NCBI GenBank assembly: GCA_009761415.1
Contig: QUOL01000007.1
Span: forward strand, 1,708,560 to 1,772,559
Direction: 5' to 3'
Source: Sarcomyxa edulis
Lineage: Eukaryota; Basidiomycota; Agaricomycetes; Agaricales; Mycenaceae
DNA: 64,000 nucleotides
This document shows positions 1-64,000 of this stretch, in pieces; positions within the stretch are counted from its first letter, which is position 1, and each line of letters opens with the position of its first letter. A model generated the notes under the pieces. The model did no database searches. It was not told the origin of the DNA and saw only the letters and a program-made list of their open reading frames with translations. Position numbers and translations under genes: made by a program.

Positions 1-550
1 GGATTGTACTTTGTGATCGAAAAAGATGCGGGTGTTTTGAGCGGTAGAAGCTTCCTCTAATAGGCCTTCATTGAGAAGGCTACGGTCAATGGAATTGATG
101 CACTAGATAATCAATAGGAGATGCCCTGAGACATTATTTCGATGTATAAGTAAGGTTGTTTTTGGGCTAACCTGGCCGTCTCTGTCGTATAATTGGCTGT
201 CAAGTTTACCGTTTGAGTGATGAATCATGCGGCCACGCATGGGAATGACTGTTTGCATGAAACGATCAGCCGCAGCTGGGTCGATGGCATGGATGGCAGC
301 GATTCCACGGGAAGAAATCGCGAGGTTGATAGAACGAAGTAAAGCAGCAGCTTTTGATGAAGGAAGACGAGCATCTAGAAAGCAAGAAGAGTCAATGCAA
401 AGAAGGGGAAGATTAAAGGGTGGATCTCGATGTACCCGGCCTGCCCTCGTAGATATCTACCTCCCAACCCTCCTTCGTAAGAGCCATAGCGGCCAGACAT
501 CCCACTGGACCCGCACCGACAACTACAGCTTTTCGTAGATGATTGTCCAT
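1..550 (-). CDS. Kynurenine 3-monooxygenase, 5' part (runs off left edge)
   Basis: FAD-dependent hydroxylase that converts L-kynurenine to 3-hydroxykynurenine, normally at the mitochondrial outer membrane. Model: complement of exons 436-550, 172-374 and <1-102, with GT-AG introns. The start ATG is at 550. The N-terminus carries the FAD dinucleotide motif VVVGAGPVGCLAA (residues 9-21), then EGRPDARL. Exon 2 gives the family signatures INLAISSRGI (about residues 54-63) and IPMRGRMIH, and exon 3 gives INSIDRSLLNEGLL. These are diagnostic of KMO/Bna4 rather than of a generic FAD monooxygenase. The catalytic middle and C-terminal membrane anchor lie outside the window. It is transcribed divergently from the kynureninase gene, which makes the next hydrolytic enzyme of the same pathway. 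Confidence 0.93.
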
Positions 551-680
551 AAGTAAGCAAGTAAGTTTACCCCTATCAGAATCTTATCTTTTACCGTATC
601 GAGTTGGTATCGAGTTAGAACTATTTGAGAGAGCATCCGAGCATCTCGAACTCATTCTCACCTAGACCACATTCGCCATC
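551..680. promoter_or_regulatory. Shared 130-bp intergenic promoter, KMO and kynureninase
   Basis: The start codons of two consecutive kynurenine-pathway genes sit 130 bp apart on opposite strands, so any promoter elements must serve both or overlap. The stretch is pyrimidine-rich toward each start. No clear TATA box or named binding site was found. Co-regulation is inferred only from the arrangement. Confidence 0.6.
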
Positions 681-2443
681 ATGTCCCTCTCCACACCCTT
701 GACAGACGATTTTGTCATTCCATCCAACAAAGATATCGGTGCAAGTCCCAGCTCATTCGATGGTTAGATCTCATCTGCGCTCCTGCATCCGTCAAGTAAC
801 CTTCCTTCCTAGCCGACAGGTGCACGTACCTGTGCGGAAACTCCCTTGGGCCCTTATCCAAGCGTTCCGAGGCCTTGTTACTACAGGAACTTAGTGTCTG
901 GCGGACCCGGTACGTCGTCCTTAGCTTTTGCCACACCTGCCATGACTGACAATTCGGCGCCAACTCGTCTCCAGTGCCGTGGAAGGTCATTTCTCCCATC
1001 CGTACGATAGACCATGGGTAAGCGTGTGCGACCACGTAAACCCGCTCCTCGCAGAGATAGTCGGCATGTCACCCCATCATTTCTTATGAGAAAGTCAACC
1101 TGGATCTCATATGTTTACATTCTCCAGGTGCAAAGGAAAAGGAAGTAGCTTGCATGGGAACATTGACCACTAATCTGCATCTGATGATGGACACTTTCTA
1201 TAAGCCGACACCGCAGCGGTTCAAAATTCTATGTGAAGCTAAAGCATTCCCCTCGGATCAAGTGCGTTTCCCTGACTTTCTTGTCGTAAAAAAAATTGAA
1301 ATACATGCTCATTCTCTGGATGGAAGTACGCTTTTGCGTCGCAAGCGCGTGCCCACGGTTTCGATCCCAAGGATGCGATCCTCGAGATGCAGCCTCGAGA
1401 CGGTGAATACACACTCCGGGAAGAAGACATCCTCGCTACCATCGCAAACGAGGGTCGAACAATCGCTCTGGTTCTCTTCAGCGGAGTGCAATATTATACG
1501 GGACAGTGGTTCCCGATGCAGTCGATCACCCGTAAAGCGAAGGAACAGGTGAATTTGGCCTGCCATTACGTTTCGTACCATCTCGTATACTCTTCACAAT
1601 CTCCGGATCCGTCTCCCTTGTATCTTTCTGGAATAAAGCCTTTTCTTCGTATGCTCATCTTTTTCTTTCTTTCTCCAGGGTTGCATATGCGGTTGGGATC
1701 TAGCGCATGCCGTTGGAAATGTGCCGCTCTCCCTGCACGAATGGGACGTCGACTTCGCAGTCTGGTGCACTTACAAATACCTCAATTCCGGTCCAGGGGG
1801 CATAGCCGGACTGTATATCCACGAGAAATGGGACAACATTGAGCGACCAAAGTCAGTCATCCGCTGATTTATCCCCCTCTCCCGCTAATTCTAAAGACTA
1901 AATTTCTTACGGCATTCCAGGTATGCGGGATGGTGGGGACACGATCCTTCCACGCGCTTCAAAATGCCGTCCGAATTCTCCCCAATTCTAGGCGCACAAG
2001 GCTTCCAACAGTCCAACCCTGGTGCTTTGTCCGTAGTGACGCTACTAGGTGTCCTTCAGATCATCAAGGAGGCAGGCATGATGCCGGCCCTCCGAGAACG
2101 ATCTCTCGGGCTCACCGGAGCTCTCGAAAAACTCCTCCATCAATCCAAATTTTTCGTTCCTCTCCATGAGGCCGCAGGCGCACGATCCGCTGGTTTCACC
2201 ATTATCACCCCGACTGATCCGGAAGCGCGGGGTGCGCAGTTGTCGTTACTGTTCTTGCCAACGGGCTCGGAAGTGATGAGGACGATGTCTACCATGCTAC
2301 AGAGTTACGGTGTGATTGGTGACAAGAGGGAACCCGACGTGATTAGATTGGCGCCTGCGCCACTCTATAGCTCGTTGAAGGACTGTGAACGAGCTGCATC
2401 TTGTTTGGAACAGGCATTCCAAGAAATGGCTAAACTACCATAG
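681..2443 (+). CDS. Kynureninase
   Basis: PLP-dependent hydrolase that converts kynurenine or 3-hydroxykynurenine to anthranilate or 3-hydroxyanthranilate plus alanine, in the cytosol. Seven exons: 681-762, 813-909, 975-1063, 1128-1261, 1327-1548, 1679-1851, 1921-2443, giving 439 aa, the usual family length. N-terminal [10 protein letters not shown], then [21 protein letters not shown] and [10 protein letters not shown]. The Schiff-base lysine is in [13 protein letters not shown] (about K241), preceded by [10 protein letters not shown]. The C-terminal domain has FTIITP and [10 protein letters not shown]. The ATG at 681 starts the conserved N-terminus. Intron 3 (1064-1127) must begin with GC, not GT, to give the family sequence EIVGAKE. 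It is divergent from KMO and followed by the formamidase-like gene. Confidence 0.96.
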
Positions 2444-2597
2444 TATTCGAAAACGCAACGAAGAGACCATGTACAACACACACACACATATATATATATA
2501 TATAAATTCGTGCAGGATCCACGAGAAGTCTTTCCCTGCCTATAGTATTGTATACGCAACGAACGGACCATGTATAACATAAAAATCCATGCAAAAT
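2444..2597. repeat. Dinucleotide microsatellite and imperfect duplication
   Basis: A (CA)n tract running into a (TA)n tract lies at about 2475-2504 between the convergent 3' ends of kynureninase and the formamidase. It is flanked by two similar stretches of about 40 bp (around 2431-2475 and 2541-2580) that share TAGTATT, CGCAACGAA and GACCATGTA. This suggests a small tandem duplication with the microsatellite in between. Confidence 0.7.
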
Positions 2598-3529
2598 TCA
2601 GGAGGACTCTTTTCCTGCGAGGACGGATGAGGTTCCGAGTATAAATTCACTGACGATGCGAACGTAGTCGTCCCCGGTCAGGATCTCGTTGTGGTCTCCA
2701 TCTAACACGTCCATATCTTTCTCTACGCAGATATCACTGGTGTGTGTAATCTGGCGTAGATGTTCATACATGGCCTCGCTCTGAGCCCTGTCTACGAGAG
2801 TGTCTCCCTTGGAATGAATGATAAGCCAACGAATATGGCTATCGTCGGATCTCAAAGAGAGACGAGTCGTCGAGAAGTCCGCATACGAATCTCGAGGTCC
2901 GAACGTGTTCTCGATGAACCAGTCCTTGTACTCAGGAAAGGTCGAGAGTAGAAGGTCAATGTCATATATCCCTTCAGACATGATGATACCCCGCACAGCC
3001 CCAAGTACGGATTCAGATGGGCTAAGTGTGGGTGTTATCGAAGAGGAGTCGAGAAATATAGATGCAAGCATATGTGCACTGCAGCTGTGACCCATTAAAA
3101 ATAATTGGGTGGGGTCGTAAGGTGGACCGCCAAGTCCTGATGGCCCCGGGTAAGTCAAGAGAAACTGGAGGAACTCCAAGATATCTTCTGAATGTCCAGG
3201 GTGAAGAAATGAGTCATCTGGAGTGGGGTGAGAGGGCGTAAGCCGGTAGTTGGGTACGGCGACGGGAAACCCGGTACGAGCAGCAAGTTTGATAGCAAGA
3301 CCTCGATGATGCGATTTATCCTCTCTGGTACGAGGGTAGGTAATTCATCGAGAGTAGATTAACGTGATTATGCTTACGACCTCCATGCTCCTCCATGCAA
3401 AAAACATATCAAGGGCAGTGTACGCAGTTCAGGGGAAGTACTGGGTGGAACATATAGATCGAACTGGAGGCACTTGTTGGGGACAGGCGTAGTTGTATAA
3501 GGAATGTCTAGATACATCGACGCGTCCAT
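2598..3529 (-). CDS. Kynurenine formamidase-like alpha/beta hydrolase
   Basis: Alpha/beta hydrolase expected to hydrolyse N-formylkynurenine to kynurenine plus formate, the second step of tryptophan breakdown. Two exons: 3378-3529 and 2598-3324 (complement), 292 aa. The oxyanion-hole motif HGGAW is at about residues 45-49. The nucleophile elbow is GHSCSAH, the acid lies in SKGDTLVD and the histidine in DGDHNEIL, so the Ser-Asp-His triad is complete. HGGxW plus this length fits Bna7/AFMID-type enzymes, but other small HGGxW esterases look alike. The assignment is strongly helped by the adjacent KMO and kynureninase. The ATG at 3529 is the first in a frame that is also open further upstream. 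Confidence 0.82.
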
Positions 3530-3791
3530 CGAGAAGGTCGATAAGCTCAAACTCGTCGAAGATGGCTCGATGTCGACGCTTTGAGGAAAGCGACGAGATG
3601 AGTCGAAGATAAGACAAGCCGAGGACAAGACGCAGCCGAAGACCGCACAGCCACTTGCATGTAGTCACGTCACAGTTACGTCACCGCGTTTGTGTTACAT
3701 ATATAAAGTTGAACGACAACCCGTTCCTCTCCAGCCTTTTCTTTCAAAGTCACCCCCAAACCAATCTCTTCCCCTACTTTTCATCTCACAA

Positions 3792-4264
3792 ATGGCGTTC
3801 ACAGCTTCCGATATTTGCAAGGTACTTTCATTTCATTACTTTCTAGAAATGAACGTCTGCTAAAATGTTAAACTTAGATCCTGTTAGCAGCCTCGTCGTC
3901 TTCGTGCCTCGTTCCTCCAAACTGACCATTTTCCAATTCTAACAGTGTCGCCATCTTCCTGCCTCCTCTAGGAGTGTTCTTGGAGCGTGGTTGTGGTGCA
4001 GACTTGGTGCGTAGACCCGCCACTTTATCTCCGTGGCTCGACGCTAATAATTTACCTGGTCTTCTTTCTAGTTGATCAACATCCTCTTGACCTGTTTGGG
4101 TTGGATGTAAGCATATTTCACTTTCTGGTAACTTCTTACTCTCGACTGACTATTCTCCTTCTACTCTAGTCCCGGAATCATCCATGGTATGCCTACTACA
4201 CGTCGTTTTGTTCCCTCTTCTGACCGCGACACCCGCAGCATTGTACATCATTTTGAAGTACTGA
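3792..4264 (+). CDS. PMP3: PMP3 / UPF0057 plasma-membrane proteolipid
   Basis: Very small two-helix membrane protein that affects plasma-membrane potential and salt tolerance in fungi and plants. Six exons for 57 aa: 3792-3821, 3878-3882, 3946-4006, 4072-4106, 4170-4186, 4239-4264. The product has the full family signature: SDICK, then FLPPLGVFLERGCGAD, LINILLTCLGWIPGIIHALY and a terminal KY. Exon 2 is only 5 nt (ATCCT). It is needed to keep frame between SDICK and VAIFLPPLG, since joining exon 1 straight to exon 3 gives the wrong frame. All five introns are GT-AG. It is convergent with the eIF2B epsilon gene. Confidence 0.93.
3878..3882 (+). other. PMP3: 5-nt microexon in PMP3
   Basis: Bases ATCCT lie between an upstream AG (3876-3877) and a downstream GT (3883-3884). 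Including them restores the conserved frame and supplies the hydrophobic residues expected between SDICK and the LPPLG motif. The flanking introns are about 56 and 63 bp. Confidence 0.82.
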
Positions 4265-4474
4265 CACCGTCCAAGATCACCACCCCCGCCATGATACACG
4301 ATGATTTTTCCGACAGACTCTCTTCTCTTTCTTGGAACGTTCCAATAGCTTGTACTTATTTTCTAGTAATCTTTTCTGTTTGATACCCATTTGTGGAGAT
4401 ATCGGTTCCACTGAATATCCCGCAGGAATGAATATTAGACGCGAAATGAAGTTTTCATTTGTCCAATTCTGATT

Positions 4475-7317
4475 CTATTCGCTATCGTCCTCATCCTCGC
4501 TCTCACTGTCCTGCTCGTCGAACTGTTGAATCATCTTCGCTCCGACTAACCAACACTTCTTCATATTCTCGTTCCCATCGCCTTTCGACGCGGGCATTGC
4601 ATACCACGCACGGATATCGTCTTCTTCCACGATGTCATCTTGGTATAACGCCGCAAGTATCTGACCAAATAGAGGTAGTCTCTCAGATGACGCGCAGTGC
4701 GTCTAAAGACCCAATTAGCGGGATTCGTGTATGTCATGGCAAACATAAGACTCTTACCTGCAGAATAGATACAGTCTCCACGGCATCCATCCCTCCAATT
4801 TTATCAATAAGTTGTCCCCACCGACTAATGACACTGGCGATCTCTGCACGCTGCGGGGCGGCGCCGCCTCCCACAATCTTGATACGGTCCACAATAGCCG
4901 CAACGACAGCCTCCCTAACGCGCGACAATGGCACATTACTCGCCATACGCAACGTCTTCAACTCCACAGCAGCATTATCCACAGAATGTCCTTCCGCAAA
5001 AGCGCGCTCTAGTGATTGCGTCACTTCGGTTCGGAACTCAGATTCTGCCATGAGAGCCACCGAGGGAACATCGAGAGTGGAGACACTCAGTGGGAGGGCA
5101 AGGCCACTTGCATCCGAGGTTGGAAGTGTTCCTTCGTCTTCATCTGAAGACGATTCGGACTCGCTTTCGGAGGACACCGAGCCAGCGTCAGAGGAATCGA
5201 GGTCAGAAGCGTCGTCTCCTGAGAAATACAGACTTCTAGTGAGTTTGGACGAGCCAAGAGGAAATAAATAATACGAGAACCCCACCTAAACGCATGAACC
5301 GCAAGTTCTTGTAATTCTCCATACCTTCTTCATCGTCCTCCTCGTCAGGTGGTCCCCGTGGCCACACGAGTGCATTTGAATCTTTTCCCAACACTGCCGA
5401 GATGGTATCCTGGTCTGTGAACCAATCCGAATGAGATATGATCCTGTTGGCCAGTGCGCGATAATGACTCACTAGCTTCAGCCTCCTCCAGATCAGAGTC
5501 ATCCTCCTCCTCCTCATCGTCAGCTTCATCCTCATCCTCAGTCTTGTCGCCGACAACACCGTTCGTTCTCGTTCTCCTCCGCGACAACCTCTCAAACGGC
5601 TCAAGCAAAGCATGTGGACCCACAACGACCCCATCACCAATCAAACACCCCCTCTCAATCCGACTTTTCTCCTTGATACTCACACCCGCCCCAACGATAC
5701 TACGATCAACGAAACACCCCGCGCCGACGACCGTACCGTCGAATATATACGAATTTGTGATGGTCGTTCCCGGACCGATGATGCAGTTTTGTCCGATGAC
5801 GGAAGCGATTATTTCGGCGTTGTCACAGACTTGGGAGGATGAGCCGATGAGGGTGTTGTTCCCTATTTTACACGTTCTGTGCGGTGGGGCAGGAAGCATC
5901 AATGCAGGAAAATACAGAAGAGTCATTGGGCGTACCGAGATAGGACGACAGTATTGTATTTGGAGATATATTTGTTACCGCGGAGATGTTCATAGTACTG
6001 ACCGCCGGGATGGTTATCGTCTGGGACCAAAGGGAACGTCCAGCGCGAAAGAATATCTTTGCTATAAAGTCGAAAGTCATTCTAGTAAATCACTTTTTAA
6101 GATATACACAAGAAGAAGCACCTTATAGAAGCATAACTCTTCGTATCCGAAACACGAGCAGCATAACCCTCCTTGGCCACATAACAATATATATTCTTCA
6201 TGAGTAGATCCGACGTAAGAACCCCATGGACGAAATCACGTCGAATGTCCAGGTAATCAAAGTTATCTTGGAATAACGAGGGTACCTATACAAAAAGAAG
6301 AAAGTAACGCGATGAACACCAAAACCCCACGCCCAAAAGTAAAGTCAAGTTTTAGAAGAACCTCACCTCGACGGAACAAATATCAATACAACAATCAATG
6401 AAATCATTCCGAATCTCAACCTCCGAATGCGTCGCCAACACCTCCCGGGGGATACTAGCCACATGCGTAGCAGGGTACCCTTGGACGGGTTCGTAATGCA
6501 GACATTCCGAGGTTTCTGAATCCAACACGAACACCGCCGAGTCGCCTTTCGATCTATCACACCCGCCTTCAGTCAATCAATCATCTCCCAAAAGCCCAAA
6601 CCCAACGAAAGCACAAAATCGGCACACACCTAGTCCGATGCCCGCCCCCACACTCCTTAACAACAACAGTCATAATCGCATCCTTATTCACCCTCCGTCT
6701 CTCCCGATGCACCCTAACCGCCTCATCAATACGTATACTACTCACCAAATCCCCCATCACCAACACGAAATCGCTGGTCACTATTCCGCGGGTGTAGATG
6801 TCCCGCATGGCGTCGCCGGGGGAGAAGGTTTCTTTGGCGGTTAGGATGCATTCGATTTTGAGGCCGGAGCCTGGGGAGGACCATTTGGAGTCTCTGCGGG
6901 GGGAGGGTCGGTATGGGTATGATGAAGACTTATTGGTGGTGACTGAGTACTGCGAGGGAGAACGCACCTAATAGCAGCCTTGATCAACTCAGCATGAGAC
7001 CGACAAATCACAAAGATCTCCTGTACACCCGCAAGCGCGAGACTCTCGAACGTCCAGTCTAGGAGTGGTGCGTTGCAGATCGGGAGTAGGCACTACATAG
7101 ATAGAAAGGGAGTAGTGTATCATGTTAACAAAACAATATCCTCTCGCATGCAATATTGAGATTATCAATGAGATGAAGTTCTTACTCTAGGTTTGCGCGT
7201 CGTGAGCGGTCTGAATCGTTTATTGAAACTATCAGCCAAGATGACGGCTTGTAGAACCTCGTCCTCGTCGGAGACGAGTTTCTCCTTGCCTGTAGAGGTA
7301 GATGACTTTGGAGGCAT
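4475..7317 (-). CDS. eIF2B epsilon subunit (catalytic subunit of the eIF2 exchange factor)
   Basis: Catalytic subunit of the GDP-GTP exchange factor for eIF2, controlling translation initiation. Ten exons on the complement: 7186-7317, 6968-7092, 6630-6893, 6367-6553, 6122-6285, 5936-6061, 5473-5876, 5286-5414, 4758-5218, 4475-4702, giving 739 aa. N-terminal nucleotidyltransferase-like domain with VLQAVILADSF and RPLTTRKPRCLLPICNAPL. Then DFVHGVLTSDLL and SRWTFPLVPD. The left-handed beta-helix of hexapeptide repeats follows (CKIGNNTLIG to GCLIGDGVVVGPHALL), then a long acidic Ser/Glu/Asp linker. The C-terminal W2 domain has LPLFGQILAALYQDD and ends in an acidic tail. Several acceptors had to be chosen by frame because a nearer AG would break the conserved sequence. 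Confidence 0.95.
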
Positions 7318-8018
7318 GACGGGGAGCGAGTACCGTATTAACGAGCTTATAGTGATAACAATCCAATCCAAACCTCGGATGAAAAATCTATGACTCGATC
7401 GATCACACACTCAAAAAAAACCGCACTGTCAGGAAACCAGGAAATCATTCTCGTCTCGAGCAACGCAACGAAAAATGAATTACAAACGAGGAGAACCTAA
7501 ATGACATGGCGGGAGAGCACGATCCGTAAAAAAAGAAAGTATGGGTATTCAAGGTAGACTAAACCAGGAGGGACAAAAATGGATCGAGAGATTAAAGGTA
7601 AGTTTGTTGAAAGGGATCAGGATCAAAAATCAATGGCGTCGCGTCGCGTCGCGTTATATGTGGTCATATCGTGGAGAGACGAAACGAGACGAGAAACGAG
7701 AAACCAGATCCAGATCCGTGCGGCGTAACGTATAGGAGAGAGATGGAGATGGAGATGGAGTAAGAAGACCAAGGACATAACTCGGGTATGGATCCACGAG
7801 GCGTAAGATCATGGGGGGAGGTGTGGGGGGGTAAAAAGGTGTGGTACACACGAAACGGACCAAGGACAAGACGAACGAGGAATATCAGGAGTAAGAAGAA
7901 AAGAAAACTTGAAAGTCAGAGTCAGGAAGAGAGAGATAAAAAAAGCTCATAAAAGGTCGTTCATTAGAATATAACCGAAACCCTAGATGTGTGTGCGGGA
8001 TGGGGGGCGAGTAAGAGC
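7318..8018. other. Intergenic, simple repeats only
   Basis: Between the eIF2B epsilon start and the stop of the Ala/Glu/Pro-rich gene. It holds GCGTC direct repeats around 7634-7654 and a GAGATG repeat around 7739-7760. No convincing gene or RNA gene was seen. It should contain the eIF2B epsilon promoter. Confidence 0.5.
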
Positions 8019-9314
8019 TTATGCAGCTGCGGTGACGGCAAGGGGTGTAGCCTTGACCTCCGGAGCTGGGGCATCTACGGGTGCCTCAGCCTCAGCCACC
8101 GCGACGGGTGCAGCAGCAGCGGGCTCCGACTCGGAAGGGTTCTCCAACGGAGCGACGGGAGCAGGCTCCTCGATCTGAGGGGGGTTCTCTTCCACCTTGG
8201 GAGGGGTCGACACCTCGTGTTTGGCCTTTGGTTTGAAAAGGTCGGTGACGCGGGCGGATAGGCGGCGGCTGACTTTGGCGGGTTTCTTGTCTTCCTTCTG
8301 GAAAGAGGGTTAGCATGTAGTGATAGTAAGACGGGAGAAGCGAGACGGCGGACCTTTTCCTCCTTTGGCTCCTCGGTGACGGGAGCAGCCTCGGTTGCGG
8401 CCTCTGCAGCAGGTGCGGCTTCGGCAGCGGTTTCACTGGAGGTGAGGGTTAGTGGGACGTTGGATAGAGAAGTGAAGGCGACTCACGTCTCCTTGACGGG
8501 CTCGGCGGCAGCGGGTGCCTCCTCGACCTTGGCTGGCTCAGCGACGGCGACGGCCTCTGTAGCAGCAGGCGTCTCGACGGCAGCCTCCTCCTTGGCCTCT
8601 TCCTTGGCGGGCTCCTCCGTGGCGGGAGCGACCTGCAGCAGTAAAGCAATGAGAAGGGGACGGTTATTAACGAGGAAAGGCTGCGTACCTCAGGAACAAT
8701 CTCCTCCTTCTTCTTCTCCTTCTTGGGGCTCTTGGGAGCCTTGACCTTCTTCTCGATTTTTGCCTTTTCGGATTTGAAAGATCCTAGGATCTTGGCAAGC
8801 AAACCGGGGCTCTTGGGGCGGTCATCCTTCTTTGGGGTATCAGCCTCGGCGGCCTAAAATATGAAGCAATGATGGTTGGTCTTGTGACCTAGCAACAGTA
8901 TGAGGGGAAATGCAAATAGCTTACAGGTTTAGCCTCGTCCTTTGCGGCAGCGTCTGCGGACTCTTCAGCGGCAGCGGGCTCAGCAGCGGCGGCAGGCTCG
9001 GTAGCGGCGACTTCAGTGGTAGCGGGGGCTTCCTGGAAAAACAAGACGCATGATGAGAAAAAAAAAGTTGGAAAAAACTTTTTTGATGGATGAACGAACC
9101 TCCGTCTTGGGCTCGTCGACCTTGGTTACCTCCTGGAAGGTATGCATGAGCGAGTGATAAGACAAAAAGAGGACGAGGGACGTACTGCAGCGACGGGCTC
9201 CTCGACCTTGGGTGCCTCGGCAACGGGGATGGGTTCTGAAGCGATAACAGCAGGCTCAACGGGCTTGACGTCCTCGACGGGAGCGGGAGCAGCGACGGTC
9301 TCTGGGGTGGACAT
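8019..9314 (-). CDS. Ala/Glu/Pro-rich low-complexity protein, unknown function
   Basis: Seven exons on the complement: 9186-9314, 9100-9132, 8925-9032, 8689-8853, 8487-8632, 8354-8435, 8019-8297, giving 313 aa. I do not recognise the family. Most of the protein is Ala, Glu, Pro, Val and Lys, in phrases such as EEPAKEEAKEE, so it is probably disordered. Two short ordered-looking basic/amphipathic segments stand out: SPGLLAKILGSFKSEK in exon 4 and VSRRLSARVTDLFKPK in exon 7, possible membrane or protein-docking motifs. Most exons begin and end in phase 0, so they could be skipped or duplicated without a frameshift. The start is the ATG opening MSTPETVAAP. Splice sites are all GT-AG and the frame is unbroken, so the gene is real. 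Confidence 0.82.
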
Positions 9315-10281
9315 TACGAAGATGTGACTGGTGGGTGTGGTCAGCGATAAGGGATATAGAGGAGTAGAATGGAATGGATGCAAGTACAGGGTATTAAGAG
9401 ACAAAGAGGGAATTGCGTGCTACGCAGGCTGGAGGGTTGAGATGAAGAAAGAGAAAGAGGAAGGGTTGAGAGAAAGGTTGAAACAATTTGCGCGCCTTCT
9501 TATCCTTGTTTGCACACGTACAAACAACTGCCATCTCGCGTAGCAGCCTAGGTAGCTGGGGGTATTTCAGGGTCAAATTAACTGGGTAGTAGGGAGACGG
9601 GGAGCAGTACAACGGGGACTATGTAGTATAGGTGCTACGATACAACTACTGGGCACTGGGGGGCACTGAGTACTGGTACACTGGGGGACACTCCTTGTAC
9701 TGGAAGGGATCCCAGAAAGGAAGGCGGCAACGGCATCAAGATAGAATGTTCTGCCAATCTACGCCTTGTGGCTAGCAAGACAACCACCGCCTGCGATGCA
9801 TGGTACCGATGCGACTACCTGCGATGGGTCCTGGACGGAACTGCGAGTCAGACTCCATCCCGCATCGCTACCGACAAGACCATCCCAATCAATGACAATT
9901 CAATTCAGACGTGATCTGGCGAGAATGTTTCGCCACCAATTGTCCTTCTCACGCCGTCCGCAACGACGCGACCACCCATCCCGATCGCGGTGATCGACTA
10001 GCAGCAGCACCCGACTAGCAGCACCGACTAGCACGACTAGCAGCACGACTACTAGTAGCACTAGCCGTCGACACCGTTGACAATACTGCCTGGAATACCG
10101 CCTGTAGTGCACGACAATAATGGAACAATGACGCGGTATACAATACATGGAGCCATGGCTCCAATAACAATGACAAGTGGCCGTTAATGTACCTTGTATA
10201 ACAATCCCTTAAAGCTGCTCGCCAGCCTACCCACCACCTACTCTCCCCCCAAGGCCCATCACCCCAACACTACACCCCGCC
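9315..10281. other. Intergenic with two simple-repeat patches
   Basis: Nearly 1 kb between two divergent genes. 9640-9700 is a patchy repeat of ACTGGGGGCACT-like words. 9999-10073 is built from CGACTAGCAGCAC-type units. Nothing else recognised; it should contain the promoters of both flanking genes. Confidence 0.55.
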
Positions 10282-11323
10282 ATGCTCGCCATCCTACCCC
10301 CAATCCTCCTCTTCACAGCCTTCCTCCTCCTCCTCCTCATATCCCTCTCAACCCCCCTCATCAAATCCATCTACCTCTTCCGTCTAGCAGCAAAAGCATC
10401 CTCCAGTCTACTCGACGCTAGCGCCAGTGGGAGCGTCAGGTTTGGCGTGTGGGGGTATTGTACTTCTGCTATTGTTCGGCGTTACTGACGTTGAGATTGA
10501 TGTTGGGTTGCAGTGTGGTAGGCATAACGAAAAACACGAACGGCGCTGAATGCTCCAAACCACATTTGGGTTTCACGTTTGATAGTACAGTCGCAAACGC
10601 ACTGTAAGCTGTCCCTCCCAAACTTCCGATTTATGATTCTAATAACAACCATCCCCGGGTGCAACCAGACACGTAAACGGACTAACAAACCTCATCTCCC
10701 GAACCCTCACAGCCGCTCTCGTCCTTCACCCAATCGGTACGTGTACCCTCCCATTTCGCTTGACTATCCTCACTCAATCCCACTCTCCACCTAACCTGAA
10801 CTACCCTTTCATTTGTTTTCATTTTCATTTTATTTTGATTCCTCCTCCAGCCGCAGGCCTAACATTCCTAACCCTCCTCGCCTCCCTCTCCTCCCTCCTC
10901 ATCCTCCGTCGTAGTCCAAGACGCTCCTCAACCGACACACCCCAATCGCGCCTCCCCACCCTAATACCCCTAACCCTCACCCTCCTCACCGCACTCCTCA
11001 CAACCATCGTATTCCTCATCGACGTCATACTCGTCGCCGTCGTGCGCTCTCGTGTCCACGGGGATCTGAGTCTTGTTTGGGGAAACGCGGTCTGGATGGC
11101 TTTAGGCGCGTGTATCGCGCTTTGGGCTGCGTGTGTGGGTGGGTGTGCGGGGGTGTTTGTTTGTGGACCGAGGGGGTCACGGTGCGTCTTTGCATTTCTT
11201 TCATTTCATTCGTTTCATTTCGTTGAATTCCTATCGTATCGTCGCTTATCAACCTTCAACCTTTGGCTAACGTCCATTCTCGGTTTCCCATTCAGGTATC
11301 GCAAGGGCGCTACGACGTACTAG
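10282..11323 (+). CDS. SUR7/PalI-like four-TM membrane protein
   Basis: Five exons: 10282-10459, 10522-10603, 10669-10736, 10851-11181, 11296-11323, giving 228 aa. TM1 is a Leu/Ile-rich stretch at about residues 5-28. It is followed by an external loop with FGVWGYC and a later Cys (GAECSK), the pattern typical of SUR7/PalI cortical-patch or pH-sensing proteins. Two further hydrophobic helices (LTFLTLLASLSSLLIL and LTLLTALLTTIVFLIDVILVAVV) and a last one near GACIALWAACVGGCAGVF make four. For intron 1, I chose the acceptor that preserves GYC. An alternative donor 4 nt earlier would remove it. The short C-terminus ends in YRKGATTY. Confidence 0.72.
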
Positions 11324-12015
11324 AGTCCACTGGCATGCACGGATCATCATGCACGGATCATCAACATGCCCTCCTGGAACGCTACGCTACGAAAAGCTAC
11401 GAATCGGACGAAAGGACACGACACGTTACTTGTATACCTATGGAAATTCGATACGTTGATCTAGACTCCCCATCTGATGGCTTACAATCTATCTATCGTT
11501 TGGCGTCCCCATCGACATGGACGGGCACAATGTTGAACGAAACGAGAACGAGACAGTTGAACGTGAACGTGAATGTGTGATACTGATACTGATAGCAAAC
11601 GCTCATCCGAAGACACCATCATCTCTACAATACTTGACAAAACCACCGATACCGTCTGGCGGATACAATACTTGACATGGGCGTGGGCAACCCCAAGGCC
11701 TCACGCACACGCTTGGCAATGTATTCTCGGCGCTGTTACATGTGTAACAGCGACACGACCACTGTTCAGTGTTTCAAGTAAATTTTTCAAGTTCTCAAAA
11801 TTTAAACAGTTTCAGAGTCGACATCGACATCGAATCTACTTAAATTTTCACACAAAAAGACCATGGCCATCCATAGCCATCCATCTGGATCTGTCAATCG
11901 CATCGATAATTAGATTTATGGAAAAATGAGGGTGCAAACATGCGTGTGATCGAATACATCAAAGAACCTCCCGACGTCAATGAAGAAACGGAAACGGAAG
12001 GGGAAACGGGGACGC
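11324..12015. other. Intergenic between convergent genes
   Basis: Contains a tandem duplication of a 15-bp word (CATGCACGGATCATC-like) at about 11334-11364. No gene recognised; short frames here look random. Confidence 0.5.
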
Positions 12016-14369
12016 TCATGCTGCAGCTTTTACTGGTGCTACTCTTCCCCGAGGCGGAGGTCTTAGACCTTTTGATTTCATCCATCTTCGTTTGGCCTCT
12101 ACACGTAAGAAAAAAGAAGAAAAAAATCGGGGACTGTCAGCACCGATACCACACATAGTAGGGGGAGACGAACCATCAAGGTAAGGCTTATCCTCATCCG
12201 AATCGAACCCAACATCCTCATCCGCCTTATTCTCAACAAGTTCACCCTTGGAATCCACAACCATCTCATCCCTCTCCCTCTCCTCAACCACCTTCTTCGT
12301 CCTCCTCTCCACCTTAAACTTGGCAACATAAAACCCATCCATATTATGCACATGCGGATAATACCTCCTCGTCAGACTCAAACTCGGATTGAACGTCTTC
12401 CCGCGGTATTGGGTGTACCCCTCCCTCCCGAATGACAGACCGGTGTCCACGAGTTTGACGTTGGGGCGTTTGCGGAGCGCGTAGTCGACGACGGCTTCGT
12501 TTTCGTCGATTGTGACGGAACAGGTTGAGTAGACTATGTATCCGCCTGTTTTGGACTCGGGGCTGACGCTGTCGATGGCGCAGAGGATGAGTTGTTTTTG
12601 GAGGTGGGAGAGGAGGGTGAAGTCGCGTTCGGACTGGAGGCAGAGGGAGGGCGTTAGCAATATATCTAAAGGGGCGAATCAGACGCGCATACCTTGTTGA
12701 TCTTGACACTAGAATCTTTGCTGATCACACCCGTTCCACTACAAGGAGCGTCCAACAGTACCCTATCGAATCCTCCCATGACTTTCGGGAACTCCCTTCC
12801 ATCATAGGAACACACAACGACGTTCTTGCAACCTAGTCGATGTACGTTCGCGGTGAGACTCTTCGTCCGGGCCTTGCTCGCGTCGTTCGCGAATACAACA
12901 CCCGTGTTTTGTAGAAGAGCTGCGATATGTGTTGTTTTACCACCTGGGGCCGACGCCATGTCTAGGACACGTTCGTTGGGTTGTGGGGACAGTGCGATGA
13001 CTGGGAGGAAGGAGGATGCGGCTTGTAGCATGTAGTGTCCTGCGAGGTATTCGGGAGTTGCACCTGGAAAGGAAAAGGTTGAACATCAAAGCATTACGAT
13101 AGAGAGAAACGGCTTACCTATTGGAACACTGCTCTCGAACACTTGTAGACCGACATTGGTCCATTTGCCAATAGGCTCCAAATTGACGCCTCTGTTGACA
13201 AGGGTTTGGGCAAGATCTCGTCGTCTTGTCCGTAGGGTATTTGTCCGTATGGTCACGGGTCGAGGGACCTCATTGGCTTCGAAGAATTCAATAGCCTTCA
13301 AGAGTGGTCAAGATATGTTTATAAAGGAAACCGAGATTGAATGTACCTCGGCGACGGGGAAAAGCAAAAACAATTTCTCGGCGAGGAAATCATTGTAGCC
13401 GTAATAACTGGCGATATCTGATATTAGCTGATCGGTATATTCTGAACGCGATCTGCAAGCAAACGAGAGAATAAGTCGAGGGTGCCAGTCAAAGACAGAA
13501 AATGATGACCCTTACCGTCCTTCTGCAGCTAACCGCTTGAACTTGCCTAATACTCGTACACATTCCCTCATTCGCCGTTGCACAATGTGAAGATCTGGAC
13601 CGCCAGTTTTTTTCTCCTCGTCTCTTTCTGCTGCAGTCGGTAGATGGAACGGTTCCGCGTTCATCTCACCGTCAGCATCCGCCTCTCCATCCATGTCGAC
13701 ATCATCATCGTCCTCGTCACTGATAGCTGCCTCTTGCAACTCCTCGACGTCCAGTTCGGCTTCAGCTGCTGCTTTGGCGTCGAGAGCACGAGAACGGGCC
13801 TCCATGTTGGCCATCGTTACGGGCCCATCGTCATCTTCATCGTCTGAAGCTGAAGAATCGTCTGAACCGGTGGGTATAATTTTGAGTGGCCGTTCGCTTT
13901 GTTTGGATTTTTTGGTTTTCGAGGGAAGGGGTTCTGGTTCCTCGTCGTCTGAGCCGAAATCGAATTCCTGGACAGGGCCTCGGAGCATATCATCACTGTA
14001 GAAAAAAAGTCAGATACTCGAGCCAAAACAAACTGAAATCTTCACATACTCATCATCGTCTCCCACCAGTGAATCTGAATCTAAGCCGCCTTCGCTCTCA
14101 ACATCTTCCCACCCGTCCCCAGAGTCATCCCCATCAGACACCTCTTTGACAGCCTTTTTACCCTTGACTGAAGACTTGGATTTTACGGATGGTTTTGGTT
14201 TTACATTCCCGTCAGAGTCCTTTATTTTCTTGGCTGGTCTAGCACTGGACTTTCCGTCGACATCGACGTCTGCAGCCGCCTTACGCTTTCCAGATTTTTT
14301 GGGGGTTGTCCATACTTTAGGTTCGAGAGGATCGGGTGCTCCCTGCTTGTTTTTCGCGCGACGTCCCAT
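12016..14369 (-). CDS. NOP2: NOP2, 25S rRNA (cytosine-C5) methyltransferase
   Basis: Nucleolar SAM-dependent m5C methyltransferase of large-subunit rRNA, needed for 60S assembly. Seven exons on the complement: 14050-14369, 13516-13995, 13347-13452, 13118-13295, 12693-13063, 12174-12633, 12016-12098, giving 665 aa. The N-terminus ([10 protein letters not shown]) is Lys-rich and then strongly acidic, with several D/E runs. The NOL1/NOP2/Sun domain shows [33 protein letters not shown], the SAM motif [28 protein letters not shown] and YSTCSV. The two catalytic cysteines are in APCSG and STCSV. The C-terminus is basic ([15 protein letters not shown]). The final intron (12099-12173) could be read through without a stop, but splicing joins the C-terminal motif as in relatives. 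Confidence 0.95.
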
Positions 14370-15411
14370 GTTGTGCTAGTTAGTAGTTAGAGGAGCTGAC
14401 TTGGACAAGGACTCATTGAAAAATTCAGATCGGTCACGGTACGAAGACCACACGTGGCGCGACCCAATCAAGTCCCAGCCCGATCGCTAGTCGTCTCATC
14501 GTCTTCCGACTCTTCCAGTTTGCTTCCAGTATCTGGTTATCGTTTGCTACTACTGCCACGACGACGGCTGGCTCTTGGTGGTCTACGTTGCTGATCATAC
14601 GTCGCAAAACCTTTGCTACTACCTCGGAGATGTCTACCTGCCGTATATTTAATTGGAGTCTCAGACTGGAACAACGCATCTAGTACAATTGAGCTTGCAC
14701 TAGTATCCATTGTTACGATAGTATACCATCCGGACGCTCTGGATACATGCCTGATAGAACGTCTTTTTTGGTCTTCTAGCTCTCGTCGTCCATCTCAAAA
14801 TTCCGCTCGTCTTCTGTTGGAACTCGGTTTTGATGGTGTCGTTAGTGTTCGGGAATCAGTATGTTCCCTCATCTACAGAGAAAACTTTCAAGAACTTTGG
14901 GGTTAATACTAAAATTGATACAGTGCAATGCGACTCTACCCGCACCCTGTCAAAAGGAAGTCGTCGTAGGCCGTCATGAAAGTATACCTAAGTTGTCCTG
15001 GTCTACGTCGTCCCCCAGAATGAATTGTTCTCCGACGTTTTTCGCTTGCACTCAGTCTTCGTGTCGTCGAATTATCCATCCCTGCTGTCTGTCTATGTGA
15101 CTCATCTCCCATAATCGTCTTCCCCCATCCATGAATTGTGTCAGACTTCGTTTCCTCGCCCTTGATCGGCCCTATCTGGATTGCGAACTTCTGCGGTATT
15201 TGCGAGCTCCCGGTTTTCTTCTCAAACGCGTCTAACTCTGTCTATGTGTACTCGAAGGGTTGGGTGGTTTCAGGTAGAAGACTACTTCCAATATGTTAGT
15301 TGATTCCATCATTGTGGCATGCATGTATATTCTTTGTCTCACGAACTTCGTCAAGTTATATGTGGACCGAGTTCACGTTATCTTATGTGCCACTTGGCTG
15401 CATTTCTACCT
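14370..15411. other. Intergenic, no gene recognised
   Basis: About 1 kb between the NOP2 start and the FUN14 stop. Short open frames occur on both strands, but none has a start, splice sites and protein-like composition together. It should hold the NOP2 promoter and the FUN14 3' UTR. Confidence 0.45.
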
Positions 15412-16228
15412 TTACCCTATCCTCAGACCCAACGCCAATCCGGCAATGAAAGAAGCCCTTGGCTGGAAGTCTGCAGTCAAGAAGCTCACCAACCAAGTCC
15501 ACAATGAGATGATCGATGGTGCCCGTCTCCTCCCGGTTGCGTCTACCCTGTAAAACAGGTTCTCAAAACGAGAGCCAACACCGTCCCAGTCCACTCGAAT
15601 AAGTGAGGCTGATCCGAGATACTAGCATGATCGGTGTTCGCGTCAAACGCGCGGCAAAGGAAAGGATACTTGAGACTGAGCTCACCTGAAGTAATACAAA
15701 GACACCACCTAGGATGAAGGCAAGAGCTTTTGCTCCTTTTTTGACGAAAATGCCAGCGCAGACCCCACAGACTGTTCCGAAAGACAGTTCGTATAGATTG
15801 ACAGATGATACGGGAGGAGGAGGGAGGCCTTGCGGGCCGTTAGGAATCGGGGTGGGTACTGGAGCAGGCGTAGGGACACCCGCAGATTCTATATAATCAA
15901 AATCTCAGTCAAACCGCATCCTGAGCCATACTGCATGAGTATACATACCATCAGAATAGATCGGGGATCTAACGAATGCAGTAGCGCCTAAACCAATGCT
16001 TGCGACCCCTGCTGCTTTGAGCAGGAAGAGGAGACCAGATTGTGGTGTCGATGGGTAGGTGATACGAGGGCTCTCAAAGGGTGGACTCCGATGTAGTGAG
16101 TGTACGCCAAACCGACTAGGGGGAACGTGTAGAGAGCGATACTTGGTCAGGTTCAAAGCGAATGGTTGAGGACGGAACTTGGGGCAACATATTTGACGAG
16201 GGAAGAGAACAGAGAATGCAGAGGACAT
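15412..16228 (-). CDS. FUN14-domain mitochondrial outer-membrane protein
   Basis: FUN14/FUNDC family membrane protein; relatives sit in the mitochondrial outer membrane and some act in mitophagy. Three exons on the complement: 15949-16228, 15686-15888, 15412-15621, giving 230 aa. The N-terminal 70 residues are Arg/Ser/Pro-rich with few acids, like a mitochondrial presequence. The FUN14 core follows: SFGTVCGVCAGIFVKKGAKA, AFILGGVFVLLQYLG, RVDWDGV and the C-terminal SFIAGLALGLRIG. A Pro-rich linker (VPTPAPVPTPIPNGPQG) precedes the core. The ATG at 16228 is the first in frame. Confidence 0.9.
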
Positions 16229-16573
16229 GACTATTCCACAGTAGGGAGGATACTTGATGCCCGAGCTCCAACCACAGCAGTAGGCAGGAAGAGGAAGAGA
16301 GTCAAAGAGAGTTAGAGGAAGCGAAGGAGACAAACTGGAGATGACATCACGATTTATATCTCGCCACGTGATGCACCAGACGCGACGCGCGTAAAAACGT
16401 TGAAATTATGGAAGTATCGCAAATACTGCAGAAAATTACTTCGACTATATGTAACCCCATATACCATACGTGAAAAAGTCCTGATAAATACACTTATATA
16501 GTGACAGTCATGCGTTGCAGTGTCCGTGCTCAAAGTGTCCATTGTCCGAACCCACCCTCATCCCATCGTGATC
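16229..16573. other. Short intergenic
   Basis: About 345 bp between the FUN14 start and the stop of the next gene on the same strand. No gene or repeat seen. Confidence 0.4.
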
Positions 16574-18357
16574 TCAGTAACGTTGTCCGTAATTGATAGC
16601 GGTGTTACTGGCAGGCCCTGTACCCGAGTAGCCCTGAGCTGACGTGTTGGGTGCATATCCGTATGCTTGCATACCAGGAGCGCCTTGTCGCTGTTCATAC
16701 AGCGCCACAGCGGGACGCGATGGCACTGCATATTGACCCGCGGTGTTGTAACCTCCAGATGACGGGAGTGGAGGAGCCGACGCGTTCATTGATCTTTCAT
16801 GCATGTGCAAGCTACCAGCCACAGAATGTATCGAATGTTGTCCAGGAGACGCCGCACGTTGGCGAGATGGGACATGTGCCCGCACCGGAGACCTCATCGT
16901 GAAAGAAGTGTTGGGAGTCACAGGAAGTGAAGGATAGCCAGACGTAGCAATGAGAGGTACATTGACGTCCATGTAGGGATTGGGTACTCTGACCTGAGGC
17001 GAAGGACGTTGGGGACGTAGCGATGCGGGAACATTGGCTGGTGATCCACCAAAGGTCAACTGCAAATCGCGTTCAGCTTGGCGTACAATAGGTCTTGGGG
17101 GCGCGATCCCGTATTCAGGCGCTCTATTAGTCAAAGCAGGGCTTTGCGGAGATACGTGCGACACAGCGGACTGTCCACGCGGGAGTGACTCGGGTAGGTT
17201 CTGCAGAGTGCGAGGTGGGAACTGTCGGGATGGCTGCAGCGGCGATGGAACAGGCAGATCGCCAGGGCGATTCAGTGAGCGATCGCTATATGGTGTTTGC
17301 AGGGTTCTCGATGAATAGTTCTGTGCAGCACTAGGTCTTCCGTTCGCGAACATTGGTCCTGGAGGAGCAACTGTTCCATAGCCGCCATTGCGTTGACGAA
17401 CTGGAGCATATTGCGCTTGGGGTGGTCGCACAGAGAAGGGAGTAGTGGGACCACGAGACTCCGGTGTGTACAAGGTTTTTTCGCCATCGAGGAGCCCCGT
17501 TTGAGAATCAGCACTAGACACGACAGATGCGCGCTTGGAGTTACCAGGTTTCATTTGATCTTGAACAGTGATGGCCGACTCCGGGTTTGGAGGCGGAGGG
17601 GGACGTGGAATGCACGTCATGATACTCAGAACGGCTGCATAGATCAGAACTTAAACGACTAATGAGCAATAGAAGGGCAAGAGAAAGAAGACGTCTTACG
17701 AAGGCCTGTTAACGAGAACAGAGCGATCTCGATTACGAACTGAATGAGTCTGCACATATTTACGGGACCTGAATGAAAGTCAGACATGCACAGTATATCA
17801 GGGATGGTGACTCACCAAAATTGTTACATGGAAATTTTTTGTTAAACAAAGCGTATACAGCAGCACTTCCTGTGTCATTCGTTGAGGGAGAGGGATACAA
17901 AGATATGTCGTAACAGGCTCACCACCGTGGGAGAGCAAGAGAAACGCTGTGCGAGAAGCGTCTGGCCATATTCGAAATTTGACCACAATCCTATAGAATC
18001 CATCAGTTGTAGATCGAGATATAGCGAGAGAGATGCACTCGAACATTAGATACAGTAGAATAGCGGAGACACCGTCAAGGACTACCAGAATAACCACAAT
18101 AGCACCTATCATTCGGATTATGTGGTGAGCCAATGAAGGTGGAATGAACGGAGAAGAGTACACACGCTGAGCACTGTCATAGTAAGACGATTCCCGCGCC
18201 AGGAATACAGAGAATGTGATTGCCAGCACAAGACTGAGGATAGCGCATAAAGCTTGAAACAAACGTAAGCAAAATTCAACGAGAACAAAGGATACTCACA
18301 AAAGATGAGGATGCGAAACACCCGGAAGAAAACCCATGCTTTCACAGATGCTGACAT
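16574..18357 (-). CDS. Multi-TM (MARVEL-like) protein with long Pro/Ser-rich tail
   Basis: Starts MSASVKAWVFFRVFRI (ATG at 18357; exon 1 ends near 18301) and continues through about five short exons to a last large exon of about 1.1 kb ending at 16574. The N-terminal third has four hydrophobic segments, beginning LCAILSLVLAITFSVFLA and including IVVILVVLDGVSAILLYL and QFVIEIALFSLTGL, with a CNN motif in a loop. The C-terminal part of roughly 350 residues is a hydrophilic tail rich in Pro, Ser, Arg and Gly, opening IPRPPPPPNPES. The layout matches the many MARVEL-like 4-TM proteins of Agaricomycetes. Function unknown. Internal exon ends between 17700 and 18260 are uncertain because some introns are also open in frame. 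Confidence 0.68.
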
Positions 18358-19545
18358 TGGTCAAAGGAATGTCTAAAAGAACGAACGAAGAAAAGAAAGA
18401 AGAAAGGTCCGAACAACTGGAAGGGCGGTCCAAACGAGAGCTGACCCAGTCAGTAGCGAAGAAGAAAAGAGGGCGGGGGGTGAAGTATCCTGTTCACCGC
18501 GTCTGGAAACTTGAAGGCCCAAAGATCACCGAATATTGTCGCTTCAGTGACTCAGCGACGCAGCATTGACACCTGCCAGAGATCAGAGAGAGAGCCTTTG
18601 ATACCCAGCCTCAAGCTCGATGTCGATGTTGGTTAGACGTTGGGCGGTTACGGGAAGACATTTTTGAATGAGAACATTCTTGTTATGATGGCAACCGAAT
18701 CAAAATAGATTGCTGATGAACAATAATGGACACAGTGTAGACATACTTGTATGAGAATCCGACAAACCGCAAGTTGAAGCGAGAAGTCAACGAGAAGTAT
18801 AGCAAACACCCATCATGGGATAGCGAGCGCCGAGCAACATCATGATGTCTCTTGGCAGTGCCCGTCCGAGTCACAAACCTCGTGCAATCCGTGACATTCG
18901 GGCTTTGTCTTGGCTTGTCGCGAACTTCGTCGACGCGTCTGTCGCTCTTTGGTCGCTCTGGTCTCCTCTCTCTCGTTTGCTGCGAAGTACTACGTTTGTC
19001 ATACGATTGCCAAATGCTTGTCGTTCCCAATCCTTGGATATCATCTACTGTCGGAGCAGAGTTGTCGAAATACCGAAGACAGAAGCAAGGACTCGAGGGA
19101 AAAATTCGTACATTGGACTATTGAGAGATCTGCACCCGAAAGATATTGTCGATGACAATGGCACCTGCAGCCAGCTAGTGTAATGGGAGAACGACCGTAC
19201 ATACCAGCTCAACGCCTCTCAACCCATTATACGCCCGGAGAATACTTATATCCATTATATACATGCATCCTACAGCTCCTTTCGAAGTGCTTTTATGCGC
19301 ACTTTGATGTCAAATCCGAAACAAGAACCAATTGCATTCGGAAGCGACGAATCACGGTTCTTGCGGTGCCATAGGCCCATACGTGAGCTGAATGGATCAG
19401 ACTATACGATGAGGGCGCATTTGGAAACAAGGCTGAAGCGCTGAAGCACTGTTCATGAAGAGTGGTGAACGTTTGTAGTAAGAAGCAAATCGATTTGTCG
19501 CCGTCACGGCTCGACTGCGGGTGGCAAACTCAGCATCTGGCCGCC
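18358..19545. other. Long intergenic, nothing recognised
   Basis: Separates two divergent genes. Open frames on both strands between 18680 and 19180 overlap each other and show no splice-supported structure or motif. Confidence 0.4.
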
Positions 19546-20331
19546 ATGTCAGACCACGACGAACAGCAACCTCTTCTTCCTGTCCACGACGATCGACGAC
19601 CAACAGAATCTAAACCTCCAGGGACATATCGTGAGCGAACTGCTATCTTCCTCGACTCGCCTTCTCTTCACAAAACTGTTATCACTCTGGTGAGTCCTCG
19701 TGATTATTTGATTCTCCTCGTCCTCATGACTGCTTTGTGCATTAGATCACCATTGATGCTGCGTGTGTCCTCGCCGATCTGGGATACACGTTTTTATCTC
19801 CTGGTTGCACACCAATAGGTCCAGAGGCCCCACTGTGGTTAGACGTGTTATCATACATATCACTTGCGATAACCACGTTCTTTCTCGTCGAAATTCCGCT
19901 TTCTCTATGGGCCTTTGGGTCGAGATATTATGATCCTTGGAATGGAGTTCCCCATGCTTCCTTGCACTTGTTCGATGCCGTCATCATAGTTACCACTTTC
20001 ATATTGGAAGTGGTCCTGAGAGGCCGAGAGAGAGAACTTGCGTCCCTGCTTATCATTCTTCGATTATGGAGGCTTGTAAAACTGGTTGGAGGTACGCCCA
20101 GCTTCTACATCTGGTTGTGTAGACGCGTTTACATCAACTTCATCAGGTGTCGCGGTGGGTGCAGGTGAACTTGAAGAAGAAAATGCAAAGAGACTAGCAG
20201 AAACCCTGGAAGAACTCGAAGAGACCAAAACAAAGCTCTCGCTCGTTCAGGATGAGAATCGCGAATTTCGACGCAGATTGACTGTCTTGGAAGGGCGAAG
20301 AGAAGCTCCCGAGGAGATGTCGGAGGCATGA
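19546..20331 (+). CDS. Voltage-gated proton channel, Hv1-like
   Basis: Voltage-sensor-only proton channel. Three exons: 19546-19689, 19746-20091, 20147-20331, giving 224 aa. S1 is ITIDAACVLADLGY with Asp52 at the place of the Hv1 selectivity aspartate. S2 is ISLAITTFFLVEIPLSLWAF, with the conserved Glu. S3 is HLFDAVIIVTTFILEVV. S4 is LLIILRLWRLVKLVGG, which fits the Hv1 S4 signature R-x-W-R-x-x-K/R. There is no pore domain. The C-terminal 55 residues form a Glu/Lys-rich predicted coiled coil (ENAKRLAETLEELEETKTKL), as in dimeric Hv1. The start MSDHDEQQPLLP is the first ATG that gives a normal cytoplasmic N-terminus. Confidence 0.9.
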
Positions 20332-20549
20332 TACCCAGGACATGGAATGACACCAAGAATTATATTACGCTGTGATACATGTACATCTGGCTGGAATTAC
20401 TATGTGATACAAGTACGCAAACTATAAGCTACAATTAGAGATACCAATATTAGTCCCGACTATACCCATGCTCAAGTCCTTGGGTAAGTAAGTGTTCATA
20501 ATATATCGTAAAATGCCACTCCGCTGTCTCTCCAGTGCATCGAGCAATC

Positions 20550-21948
20550 TCAAGGACCGTGTGCGAGGGTATGTCCATTGATGCCGAGTATCTGGTCAGC
20601 TCGAATCCATTCGGATAAACGAGGAAGCAGAAGAGGCGAATCGTAATCCTCGGTCCGGGTCGTCAACCGTGGTCCACTACCCATCGTCGAAGACGATCCT
20701 GATGAGAGCGTTGTCGAATTCGATCGAACAATGCTCATCGATTCTCGAAATCGTTCAATGAACCTGGACGTCGGTGGACGATCAGACGCAAGACTTTTCT
20801 GTATTTTGAGTGGCAGTGGTGGAAGTGCAGCGTTATTTCGACTGCTAAAGGATGAGGATGCCGAGTGAGAGTTGGTGCCTGCGCGGGGCGCGAACGGGTT
20901 GTCCAAACCACGTCGAACTTTGGAAGTCTCTGCCCAAGGAGCTTGAGCGCTGTTTGGATTCATGAACTGAGGATGTTTCTGAGTCAACGCTTCGATGTCG
21001 TCGGCCTTAATCCTCCCGGTCCACGAGGCCCTATTGGCCCAACAATCATCGGCATAACCATCATCATCCACGTCGCCTGCGACCTTGGTGAGTACAGACC
21101 CGCAATCTTTGGGCCTTTCCTCCGGTTTGCAAGAATATTGGTTTTGAGGGTAACAACTGAACCAAGGTACTCTGTAAACGGTGGTGGCCCAGATACCCGG
21201 ATATCTTTGGACATGCTCGAGCGATGTGAAGAGAAACGTCAAGCTATATCCTAAGACTGTTTCAGACCAGGAGGTTTTGGAAAGACGTCAGTAAAGGATA
21301 TCGCTGTTTCCGGTGAATAAGTTTAGCACTGACGCATGAAACTACTCAGCCACATGGCAGGTAGGAGGAGTGCCGACGTTGCACATATAGACCAATCAGC
21401 TTTAGTAGGGACACGTTAGTGACGATTTGGCTAACAGCATATGCGGTCACGTACATGTAGATGGACACATGAGCGCGCCGTTGATTGACCAGCCTAGAGT
21501 CGTACCTGCGTAACACAATACCATCAGATTAACGTCGCCAAGTACATAAGCAGAGAAGCGCACCAAATTGAAACAATGCGAAAACCATGGTCCATGAGCA
21601 TTCGAATTTGACTTGAGCCGTCAATGCATGTGGATAGACAAGTTCGGCGAGTCCACTACATGTTGGTGGCTTCAGTCTCATTACCGAAATTCAACCATAT
21701 CACAACGTACAGAGCGACGAAGAAAAAGACGCCACAACAATTGAGTAGAGCGAGGATTGCGGACCCAGGTACTGATAAAGCCAAAGACAGTCAGTTTATT
21801 GAAAAGCAAGGTAGAAATGTTACTCACCAGATAGCCCAACAGACAGTGTCGCATGAATGTTGATAGACATTGCAATGAGTATGAAAATGGTGAGATAAAC
21901 CAGCAGGGCGAAGAAGACGAATCGGAAGATAAGGAAAGGGCTGAGCAT
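20550..21948 (-). CDS. MARVEL-like membrane protein with Ser-rich tail
   Basis: ATG at 21948 opens a hydrophobic helix (PFLIFRFVFFALLVYLTIFI). Then come AILALLNCCGVFFFVALYVVIW, a loop with FECSWTMVFALFQFGAG, and a fourth hydrophobic stretch (CATSALLLPAMW). The large last exon (about 20550-21170) encodes a hydrophilic tail with VYRVPWF near its start and long Ser/Arg/Pro runs. Architecture and the fE-W motif fit MARVEL-like proteins of Agaricomycetes and resemble the gene at 16.6-18.4 kb, without obvious close sequence identity. Exon boundaries between 21170 and 21600 are uncertain. Function unknown. Confidence 0.62.
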
Positions 21949-22826
21949 GATGATGCGTGAATGGTATATTCGTTCGAATTTGTAAAGGAAAGTCTCGATG
22001 GTCGTCTAAGATTCTGCGTACGAATCGCGAGTCGAAAAGCGGATGGTCGAAGTCGTGTCAAAAGGAGCTGCTCCAAGTGTCTAGTGAGCGTTACGGATGC
22101 AAGGGATGTCTAGTGGGATGCCAGCAGTCCCCTGGAGTTCGGGTGAGAGTACTCTGGAAGAAACTTGCTTTTACTTAGGCAGTTTTTCCCATTGTCGAAG
22201 ACAATAAAAAGAACAATGGCTATATCTTGACAATAATAGTCAAAATTGATAGGCGGCAGATACTATGACCGAAACTTGGAGACTTTGTCACTTGATTCGG
22301 GCGCAGCGCATTGTATTCACGCAGAATCGTGCATGAATGGAAGGACGCGAAGATGTACGAGGATTCGGAGCAAACGAAGACTCGAAGAGGAGAGGCCGAC
22401 GACGCGTTCAAAAGCTAGACCTGTAACCGATCTGTCTACTAGAAGGCAAGCCTGTCGGTAGACAGACCTGTCGATCTGAGTGCCTGGACACTTTAGAGTC
22501 CAGGTTCTACCTCATCTGAGACATTTCTAAAAAAGGGAATCTGGCCAACTTTACTCCGCCCCCCACGTGGTACAACACGTGATTAGCTGCCCCCCTTCTG
22601 CAAGAAATTTTCGAGCTGGTCTCCCAAAATGCAGCAGTTCTTGCTTGATGCAACAAAACTTTTCAGACAAACACAAAAGCAAAAGAGATTCGATTGATTG
22701 TCATGAAACTGATACGGCCTACCCCAAGAGATCCTCTTTGTACGAACGGTAAAGTAAACCGCATGTTGTCAAGTATATTCCTACCGAAGGATGCGTACTA
22801 TCGGTCCCTGTTTGACGGGGCGTTCT
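21949..22826. other. Intergenic with hairpin at 22483-22504
   Basis: No gene recognised. A perfect 7-bp stem with an 8-nt loop (CCTGGAC...GTCCAGG) lies at 22483-22504, just after another inverted pair GTCTAC/GTAGAC at about 22433-22462. It may be a terminator-like or repeat-derived structure. Confidence 0.45.
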
Positions 22827-23757
22827 TTAGATCAGGTGGTGAGTACGTATTACCAGCGCATATACAAGGTAATTCAATGGCGCACCAATAAATACCTCTC
22901 GGGAAACGTCGTTCGGAATTGTCCAACAGAGAGGGTCTCCTGCCCGCCTTGCGACCGTGAGTTCTGTTCCTCTGACTTCGTTATCATCCAATAAATCATA
23001 CCATCCTGTGTTTCGTAGAAGGGGTCGTATGTGAATATCTCCGTTTGATACGATGTCTTCTTGAGCGCTGCGAATGTACTTCATAGAAATGAAAGTTGTT
23101 CTTGGGAACATTGAGATGGCTCTTCGCGACGTTATGAAGTTCATAACATTTGCTATCAATGAATCAGTCTGGAGAATAAGGGATATAGCACTACCACTTA
23201 CTTGTTCCACAAGAAAATAAGAACATCAAAGGGTCTCCTCGTACGACGTGGACAGCGACTACCCACGGGTAGAGACAGAACTTGCGAAACAGAAACGTGC
23301 GAACGTGGAATTCGTTGGAGGGGAAGAATTTCGTCCTGAAAATGAAAATGGCGTTGCTCGGGAACCTGTACATTTCCGGTCCCAGGAATCCTAACAATCG
23401 GTCTAGTCCTTTTCTCTCTATGCAAATATCCATCGTTCTTGTAGGGCGGGATGTTCTGTCGAAGAACTGGGATACTAAGGGACCGCAGATGACTGCATTG
23501 GTGTCGTTTAGAACGGATAGGAACTCGTCCGGGCGTCTGAACCATCTTGCGACCATTGAGCGGGTGTTCCATTGTATAGATATGTACTCTCGAGTGAGGT
23601 TCCGCACAGAGAAGTTCGTCATCGATAGGAGAAATATTGAGGAGGCTGGCCATGCTTCGAAAAACTGGTGTACGAACAAAAAGCCTCCTCGGACGAGGAT
23701 GTTTTCGAACGCTGACGGATGAGCAAAGTCTGCGTATTGGGTAGACCTTGTGGACAT
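22827..23757 (-). CDS. F-box-like / nucleotidyltransferase-like family protein
   Basis: Two exons on the complement, 23202-23757 and 22827-23152, giving 293 aa. It is a paralogue of the gene at 63128 to the right edge. Both have an N-terminal F-box-like helical region (FFEAWPASSIFLLSMTNFS here), a W....R...RWF segment, then an AVICGPLVSQFFDRT motif. That aligns with AIVSGSQALQFFDRT and its following SDLDIF in the paralogue, a nucleotidyltransferase-fold pattern (G-S/G...D-x-D). In this copy the acidic motif has become TMDICI, so catalytic activity is doubtful. The second exon contains MNFITSRRAISMFP. It is divergent from the SKP1-like gene 347 bp away. Substrate unknown. Confidence 0.75.
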
Positions 23758-24104
23758 CGTACAAGCTGAGTGTACTGTCGAGTGTCGAGCAATTCTGATG
23801 GTCCATGAAGTATCTTAATAGAAATCAACGTATTACTCTCCCCGGCGACCCCGCGATCTCGGTTACGGACTTGTCCGGAAGCCGATCAATAGCTGAAGCA
23901 CGATGCTTGGCAAATCCTCGGTTGTCAGAACATACTTGCTTGTCAGAGCACAATGCTCAATTGTTGACTAATCTCAAATTGACGGGCACTCGAGTAAGTG
24001 GGCGTCGTTCTGGGGTAGGTCGACGTTCTCTCACTCGCTCACATATAAGGCAAAGTGTCAAGCCGGCTCTCAGACTGCTATTGCCGACCTTGGATTGGGT
24101 TTCG

Positions 24105-27100
24105 ATGTCTTCATCTCTCGAGTCTCCTGGCGACTCGCTCGTTGTGCTTTTCTCTTCTGATAATGTCCGCTTCGAGGTGGAATACGCTATTGCGTATCTT
24201 AGTGTATTTCTGCGTGATCTGATACAAGGCGAGCGTCCGACAATTCTCAACCGGTTACTTTATTGACAAACCAATTCTAGATCCAAACGTCTGTTTTCAT
24301 GGCATTTATCTGTCGAACGTATCGTCCACCATATTGGCCAAGGCATGTACGCCGCATTTCTGTGCCGTTGTGATGAGGACTGCGGTGCTAGGAGTAGATG
24401 GGCTAGACTCCTAAGTGTAGTTCGCCTCTAGGGGGTAAGGTGACGTTTTCTCGGAGGGGATTTTACGTAGCGAGAAATCCTAATGCCCAGTGACTTGTGT
24501 TTGGATAATGTGTCCGTAAAACGGTGGTGAGGTGGGTATGAGATGATGAGGTGTAAGGTAAGCTTCGGACTTGTAGGTTCGTTCTCGGTAGGCCGTTTAG
24601 AGGCTTCGGACAGCTATAGGTTCGTTCTTGGAAAACCTACGAAGGCCTCGGACAGCTTTCGGAGAGCTGATCGATGCTTCGGACGGCTTATAAAACGTCT
24701 TCGGAGAGCTATCGAGAGCTTCGGACAGCTATAAGTTCGATCTTGGAGAACCCTCGAGGGCTTCGGACAGCTTTTGGTGAGCTGACCGATGCTTTGTATA
24801 ACTATAAAACGTCTTCGGAGAGCTATCGAAGGTTTCGGACAGCTCTGAACTGATTTCGGAGAGCTTCGAGGGTTTCGGACAGCTCTGGACTGATTTCGGA
24901 GAGCTACCTTTGTTCCGGGGGTGGTACTGCTGGCTGAATCAAGTCCTTTTCTCTTTGTTTGACCGACTCCTGTAATCGTTTCCTTGTCTCGGTTTCAGAA
25001 GTATGAGAAAGGGATAGAATTCCTATAGAGAGTGACTGGGTAGTTGGTCGATTCGGGTGTGTTCCTCTGGTTCTCGTCCACACTTGTTCTATCTACCGTT
25101 CTCCGTATCCTATCCTACTTTATATATGAATTCCTTCCCTGTCCTTGCCTAATTCTTCACCCCGAGTGCCATCCCAAGGTCCCCGAGATCTCCAATGATG
25201 AAACAGATCCGGTATTGGTTTTGATGTGTCCGAACCTCGCTCAGTGTGAAAGGTTAGGGCCTGAGGTGTTTTCTGAAAGCGTTGCAAGGTGAATTTGTGA
25301 AGGGATGAAACATGTCCGAGTGAGCAGGATGATGGGGAGCTTCCGATAGATTTTTCCAAGATGCGACGGCCAAAGTTGTCCGAGAAGAGTGAATTTGATG
25401 TGGGTTGCTAGGCGGAAACCTGTAGTGTCTTTGTTAGCGGGCGATACCTCGCTTACAAGTGCTGTGTCATGTGATAAACACAGAGGGAAGAATATTCCGT
25501 AGCACCACTTGGTCAGGGTGGACGGAGGTCTTAATGAGGCGTCCAGATGCATGGAAAGGTGTGAATTGAGATCGCAATGTAAGGGGAATATGTCCGATTT
25601 GATAGGAAGAACAGCTCAGGGCAGCAAGCATCACGTTGGCGGTATGTCGACTGGTGGCAATGTTTTATCGGTGAAGTATCTCTCGATGAGGTCTTCTAGA
25701 GGTGAAAGGGAGCCTGCTGAAACGATTTGGGATCTGTCCGAAGGATCTAGGGGGCTGCGGAGAGGTGATCGAGTACATTGGGCCTTCGGTCAGGTGAAAC
25801 GACGATAGGGAATTGGGTTCTGGCGGTAGATTTCCTTCGGAGAAGTTGTTCGTGTGTGATTTCAGGTATTCCAAAACGTTCTGAGACGTGACCGAAGGCG
25901 GGTTAGCGTTTCGTGAGTGGATGAAGAGGCCGCTTTCGGGGAGGAACCGTCAAGTAGTGGGTACTTGGTGTCTTTCAGTGTCCGGTCATTCGAAAAGTAA
26001 GTCGTTTGTGGTAATACCACCAGTATCTCTGTAGTTAGCTATGTCTGGGGAGTCGCATAAGAGTAGGTTGTTGTATAGTTGTCGATTCCTTGGCTGGGGA
26101 TGCTGGCATCCTCACACTTCCCCCTAACTTTTAAATATCGACCGTCCCCGGTCGATCATCCGGAGGGCAAACACAACAACGTGTCCGTGACCGAAACAGG
26201 GCAAGGACGACCGGCCAAGGACCTATAAATTCCAAGGTTAAGACAGCCAGAGCTTTCCTGAAAGCAACAAGACAAATGGATCCCATAGCAAAAGAACTCT
26301 TCTTTACGCGCTGCCTCGATCTAGACGGGATAGATGGCGATATTACGATGGCAACTTTCCTCGGATACCTGCGTAACAATATCCGTCCCATGGTTCACCT
26401 AGTTGTTAGCTGCATTTTTCAGGATGCAGTGGCGGACGTTCTCCTTCCGGGGTTCTCGAGTCACGGTGTATACACGTTGAGAAAGCACGTTAAAATCCTG
26501 TGCCAGCACATGGTGAGTGCGTGTGCGCCTTTCAGGGGGTCCGTGCTAATTGCGAAGGTTAAGGTATTCATGCTCAGACTTAGATGGGTACTGAAGGGGA
26601 GGTGCATGGACGATACCACGGAGCCGTTTCCCAAGGAAGCAGTGACCGCCGTTTACCAGGTGCAGCGATGTGTCCACGTCGTAGGGTTTTCCGGGGATCA
26701 GGACGAGGACGAGGCACATAAGATCGACGTTATCTTGTACTTCATAGAAGAATATGCCCGCCGATCGACATTTGGCGTCGCTTTCGATTACATCGAGGCG
26801 GACCCGCGTGGTCGGTTCCATGCGCATGCCGTGTTGAAGAAGCATCCATACAGCGGTCCCAGGGTACATCGAGATGGTACGATCAGTACGGACAGGGGCA
26901 ACAGCCTCGAAGGGGAAGAGAATCCTGCTAACAACGAAGACGAAGGCATATCCGTCATAAGTATTGCAACGGACGACGAGGACGAAGAAATGGAGGTGGC
27001 CGAGGTAGAAAGGGCCTTGTCCGGTAAGAATTCTGACACTTTAGCGGTGCGGCAACGAGCTGATCGGAGAGGTACAGTCCAGCCACTCGCGAGCTTGGCA

Positions 27101-30100
27101 ACACACGGGGCATTTCGCCTGCTTTTGGAGACGTTATCCGAAGAGGAGAGGAACGGTTTGATTGGCGGGGCGGCGATTATCGAACAGGGACTAAACAATT
27201 TGTCGGGAGCATGAGGCGGCGAGAAGGGGGAAGGGTTCGGAGAGGTGATCGAGGGCATGCAGTCATCATGTACATATAAACGACGAGTCCTTTCGTGTTG
27301 AAAATCGAAATGCCTGCCCGTAGTATGCAAATGGCTCGCGAGAGGCTCTGCGACTACTTCATGACGCTGAACGTCCCGTCCTTCATTCGACCCGTCTTCT
27401 ATCCGCACGAGGGCTTCGATGGATTCTTCCGCAAACGCCTTCGTATGATGTTCGGTGTCATCCAGGCGACGCTTCCCCATAGGGTGACAGCATTTCCCGA
27501 TGACACCGATAGCGTTATCGGGCAGTATACGCTGTCGAGGCGGCTTATGCGGTTTTTCGTCGAGAACGTTGTACGGGCTTCCACCGTTTTTCAGCGGGGC
27601 AACGCAGAGATACTAAAAAATCCTTCTGCGCAGGAACTCATCGTTGCATACCGTCAGCGGGCCAGGACCGATGCCAACGCCGCCGAATTTAAAATTCCTT
27701 CAGAGGTATCCCGTATGATGGAGTTCAGTCTTATCGTTTATGACAAGGTCGGATTTCACGGGGACTGGGCCCTCAGCAGCGTCGGTCAGAGGAGGGAAAT
27801 GCTTCAGTCACTAAAAGATGAGGCCGACGTTAACGCTTCATTGACTGGCGGGGCAAAGGAGTATCCCGAATTTGAGGACCTGGTGTTCTGGTAAGCAGGC
27901 GCCGTCGGTCTCGTTCTTTGGGCCCCTCAGAGGGATACTAATAGTCGGAAATTCGCATTTCAGAACGCACGCGTAGCGGGGAAGCTTTCCTGGATGTGAC
28001 CGAGGGGGTTTTTGTCGTCGTTGGTACTTTAATGGGTAAACACTCCTTTCGCGTGCCGTGTTCAGAGATCTTGTAGTTTATGGAATGCACTGTCAGTCCG
28101 GAGGGCAACAACGATCTCGGGCAGCCTCCCAACCTCCTTTATAAAGGGTACCGATGTCCGATGATTCCACCCGCTGTGCGCAGACATTTGAATCGCGGAC
28201 AGTTCGTAACTCCGTCAGCGGCTCTTGATGAGAGGAAAGTTCAGAGGGGAGGCGAGTGAGATGAGAACGGAGAGAGGTTATTAATGCTTTCAGAGCTTTT
28301 CTTCTTTACAATTTCGCTATATCGCTCAGTGGCCTGGTCATCATTTCGTTCTTCCGTAGCCTCGCAGATATGCGATGTCAGGATGATCTTCTCGTCCCGT
28401 TGTGAGGATGCCAGCATCCCCAGCCAAGGAATCGACAACTATACAACAACCTACTCTTATGCGACTCCTCAGACATAGCTAACTACAGAGATACTGGTGG
28501 CATCACCACAAACGACTTACTTTTCGAATGACCGGACACTGAAAGACACCAAGTACCCGCTACTTGACGGTTTCTCCCCGAAAGCGGCCTCTTCATCCAC
28601 TCACCAAACGCTAACCCGCCTTCGGTCACGTCTCAGAACGTTTCGGAATACTTGAAATCACACACGAACAACTTCTCCGAAGGAAATCTACCGCCAGAAC
28701 CCAATTCCCTATCGTCGTTTCACCTGACCGAAGGCCCAATGTACTCGATCACCTCTCCGCAGCCCCCTAGATCCTTCGGACAGATCCCAAATCGTTTCAG
28801 CAGGTTCCCTTTCACCTCTAGAAGACCTCATCGAGAGATACTTCACCGACAAAACATTGCCACCAGTCGACATACCGCCAACGTGATGCTTGCTGCCCTG
28901 AGCTGTTCTTCCTATCAAATCGGACATATTCCCTTTACATTGTGATCTCAATTCACACCTTTCCATGCATCTGGACGCCTCGTTAAGACCTCCGTCCACC
29001 CTGACCAAGTGGTGCTACGGAATATTCTTCCCTCTGTGTTTATCACATGACACAGCACTTGTAAGCGAGGTATCGCCCGCTAACAAAGACACTACAGGTC
29101 TCCGCCTAGCAACCCACATCAAATTCACTCTTCTCGGACAACTTTGGCCGTCGCATCTTGGAAAAATCTATCGGAAGCTCCCCATCATCCTGCTCACTCG
29201 GACATGTTTCATCCCTTCACAAATTCACCTTGCAACGCTTTCAGAGAACACCTCAGGCCCTAACCTTTCACACTGAGCGAGGTTCGGACACATCTAAACC
29301 AATACCGGATCTGTTTCATCATTGGAGATCACGGGGACCTTGGGATGGCACTCGGGGTGAAGAATTAGGCAAGGACAGGGAAGGAATTCATATATAAAGT
29401 AGGATAGGACATGGAGAACGGTAGATAGAATCAGTGTGGACGAGAACCAGAGGAACACACCCGAATCGACCAACTACCCAGTCACTCTCTATAGGAATTC
29501 TATCTCTTTCTCATACTTCTGAAACCGAGACGAGGAAACGATTACAGGAGTCGGTCAAACAAAGAGAAAAGGACTTGATTCAGCCAGCAGTACCACCCCC
29601 GGAACAAAGGAAGCTCTCCGAAATCAGTCCAGAGCTGTCCGAAACCCTCGAAGCTCTCCGAAATCAGTTCAGAGCTGTCCGAAACCTTCGATAGCTCTCC
29701 GAAGACGTTTTATAGTTATACAAAGCATCGGTCAGCTCACCAAAAGCTGTCCGAGGTCCTCGTAGGTTCTCCAAGATCGAACTTATAACTGTCCGAAGCC
29801 CTCGATAGCTCTCCGAAGACGTTTTATAAGCCGTCCGAAGCATCGATCAGCTCTCCGAAAGCTGTCCAAGGCCTTCGTAGGTTTTCCAAGAACGAACCTA
29901 TAGCTGTCCGAAGCCTCTAAACGGCCTACCGAGAACGATCCTACAAGTCCGAAGCTTACCTTACACCTCATCATCTCATACCCACCTCACCATCGTTTTA
30001 CGAACACATTATCCAAACACAAGTCACTGGGCATTAGGATTACTCGCTACGTAAAATCCCCTCCGAGAAAACGTCACCTTACCCCCTAGAGGCGAACTAT

Positions 30101-33100
30101 AGTTAGGAGTCTAGCACATCTACTCCTAGCGCCGCAGTCCTCATCACAACTGGAGCCCACCGCGAGGGGGATTGAAAGCCTCTTCTTAGGCCTTCCAAAA
30201 TACCGCGATTATCCGTTAAAAATATCCATAAAACGACCTCTCCAAAGAAACTGCTCCGTTCACCGTTACCACCGTCAATAAATCACAGATGGGTCTCATC
30301 CCAGACGCTTCCTTCCAATCATAGACATCACGCATAAAAGGAACTACTTCTCTACCCTATCCACAGACATTACTTCCAACGACTATATTAAAACGAATAT
30401 ACGTCTCTCAGTCTCCGAAATTAAAAGAAACGGAATCGTGGATTATTTTCTTATAAAAATACATAGGAAACAAAAATATTACTTTCAATCCGAACTACTA
30501 TCTTACGCGGTATCGGCCTCCTCCTCCTCAAAAATAAACCCGTACTGGTCCTCAACTTGCGATATTGCAGCGTCGATAACACCCGACAACTGATCACGGA
30601 TGACCGGGGCGAGCTTACCGAAAACCTCGACACCAGCAGCGCCGTCAAGAATCCTGACCTTCAAGCCGTCAACCATTGACTTCCACTTTCCTCGGCGACC
30701 TGTGGCCTGTTGACCCTGGGAGACGGACGGGGGATTGACCGAGGAAGGTCCAGATGGCTCGACAATACCCGTATCATCGAAACCTTCGAAATGACTCGCG
30801 AACTCTCGCTGAAGAACGGTCTTGCGGGTTTCCGGAATACGCATCTCACCAAAAGAAATTGGAATCTCGGACAAGGTATCACTGGGTACCGACTCCGCAG
30901 CATGGTGACCACCAACGAGCTTGGGTACTACGAATAAAGAAAGCAGTAAATTTAAGGGAAACGCGATTCCTGGAACAAAACGCACCACGTATTTCCAAAG
31001 ACGCAGACTGGGATCCTTCGACAACAACCGGTGAAGTCTCGCGAGCCTTTCCTTTCCCTTTACCTTTCGAAGGCATTTCTTGGCGCTCGCTGATAGTCGA
31101 AGGGCCAGGGAGACTGTTGGAAGTTTCGAAGACGGGAGCGGTTTTCTTTGGGGCAATAACGATTTCCCCCAGTTGAATCGCTTGGGAAAGGTCAAGGAGG
31201 CCTTCGCCCTCGTGTATATCACAGCCGATCCTTCGAGCAAAACACCGGTCGCAGGCGTGGCTACGATGCCCGTTGCAGGTCACGTTGTTCTTAATGCACG
31301 CGCTACAACGCCAGTCCTGTAAAGAAAGATATGGGGCTTAGAAAGAGTTAGAACAAAAGGGAGGAAACGTACTAGGTGACGGATGAAATAAGGCTGATGG
31401 GCCTTTAGGATACGACCTGCTCTCTTTGAAGAAATACCCGGGGGTTTCTTGATAGGAACTACGCGAATTTTGGAAGGACCTATAACTTCGACGCGAGGAC
31501 GAACGATGTCGGTACTAAACTCCTCCCTTGGGCGCTTGACTCCGCGAGGATGCCTGACCCTCACTTCAGGAGACGATACGTCTCCCTCGGAACTCTCGGG
31601 GTTGACCGCGGAACCAATGGTTGCTGGGGGTGGATCTGTCGCGTGAACTGTGGCGACGCCGCTGGGACCGGAATCGGTATCATCGGCTGAAAAGAATAAA
31701 TCGAAATCAGTCAAAGGAGGACGGGAAAGCGGGAACTGACTTACCAAGCTCATCGATCTCGTCCTCGGACAAGTTGGGAAACTCGGAAGTCCCCAGTATC
31801 TTTTCAAAGCTACCGTACCACGGAGCAGGAGTCTCTTCCTTAGCAGGAAGGAAGAGGGGAGTGCGACGAGCGGGGAGATTATATTCGAGCGCCTCTAAGA
31901 AAAAGTCGGGAATGACGACCAGCTGGCGAACAAAGCCAATGATATCGTCATCCAAGGCAGGGAAATCGTCGAAAGCTGGAGGAAACGGAGGCGTCCACCC
32001 AATGTGTAGGAAAGCCACACAAGCTGAGTGGAGCTCCTCGCGACTTCTCGCGGTAGCCGGACGGAGCGCCTCAATCAGACCATACTCGGCGCCTGAAATC
32101 CTCCGTGTCGACCTCATGGAGTCCGAAACCTGTGCTGGAACCTTGGTGGTAGGAAGGCCACCGGATAGCGCGAGGTTGAAGGCCTCAGAGAACGTAAAAT
32201 CGGGAGCGACTTGTGACGTAGACGACGATAGAGGCATGGGAATAGTCTTAGGAGGTAATGGGAGAGGTGATCGAGACGCGTTTGGTGCTGGAAAAATGGT
32301 GGGCAGAGGGCGATTGAGAATTGATCGATAAAGTTCGAAAGTGATTCCATACCTCGGCGATCTCGTTTCGGGTATCTCCAGGCACGTGTCGATCTAATCG
32401 CGCTTCGCATCTCGCGGCGGCACCAAACAAAGGAGAGGCCGATGCCAAACACCCACTGGTAACCGAAGGATCGGACAGCCTAAAGGAGATCGGGCTCGAT
32501 CACATCGAAAAACGAAGAAAGTCGAGACCGGAGAACAACAATCATGGAGATAAAAATCGTCGGAGCAAGCATATCCAGGCGAACAAGCACGATTGAAAAT
32601 GAAATAATGGAAGTCATCGAACATAAAAAGTTAAGGGTTAAACGGTACCCAGGAAGTCGATAAGAAGAACGAACGATTAAAGCAAGCACGAAACGGACAA
32701 GTTTGCGCCATGGGAGTCATAAACCCATAACGGATAGAGAGCGACGGCTCTCCTGTACACAGTGACGAAATACTGCGAAAAGACATGGACGACAAACGAT
32801 CAAAAGAAATTGGAAGAAAAACGACTATGCGGGGTTCGGAGACGGTAGATCTGGCTGGCCAGCGGATCTACTGACGCAGACCGAACCCAATTATGCGCTG
32901 ATATGATAAAAGTATGCAACTCACGACGTTTTACAGATTTACGAGGAGACCGAGACGCTGGATCTCACACTATGCAAAATTATGAACGAATTATGCGCCT
33001 GTTATCAGGCATTTATTTTACAAGAGACAAGGAATCGGAAACTCATCGGACGGTCTACAGAATGGTAGTATCAGGTACCGCTCCAGCTCCTCGACGATTA

Positions 33101-36100
33101 GCCCTTGCCCCTCCGCGACCTCTCCCACGCGTCGCAGCGTTCCGAGGATCTACCTGTCCGAAAGCTCCAGGGCCGAAATGAACTTGGTGGAGACCTCCGA
33201 GACGAGGATCGGGAACGTCTCCGTGAAGACGGACCTCTTCAAAGCCCTCTTTCACGGGAAACCTCGCGACGAAAGGGACAAGAGGATATTGAGGAGCAGG
33301 AAGAATAGGATTGGGAACGAAAGCCGCCCGCAATCTGAGCAGGTCGTTAACTTGCTGCTGCTTCATTTCGGGAAGCACGCCGTACACGTTGTACGCATCG
33401 GACGACTCAAATCCATCGAAATCCAGGGCGGTCCCGACGTATCCGACCTAGAAAAGGACGAAAAGAAATAAATCAACGAAGGATGAGAACCAAGAAATAA
33501 GTAAAACGCGCCTGGGCAACCATCTCGCTCTTCACCGACGATAAAAGATACCCAACGTTCCTAACGTTGACCGCAACGTAGTCCCCCTCGAAACCAAAGT
33601 TCTTCAGAAAGAACTCGAGCATGGCGACGGTAGTGGTGGCTTGAGCAGGAATCGGAATGGTATCCCAAGAGCCTGATTTAATGGCCTCGGAGGCTCGGAG
33701 TTTCATAGCTTGATGCTGGACGGACGATGTTGAAAGAGGAACGATGAAGGAAAAACAAGCGAGCCGCTTACTACGTAATTGACGATCCGGGTGAGGAGGG
33801 TCCTGACCCAGAGCCTTTCCTCGAGAGGAACGTCCGTCGGACACCTCCCATTTACGGAGAGATGAACGATGCCTAGGAGGCTACGAATTGACCGAGACCA
33901 GATGGTGGTCGGAGACCTCTCATTTTCGAGGTCGGGATCCTGGGGATTTTCGGGAAAGCGATTTGCAGACAAACGGAGAATAAAGGACATCGTTGATGGA
34001 ACTTTACTGACTTAAGGATCAGAGCAAACGATTCGGGGAGGTTTATATATGCAGACTACAATAAGTGGCATATGATTCTGGGAGCGTTACTTTACTCCGT
34101 CGTTTCCTCCTCCGACCCTGGCCAGTCCTCCGCGTCGCTATATCCTGCACCTTCGGACTCCCCCTCGACTACGACAACGCGCTTAGGTACGACCCTTTCG
34201 AGGAGATCGAGACGGATCGATCTGGTCATCGCGCTTTCCAACGCGGCATCCCCGGGCTTCTCGTACTCCGGCCAATCGAAGGCATCTTCAGCCGACGCGT
34301 AAGCTGCCAGGGCGCGTATGCTAAGCTCGGTAAGAGCTCGGACGGCTTCGACCTCCCAATGAATGGGGCTTGCTGGCTGAATTCGGACAGCCCGACAAAT
34401 CAAGCGCAAATGGCTAATCGTTCTATTCATCTCGGACGGAATCATGTATAAACGCCTGTCCTGCTTGTTCAGCTCCTGCCACTGGCTGTGGAAATGGACC
34501 TGTTACCGATCAAGTGAAAACCCGTCAAACAATGAGATCGCTAAGGGTCGAGTTTAGACCAACGTACCGCGAGGAGCAACACGATTTGCGCATTGCAGTA
34601 GTAGGGAACCCTCTCGCGACCAGTTAAAGCTACGAAGTAGCCATCGGGCCCGAGTTCACGGAATATAAAATCGGCAACGAGGCCGACAGCGGGGCGCAGG
34701 AGGCACCTGAGATAGTGAATCATTCCGTCACGATCAAGGATATCGAACGTTGCTGCCTCTTGGGCAAGAGTGTTCAAAAGGACTTGGTGTAGGGGTTCCA
34801 TAATTTTCATGGGCTCTGCGGTGACCTGTACGGAGGAATTGATTCACCCTCTTTATACTAAAAATATCGCGCTATTCAGCTATCGGACACCCCTTCTACT
34901 TGCCCGTACCCTCCCCTGCCAACCGTATCACGAACTCCGGAAATTCCACGGCAACTGCCTCTCGGTGCATTACAGGGACGATAGACCAAAGGAACTCCTT
35001 CGTTAAATCCTTCCTCTTCACAAGTACATCCTCATCGTACCCGAGCTCAACTCCGTGATGGATAAGGAATAGCTGCACCATGCTTGCGAGGCGCAACGCT
35101 TCTGACGGAACCACGGCCTCGTCTCCTCGGCCAATTGCTGTCACCCTATCCCTAAACCGTAGAATGGCATCCTAGAAGACGTAAGGTTAACACTCCGAAG
35201 CTCACCGAGTGAACCACGGACGCCTACCAAATGATCCAACACGATGCGGAACCAGCCTTTCGTCTCGCTCCATATGATTGGTTCAACGGTGTCTCTCGGG
35301 GAACTCGTTATAAGATAAGCCGCGTACCCCCGCTCGACGATCTCCATCATAGGGCGGAGGCGGAACCGAAGGTAATTTGTAAAGCCCTCGGTAGGAGCGA
35401 AATCCCCGGCAAGAACTTCAGGAGGATGAGCGTACGACAAAAACTCGTCTCGGAGAGCTTGAGTAAACGATGAACTAACGACATGCGACATTTTGGCTGG
35501 AATAACGATGGCTATCCTGCGCCAGCTGGCGTTCTTTATACCTCATCGGACTTAGGACTGACGTCTCGGACCGATAAGAGGTGTCCGAACGGACTCCGTG
35601 CAGCCACTGTTAACCGTTGGATTTTCCGGACCGTGCCTTATCAGAAGCAGTAAAGACGCATGTCCTTCGGTATAGATGCTCACGGAACGATTGCGAATGC
35701 CACATGCAAAAGAACACGAGCTGGCCGCCACGTCGCGCCGCTACCCTGGGACCATCTTTTCGACTATTGTCGCAGGTCCTTGCCTCACCTGATACACTTC
35801 GCCGTGTCTCGTTCCTTCGCAAAGATTTCGCAAGATCGCGGTCACATCACCCGCACACGTATTAACCCGCACAGTCTCAACTGCGCCGTAAGAACAACGA
35901 CGATCAGGACGCAAGCCACCTCGATCTAAACGGCCATGACTTCATGAAGCCACTGGCGCTTGACGGCTGTCGGCTTTGAGCGCTGTAGAAATGCAACTGC
36001 ATCATCTTGAAGAAGAGAACAGCATCTTGCGCCGGCCGAGTTATTGAACGGTGTGATGAGGACTGCGGCGCTAGGAGTAGATGTGCTAGACTCCTAACTA

Positions 36101-39100
36101 TAGTTCGCCTCTAGGGGGTAAGGTGACGTTTTCTCGGAGGGGATTTTACGTAGCGAGTAATCCTAATGCCCAGTGACTTGTGTTTGGATAATGTGTTCGT
36201 AAAACGATGGTGAGGTGGGTATGAGATGATGAGGTGTAAGGTAAGCTTCGGACTTGTAGGATCGTTCTCGGTAGGCCGTTTAGAGGCTTCGGACAGCTAT
36301 AGGTTCGTTCTTGGAAAACCTACGAAGGCCTCGGACAGCTTTCGGAGAGCTGATCGATGCTTCGGACGGCTTATAAAACGTCTTCGGAGAGCTATCGAGG
36401 GCTTCGGACAGTTATAAGTTCGATCTTGGAGAACCTACGAGGACCTCGGACAGCTTTTGGTGAGCTGACCGATGCTTTGTATAACTATAAAACGTCTTCG
36501 GAGAGCTATCGAAGGTTTCGGACAGCTCTGAACTGATTTCGGAGAGCTTCGAGGGTTTCGGACAGCTCTGGACTGATTTCGGAGAGCTTCCTTTGTTCCG
36601 GGGGTGGTACTGCTGGCTGAATCAAGTCCTTTTCTCTTTGTTTGACCGACTCCTGTAATCGTTTCCTCGTCTCGGTTTCAGAAGTATGAGAAAGAGATAG
36701 AATTCCTATAGAGAGTGACTGGGTAGTTGGTCGATTCGGGTGTGTTCCTCTGGTTCTCGTCCACACTGATTCTATCTACCGTTCTCCATGTCCTATCCTA
36801 CTTTATATATGAATTCCTTCCCTGTCCTTGCCTAATTCTTCACCCCGAGTGCCATCCCAAGGTCCCCGAGATCTCCAATGATGAAACAGATCCGGTATTG
36901 GTTTAGATGTGTCCGAACCTCGCTCAGTGTGAAAGGTTAGGGCCTGAGGTGTTCTCTGAAAGCGTTGCAAGGTGAATTTGTGAAGGGATGAAACATGTCC
37001 GAGTGAGCAGGATGATGGGGAGCTTCCGATAGATTTTTCCAAGATGCGACGGCCAAAGTTGTCCGAGAAGAGTGAATTTGATGTGGGTTGCTAGGCGGAG
37101 ACCTGTAGTGTCTTTGTTAGCGGGCGATACCTCGCTTACAAGTGCTGTGTCATGTGATAAACACAGAGGGAAGAATATTCCGTAGCACCACTTGGTCAGG
37201 GTGGACGGAGGTCTTAACGAGGCGTCCAGATGCATGGAAAGGTGTGAATTGAGATCACAATGTAAAGGGAATATGTCCGATTTGATAGGAAGAACAGCTC
37301 AGGGCAGCAAGCATCACGTTGGCGGTATGTCGACTGGTGGCAATGTTTTGTCGGTGAAGTATCTCTCGATGAGGTCTTCTAGAGGTGAAAGGGAACCTGC
37401 TGAAACGATTTGGGATCTGTCCGAAGGATCTAGGGGGCTGCGGAGAGGTGATCGAGTACATTGGGCCTTCGGTCAGGTGAAACGACGATAGGGAATTGGG
37501 TTCTGGCGGTAGATTTCCTTCGGAGAAGTTGTTCGTGTGTGATTTCAAGTATTCCGAAACGTTCTGAGACGTGACCGAAGGCGGGTTAGCGTTTGGTGAG
37601 TGGATGAAGAGGCCGCTTTCGGGGAGAAACCGTCAAGTAGCGGGTACTTGGTGTCTTTCAGTGTCCGGTCATTCGAAAAGTAAGTCGTTTGTGGTGATGC
37701 CACCAGTATCTCTGTAGTTAGCTATGTCTGAGGAGTCGCATAAGAGTAGGTTGTTGTATAGTTGTCGATTCCTTGGCTGGGGATGCTGGCATCCTCACAC
37801 TTCCTCCTAACTTTTAAATATCGACCGTCCCCGGTCGATCATCCGGAGGGCAAACACAACAGCGTGTCCGTGACCGAAACAGGGCAAGGACGACCGGCCA
37901 AGGACCTATAAATTCCAAGGTCAAGACAGCCAGGGCTTTCCTGAAAGCAACAAGCCAAATGGATCCCATAGCAAAAGAACTCTTCTTTACGCGCTGCCTC
38001 GATCTGGACGGGATAGATGGCGATATTACGATGGCAACTTTCCTCGGATACCTGCGTAACAATATCCGTCCCATGGTTCACCTAGTCGTCAGCTGCATTT
38101 TTCAAGATGCTGTGGCGGACGTTCTCCTTCCGGAGTTCTCGAGTCACGGTGTATACACGTTGAGAAAGCACGTTAAAATCTTGTGCCAGCACATGGTGAG
38201 TGCGTGTGTGCCTTTCAGGGGGTCCGTGCTAATTGCGAAGGTTAAGGTATTCATGCTCAGACTTAGATGGGTACTGAAGGGGAGGTGCATGGACGATACC
38301 ACGGAGCCGTTTCCCAAGGAAGCAGTGACCGCCGTTTACCAGGTGCAGCGATGTGTCCACGTCGTAGGGTTTTCCGGGGATCAGGACGAGGACGAGGCAC
38401 ATAAGATCGACGTTATCTTGTACTTCATAGAAGAATATGCCCGCCGATCGACATTTGGCGTCGCTTTCGATTACATCGAGGCGGACCCGCGTGGTCGGTT
38501 CCATGCACATGCCGTGTTGAAGAAGCATCCATACAGCGGTCCCAGGGTACATCGAGATGGTACGATTAGTACGGACAGGGGCAACGGCCTCGAAGGAGAA
38601 GAGAATCCGGCTAACAACGAAGACGAAGGCATATCCGTCATAAGTATTGCAACGGACGACGAGGACGAAGAAATGGAGGTGGCCGAGGTAGAAAGGGCCT
38701 TGTCCGGTAAGAGTTCTGACACTTTAGCAGTGCGGCAACGAGCTGATCGGAGAGGTACAGTCCAGCCACTCGCGAGCTTGGCAACACACGGGGCATTTCG
38801 CCTGCTTTTGGAGACGTTATCCGAAGAGGAGAGGAACGGTTTGATTGGCGGGGCGGCGATTATCGAACAGGGACTAAACAATTTGTCGGGGGCATGAGGC
38901 GGCAAGAAGAGGGAAGGGTTCGGAGAGGTGATCGAGGGCATGCAGTCATCATGTACATATAAACGACGAGTCCTTTCGTGTTGAAAATCGAAATGCCTGC
39001 CCGCAGTATGCAAATGGCTCGCGAGAGGCTCTGCGACTACTTCATGACGCTGAACGTCCCGTCCTTCATTCGACCCGTGTTCTATCCGCACGAGGGCTTC

Positions 39101-42100
39101 GATGGATTCTTTCGCAAACGTCTTCGTATGATGTTCGGTGTCATCCAGGCGACGCTTCCCCATAGGGTGACAGCATTTCCCGATGACACCGATAGCGTTA
39201 TCGGGCAGTATACGCTGTCGAGGCGGCTTATGCGGTTTTTCGTCGAGAACGTTGTACGGGCTTCCACCGTTTTTTCAGCGGGGGAACGCAGAGATACTAA
39301 AAGAATCCTTCTGCGCAGGAACTCATCGTTGCATACCGTCAGCGGGCCAGGACCGATGCCAACGCCGCCGAATTTAAAATTCCTTCAGAGGTATCCCGTA
39401 TGATGGAGTTCAGTCTTATCGTTTATGACAAGGTCGGATTTCATGGGGACTGGGCCCTCAGCAGCGTCGGGCAGAGGAGGGAAATGCTTCAGTCACTAAA
39501 AGATGAGGCCGACGTTAACGCTTCATTGACTGGCGGGGCAAAGGAGTATCCCGAATTTGAGGACCTGGTGTTCTGGTAAGCAGGCGCCGTCGGTCTCGTT
39601 CTTTGGGCCCCTCAGAGGGATACTAATAGTCGGAAATTCGCATTTCAGAACGCACGCGTAGCGGGGAAGCTTTCCTGGATGTGACCGAGGGGGTTTTTGT
39701 CGTCGTTGGTACTTTAATGGGTAAACACTCCTTTCGCGTGCCGTGTTCAGAGATCTTGTAGTTTATGGAATGCACTGTCAGTCCGGAGGGCACAACGGTC
39801 TCGGGCAGCCTCCCAACCTCCTTTATAAAGGGTACCGATGTCCGATGATTCCACCCGCTGTGCGCAGACATTTGAATCGCGGACAGTTCGTAACTCCGTC
39901 AGCGGCTCTTGATGAGAGGAAAGTTCAGAGGGAAGGCGAGTGAGATGAGAACGGAGAGAGGTTATTAATGCTTTCAGAGCTTTTCTCCTTTACAGTTTCG
40001 CTATATCGCTCAGTGGCCTGGTCATCATTTCGTTCTTCCGTAGCCTCGCCTTTATACGATGTCAGGATGATCTTCTCGTCCCGTTCAATAACTCGGCCGG
40101 CGCAAGATGCTGTTCTCTTCTTCAAGATGATGCAGTTGCATTTCTACAGCGCTCAAAGCCGACAGCCGTCAAGCGCCAGTGGCTTCATGAAGTCATGGCC
40201 GTTTAGATCGAGGTGGCTTGCGTCCTGATCGTCGTTGTTCTTACGGCGCAGTTGAGACTGTGCGGGTTAATACGTGTGCGGGTGATGTGACCGCGATCTT
40301 GCGAAATCTTTGCGAAGGAACGAGACACGGCGAAGTGTATCAGGTGAGGCAAGGACCTGTGACAATAGTCGAAAAGATGGTCCCAGGGTAGCGGCGCGAC
40401 ATGGCGGCCAGCTCGTGTTCTTTTGCATGTGGCATTCGCAATCGTTCCGTGAGCATCTATACCGAAGAACAGGCGTCTTTACTGCTTCTGATAAGGCACG
40501 GTCCGGAGAATCCAACGGTTAACAGTGGCTGCACGGAGTTCGTTCGGACACCTCTTATCGGTCCAAGACGTCAGTCCTAAGTCCGATGAGGTATAAAGAA
40601 CGCCAGCTGGCGCAGGGTAGCCATCGATATTCCGGCCAAAATGTCGCATGTCGTTAGTTCATCGTTTACTCAAGCTCTCCGAGACGAGTTTTTGTCGTAT
40701 GCCCATCCTCCTGAAGTTCTTGCCGGGGATTTCGCTCCTACCGAGGGCTTTACAAATTTCCTTCGGTTCCGCCTCCGCCCTATGATGGAGATCGTCGAGC
40801 GGGGGTACGCGGCTTATCTCATAACGAGTTCCCCGAGAGACACCGTCGAACCAATCATATGGAGCGAGACGAAAGGCTGGTTCCGCATCGTGTTGGATCA
40901 TTTGGTAGGTGTCCGTGGTTCACTCGGTGAGCTTCGGAGTGTTAACCTTACGTCTTCTAGGATGCCATTCTACGGTTTAGGGATAGGGTGACGGCAATTG
41001 GCCGAGGAGACGAGGCCGTGGTTCCGTCAGAAGCGTTGCGCCTCGCAAGCATGGTGCAGCTATTCCTTATCCATCACGGAGTTGAGCTCGGGTACGATGA
41101 AGATGTACTTGTGAAGAGGAAGGATTTAACGAAGGAGTTCCTTTGGTCTATCGTCCCTGTAATGCACCGAGAGGCAGTTGCCGTGGAATTCCCGGAGTTC
41201 GCGATACGGTTGGCAGGGGAGGGTACGGGCAAGTAGAAGGGGTGTCCGATAGCTGAATAGCGCGATATTTTTAGTATAAAGAGGGTGAATCAATTCCTCC
41301 GTACAGGTCACCACAGAGCCCATGAAAATTATGGAACCCCTACACCAAGTCCTTTTGAACACTCTTGCCCAAGAGGCAGCAACGTTCGATATCCTTGATC
41401 GTGACGGAATGATTCACTATCTCAGGTGCCTCCTGCGCCCCGCTGTCGGCCTCGTTGCCGATTTTATATTCCGTGAACTCGGGCCCGATGGCTACTTCGT
41501 AGCTTTAACTGGTCGCGAGAGGGTTCCCTACTACTGCAATGCGCAAATCGTGTTGCTCCTCGCGGTACGTTGGTCTAAACTCGACCCTTAGCGATCTCAT
41601 TGTTTGACGGGTTTTCACTTGATCGGTAACAGGTCCATTTCCACAGCCAGTGGCAGGAGCTGAACAAGCAGGACAGGCGTTTATACATGATTCCGTCCGA
41701 GATGAATAGAACGATTAGCCATTTGCGCTTGATTTGTCGGGCTGTCCGAATTCAGCCAGCAAGCCCCATTCATTGGGAGGTCGAAGCCGTCCGAGCTCTT
41801 ACCGAGCTTAGCATACGCGCCCTGGCAGCTTACGCGTCGGCTGAAGATGCCTTCGATTGGCCGGAGTACGAGAAGCCCGGGGATGCCGCGTTGGAAAGCG
41901 CGATGACCAGATCGATCCGTCTCGATCTCCTCGAAAGGGTCGTACCTAAGCGCGTTGTCGTAGTCGAGGGGGAGTCCGAAGGTGCAGGATATAGCGACGC
42001 GGAGGACTGGCCAGGGTCGGAGGAGGAAACGACGGAGTAAAGTAACGCTCCCAGAATCATATGCCACTTATTGTAGTCTGCATATATAAACCTCCCCGAA

Positions 42101-45100
42101 TCGTTTGCTCTGATCCTTAAGTCAGTAAAGTTCCATCAACGATGTCCTTTATTCTCCGTTTGTCTGCAAATCGCTTTCCCGAAAATCCCCAGGATCCCGA
42201 CCTCGAAAATGAGAGGTCTCCGACCACCATCTGGTCTCGGTCAATTCGTAGCCTCCTAGGCATCGTTCATCTCTCCGTTAATGGGAGGTGTCCGACGGAC
42301 GTTCCTCTCGAGGAAAGGCTCTGGGTCAGGACCCTCCTCACCCGGATCGTCAATTACGTAGTAAGCGGCTCGCTTGTTTTTCCTTCATCGTTCCTCTTTC
42401 AACATCGTCCGTCCAGCATCAAGCTATGAAGCTCCGAGCCTCCGAAGCCATTAAATCAGGTTCTTGGGATACCATTCCGATTCCCGCTCAAGCCACTACT
42501 ACCGTCGCCATGCTCGAGTTCTTTCTGAAGAACTTTGGTTTCGAGGGGGACTACGTTGCGGTCAACGTTAGGAACGTTGGGTATCTTTTATCGTCGGTGA
42601 AGAGCGAGATGGTTGCCCAGGCGCGTTTTACTTATTTCTTGGTTCTCATCCTTCGTTGATTTATTTCTTTTCGTCCTTTTCTAGGTCGGATACGTCGGAA
42701 CCGCCCTGGATTTCGATGGATTCGAGTCGTCCGATGCGTACAACGGGTACGGCGTGCTTCCCGAAATGAAGCAGCAGCAAGTCAATGACCTGCTCAGATC
42801 GCGGGCGGCTTTCGTTCCCAATCCTATTCTTCCTGCTCCTCAATATCCTCTTGTCCCCTTCGTCGCGAGGTTTCCCGTGAAAGAGGGCTTTGAAGAGGTC
42901 CGTCTTCACGGAGACGTTCCCGATCCTCGTCTCGGAGGTCTCCACCAAGTTCATTTCGGCCCTGGAGCTTTCGGACAGGTAGATCCTCGGAACGCTGCGA
43001 CGCGTGGGAGAGGTCGCGGAGGGGCAAGGGCTAATCGTCGAGGAGCTGGAGCGGTACCTGATACTACCATTCTGTAGACCGTCCGATGAGTTTCCGATTC
43101 CTTGTCTCTTGTAAAATAAATGCCTGATAACAGGCGCATAATTCGTTCATAATTTTGCATAGTGTGAGACCCAGCGTCTCGGTCTCCTTGTAAATCTGTA
43201 AAACGTCGTGAGTTGCATACTTTTATCATATCAGCGCATAATTGGGTTCGGTCTGCGTCAGTAGATCCGCTGGCCAGCCAGATCTACCGTCTCCGAACCC
43301 CGCATAGTCGTTTTCTTCCAATTTCTTTCGATCGTTTGTCGTCCGTGGTCTTTTCGCAGTATTTCGTCACTGTGTACAGGAAAGCCGTCGCTCTCTATCC
43401 GTTATGGGTTTATGACTCCCATGGCGCAAACTTGTCCGTTTCGTGCTTGCTTTAATCGTTCGTTCTTCTTATTGACTTCCTGGGTACCGTTTAACCCTTA
43501 ACTTTTTACGTTCGATGACTTCCGTTATTTTATTTCCAGTCGTGCTTATTCGCCTGGAAACGCTTGCTCCGATGACTTTTATCTCCTTGCTTGTCATTCT
43601 CCGGTCTCGATTTTCTTCGTCCTTCGAGGTGATCGAGCTCGATCTCCTTTAGGCTGTCCGATCCTTCGGTTACCAGTGGATGTTTGGCATCGGCTTCCCC
43701 TTTGTTTGGCGCCGCCGCGAGATACGAAGCGCGATTAGATCGACACGTGCCTGGAGATACCCGAAATGAGATCGCCGAGGTATGGAATCACTTTCGAACT
43801 TTATCGATCAAATCTCTCTCGCCCTCTGCCCACCATCTTTCCAGCACCAAACGCGCCTCGGTCAGCTGTCCCACCGTTTTCAAAGATCATCCCAATGGCA
43901 TCGACGTCGTCCGCGTCCCAGACCGCTCCTGACTTCACCTTCTCCGAAGCTTTCAACTTTGCGCTATCCGGTGGCCTTCCTACAACAACGGTCCCGGCAC
44001 GGGTCATGGCCTCGATGAAATCGTCACGAAAAATTCCCGGTACTGAGTATGGTTTGGTCGAGGAGCTCCGACCATCAACCGCTAGAAGTCGCGAGGAGCT
44101 TCATTCAGCCTGTGTGGCATTCCTGCATATTGGGTGGACGCCCCCTTTTCCTCCAGCCTTCGATGAATTTCCTACGTTGGACGACAATATCATCGGCTTC
44201 GTACGTCAACTCATCGTTGTCCCCGACTTCTTTCTAGAGGCCCTTGAATATAACCTTCCTCCTCGTCGGACTCCCCTCTTCCTTCCCGCGAAAGAAGAGA
44301 CTCCTGCTCCTTGGTATGGTAGCTTCGAAAAGATACTGGGGACGTCCGAGTTTCCCAACTTGTCCGAGGACGAGATCGACGAGCTTGGTAAGTTAGTTTT
44401 TCATTTTCTCGTTCTTCGTTTACTGATTCCGATCCATTCCTTTTAGCCGAAGACACCGATTCTGGTCCTAGCGGCAACGCTGCAGTTCAAGCGACAAACC
44501 CTCCCCCAGCAACCACCGGCACCTCGTTCGTTGTCAACCCCGAGAGTTCGGAAGCAGACGCCCCGTTCCCCGGTATGAGAGCCAGGCGTCCTCGGGGAGT
44601 TAAACGCACAAGGGAGGAGTCCGACACGGACGTCGTTCGCCCTCGTATTGTAGTTCTTCCTCCCTCAGCAACTCGCGCGGTTCCCATCAAGAAGCCCCCC
44701 GGTATTTCTTCGAAAAGAGCAGGTCGTATCTTGAAGGCTCAACAGCCTTATCTCATTCGTCATCTGGTGCGTTTTTCTCTTCCATTCTTCCTTCTAGTAC
44801 TAAAAATCCCACTTTATAGGACTGGCGTTGCAGCAGATGTATCAAGCACAACGTCACCTGTAACGGGCATCGTAGTCACGCTTGCGATAGGTGTTTTGCT
44901 CGGAGGACCGGCTGTGATATTCACGAGGACGAAGGTCTCCTCGATCTTTCCCGCGCCATCGAACTGGGAGAAATTGTTATCGCGCCAAAGAAAGTTGCTC
45001 CCGTATCTGAAACCTCCGACAGTCTTCCCGGTCCTTCGATCATCGATGAACGGCAAGAAATGCCTTCTAGAGACAAGGGAAAGGGGAAGGCTCGCGAGGT

Positions 45101-48100
45101 TTCGCCAGTCGGTGTCGAGGAGTCCCGATTCGCGCCTTTAAAAATTCGTGGTGCGTTTTCTATTTTATTTTTTAAAGATCGCGTTCTTCTTGAGTTTACC
45201 GCTTTTTCCCTTATCTGTAGTGCCCAGGCCCGTTGGTGGTCGCCATGCTGCAGAGCCAGCATCCAGTGGTGCCTTGCCTGAAGTTCCAATTTCTTTCGGC
45301 GAGATGCGCATGCCCGAAACCCGTAAGACCGTCCCCCAACAAGAACCCACGAGTCGATCCAAGGGCTTTTACGATTCGGGTATCGTTGAGTCATCCGATA
45401 TCCCCGAACCTTCCTCGGTCAATCCCTCGTTCGTCTCCCGGGGTCAGTTGGCCACAGGTCGTCGAGAGAAATGGAGGTTAATGGTTGATGAATTGAAGGT
45501 TAGGATACTCGATGGTGCTACCAGTGTCGAAGTTTTTGGTAAGCTTGCCCCCGTTATTCGCGATCAGTTGTCGGGTGTTATCGATGCCGCAATGTCGCAA
45601 GTCGAAAATCAATACGGGTTTATTTTTGAGGAGGAGCAGACTGGTTCCGTGTAAAATAGTAGTTTGGTTTTGAAGTAATATTTCTCGTTTCCCATGTATT
45701 TCTATAGGAAAATAATCCACGACTTGTTTTTCTATTGAGAGACGTGCATTTTGTTTTAATATAATTTGTTAGGAGTAGCGTTTCGTGGGTAGGGTCGAGA
45801 AGTAGTCTTTTATGTGTGATGTCTGTGTTTGGAAGGAAGCGTCCGGGACGAGATCCGTCTGTGATTTATCGACGGTATGTTTGACAGTAGCGATGAGCGG
45901 AGCGGTTTCTTTGGAGAGGTTGTTTTATGGGTATTTTAACGGATAATCGCGGTATTTAGAAGGCCTCGGAAGAGGCTTTCAAAAAGTCCCTCGCGGTGGG
46001 CTCCAGTTGTGATGAGGACTGCGGTGCTAGGAGTAGATGGGCTAGACTCCTAAGTGTAGTTCGCCTCTAGGGGGTAAGGTGACGTTTTCTCGGAGGGGAT
46101 TTTACGTAGCGAGAAATCCTAATGCCCAGTGACTTGTGTTTGGATAATGTGTCCGTAAAACGGTGGTGAGGTGGGTATGAGATGATGAGGTGTAAGGTAA
46201 GCTTCGGACTTGTAGGTTCGTTCTCGGTAGGCCGTTTAGAGGCTTCGGACAGCTATAGGTTCGTTCTTGGAAAACCTACGAAGGCCTCGGACAGCTTTCG
46301 GAGAGCTGATCGATGCTTCGGACGGCTTATAAAACGTCTTCGGAGAGCTATCGAGAGCTTCGGACAGCTATAAGTTCGATCTTGGAGAACCCTCGAGGGC
46401 TTCGGACAGCTTTTGGTGAGCTGACCGATGCTTTGTATAACTATAAAACGTCTTCGGAGAGCTATCGAAGGTTTCGGACAGCTCTGAACTGATTTCGGAG
46501 AGCTTCGAGGGTTTCGGACAGCTCTGGACTGATTTCGGAGAGCTACCTTTGTTCCGGGGGTGGTACTGCTGGCTGAATCAAGTCCTTTTCTCTTTGTTTG
46601 ACCGACTCCTGTAATCGTTTCCTTGTCTCGGTTTCAGAAGTATGAGAAAGGGATAGAATTCCTATAGAGAGTGACTGGGTAGTTGGTCGATTCGGGTGTG
46701 TTCCTCTGGTTCTCGTCCACACTTGTTCTATCTACCGTTCTCCGTATCCTATCCTACTTTATATATGAATTCCTTCCCTGTCCTTGCCTAATTCTTCACC
46801 CCGAGTGCCATCCCAAGGTCCCCGAGATCTCCAATGATGAAACAGATCCGGTATTGGTTTTGATGTGTCCGAACCTCGCTCAGTGTGAAAGGTTAGGGCC
46901 TGAGGTGTTTTCTGAAAGCGTTGCAAGGTGAATTTGTGAAGGGATGAAACATGTCCGAGTGAGCAGGATGATGGGGAGCTTCCGATAGATTTTTCCAAGA
47001 TGCGACGGCCAAAGTTGTCCGAGAAGAGTGAATTTGATGTGGGTTGCTAGGCGGAAACCTGTAGTGTCTTTGTTAGCGGGCGATACCTCGCTTACAAGTG
47101 CTGTGTCATGTGATAAACACAGAGGGAAGAATATTCCGTAGCACCACTTGGTCAGGGTGGACGGAGGTCTTAATGAGGCGTCCAGATGCATGGAAAGGTG
47201 TGAATTGAGATCGCAATGTAAGGGGAATATGTCCGATTTGATAGGAAGAACAGCTCAGGGCAGCAAGCATCACGTTGGCGGTATGTCGACTGGTGGCAAT
47301 GTTTTATCGGTGAAGTATCTCTCGATGAGGTCTTCTAGAGGTGAAAGGGAGCCTGCTGAAACGATTTGGGATCTGTCCGAAGGATCTAGGGGGCTGCGGA
47401 GAGGTGATCGAGTACATTGGGCCTTCGGTCAGGTGAAACGACGATAGGGAATTGGGTTCTGGCGGTAGATTTCCTTCGGAGAAGTTGTTCGTGTGTGATT
47501 TCAGGTATTCCAAAACGTTCTGAGACGTGACCGAAGGCGGGTTAGCGTTTCGTGAGTGGATGAAGAGGCCGCTTTCGGGGAGGAACCGTCAAGTAGTGGG
47601 TACTTGGTGTCTTTCAGTGTCCGGTCATTCGAAAAGTAAGTCGTTTGTGGTAATACCACCAGTATCTCTGTAGTTAGCTATGTCTGGGGAGTCGCATAAG
47701 AGTAGGTTGTTGTATAGTTGTCGATTCCTTGGCTGGGGATGCTGGCATCCTCACACCGTGTATTCATATTGATCTTTTCGTAGGTCATTGAATTCCTCGA
47801 ACATCATAAAGAAGACTACGAGTCGGAGAATTTGTGTTTTGGACCGCCCTCATATTCCACGGAACTGAGCAGGTGGGACACTCAGTTCATGTCTGTTGGG
47901 CAGGAAATGTTGTTTGATATCATTTTGGCTGCGTATCACATGGATATCAGGCTGTTACTGTAAGTTATGTTTTACTATAGGGAGTCATACTGAAGCATTC
48001 GTTCTAGGGATGCCGGTTCAAAATATGTAGCCAATATGGTAAGGGGGAAGTCCGTTGAGGAAATCAGGGCCATATTCAATATCATCAACGATTTCACTCC

Positions 48101-48282
48101 CGAAGAAGAGGTCGGTTTCTTTTCTCATCTATGTTCGGGTGACTATGCTTATTCTTCGTTAGGAACGACTTCAAATGGAAAACGTAAGCAAGTCTCGCTT
48201 CATCTTTCTTATTATTTTTATTATTCCTTCAAGGGCTCAAGTGTGTTCTTGTTGTATTTAGCAATGGGCCGAGGAGAGATAA
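24105..48282 (+). CDS. SKP1-like protein, split by a 23.4-kb intronic insertion
   Basis: Adaptor of SCF ubiquitin ligases, bridging cullin and F-box proteins. Six exons: 24105-24228, 24281-24342, 47784-47959, 48008-48110, 48163-48183, 48262-48282, total 168 codons plus stop. The N-terminal BTB/POZ-like part is [14 protein letters not shown]. Exon 2 supplies [12 protein letters not shown] and exon 3 resumes [12 protein letters not shown] in frame, as in SKP1. The C-terminal F-box-binding part has [45 protein letters not shown] and ends QWAEER. Introns 1 and 2 start with GC. Intron 2 contains the whole composite mobile element. Sequence drift from typical SKP1 ([16 protein letters not shown]) suggests a paralogue. 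Whether it is still expressed is unknown. Confidence 0.88.
24365..24368. repeat. Left outer target-site duplication CCGT
   Basis: CCGT immediately precedes the first base of the left terminal repeat and is matched by CCGT at 47756-47759 directly after the last base of the right terminal repeat. This gives a 4-bp duplication around the 23.4-kb insert. Confidence 0.8.
24369..26116 (+). repeat. Terminal repeat R1 (outer pair, left)
   Basis: 1,748 bp, LTR-like (TG...CA). About 24555-24905 is an array of roughly 15 words of the type CTTCGGACAGCT or TTCGGAGAGCT, including two consecutive imperfect units of about 115-120 bp sharing AAAACGTCTTCGGAGAGCTATC. A TATA-like TTTATATATG lies near 25120. The right tip forms a hairpin GGATGC-TG-GCATCC just before the final TCACA. 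Short frames occur on both strands but are not supported as genes. At variable sites (for example GTTCG near 24580, CCTAAGTG near 24411) it matches R4, not R2 or R3. Confidence 0.9.
26224..26229 (+). promoter_or_regulatory. TATA box of gene A, outer copy
   Basis: TATAAA lies 52 bp upstream of the gene A ATG (26276). The same spacing class (35-57 bp) recurs before genes B (27275), C (40592), D (41275) and E (42085), so each has its own compact core promoter. Confidence 0.6.
26276..27214 (+). CDS. Element gene A, outer copy: unknown 312-aa protein
   Basis: Open from [10 protein letters not shown] to NLSGA, 312 aa. I recognise no known domain. The N-terminal part has a segment [18 protein letters not shown] that resembles segments in element genes B, C, D and E. 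The C-terminal half is acidic and Ser/Thr-rich ([13 protein letters not shown]). An in-frame 45-nt stretch starting GTGAGT after residue 82 (about 26513-26557) has intron-like ends and falls where gene C has an intron, so the spliced product may be 297 aa. A 312-aa counterpart with a few substitutions is at 37959-38897. Confidence 0.75.
   Translation: MDPIAKELFFTRCLDLDGIDGDITMATFLGYLRNNIRPMVHLVVSCIFQDAVADVLLPGFSSHGVYTLRKHVKILCQHMVSACAPFRGSVLIAKVKVFMLRLRWVLKGRCMDDTTEPFPKEAVTAVYQVQRCVHVVGFSGDQDEDEAHKIDVILYFIEEYARRSTFGVAFDYIEADPRGRFHAHAVLKKHPYSGPRVHRDGTISTDRGNSLEGEENPANNEDEGISVISIATDDEDEEMEVAEVERALSGKNSDTLAVRQRADRRGTVQPLASLATHGAFRLLLETLSEEERNGLIGGAAIIEQGLNNLSGA
27310..27894 (+). CDS. Element gene B, outer copy: unknown 194-aa protein
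   Basis: First ATG gives [13 protein letters not shown] and the frame ends at DLVFW. A TATAAA is 35 bp upstream (27275-27280). The segment [20 protein letters not shown] has the same F-x2-[YF]-[LF]-R-x2-[LI]-R pattern seen in genes A, C and D. No known domain recognised. The inner copy at 38993 carries two small insertions that shift its frame, so only this copy is intact here. Confidence 0.7.
   Translation: MPARSMQMARERLCDYFMTLNVPSFIRPVFYPHEGFDGFFRKRLRMMFGVIQATLPHRVTAFPDDTDSVIGQYTLSRRLMRFFVENVVRASTVFQRGNAEILKNPSAQELIVAYRQRARTDANAAEFKIPSEVSRMMEFSLIVYDKVGFHGDWALSSVGQRREMLQSLKDEADVNASLTGGAKEYPEFEDLVFW
27895..28400 (+). other. Element 3' region of gene B up to the inner insertion site
   Basis: No gene recognised. 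It ends with CTCGTCCCGT directly against R2. The last four bases are the CCGT target duplication of the inner element. The uninterrupted counterpart is 39579-40084, which runs straight into the gene C side. Confidence 0.7.
28397..28400. repeat. Inner target-site duplication, first copy (CCGT)
   Basis: CCGT abuts R2. Its partner appears as ACGG, the reverse complement, at 36048-36051 abutting R3. The empty site survives at 40075-40090 as CTCGTCCCGTTCAATA. The inverted orientation of the pair records the inversion of the segment between them. Confidence 0.82.
28401..30148 (-). repeat. Terminal repeat R2 (inner pair, inverted)
   Basis: 1,748-bp copy in minus orientation. It matches R3 at sites where R1 and R4 differ (GCGCTAGG, CCTAACTATAG, GTAGGATCG in repeat orientation). 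The CTTCGGACAGCT array is at about 29605-29960. Confidence 0.9.
30503..32237 (-). CDS. Element gene F (inner-element version): Zn2Cys6-motif protein
   Basis: Four exons on the complement: 31745-32237, 31373-31686, 30986-31316, 30503-30927, giving 520 aa. Exon 3 opens with a complete fungal binuclear zinc-cluster pattern, C-x2-C-x6-C-x7-C-x2-C-x6-C ([11 protein letters not shown], then [11 protein letters not shown]), about residues 273-301. Exon 1 is a structured-looking region with [22 protein letters not shown] and [12 protein letters not shown]. Exon 2 has a basic [10 protein letters not shown] segment and [10 protein letters not shown]. The C-terminus keeps LKVRILDG and [19 protein letters not shown]. 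Unlike classical Zn2Cys6 activators, the cluster is internal. It aligns along its length with the copy at 43895 but is clearly diverged, about three-quarters identical by eye. Confidence 0.8.
32238..33054 (-). other. Element spacer between genes E and F
   Basis: Corresponds to 43078-43894. Similarity to the other copy is high on the gene E side and drops from about 32,640 toward gene F. No gene recognised. Confidence 0.55.
33055..33990 (-). CDS. Element gene E, inverted copy: Gly/Arg-tailed unknown protein
   Basis: Three exons on the complement: 33772-33990, 33512-33715, 33055-33447, giving 271 aa. Intron 2 begins GC (after GTTGCCCAG in coding sense). The N-terminus [12 protein letters not shown] leads to [13 protein letters not shown]. 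The middle has [26 protein letters not shown]. The C-terminus is Gly/Arg/Ala-rich ([18 protein letters not shown]), suggesting nucleic-acid binding. No known family. Nearly identical to the copy at 42142-43077. Confidence 0.75.
34092..34810 (-). CDS. Element gene D, inverted copy: unknown 216-aa protein
   Basis: Two exons on the complement, 34568-34810 and 34092-34499, giving 216 aa, identical by eye to the copy at 41322. [15 protein letters not shown] is followed by [24 protein letters not shown], the family segment shared with genes A, B and C. The C-terminus is acidic ([21 protein letters not shown]). A TATAAA lies upstream on this strand at about 34852-34857. Confidence 0.75.
34896..35491 (-). 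CDS. Element gene C, inverted copy: unknown 179-aa protein
   Basis: Two exons on the complement, 35228-35491 and 34896-35171, giving 179 aa. It opens [17 protein letters not shown] and has [27 protein letters not shown]. The exon junction follows RIVLDHL. No known domain. It differs from the copy at 40641 by a few residues (for example NYLRF here, NFLRF there). Confidence 0.75.
35492..36051 (-). other. Element gene C upstream region, inverted copy
   Basis: Counterpart of 40085-40640. A TATAAA lies on the minus strand near 35540. The last four bases, ACGG (36048-36051), are the second, inverted copy of the inner CCGT target duplication. Overlapping frames here are not convincing genes. Confidence 0.6.
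36048..36051. repeat. Inner target-site duplication, second copy (ACGG = CCGT reversed)
   Basis: Directly abuts R3. See the partner at 28397-28400. Confidence 0.82.
36052..37799 (+). repeat. Terminal repeat R3 (inner pair)
   Basis: 1,748 bp, TGTGATGAGGACTGCGGCGC to CATCCTCACA. It shares the R2 variants. The CTTCGGACAGCT array is at about 36245-36595. Confidence 0.9.
37959..38897 (+). CDS. Element gene A, inner copy
   Basis: 312 aa, with the same frame and ends as the copy at 26276 and about four amino-acid differences (for example LLPEFSS here, LLPGFSS there; SACVPF here, SACAPF there). The TATA box CCTATAAATT lies about 52 bp upstream. The same GTGAGT in-frame intron-like stretch is present. 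Confidence 0.75.
   Translation: MDPIAKELFFTRCLDLDGIDGDITMATFLGYLRNNIRPMVHLVVSCIFQDAVADVLLPEFSSHGVYTLRKHVKILCQHMVSACVPFRGSVLIAKVKVFMLRLRWVLKGRCMDDTTEPFPKEAVTAVYQVQRCVHVVGFSGDQDEDEAHKIDVILYFIEEYARRSTFGVAFDYIEADPRGRFHAHAVLKKHPYSGPRVHRDGTISTDRGNGLEGEENPANNEDEGISVISIATDDEDEEMEVAEVERALSGKSSDTLAVRQRADRRGTVQPLASLATHGAFRLLLETLSEEERNGLIGGAAIIEQGLNNLSGA
38993..39578 (+). pseudogene. Element gene B, inner copy, frameshifted
   Basis: Starts [13 protein letters not shown] like the intact copy at 27310. Near 39270-39304 it has one extra T in the T-run before CAGCGGGG and one extra base in ACTAAAAGAATCC (ACTAAAAAATCC in the intact copy). The frame is shifted there and stops early, at about 39403. Downstream nucleotides remain nearly identical to the intact copy up to 39578, so the damage is recent. 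A sequencing or assembly error in homopolymers is possible. Confidence 0.7.
39579..40640 (+). other. Uninterrupted element B-C intergenic (carries the empty CCGT site)
   Basis: About 1.06 kb without a convincing gene. CTCGTCCCGTTCAATA at 40075-40090 is the intact form of the site used by the inner insertion. TATAAA at 40592-40597 is 49 bp before the gene C ATG. Confidence 0.6.
40641..41236 (+). CDS. Element gene C, direct copy: unknown 179-aa protein
   Basis: Exons 40641-40904 and 40961-41236. The first exon ends at RIVLDHL and the second starts [10 protein letters not shown]. The conserved segment is [19 protein letters not shown]. The C-terminus is RLAGEGTGK. Intron GTAGGT...CTAG. No known family. 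The intron falls at the position where gene A has an intron-like in-frame insert, supporting common descent of the two genes. Confidence 0.76.
41322..42040 (+). CDS. Element gene D, direct copy: unknown 216-aa protein
   Basis: Exons 41322-41564 and 41633-42040. The TATAAA at 41275-41280 is 47 bp before the ATG, only about 40 bp after the stop of gene C, so promoter space is minimal. Features as in the inverted copy: the [14 protein letters not shown] segment and an acidic C-terminus. Splicing joins LLLA to [14 protein letters not shown]. Confidence 0.76.
42142..43077 (+). CDS. Element gene E, direct copy: Gly/Arg-tailed unknown protein
   Basis: Exons 42142-42360, 42417-42620 and 42685-43077, giving 271 aa. 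The TATAAA at 42085-42090 is 57 bp before the ATG. Intron 2 is GC-AG (CAG|GCGCGT). The [14 protein letters not shown] tail is compatible with RNA or DNA binding. No zinc knuckle, so not an obvious Gag. Confidence 0.76.
43078..43894 (+). other. Element spacer E-F, where divergence between copies starts
   Basis: Up to about 43,500 the two element copies are almost the same. From there through gene F to about 46,000 differences become frequent. A short open frame at 43684 is probably the gene F 5' UTR. Confidence 0.55.
43895..45654 (+). CDS. Element gene F (outer-element version): Zn2Cys6-motif protein
   Basis: Exons 43895-44387, 44447-44766, 44820-45150, 45221-45654, giving 525 aa. Exon structure matches the other copy, with exons 1 and 3 the same length. 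The zinc cluster in exon 3 is [11 protein letters not shown], then [11 protein letters not shown], spacing 2-6-7-2-6. The start is [20 protein letters not shown]. The C-terminus has [19 protein letters not shown] and QYGFIFEEE. It is a plausible DNA-binding regulator or element-specific factor. No Fungal_trans middle-homology region was recognised. Confidence 0.8.
45655..46007 (+). other. Element 3' flank before R4
   Basis: AT-rich, no gene. Ends GTGGGCTCCAGT against R4. There is no long purine tract of the kind expected for a retrotransposon plus-strand primer. Confidence 0.55.
46008..47755 (+). repeat. Terminal repeat R4 (outer pair, right)
   Basis: 1,748 bp; every stretch I compared matches R1. 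The repeat array is at about 46200-46545. The tip hairpin GGATGC-TG-GCATCC is at 47737-47750. Followed by CCGT (47756-47759), the right target duplication. Confidence 0.9.
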
Positions 48283-49125
48283 TTCAGATCGTATCTGGGC
48301 TGGGCCGTGGCCGGGTGGGTATCGCAATTTTTTTTGAAAAGGCTACGCATGTCGAGGGTTGTCGGCGTTGTTATGAAGTGCTCTGCTAGGTACTTATTTC
48401 CGTTTGATAAATATATTCAAGGGGTTTGGCATGTAGTTATTTGAGTCAGGCCCGAAGTGGCTCGACGCACATACAGTCACGAAATTTGTGATAGTGAAAG
48501 CCCTTGGTCCGTCGGTCCGAGTAGGGTCTGGGTGTAGTCCACGAGGACTACGTATCACGAGGTCCGGATTCATGGGTGGGAGCGTCGCACCGCCACGTCC
48601 CACGTTGCCACTACTGGCCTGAGTCACGCTGGTAACATATGTCACGCCGGCACTGCCACCTCTCAGTGACCTCAGGCAAGCGACCAAGCATGACTATCAT
48701 CATGTGTATCGATTCAAGAGTGGCCAAAGAAATTGGAAAATATAGGTGAATGATGATAGAGTGATGGTGGTACTACGGATGGAAAACTGGGATCATGGAA
48801 CGGAACGGTGGTGAAATGGTGGAAAAATGCTAGACCAGTGATGAAAAACGGTAAATAGATAACAATATGATTGGAAACCAATGCCGTTTATGTGGACAAA
48901 AAATAAAAATGAGGGGAAAGTAGGGGAATCTAATGGGTAAGTGTGAAGAAATAGATGAAGACAGAATGAAGTGTGATATATAAATATATAAATGAGATGG
49001 AAGGGAGAAAAAAATGTCGTAAATAGTCTGAGATCCAAGCAAGGAAGAAATAAGCCAATGTTGCGAAGAGAAAAAGACTATAATATAACGTACCGTGAAA
49101 TAATGGACACCAGGATCTGAGCAAT
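48283..49125. other. Intergenic, AT-rich
   Basis: Between the SKP1 3' end and the zinc-finger gene stop. No gene, repeat array or element end recognised. Confidence 0.4.
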
Positions 49126-50190
49126 CTAACATGCACATATACCACTCTGGATATGCCTAATCACTGTATCCTTCCTTGTGAATGTCGAGTTGCACCCCCC
49201 GTTTGAATGGCCTGGTAGCCGATAGCAGGGATGGCGAGTTAGAACCTGATTGAGTTCCACTGAGCAGACCCAGATTTGGTCCTTCGAATGCGACAGATAA
49301 TGTCTTTTATTATCTGCCACCCGTTCTCTATGAAACCTATAGGTACAGTCCACAATAGGACATGGGGCCCGACCGTGCGTATCCCAAACAGTCTGGCTGT
49401 ATTCGAGGTCGAAATCGGGGAGAAGATTACTGTCAAATTGTTGGCAACGAGGACGGGCTGTTTGAACGCGGGACTGTTTTTGCTTCGCTTTTTTAACGCA
49501 TGCACGTTTCGAGGCTCGACTAGAGGTGGATTTTTGGCCAGAGGACTCGGATTTAGCTGAAGAGCGAGAGGACAAGGAAACGGTGGTGGATGAAGAGGAC
49601 AGCCTGGCAGAGGAAAGAGTGGGAGCAGAAGAACTGGAGGAAGAATTGGAAGATAAGGTGGAATGGAATGAAGATCTGAGGCGACAATTTTGGAATGTGG
49701 ACTTATTTTTTCGTTTTCTGGAGCTTGATGGTCCATTGGGAACATATTCACTATCATCGCCCACGTCTTCCCCATCTGATTCATCCAACCCAACATAGCT
49801 TTTGCGTACAGTCCTGGAAGTAGATTGAGAAGCGGAAATGGGCCGGTGGGGTAGTGACACAGTCCTGGAGGTAGGTCGAGAAGAGGAAATGGGCCGGTGG
49901 GGTAGTGGCACAGTCCCGGAGGTAGGTCGAGGAGAGGAAATAGGCCGGTGGGATAGTGACACAGTCCGGGAGGTAGGTTGAGGAGGGGAAATGGGCCGGT
50001 GGGGTAGTGGTACAGTCCCGGAGGTAGGTCGAGGAGAGGAAATGGGCCGGTGGGGTAGTGGCACAGTCCCGGAGGTAGGTCGAGGAGAGGAAATGAGCCG
50101 GTGGGGTAGTGGCACGATAGGACGATGGATGACGTTGGTAGCCCTATTGGGCTCTGGTGTAAATGAAGCTTTATTGTTTTTGACGCTGTT
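49126..50190 (-). CDS. C2H2-type zinc-finger protein exon with 17-residue tandem repeats
   Basis: A long open exon on the complement ending HIQSGICAC-stop at 49126. From N to C: six copies of a 17-residue repeat (HRPISSPRPTSGTVPLP-like), an acidic patch (ESDGEDVGDDSEYV), a Ser-rich region, a Lys/Arg-rich segment, then a finger region. The fingers are CPIVDCTYRFHRERVADNKRHYLSH and GGCNSTFTRKDTVIRHIQSGIC, two C2H2-like modules. No ATG fits the 5' end; an acceptor near 50200 suggests earlier exons, possibly the acidic frame at 50.5-51.1 kb. Likely nuclear; target unknown. Confidence 0.6.
   Translation of the reverse strand, partial: NSVKNNKASFTPEPNRATNVIHRPIVPLPHRLISSPRPTSGTVPLPHRPISSPRPTSGTVPLPHRPISPPQPTSRTVSLSHRPISSPRPTSGTVPLPHRPISSSRPTSRTVSLPHRPISASQSTSRTVRKSYVGLDESDGEDVGDDSEYVPNGPSSSRKRKNKSTFQNCRLRSSFHSTLSSNSSSSSSAPTLSSARLSSSSTTVSLSSRSSAKSESSGQKSTSSRASKRACVKKAKQKQSRVQTARPRCQQFDSNLLPDFDLEYSQTVWDTHGRAPCPIVDCTYRFHRERVADNKRHYLSHSKDQIWVCSVELNQVLTRHPCYRLPGHSNGGCNSTFTRKDTVIRHIQSGICAC
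49809..50118 (-). repeat. 51-bp coding minisatellite
   Basis: About six head-to-tail copies of a 51-bp unit, 17 codons, so copy-number changes keep frame. Units differ at a few bases, for example GTGACACAGTCCTGG versus GTGGCACAGTCCCGG. Confidence 0.85.
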
Positions 50191-50499
50191 TTCGTTTTTT
50201 TTAGATCTATTAGCAAAAAGTAATCGGTTAGCTTACGGTCGCTTATCAAGAATTTGGCAACATACTCGGAAACGATGGTGTATGCATAGTGTCCTGATCT
50301 GTATGAAGGATGTCAGAATAAAGTTCCTAGAAAGAGTGATTGGAAGAAACGTACAGAGATTGAGAATCGGTTGTTTTACTGTTAATATTGCTGTTATTGA
50401 GATCGTATTGGTTTGAGCGACCATTGGTGTTGTAACTATTCCAAATGATTCTTGAGTTGGAAAAATCTGAGAAAAATTGACAATACATACCCGATGGCA

Positions 50500-51068
50500 A
50501 GATTGAATTCCATGTTGCAGTCAAAGAACTCATCCTCAGAAGAATCATCTGAATCATCACTGCTGTCATCTTCAGAGCTAATGTCTCCTTTGGAGTCACA
50601 GTCCTTGTGACAAACGTGGTCCTGACCATGATGAGTTGATGGTGTGGCAATATGCAGTGTAGGGGTGTCATCAAAAGTAAAATCCTTATAGTATGGCAAA
50701 AGCCATGCTTGGTCTTGATCCACTTTCTGGAAATATGGCACAAGATAGAGAAGTTCCTTGGGGATGTGGGCAAGGATTTGTGAAGGAATTTTGGAGTGTG
50801 ACGATGGTGCAGACATATGTGAAGCAGAGGTTGCACCAGAAATATATCCCTTGAGGTATGGCAGAAGTCGAGGGAGCTCATCAACAATGTGCTTGGGGAA
50901 TTGGAAGATAGACATACTGATGAGAGTGATGGGGAGGGGGTAAGGAGGGAAAAGAGAAAGACGCCCATCTCCAGTATTGTATATCACATGCCAGTCATCA
51001 TAAGACGCATGGTGCACATCCGGTGCATCCGGTCTATCCCATGTATCCGGTTTATCCCATGCATCCAA
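50500..51068 (-). CDS. Acidic hypothetical protein or upstream exon of the zinc-finger gene
   Basis: Open frame on the complement starting MDAWDKPDTWDRPD inside a 15-bp minisatellite and running to EFNLAIG near 50500, where a GTATGT donor follows. It contains two similar segments, ELPRLLPYLKGY and ELLYLVPYFQK, with LLPYYKDF as a third, and a run SSEDDSSDDSDDSSEDE. No known family. Direction and spacing suit its being an earlier exon of the gene ending at 49126, but the joining introns were not resolved. Confidence 0.45.
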
Positions 51069-51165
51069 TCTATCCTATGTATCCGGTCTATCCCATGCAT
51101 CCGGTATATCCCATGCATCCGGTCTATCCCGTGCATCCGGTTTATCTTATACATTCGGTGTCCAT
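51012..51165. repeat. 15-bp minisatellite (CATCCGGTCTATCCC-like)
   Basis: About ten degenerate copies of a 15-bp unit. In the minus frame it encodes W/M-D-x-P-D repeats that merge into the N-terminus of the acidic frame. Confidence 0.75.
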
Positions 51166-52101
51166 CTTATTGATACAGTTGTGAACTTCATCATAATGTG
51201 AACCAAGACATTTTCTGCGAATACGAAATTATATTTTTGATTATTTTCTCGATGATAGTCCTTTTAGAAGTCTTGTACAACAATGACGGCTGATGCACTT
51301 GTATTCATGCATTAGAAATGGAGCCAAAATTGACCAGATGTTTGAACTCACGAGGTTGATAACTCTTTTCCTGATACAGTGTCCTTTATGGTGAGCGCTA
51401 TAGTTCCCTGACAAGGCAATGAGCTATATCCTGAATTATCCACGCAAAGGGAAATTGAGCTACATCTGCCTGAGGATTTATCTTTGTCACACGTGCGTTT
51501 CCAATTCCACCAACAGAGCTCCAATACATAACAACACTGTTTATCTTTGTAAAGAAATTTATAGTTAGTTAGTCAGATGCCAGGGCACTTATCAACAACT
51601 AATATACGCTTACCTGGAGCCGTCTACCTGAGATTTGTGCTTTAGCAGGTTCAGACCTTGGAACGGGGATCATTTTGTAAAAGAAAAGAGGATGCAACGG
51701 CCTTCCTTTGGTTTTGAGTCTCATGGCGCCTCACAGGAACCATCGAACCTTTGTGGACGTAATGGTTCCATAATTGTAGAGCGGCTATCATGGCGCCTCA
51801 CAGGAAAACCTTTCTAGACGTAATATTTACGGCAATTATCAATTCTGTTTCTGGGTCTTTTTTTCTTCACGCGTACATGGTCCTACAGAATTGAATCTTA
51901 CTCTTGCTTGAAGAGCTGAGACCTACGTGATTGAATTCTACGTGACTCGCGAACAAATCGCGAATTCCAGGATCCACGGCAAATCCACGGATATTTGCAG
52001 TGGCCAAGTACGGATATCGATGTCGTCACAGTGGCTAAGTTTACGTATGCTTGAGGTAAGGATCCATAGTAAACACCTACAATGCGACCGTGACAGAAGT
52101 C
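51166..52101. other. Intergenic with a short direct duplication
   Basis: CATGGCGCCTCACAGGAA recurs about 70 bp apart (around 51722 and 51789), each followed by a similar CGTAAT...AATT stretch. No gene recognised. Confidence 0.45.
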
Positions 52102-53155
52102 ATGCGTCGCGCGTTCAGCGCTTACAGTCACTTCTTGCGAAAAACTCTTATCATGGCATTGACCGGTCTGATGTTGTTCGAACAGGCCGAAATCTCTTAT
52201 TCGCGAGGCTTAATTGTGGAGGCCCTAGAATTCTATCGTCTGTCTATCAAGAAGATATTGAAAGATGAAGATGTCACTCGTTGCTTATCGGTCAACGTTC
52301 CTAATCATGTTCCTCGAGAGACTCTTGGGTGTGTTTGGATGAATTTCATGGGTTTTCTCCGAGACGTTCAGATGTCGTTCTCTACTGGTTTGTGTTTACA
52401 TCGTTTCTTGCCTTGGGTTTTGTTTTGCTCATATCAGTCTCGACAGATACATCTCCGAAAGCGTTTAAACTCTTGAACTCGTTCAGGCCCTCGCTATCGG
52501 ATGAAGATCACTCTCGATTTACCACTTCTTCTTCCAAAATTCTACTAAAAGGCCTGCGAATCACAGCGGGGCTCACGTTGGGAATATTGGCTTGGGATAA
52601 ACATGATCGGTCCACGGCTGCCAAACGATACCACGAATCTCTGACCCTCGCTGCTTTGCATCCCCCCTTTTTACAAATTCCTGTCGATAATTCTGTCGAG
52701 TTCTTCGAAAGATGGGTTGCTTTAGATGTGCAAGTCATTCGCGAGAACTTCCGTGCGCTTGTTGTAAACGATGGCATGCATACTACTCCGAGGAATCCAT
52801 CTCTCCGTAAAGGAACGTTACTGCACATCAAGAATACGCGGATTGAAGGGACGGGCAGTGTCTTCACTTCAGACGAAATGCTCCTAGCGACGGACGCCTG
52901 CGAAAGGTGCACGGATAGGACTAAGAGGTTGAAGTGCTGCGCGAGGTGTAAAGTTGTGTTATGTGAGTTATATCTTCCGTCGTAATTGTCCAATAGCTCA
53001 CCCATCTGCCAACTTAGACTGCGGTATCGAATGCCAACAGGCGGACTGGTCGTGAGCTACAGTCATCTTGCTTCGTTTGGTTGCGCACTTCATGACACAT
53101 TTTTTTTTATTATCTCAGACTCCATAAGCTGGTATGCAGACACCTCAGACTTTGA
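52102..53155 (+). CDS. MYND-type zinc-finger protein
   Basis: Exons 52102-52387, 52438-52962, 53018-53051, 53119-53155, giving 293 aa. The C-terminal MYND finger is complete only after splicing: CERCTDRTKRLKCCARC, then YCGIECQQADW and HKLVC. This fits C-x2-C...C-x2-C...YC-x3-C...H-x3-C. The N-terminal region is helical and has no recognised domain. Short MYND-ended proteins of this kind are common in Agaricomycetes; MYND usually binds proline-rich partners. It lies directly upstream of the Helitron gene on the same strand. Whether it is cargo of the Helitron cannot be decided without element ends. Confidence 0.75.
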
Positions 53156-53466
53156 CACGCCTTTCGTTCCGTTCAATATTATATTTTGATCTACATCTGT
53201 AGATTGTCCTGTTAGCTGTTGGCGGTGGACCCAGGGTGGGGATCTCCGATAGGTAATATCATACTCGAAGGACATGTATCAAAGGCACAAATCCGACACT
53301 GTATTCCATCGTCAGTTGTCTGATCATACGAGGAGGGCTGAGAGGTGACGTCTTGGCATTTGAAATAATATTCAGAATTTCATATTCTGTCTGTTGACGC
53401 ACATGGCTCCGTAGGTGACTAGGTTATAGGTTAGCTAGCCAGCGACCACAAGAATACATAGACGTC

Positions 53467-56400
53467 TTGTCATGCGTCTGTCCTGCTTGCGGATCTCGTC
53501 AGACGCGTATACGTGATCTGTCGGGGAAGTATATAAGGGTGAGTCTTTTTCTCTCGATTTCTCGTCGAATCTTGACTGTTCTGCTGTTCACACAATCAGA
53601 ATACTTACCTCAAGGAGAAGAAAATGCATACAGCAATGACACCATGTAATTACCTCCTATTCATATGATGATCCTATCGTGACTTACATGGCAAATAGCT
53701 GTTATCACTACAGGCGAACAGATCATACTGCGTGGACCGGATTTAAGTACGATTAGAGGGATTCCCAGTCCAGGTGTGTTTCATTGTTCTTTTCGAGCGA
53801 GACAACACTGACGTTGTCTAGGTGCTTTACTATCGGACTCCGTCGTCGGTACAGCGGCAGCGAGGATCCTTTCGGAGGGTCAGTCCTTCAGATTTATATC
53901 TCTTCTTACTGTACCATGTAGCTCACTAATTGTTCATTTAATAGATCTGGTGTACGACAAGTGGGGAATGGATCCAGATGGCAACATGTTTTCTATCCCG
54001 TCCACTATCCCTGTTCATCGACTGAATAGCAATTATAATTATATTTCTTGTACTCGAATCCCCGAAACTCTGCCCATTCTCAACGATGAACGCAATCTCG
54101 TGGCCACCTTATCTCCTTCTCAACTAGTAAAATATTTTCGGTACGTTGCCGTCGATGAACTCAGAAGGATCTGTGTATATCATGGGCTTCGATATACTGC
54201 CGCAGCCAAGTTGGTGGATTTGCGAGGCTCAGTGATGCTGCACGATTGTGTCGCCACATGTGGGCGCGTTTTTTACATTTTCAGAGGGCGTATCAGGGCA
54301 CGGACGAATGTGGAATGGAAATTCACAAGCAATGTTGTTGGATATCAAACTCCGAAACGAGAAGATCCTTGTCCCAGGATTACTGTGGAGCATAACACGA
54401 TGTTCCCCAACGAAGACGAGGCTGACTCTGATACTATCGAGAGTACCAGCCATCTCGAGATCGCGAGTGACGACCTCCGTCTATCCATTATTGATGAATG
54501 GCAGAGTGCCTTCTCTACCGCAAGTATGCGTCGCAGAGGATGTGCGGTGTGCGCTAGGCTTTGTCCCGAGGCCAACATGGTTCACTTAGATCCCTTCAAA
54601 GTGCCTCTGCATGTATTGCGCAACGATGAACTACCTGAACATCTTCTTCCCAAGGAGTATAACATGGTCGCCTACGACATGGCCATTCTACATCCTCCTG
54701 GGTTGACGAAGAAGAATGTTGTGGGCCCTATGATAGTCTGTCAGACATGCACAGACAGTCTACGCAGTCATGCCATGCCTAAATTTGCTCTCGCAAATTG
54801 GCTCTACTATGGGCATTCGTGTCTTCCTCCGAGAGTGAAAGCTGCGTTCGATCAAGCGTCAGCTTTTGATCTCATGCTCATAGCGAGAGCTCGAGCGAGC
54901 AATATTTGTTTCCGCTTTGGCTCCCATTCTGATGCAAATCCCGACGAAAATGATGACAACGGGGGGAGCAATGCTTCCCAGAGCAGGAAAGGGATTCGAG
55001 GAAATGTTATGGTTACACCGTTAGACGCGGCTAGATTGAATGAAGTACTTCCACCGGACGCGCAGACCATAGCAGACACTATCTGTGCTGTATTTGTGGG
55101 GAAGACCGCACCCTCCCGCTCTACGATTGCAAAGCTCAGTCCTGTGTTAGTACGGAAAAGCAGGGTCAAGACGATGATAGAATTCTTACTGAAGCGGAAT
55201 CCTCATTACAGCGTGGTCGGTGGTTTCAAGGGCTTCAGCGCTGCCAATTTGAACCGTTTGTTTGGCGCAGACGATTATGACAAGGATGAAGCGGTACCAT
55301 GTTCAATGGACATAGGACACTTGCCTCTGAACGATGCAGTCGAGAGTGCCACGTCAGATTACACTCCTCGTAACGAATATGACGGAGGGTCAAACGGTAT
55401 TCTCATGGAGAACGTTGGATTCACGACTGGGGATGATTCCCCAGTGAGCTATCGCGACATGAAGTTAAAGGCGCTAGCGCACTGTTTGAATGGGGGGTCA
55501 TTTATCTCATCACGGAGGGGTTTAAGAATGATTCCTGACTTTGATAATCCGTTCCTCATGTCCTGGTTGTTTCCTCATCTTGACCCATGGGGTATAGGAG
55601 GATTTTATCATCCGAAGCGTCGGGTTCCTCTGACTATGGACGAGCAGCTTTCGCATCTGTTACAAGTCGACGGAGGGCGCTTTGAAAAGGATCCGGAATT
55701 TGCTTTCGTGTATTACAATATCAAGCAGAAGAAAATGATATCGCAGAACGTTCGCTTCAGAGTTCCTCAAAGTCGGTACAGCCAAATAATACAAGACTTA
55801 CTGAATGTCGATGTCGATCGAATATTCGGCCTACAAAGTCTGTTCAAGGCTGATCCCATGTATCGCCCTGTAGATGATCAGGAAACTGCACTGATCAGAC
55901 TTCTTGCCAACGTCAGCATGGTTGGGAACAACATACCTGGAAGTACCGCCTATAAAGTTTCTCTACGGAATGAGATACGTGCAGTCATAAATTATAGGGG
56001 GACACCTACCCTGTTTGTGACTCTCAATCCGTCCGACGTGGACCATCCTCTCGTGCGACTAAATGCGGGACATGACATAGATCTTGACGATATCTCGCGC
56101 GGTGAGGACCTCGATAAGTGGGGAAGGATGATGTTGGCTGCAAAGAATCCGTCTGCGTGTGCTTTGTTTTTCCACAGCATGATATCTGGCTTTGTGAAGA
56201 TCATTTTACGAGCTCGCAGTGGACGTCGGGGTCTACTCGGGACCTGCACATCGTATTATGGCTCCGTTGAAGCCAACGGTAGAGGGACACTTCATTGCCA
56301 CATGCTGATTTGGTTAAAAGGTCACCCGTCTCCTCAGATCCTCAGGGACCGAATGATAGCGTCGTCAGATTATAAGGAGAAGACCTTCAAGTGGTTGGAA

Positions 56401-59400
56401 TCGATCATTAAATGCGAGCTTCTCGGGACCGAGGACATTGTAGTTGAGACTTCAGGTGCACTTCCTCGGCCCAAAAGAGTTGCCGAAACTGGTGACCCTC
56501 ATCCTGGAACTATTCCTGCGCCGCTAGTCAAGAACTTGACATCAATCGATGAATTCCAAAGAGATTTCGAGGGCTTTGTCAACTCCTTGGTGAAGGAATA
56601 TAATTGGCACGTCCACACCGCTTCGTGCTGGAAGCACCTTGGGCGTCGTCAGCTTCGCGATGACCATAATTGTCGAATGGGTATGGATGGTCATACCTTG
56701 GCCGAGACGACACTTGATCCAGAAACAGCTTCTATCCTTTTGAGGAGACTTCATCCACGCATAGCATCATACAACGATGTGATGATGTTCCTTCTCAAAT
56801 GCAACGTTGATGTCAAATTCATTGGTTCGGGGGAAGCTGCGCAAGCGTACCTCTACTATATCACGGATTACATCACTAAACCTTCTTTACCCGTCCACGT
56901 CGGTTTAGCGGCTCTGTCGTATGCTATCAAACAGACAAATTCGAGGTTTCCTGATACATTAGAAGGGGATTCCGAGATGCATCTGGAGAAACAAAGAGGA
57001 GCCATGATTATAACGGTTAATAGCATGATGGGGCACCAGGAGATATCGCACCAGCAGGTCATGAGCTATTTGGTTGGAGGAGGAGACCATTACACTCCAG
57101 ATACCTTTCAGACATTGTATTGGAGCGCTTTCAAGACTATGGCACGGGAGTTCGACCTTTCTAGACACATCGAAGGTAGCAATGCTGGTGAGACTTCAGA
57201 TATCCATGAGCCTTCGGTGGTACTGTTACTTGGGAAACGGTCCATAACGGCTTCTAATCAGGTCTTTGATTATATATATCGAAACAGGGAATATCCATTC
57301 GATAGCATGTGTTTGTATGAGTTCATCGAGACGGTCAAGAAGATCGCGATGCCGGTTGCGTCTAGAGAGCTTATCCGTGCCGGTCGTAGGAACGCCTTGG
57401 GTCTTATTGCAGGAGAGTTCTCGGATGTTCGACATCCTCAGAGCGGAACGCACGTTCTACGTCTGCGCAGGGACACAGTCATTCCCGTCATTCTGGGTGA
57501 TAAAATTCCTCGCTCTGACAGGGGAACAGATGAATATGAAATGTGGTCCAGAGATGTGATGACGCTGTTCCTGCCATGGAGAACTATAGGCGATCTGAAA
57601 AGTGGATATCAGGACTGGACGTCGGCCTACGATGAGAGACGCAAGGACATACCGTCCAGGTACCAGCGCATTATCAGGAACTTGAATGTTCTGTCTGAAT
57701 GTAGAGATGCCCGCGGTGAGTTGGCTGAGAAGTGGCGAGAGGAACGAAAGAGAGATGTTAGACGATTTGAGGTTGATGAGGCCCTCGAAAGCATGTTTGG
57801 AGAGGATGAAGAGAACAGAGTCAACGTATTCGACACGTTCGAAGAATACGATGAGTTTCACGACGCAGTGGATTATCGGAATGACTCTGTCATAGAGTCA
57901 GAGCTTGGCAAAAAAAACAGCACCCTTCTGAATTATTGTCTGTCTCTCGAAGACCACGACAATAATTGTATACCTGTTTCTTTAGGAGACGCGACAGAGC
58001 TGTTGCCAAATGAAAAGGATGATCTTGCTAATCAGGTGAATGCGATGTCGGCATTGAAACGAAAGCGGCGCCCTGAACATGATACAGGTATAGAGGAAAG
58101 GGTATCTCAGAGACGGAGACTTTCTGATGGTGATCCTTCTACATACGTGGGTACGGTCGATGACGCGTCGGAAAAAAATGCGAGGAAAGGAGGAGTAACT
58201 ATAGATCCAAGATGGTCGCTCGTTGAAGATGTTGTACGGGAGATGAACATGCTTGACAATGCGGAACAAACCAGGGCACTTCGTATCATGGCCAGACGCG
58301 TTATAGATGGAGGTCCTCAATTGCTGATGTACGTCGCAGGGGTGGGAGGAACAGGAAAATCCCACCTGGTGAAGGCGTTGGTCAAGTTTTTTGAGAGATT
58401 GGGACGCAGAGATGAGCTCTTACTTGGAGCCCCGACCGGTATAGCAGCGGTACTCATAGGGGGGTATACTATGCACGCACTCAGTATGACAAACCCTCAT
58501 AGAAAGTCGAAGGACTTACGAGAACTTGTTGCTCTATGGAAAGGTGTCCGTTTTCTGGTGATAGATGAGATCTCCATGGTGGGGTCCCTCTTTTTGAGCC
58601 AGTTTTCTTCCCGGCTCAAACAGGCTATGTCCGACGATACCATTGCTTCGGGGAAGCCATTTGGTGGAGTTAATGTCATATTTATGGGGGATTTTGCGCA
58701 GTTGAAACCTCCTAGACAGCATTCGTTGTTTGCGCACCAACTAGTGGATGATCCATCTTTCGAAGAAAGTAGACGTTGCGATGATATATGTGCTATGAAC
58801 GGAGCTTTTCTGTGGAGGCAAGTTAATGTGGTCGTGAAGCTTGTGAAGAATCATCGTCACAGAGAAGACCCGGATTACGCCGGTTTTTTGGACCGCATAC
58901 GAACGGGCATGTCGCGACCCAAGTCCTCGCGTTTCGTGAATACAGACTGTATCGATGATTTGGAGTTTCTGAGATCCAGAGAGATATCTCGTATCGTAGA
59001 ACAAGACCCGCAGTCTCTGTTGGAATTTCGGGATGCTCCAGTTATTGTCGGTAGTCGAGAAGTCAGGGACGCGGTTAACGCAAAGTATGTCGCTTTTCAC
59101 GCTAGACGACTTATCCAGGCAGTTCATGTATACCATGCGTCGGATTCTATCAAGCGTACAGTGGTATCAGGGGCTGTAAGGGACAAGCTTTGGAAGCTAA
59201 ATTCTCGGGAAACGCACGATTCTCTAGGAAGACTTCCTCTATTTCCGGGCATGAGAGTGATGGTGATCGAGAACTTGGCGTTCAGCAAAGGAATTGTTAA
59301 CGGTGTGGAGGGGGTGATTCACAGCATCAAGTATACTCGGGACGGGGACGGTAACAGGTATGCATCCGTGGCATATCTGAACGTGGATGATGCAAACCTG

Positions 59401-59784
59401 GATATTCCTGGACTGTCGACCGGACTAGTCCCCATATTCCCTGAAACGACTACGTTCGAATACAAATACAAATCAGGAGACGCAATCAAGACACTCACTG
59501 TTTCTCGAAAGCAACTTCCTCTTCTTCCTGCGTATTCCTATACCGACTTCAAAAGCCAAGGAAGAACATTGGATAGGGCTATAGTCGATTTGAGTACTGC
59601 TCGGGGGCAAGGAGTGTATGTTATGCTGTCGAGGGTCAAGAGATTGAAGGGGATAGCTATCCTTCGCTGGTTTCCATCTACCAAGATTTATCAGAGGCCA
59701 TCGGAGGATATGAGAAATGAGTTGACTCGGGTGGACTTTTTGGATTGGGTAACGGCTGAAGCTTATAATGCTGGACGTCTGTGA
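53467..59784 (+). CDS. Helitron Rep-helicase (RepHel), autonomous
   Basis: Rolling-circle transposase. The main exon 53945-59784 is 5.8 kb, open for 1,946 codons. Four upstream exons in frame (about 53467-53538, 53600-53645, 53699-53773, 53822-53878) give an N-terminal extension with CVCPACGS. They could instead belong to another gene fused by splicing, and the true start is unresolved. Rep nuclease: GTPTLFVTLNPSD, the HUH motif GRGTLHCHMLIWLKG, and YLYYITDYITK with the paired tyrosines. Pif1-family helicase: Walker A AGVGGTGKSHL, Walker B FLVIDEISMVG, then FMGDFAQLKPP, KSQGRTLDRAIVDL and VMLSRVKRLKG. All catalytic motifs are intact with no stops, so it may be active. Confidence 0.93.
53945..59784 (+). 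mobile_element. Helitron body (coding part only; ends not found)
   Basis: RepHel marks a Helitron. I could not place the 5' TC end or the 3' hairpin-CTRR end, so the element extent, and whether flanking genes at 52-53 kb and 60-63 kb are inside it, are open. Confidence 0.8.
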
Positions 59785-59954
59785 AGTGATGTCGATTTTG
59801 GGATCATGTATTTAGGGCACAAATACCATTTTGTATAGGCATTGAACACCAAGTCTACAACGATCTGATAAGGAAGCACATATAAACTATATGGGATTCG
59901 AGGTGTAAGCCTTAAATGCTTGTTCGTTAGCGACTTTTGCAGGTATGCGATATA

Positions 59955-60652
59955 TTACTCACACATCACCAAGACATCGATTTGTACCTGAGGCGACATA
60001 CGGCAACTTGCCTCTTCAGCCAGCTTGTTGGTGCAATTGAAGGAGAAGAGAGGTAGCGTCAGATTGTTGATTCCTTGAGGGGCGTATACAGTGTTCATAC
60101 GTACAGTGCAACAATGACATCGACGAGTTGCTTGTCCCCCCAGTCCATCTGTATAATTTGCTTTGGGTCTCGTCTGGAACATTTAAGGACGACGACGTTT
60201 CCTGCCCAGTTCACATCGTACAACTTGGCAAGGGTGTTGTTTGGAGGCGATGATACCGGGTCCGCAGAGTAGATTAATACCATCTGGTTCCTCAACGGCA
60301 GGTTGGTCCGGGGAAGCTTCATGATACGTACACGATGTGACCCGAGGGGAAATAGGTCCGACAGTTGTAAATCCTTTGCCCAGACGTACATGTCGTCCAA
60401 GTCGTGATCGATGGATGCGATAATGGTTTTGATCTTGGTCCCGCCCGTAGGAAATATGTAACACTTGTAGGTTTTGAACTATCAAGTGCAGTCAGAGGTT
60501 ATGGTGGGGATAACTTCGAAGGAACGCAGAACACAGCTTACGCCTCTGTTCTCTAAAGTTTCTGAGTGATTTCTTTCATTGACATCGGCATTTGTGACAT
60601 ATTTATCTTCTGCCCCAGATTGTGAATCCTTGAGCATATAGATGTAAGTCAT
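59955..60652 (-). CDS. Unknown 181-aa protein next to Helitron
   Basis: Exons on the complement: 60542-60652, 60101-60478, 59955-60011. Starts MTYIYMLKDSQSGAEDKY, then FKTYKCYIFPTGGTKIKTIIASIDHDLDDMYVWAKDLQ and NWAGNVVVLKC. No family recognised. It is convergent with the RepHel gene, 170 bp from its stop. It could be a Helitron accessory gene; only position supports that. Confidence 0.55.
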
Positions 60653-61220
60653 CGATAGAGGAAAAAAAGAGACGTGCTCGTACCATCATACAGCGAGAAA
60701 TGTCTACACGAGGTAACGACTTGTTCCCATTCGCTTATGTAGACGTCTCTTCGGATCAGAGAGCACTGAGAGGATACATGAGCAGTGTATCCATGTGGTG
60801 ACGGTGTTTATGGGAATGGAGAACGATAGAGCATTGTGTTTCTTTCTATAGCTATGTTGTTATAAGCGCTGGCTGGTCCGAGTCTTCGGAATCGTGTCTC
60901 GACCATGTGCTTTGGTGCCTGACTTGTTCTAAGACCAACGTCTTTGAAGTCTCAGGATTTGACGCTTGAACTGAGCGTATTGGGCGCTAAGATCTTCAAC
61001 AACAGGTAAATCAAACTTATTTTTCTCCGAATCACTAGTTAAGGAGGTTCAATTGGTCTGATTACATCCAATAATTCTACTGGTAGTAAGCACGCTATCT
61101 AATCGTCTACCAACAGGTTGAGATAAGATGTTTATTCCATATGTGCAGGATCAGTAATGTCGAACTTTTGGTATTTACATGTTTAGCAACAATCGACCGT
61201 GAACTTTCAGTCTCTCCTCT
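60653..61220. other. Intergenic, nothing recognised
   Basis: About 570 bp between two minus-strand genes. It should hold the promoter of the 181-aa gene. Confidence 0.4.
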
Positions 61221-62783
61221 TCATCGTCCTTTGATTCTGATCGCGCGCTTCTTTGTCGCCGGCTGGTTAGAGGGACAGTCTTCGAGATCATCTGAATTTC
61301 GTTTCTTCCCCAGTGTCACAGAGGACTCGCCCACGCCTGTCGTCCTTGAGTCCTTCTCCGCCTGTGTTTCGTTATTGGACGTCTTTAGCGAGCCCGAATC
61401 CGGCGTCGTCTTCCTGCTCGGGAGCACTACATCGACATCTGTGGAGGACTCGACCGGATCCGGGATGCTTGTATCCTTCTCCACTTTGTTCTCAGGACCA
61501 GACACCTTTGGTGAGCCATTATCGGAGACATAATCTTGCTTCTTTTTCACAACCGTCGATTTGGACTCTGTTGATGTCGATGACTCGACGATACTCGTAA
61601 TGTTTGGGTCCTTCGCTGCCTGTGTCTCAGAACCAGACGCCTTTACCGAGTCGCTCTCAGAATCTGTATTGCCGTCTGCAGTAGAAGATTCATCAGTCAA
61701 GCAGTAAAGATGACCTGAGTTCGGAACATTATACCTTCTGATGGCAATATCTCTGACCCAAGCTGAAGCGGGGCAGCCTTCAGACGTTTAACGGACATGT
61801 TGGACGTCGATGTCGATGTCGCTGTCGATACAGATTTTGTCGGCATCTTGCCCACGCGGATTAAATCCACCAGCCTATATTCCGGTCCCCACATAGCGCT
61901 TCCAACGATGAATGCAACAGTAAATGAAAAGCAGATGATGTCGTCGGATTCGAAGATGGAGGGGTTACTGTCTTTGAGGTCTTTCAATACCCCATCTTCG
62001 TAAACCAGTAGATTGGGCCTCTCCGGATTGGCAATAAATTTTGAGTTCTCCGACTGACTGAGTGTGGACTGGATCCATGGATGCAACTCGTAAGGAATCT
62101 TGACTGGCTGGCCACGGTTATATAGAGATTTCTGAAGGAAGATCGGGGACGTCATGATGAACCACTCCGAGTCTGCAGGAAACATCCCATTCTGCCAGGT
62201 TCTCCTGGGCTTCTTGCCTCGATTGAAATCAGGATTTTTCACGACATGGTTCTCTAAGCCCTAGTACACTCAGTAGGCTTAGATTACAAAGTATTGATCA
62301 TGAAAACTTACTTTTTGCAAATTGTACAAGGAAGGGTCTTCTGATGCGTCGAACGCGTAGGTGATTTCGCACTTGAATGATGGTGCGGTTTGGCTACGAA
62401 CGAGTTCGTTAGCTATAAACCAGTAATATATGACAAACCTCTCACAGCCTTGTTTCTGCTATGCCTGCAGCGTCCTGGTCAGGAGGAACAAAGTTACCTG
62501 TTTCCATGTTGGATCCCCAACGCCACAACGCGGCGTGAAAAAGTATAGCGGGTGTATCAGTACCCTTCTTAATCACCTATGATATAGTTCAGCAAAACAC
62601 TGGGGACTTTGGATATAGACGAATTCTTACCGTCCATCGAGTCAATCCACGTGTCGGTCTGACTTCTATCAAGGGTTTCTCCGTGGCCAACGAGTCCACT
62701 GCTCTGGTAAAAGAGATCCCCGTCGAGCGAAATTTCTTCTTGTTCCATTTCGCTAATTGGTCCAAGACTTGAGGGTTCGGCAT
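61221..62783 (-). CDS. Unknown 448-aa protein with Ser/Thr/Glu-rich tail
   Basis: Five exons on the complement: 62631-62783, 62446-62576, 62312-62393, 61735-62260, 61221-61675. The N-terminal two-thirds looks globular: PTRGLTRWTVIKKGTDTPA, QTAPSFKCEITYAFDAS, DIICFSFTVAFIVGSAMWGPEYRLVDLIRVG. The last exon is low-complexity, with repeated E-S-S-T and S-E-T-Q-A-x-K-D phrases, ending in a basic KKRAIRIKGR. The start is the first ATG (MPNPQVLDQLAKWNKK), but the frame is open about 25 codons further upstream. No known family. It lies antisense to and downstream of the Helitron and may be an accessory gene. Confidence 0.62.
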
Positions 62784-63127
62784 TATTCCTGTGTTGGGTA
62801 AGTGGATGAAGACACGACTCCAGAAGTTCTTATATACCCGCAAACCATGAGCTTCCACCGCTGACAGATGTGGTCAGTGACTGGTACCGTCAATTGCGCT
62901 GCCTAATGGTACTGCTTCTGGCTCAGTGCTATAGCGTGTCCTAATGGCGTCCAGCCAGTGGTAAAAGCAGATGGGTGTACTGGTGAGTATTTGAAATCAA
63001 AGAGGAGCTCCACGTGCGTGGACCACTGGCTATGTGATCGACAAGTGATCGACATATCTAAATCTCCAGATCGTAGCCTCTATGTATACACCGCCTGAGG
63101 TTCACGACCGGTTTGTCCATTCACAAC
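62784..63127. other. Intergenic with a 6-bp-stem hairpin
   Basis: TCCACG-TG-CGTGGA at about 63009-63022 is a short palindrome. It was considered as a Helitron 3' hairpin, but the following bases do not give CTRR-T. Confidence 0.4.
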
Positions 63128-64000
63128 ATGCTAACAGTTTTCGAGGCAATCTTCACCCGTTCCTCTACAGACTTCATTGAAGCTTTCTTCGCTGCGTGGC
63201 CTATAAGCGACATCCTGCGCGTCTCTATGACTTGTTATCGACTTCATCTTGCGTTTGAGAGCTACCGACACATCGTATGGAATCCCGAAAGATTCTTCTC
63301 TCGATGGTTCTCCTCCCCAGTCGCATTTAGACGACTTCTCGGTCAATGCAATGCGATAGTCTCTGGATCACAAGCTCTTCAGTTTTTTGACAGAACAGAA
63401 TACCATGACAGCGACTTGGACATATTCATGCGCCCTGCTGGTGTCATCCGAATGTCGTATTGGTTGATGGACGCGGGCTACGCCCTCAGCTTGGAAGCTG
63501 CAGGGTACACATTTTGGCATAAGGTTGTTGATGCAATAGCAGAAGATCGGGATAGCCCGACCTTTCTTCCCAATCATATGAGGGCGGTGTACACATTTTC
63601 TCGCCTTGTCACCTCTTCGACAGGAGTACAGTACTCCAAACGAGTGCAGTTGATTGTGGTGGATATCGATCCCGTGGAATTTATCACCTTCGATTTTCAT
63701 TCCAGTATGTCCCATATCTCATTTGTCGTGCTCTGAGACTAACACTTGCGTATGTTTAGCTGCCGTCATAAACTTTATCACGTTCGACCGAGCAGTATGT
63801 GGATTCCCGTATTCCACGTTATCGATGCGTGTGTCGTATCTGTGTAGGGAACAATACGAGGATCCTGCTAGAGCGGCAAAATGGTTCTCTAAGTATTCTT
63901 CTAGAGGTTTCCGTATGGTTTCGGGAAGATCGGACAGAGATTACTCGCGACTTTCATTTGGTAGACGAACTTTGAAAGATAAGAATGTCTGGGTCGTGAA
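63128..64000 (+). CDS. F-box-like / nucleotidyltransferase-like family protein (runs off right edge)
   Basis: Exons 63128-63704 and 63760->64000. MLTVFEAIFTRSSTDF leads into an F-box-like helical region (FFAAWPISDILRVSMTCYRLH), then W....RFFSRWF. Next comes AIVSGSQALQFFDRT followed by SDLDIF, the G-S...D-x-D arrangement of the nucleotidyltransferase fold, intact here. Exon 2 has INFITFDRAVCGFPYSTLS and YSSRGF. It is a paralogue of 22827-23757, with the same intron position just before the N-F-I-T motif. Known members are numerous in Agaricomycetes; activity and substrate are not established here. Confidence 0.75.

Follow-up and report, generated by a model that had tools for sequence, protein, structure and literature searches.

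Two nested LTR retrotransposons with an antisense cassette of spliced genes in Sarcomyxa edulis

Architecture of the locus

The window analysed here is a stretch of 64,000 nucleotides of the Sarcomyxa edulis genome, and all positions without a contig name are counted from its first letter. Two repeats of 1,748 bp, starting with TG and ending with CA, lie in direct orientation at 24369–26116 and 46008–47755; they are identical at 1,748 of 1,748 bases and flanked by the 4-bp target-site duplication CCGT (24365–24368 and 47756–47759). Direct TG...CA LTRs with a target-site duplication identify an LTR retrotransposon. A preliminary description had recognised these repeats and the duplication and had viewed the region as a single 23.4-kb element with two LTRs enclosing one set of genes, A–F. 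The repeats are real, but the region actually comprises two LTR retrotransposons of ~11.7 kb with four LTRs, and what lies between the outer repeats is two gene sets, one of them partly inverted. In addition to the outer LTRs, both of which lie on the + strand (that of the genes, the retroelement itself reading on the − strand), the inner element has one LTR on the − strand at 28401–30148 and a second one, now flipped, on the + strand at 36052–37799. The outer LTRs (24369/46008) show no differences and the inner ones (28401/36052) show two, whereas LTRs from different pairs differ at 37–39 positions. This pairing therefore defines a unit of ~11.7 kb and two gene sets. Target duplications are equal in nine of 13 elements and unequal in the other four.

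The inner element is preceded by CCGT (28397–28400), the first copy of its own target duplication; the second copy reads ACGG (36048–36051), its reverse complement, at the end of an arm on the − strand carrying genes D, C and B (32818–36051) that is 99% complementary to 40081–43314. These junctions and target duplications fit an inversion. Thus, from the sequence, the locus most plausibly arose from two retrotransposons of the same family, one of which landed in inverse orientation at internal position ~2285 of the older one, after which recombination between the inverted arms would have flipped the middle. Repeats of 1.7–3.2 kb with 98–100% identity are hard to assemble, and the nested, inverted structure could in principle be an assembly error. 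We regard this as improbable, since the junctions coincide exactly with the ends of LTRs and carry CCGT and, reverse-complemented, ACGG, and both the LTR pairs and the variants of gene E are consistent with two elements.

The gene cassette

Each element carries a cassette of at least six genes (A1, A2, B, C, D and E), four of which have modelled introns. On the + strand of the outer element, A1 (26276–27214; 312 aa) is modelled as a single exon, although an in-frame intron is possible, and A2 (27310–27894) consists of exons 27310–27570 and 27634–27894 separated by a 63-nt intron, its coordinates being transferred from the cassette model. The second copies of both genes lie at 37959–38897 (A1, 312 aa, pN/pS 0.15) and 38993–39579 (A2, exons 38993–39253 and 39319–39579, pN/pS 0.02). 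They are followed on the same strand by B (40641–41236; exons 40641–40904 and 40961–41236; pN/pS 0.08), C (41322–42040; exons 41322–41564 and 41633–42040; pN/pS 0.22) and D (42142–43077; exons 42142–42360, 42417–42620 and 42685–43077; pN/pS 0.15), which has an arginine/glycine-rich tail. Exon 1 of gene E is deeply diverged between copies. In the outer element it lies at 43895–44392 on the + strand, and the remaining exons occupy 44500–45654, with approximate start and splice sites; in the inner element it spans 166 codons on the − strand (31740–32237), with later exons to about 30503, again with approximate splice sites.

All five modelled introns, with GT-AG or GC-AG boundaries, are present in each of 19 copies of the cassette. 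Pfam scans of A1, A2, B, C, D and the tried exons of E gave nothing above the cut-off, and the predicted structures of D and A1 have mean pLDDT values of 39 and 35, respectively. Protein database searches, one of which scored just 7,996 candidates sharing most words, returned one relative for A1, one for D and three for E, all unnamed, encoded on contigs of 1–2.2 kb and labelled 'lgn'. Within the genome, cassette matches number in the dozens, dispersed and near-identical (74 rows, many of which are two halves of one gene). A second family has the identical gene order, at 31–59% identity per significantly matched exon; for its gene A3 no counterpart was found in the internal DNA of family 1.

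Priming signals and remnants of gag

No primer-binding site or polypurine tract had been obvious in the preliminary description. Both are present, on the strand opposite to the genes. The polypurine tract of the window elements reads GTTAGGRGGAAG on that strand; it adjoins the outer LTR at 26117–26128 (GTTAGGGGGAAG, − strand) and recurs at 37800–37811 (GTTAGGAGGAAG, − strand). The primer-binding site TGGAGCCCACCGCGAGGG lies 2 nt inside the LTR of the outer element (45988–46005, − strand) and, in inverse orientation, in the inner element (30151–30168, + strand). It matches the 3' end of a tRNA-Lys(CUU) gene plus CCA at 18 of 18 nt. All 12 distinct family-1 ends compared have these 18 nt unchanged, while the bases behind them differ; a genome-wide search that allowed one mismatch found 45 sites, all exact, versus one site for the reversed pattern. 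The polypurine tract was found in 19 of 19 family-1 ends compared. A tRNA-shaped pattern ending at position 59 has exact matches at six loci; of four retrieved, the first was called tRNA-Lys(CTT) by ARAGORN when introns were permitted, and none was called a tRNA when they were not. Self-priming was also considered and rejected, as in three LTRs every match to the complement of the primer site is shorter than 7 nt. Given the strand of the primer site and polypurine tract, the cassette genes are antisense to the predicted genomic RNA.

In agreement with the earlier report that no reverse transcriptase (RT), integrase, protease or Gag could be recognised, tblastn searches with gag and pol queries from this family, at E values up to 0.1, found nothing in the window beyond one weak gag match beside the inner LTR (E 0.027). 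The window copies do not have the gag and pol of an autonomous Ty3/gypsy element. What they do have is DNA resembling the gag leader of gag-pol-bearing relatives, at 30192–30325 (+ strand, 69% identity) in the inner element and at 45863–45955 (− strand, 70% identity) in the outer one. Such a relic is found beside the primer site at 11 of 11 ends of gag-pol-less copies (type A) compared by blastn, with 66–79% identity over 89–163 nt. Judged by their sequence, the window copies are derivatives that have lost gag-pol and retain the gag leader as a decayed relic.

Relatives bearing gag-pol

Candidate autonomous relatives sharing the repeat, the search for which had been proposed in the preliminary description, do exist in the same genome. 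These elements of ~17.5 kb share the LTRs, the primer site and the gene cassette and in addition have open gag-pol frames on the other strand. In the copy at C7:344164-361645, the one helper whose gag was analysed, the gag frame starts 10 nt behind the primer site and encodes a CCHC knuckle and a protease domain, while the pol frame encodes RNase H and H2C2 integrase domains and the motif FVDD; these frames have no LTRs of their own. This copy has the Ty3/gypsy layout, with RT-RNase H before integrase, a CCHC knuckle and an aspartic protease, the RT profile RVT_1 staying below the reporting level (not reached at E 0.1); nor is its pol among the matches listed in genome-wide searches with RVT_1 and rve. 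A reverse transcriptase is nevertheless probably encoded, as suggested by FVDD, the neighbouring domains and the resemblance (50–53% identity) to other pol frames, of which some do score with RVT_1. Twelve pol copies, 98–100% identical, are free of stop codons over at least 1,219 of the 1,233 residues.

Among nine cassette loci of type B, the type of the gag-pol-bearing relatives, pol is listed at the expected place and strand in seven; of the two exceptions, L020 runs off its contig and L023 has no listed pol. The relatives are 98–99% identical to the window copies in the LTR and 97.9–98.9% over 5,604 bases of the A1–D module, and their E is just 36% alike over 111 aa. A gypsy element (L036) beside locus L024 was rejected as a helper, because it belongs to a different, nested family with a 277-bp LTR and the duplication CTTT.

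Constraint on the cassette

Across 19 copies, A1–D have a pN/pS of 0.13, with 0.16 for variants private to type-A copies and 0.20 for singletons. A2–D are open in all 19 and A1 is broken in two. In gag-pol-less copies, identity is ~98% for A1–D and the LTRs; exon 1 of E, by contrast, is deeply diverged, with a mean dS of 0.73 and a dN/dS of 0.07 among 12 type-A copies, some of them identical. By these measures the cassette genes look kept intact by selection. The low type-A pN/pS could partly stem from a recent spread of A1–D out of selected gag-pol-bearing copies; the divergence of E argues against this, for E alone.

Constraint, introns and the number of genes would also suit domesticated cargo, maintained by host selection because its proteins serve the host rather than mobility. 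This is unlikely given the dozens of dispersed, near-identical matches, and host-level selection would not be expected to keep A2–D open in every copy. Less probable still is that the cassette is passive host DNA captured once, whose low pN/pS reflects recent amplification only. The ~98% likeness of A1–D and LTRs does imply that little time has passed for that module, but neutral recent amplification predicts a pN/pS near 1, far from the overall and singleton values; moreover, the second family shares the gene order at considerable divergence, and the E lineages are both old and constrained.

Proposed mode of propagation

Two readings had been offered for the locus, a non-autonomous LTR element laden with cargo and mobilised in trans, and a new class of element with its mobility function among A–F. 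The gag-pol-bearing relatives, which match in LTR, primer site and cassette, support the former and make a new mobility enzyme unnecessary. We consider it highly probable that the window holds two nested and inverted copies of a non-autonomous, helper-mobilised Ty3/gypsy-type element with an antisense spliced cassette. The primer site, the polypurine tract and the relatives' gag-pol suggest that genomic RNA and the genes A1–E are read on opposite strands, and the 18-nt match points to tRNA-Lys(CUU) as the primer of reverse transcription. The ~17.5-kb relatives would supply Gag, protease, RT-RNase H and integrase in trans. As A1–E are antisense to the genomic RNA, their introns would not be spliced from it and would survive reverse transcription; the constrained exons and the GT-AG or GC-AG intron boundaries point to spliced antisense mRNAs as the source of the proteins. 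A new class, with a mobility protein among A1–E and LTR likeness by convergence, would accommodate strongly constrained genes without a known domain, but is scarcely credible: the primer site is complementary to a tRNA, a polypurine tract is present, and relatives sharing these ends have open gag-pol frames.

Within the helper-mobilised model, A1–E may be accessory factors favouring the element that encodes them. Gene E adjoins the primer site and leader, and many old, constrained E alleles occur in an otherwise uniform element. Tentatively, the cassette might act in cis or on its own element's RNA; an element could then lose gag-pol and borrow it, unlike the cassette, with E alleles giving non-autonomous lineages their identity through selective packaging or exclusion of rivals.

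Comparison with known elements

LARDs and TR-GAGs share with the window copies long LTRs, a primer site, a polypurine tract, the lack of pol and, on the model proposed here, movement in trans; LARDs are not known to have coding capacity, and in TR-GAGs gag is retained. The window copies differ from LARDs in their constrained exons and from TR-GAGs in having no intact gag, and from both in combining the loss of gag and pol with a constrained antisense gene set. From their relatives in the genome (C7:344164-361645 and kin) they differ in the absence of gag-pol.

According to two reports (PMC7264820, PMC11963269), Grande of maize, RIRE2 of rice, Retand, PvRetro13 and the fungal element Boty carry extra ORFs that lie after pol and before the 3' LTR, on the strand opposite to gag-pol, and that most copies keep; non-autonomous forms of Retand also exist. 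The antisense gene of Boty is brtn (Zhao 2011, as cited by others). Antisense coding between pol and the 3' LTR is likewise found at seven of nine type-B loci, in detail at C7. Unlike those elements, the present ones have a set of at least six antisense genes, of which no fewer than four have modelled introns, and gag-pol-less copies keep the cassette under constraint. The TRP28 domain of Retand (PF04195) has no Pfam match in A1, A2, B, C, D or the tried E exons. A survey of the open-access literature by titles and abstract beginnings turned up, apart from Boty with its one antisense gene, no fungal report of such an arrangement.

Antisense extra ORFs in LTR elements are thus already known from Grande, Retand and Boty, and it is the cargo that is unusual here. 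It shows how spliced genes can travel in a retroelement, namely antisense to its RNA. The loss of gag-pol from elements whose antisense genes look constrained would separate functions that can be supplied in trans from those that cannot. With both forms side by side in one genome, and with two families, the role of the antisense genes becomes testable. If the cassette does act on its own element, LTR retrotransposons would have a multi-gene accessory system that resembles the accessory genes of retroviruses but is encoded on the opposite strand.

A probable nested pair of LTR elements

The 1,748-bp repeat, an LTR, occurs four times in the window, at 24369–26116 (+), 28401–30148 (−), 36052–37799 (+) and 46008–47755 (+). 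The preliminary description correctly identified LTR-like repeats with a 4-bp duplication, CCGT, which borders the outer pair on both sides, but counted only two of the four copies. The outer LTRs (24369 and 46008) show no differences, the inner ones (28401 and 36052) differ at two sites, and 37–39 differences separate the two pairs. Internal DNA at 26117–28401 aligns at 98% with the initial 2,286 bases of 37800–46007, and 30149–36051 is the reverse complement of the remainder of that segment (91% overall). The inner target duplication is found as CCGT at 28397–28400 and as its reverse complement, ACGG, at 36048–36051. This order of LTRs and internal DNA is the outcome expected if a second element had landed, reversed, inside the first (internal position ~2285) and the stretch bounded by the inverted arms had later flipped. 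The unit therefore comprises ~8,208 bp between two 1,748-bp LTRs. The LTR carries 77-bp subrepeats (GCTTCGGACAGC...) with a spacing of 115 bp (e.g. window 24603–24794); a second family (family 2) likewise has subrepeat arrays. At 53950–59784 (+), an open frame encodes a Helitron protein of 1,944 aa with Helitron_like_N, DUF6570 and PIF1 domains, so the window has a second, unrelated mobile element.

Primer site and polypurine tract

Both a primer site and a polypurine tract, previously reported as absent, are present. Read opposite to the genes, the internal region starts with AC-TGGAGCCCACCGCGAGGG, a tRNA-Lys primer site two bases past the LTR. The 18-base site is present in 12 of 12 distinct ends read, with variable bases behind it, and its 16-mer has 45 genomic sites, all exact, versus one for the reversed control. 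Seven family-2 LTRs have the site, again offset by 2 bases at the positions compared. It is shared by six ends with other LTR sequences (L041–L046), two of which (L045 and L046) are similar to that of a gag-pol gypsy element, L036. A pattern derived from tRNA geometry matched six loci exactly, and of four loci retrieved, ARAGORN (introns allowed) identified the first as tRNA-Lys(CTT). Loci L053–L056 are intron-containing genes resembling tRNA-Lys(CTT); three of the four sequences differ in their middle part, L053 being like L055. The tract at the opposite internal end is GTTAGGAGGAAG in 18 of the 19 ends of family 1 (the window copies and their relatives) and GTTAGGGGGAAG in the other, a count that omits the inner arm's end because the inversion junction lies there.

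Genomic copies and gag-pol helpers

The 35.6-Mb genome contains at least 40 LTR matches (40 scored of 108 candidates) and at least 21 internal-DNA matches (21 scored of 37). Nine of these, type B (L019–L027), are 97.9–98.9% identical across the first 5,604 internal bases, beyond which similarity is lost. Nine further copies, type A (L010–L018), differ from the window by 0–4% per 300-base window up to position 5,700 and by 4–32% beyond.

The type-B element examined in detail, at C7:344164–361645, is bounded by GCGT on both sides. Antisense to the cassette it has a gag/protease frame of 877 codons (listed putative start GTG), which opens 10 nt past the primer site, and a 1,234-codon pol frame. 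Self-comparison found no LTRs belonging to these frames themselves. They contain gag-asp_proteas, RT_RNaseH and Integrase_H2C2 domains, a CCHC knuckle and FVDD; RVT_1 gave no score at E 0.1, and this pol was not among the listed matches of genome-wide RVT_1 and rve searches. A protein search, with 38 of 173 candidates scored and counts thus being lower bounds, recovered at least 12 pol copies at 98–100% identity, each free of stops over no fewer than 1,219 of the 1,233 residues, as well as nearly full-length family-2 copies at 84% identity to family 1. Pol lies at the expected place, opposite to the cassette, in seven of nine type-B loci (C7, C13, C11:654369, C36, C1, C40 and C12:530924); L020 extends past a contig end, and L023 had no pol among the matches listed. 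No gag-pol was found in type-A copies when looked for. In 11 of 11 type-A ends compared, a gag leader remnant of 89–163 bases (66–79% DNA identity) adjoins the primer site; protein-level matches to it are weak, stop-broken and missing from some copies.

The window element is a non-autonomous LTR retrotransposon, and its gag-pol relatives are likely its helpers. Of the two earlier proposals, a new mobility class is not supported, as relatives have gag-pol, LTRs and a tRNA primer site; the cargo-laden non-autonomous LTR element is supported by relatives with gag-pol frames opposite to the cassette and the same primer site.

An apparent target-site preference

The thirteen elements covered comprise two of family 2 and 11 of family 1, among which one pair represents the ends of a tandem array. 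The 4-bp duplications are equal in nine of them, counting the inner element's inverted copy. All 26 flanks have CG in the middle (NCGN; e.g. window 24365–24368), the CpG frequency in the window outside the element being 5.7%; integration appears to prefer CpG. The unequal flanks of C3:470532–482210 (GCGG/GCGT) and C12:2607993–2619666 (GCGT/GCGG) are reciprocal, as if these copies had exchanged halves or been misassembled.

A constrained antisense cassette

Cassette genes were compared in 19 copies (10 type A, nine type B; L028 and L029, which have no 5′ part, were excluded). Among the sites listed, variation shows codon structure on one strand. Pooled pN/pS for A1–D is 0.13 (154 synonymous, 65 replacement changes), with individual values of 0.15 for A1 (modelled at 312 aa), 0.02 for A2 (173 aa), 0.08 for B (179 aa), 0.22 for C (216 aa) and 0.15 for D (271 aa). 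By variant class, it is 0.16 for type-A-private, 0.25 for type-B-private, 0.08 for shared variants and 0.20 for singletons. A1 is broken in two copies: L010 has a stop and L017 a gap. Neither defect occurs in A2, B, C or D in any of the 19. The five modelled introns of A2, B, C and D (four GT-AG, one GC-AG) are kept in all copies. A1 is modelled as a single exon; because its family-2 counterpart is split, an in-frame intron is possible. A1, A2, B and C have a similar short stretch in common (e.g. FLxxxLRPM), and some pairs show weak similarity (A2–B, E 4e-5; C–A1, E 0.002); they may therefore be paralogues.

Gene E follows a different pattern. In exon 1, compared across 12 type-A copies of which some are identical, mean dS is 0.73 (up to 1.6) and mean dN 0.053 (dN/dS 0.07), while mean pS for A1–D is 0.052 among type-A pairs and 0.049 between types. 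Over 111 aa, the type-B version of E is 36% alike. The divergence step in type-A copies lies near internal position 5,700, beyond which E lineages, their dS reaching about 1.6, sit inside a backbone differing by about 2%. High E divergence together with uniform A1–D indicates that old E lineages occupy a recently shared backbone, where recombination during reverse transcription likely would have placed them. A later E exon of the inner copy has a 12-residue segment that resembles the N-terminal half of a Zn2Cys6 finger; this stretch has no Pfam match.

In the one family-2 copy read (L038, on C34), the gene order is A1-A2-(A3)-B-C-D, as in family 1, and the LTR has its own sequence. Its exons are 31–59% identical to their counterparts, apart from B exon 2 (28%, E 0.053, not significant). 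Set against 84% pol identity, the cassette has therefore diverged much more than pol, or been exchanged.

Comparison with known elements

One review describes Grande, RIRE2, Retand, PvRetro13 and Boty as carrying antisense extra ORFs of unknown function (PMC7264820). According to another paper, antisense TRP28 ORFs occur in most Retand clusters, some forms being non-autonomous (PMC11963269); brtn is mentioned in PMC8365987. The reviewed elements carry antisense extra ORFs, whereas the S. edulis element has a multi-gene, spliced antisense cassette. Judged by titles and abstract openings, no multi-gene spliced case appeared among the open-access papers listed. The novelty lies in this constrained, spliced antisense cassette and not in the mobility class.
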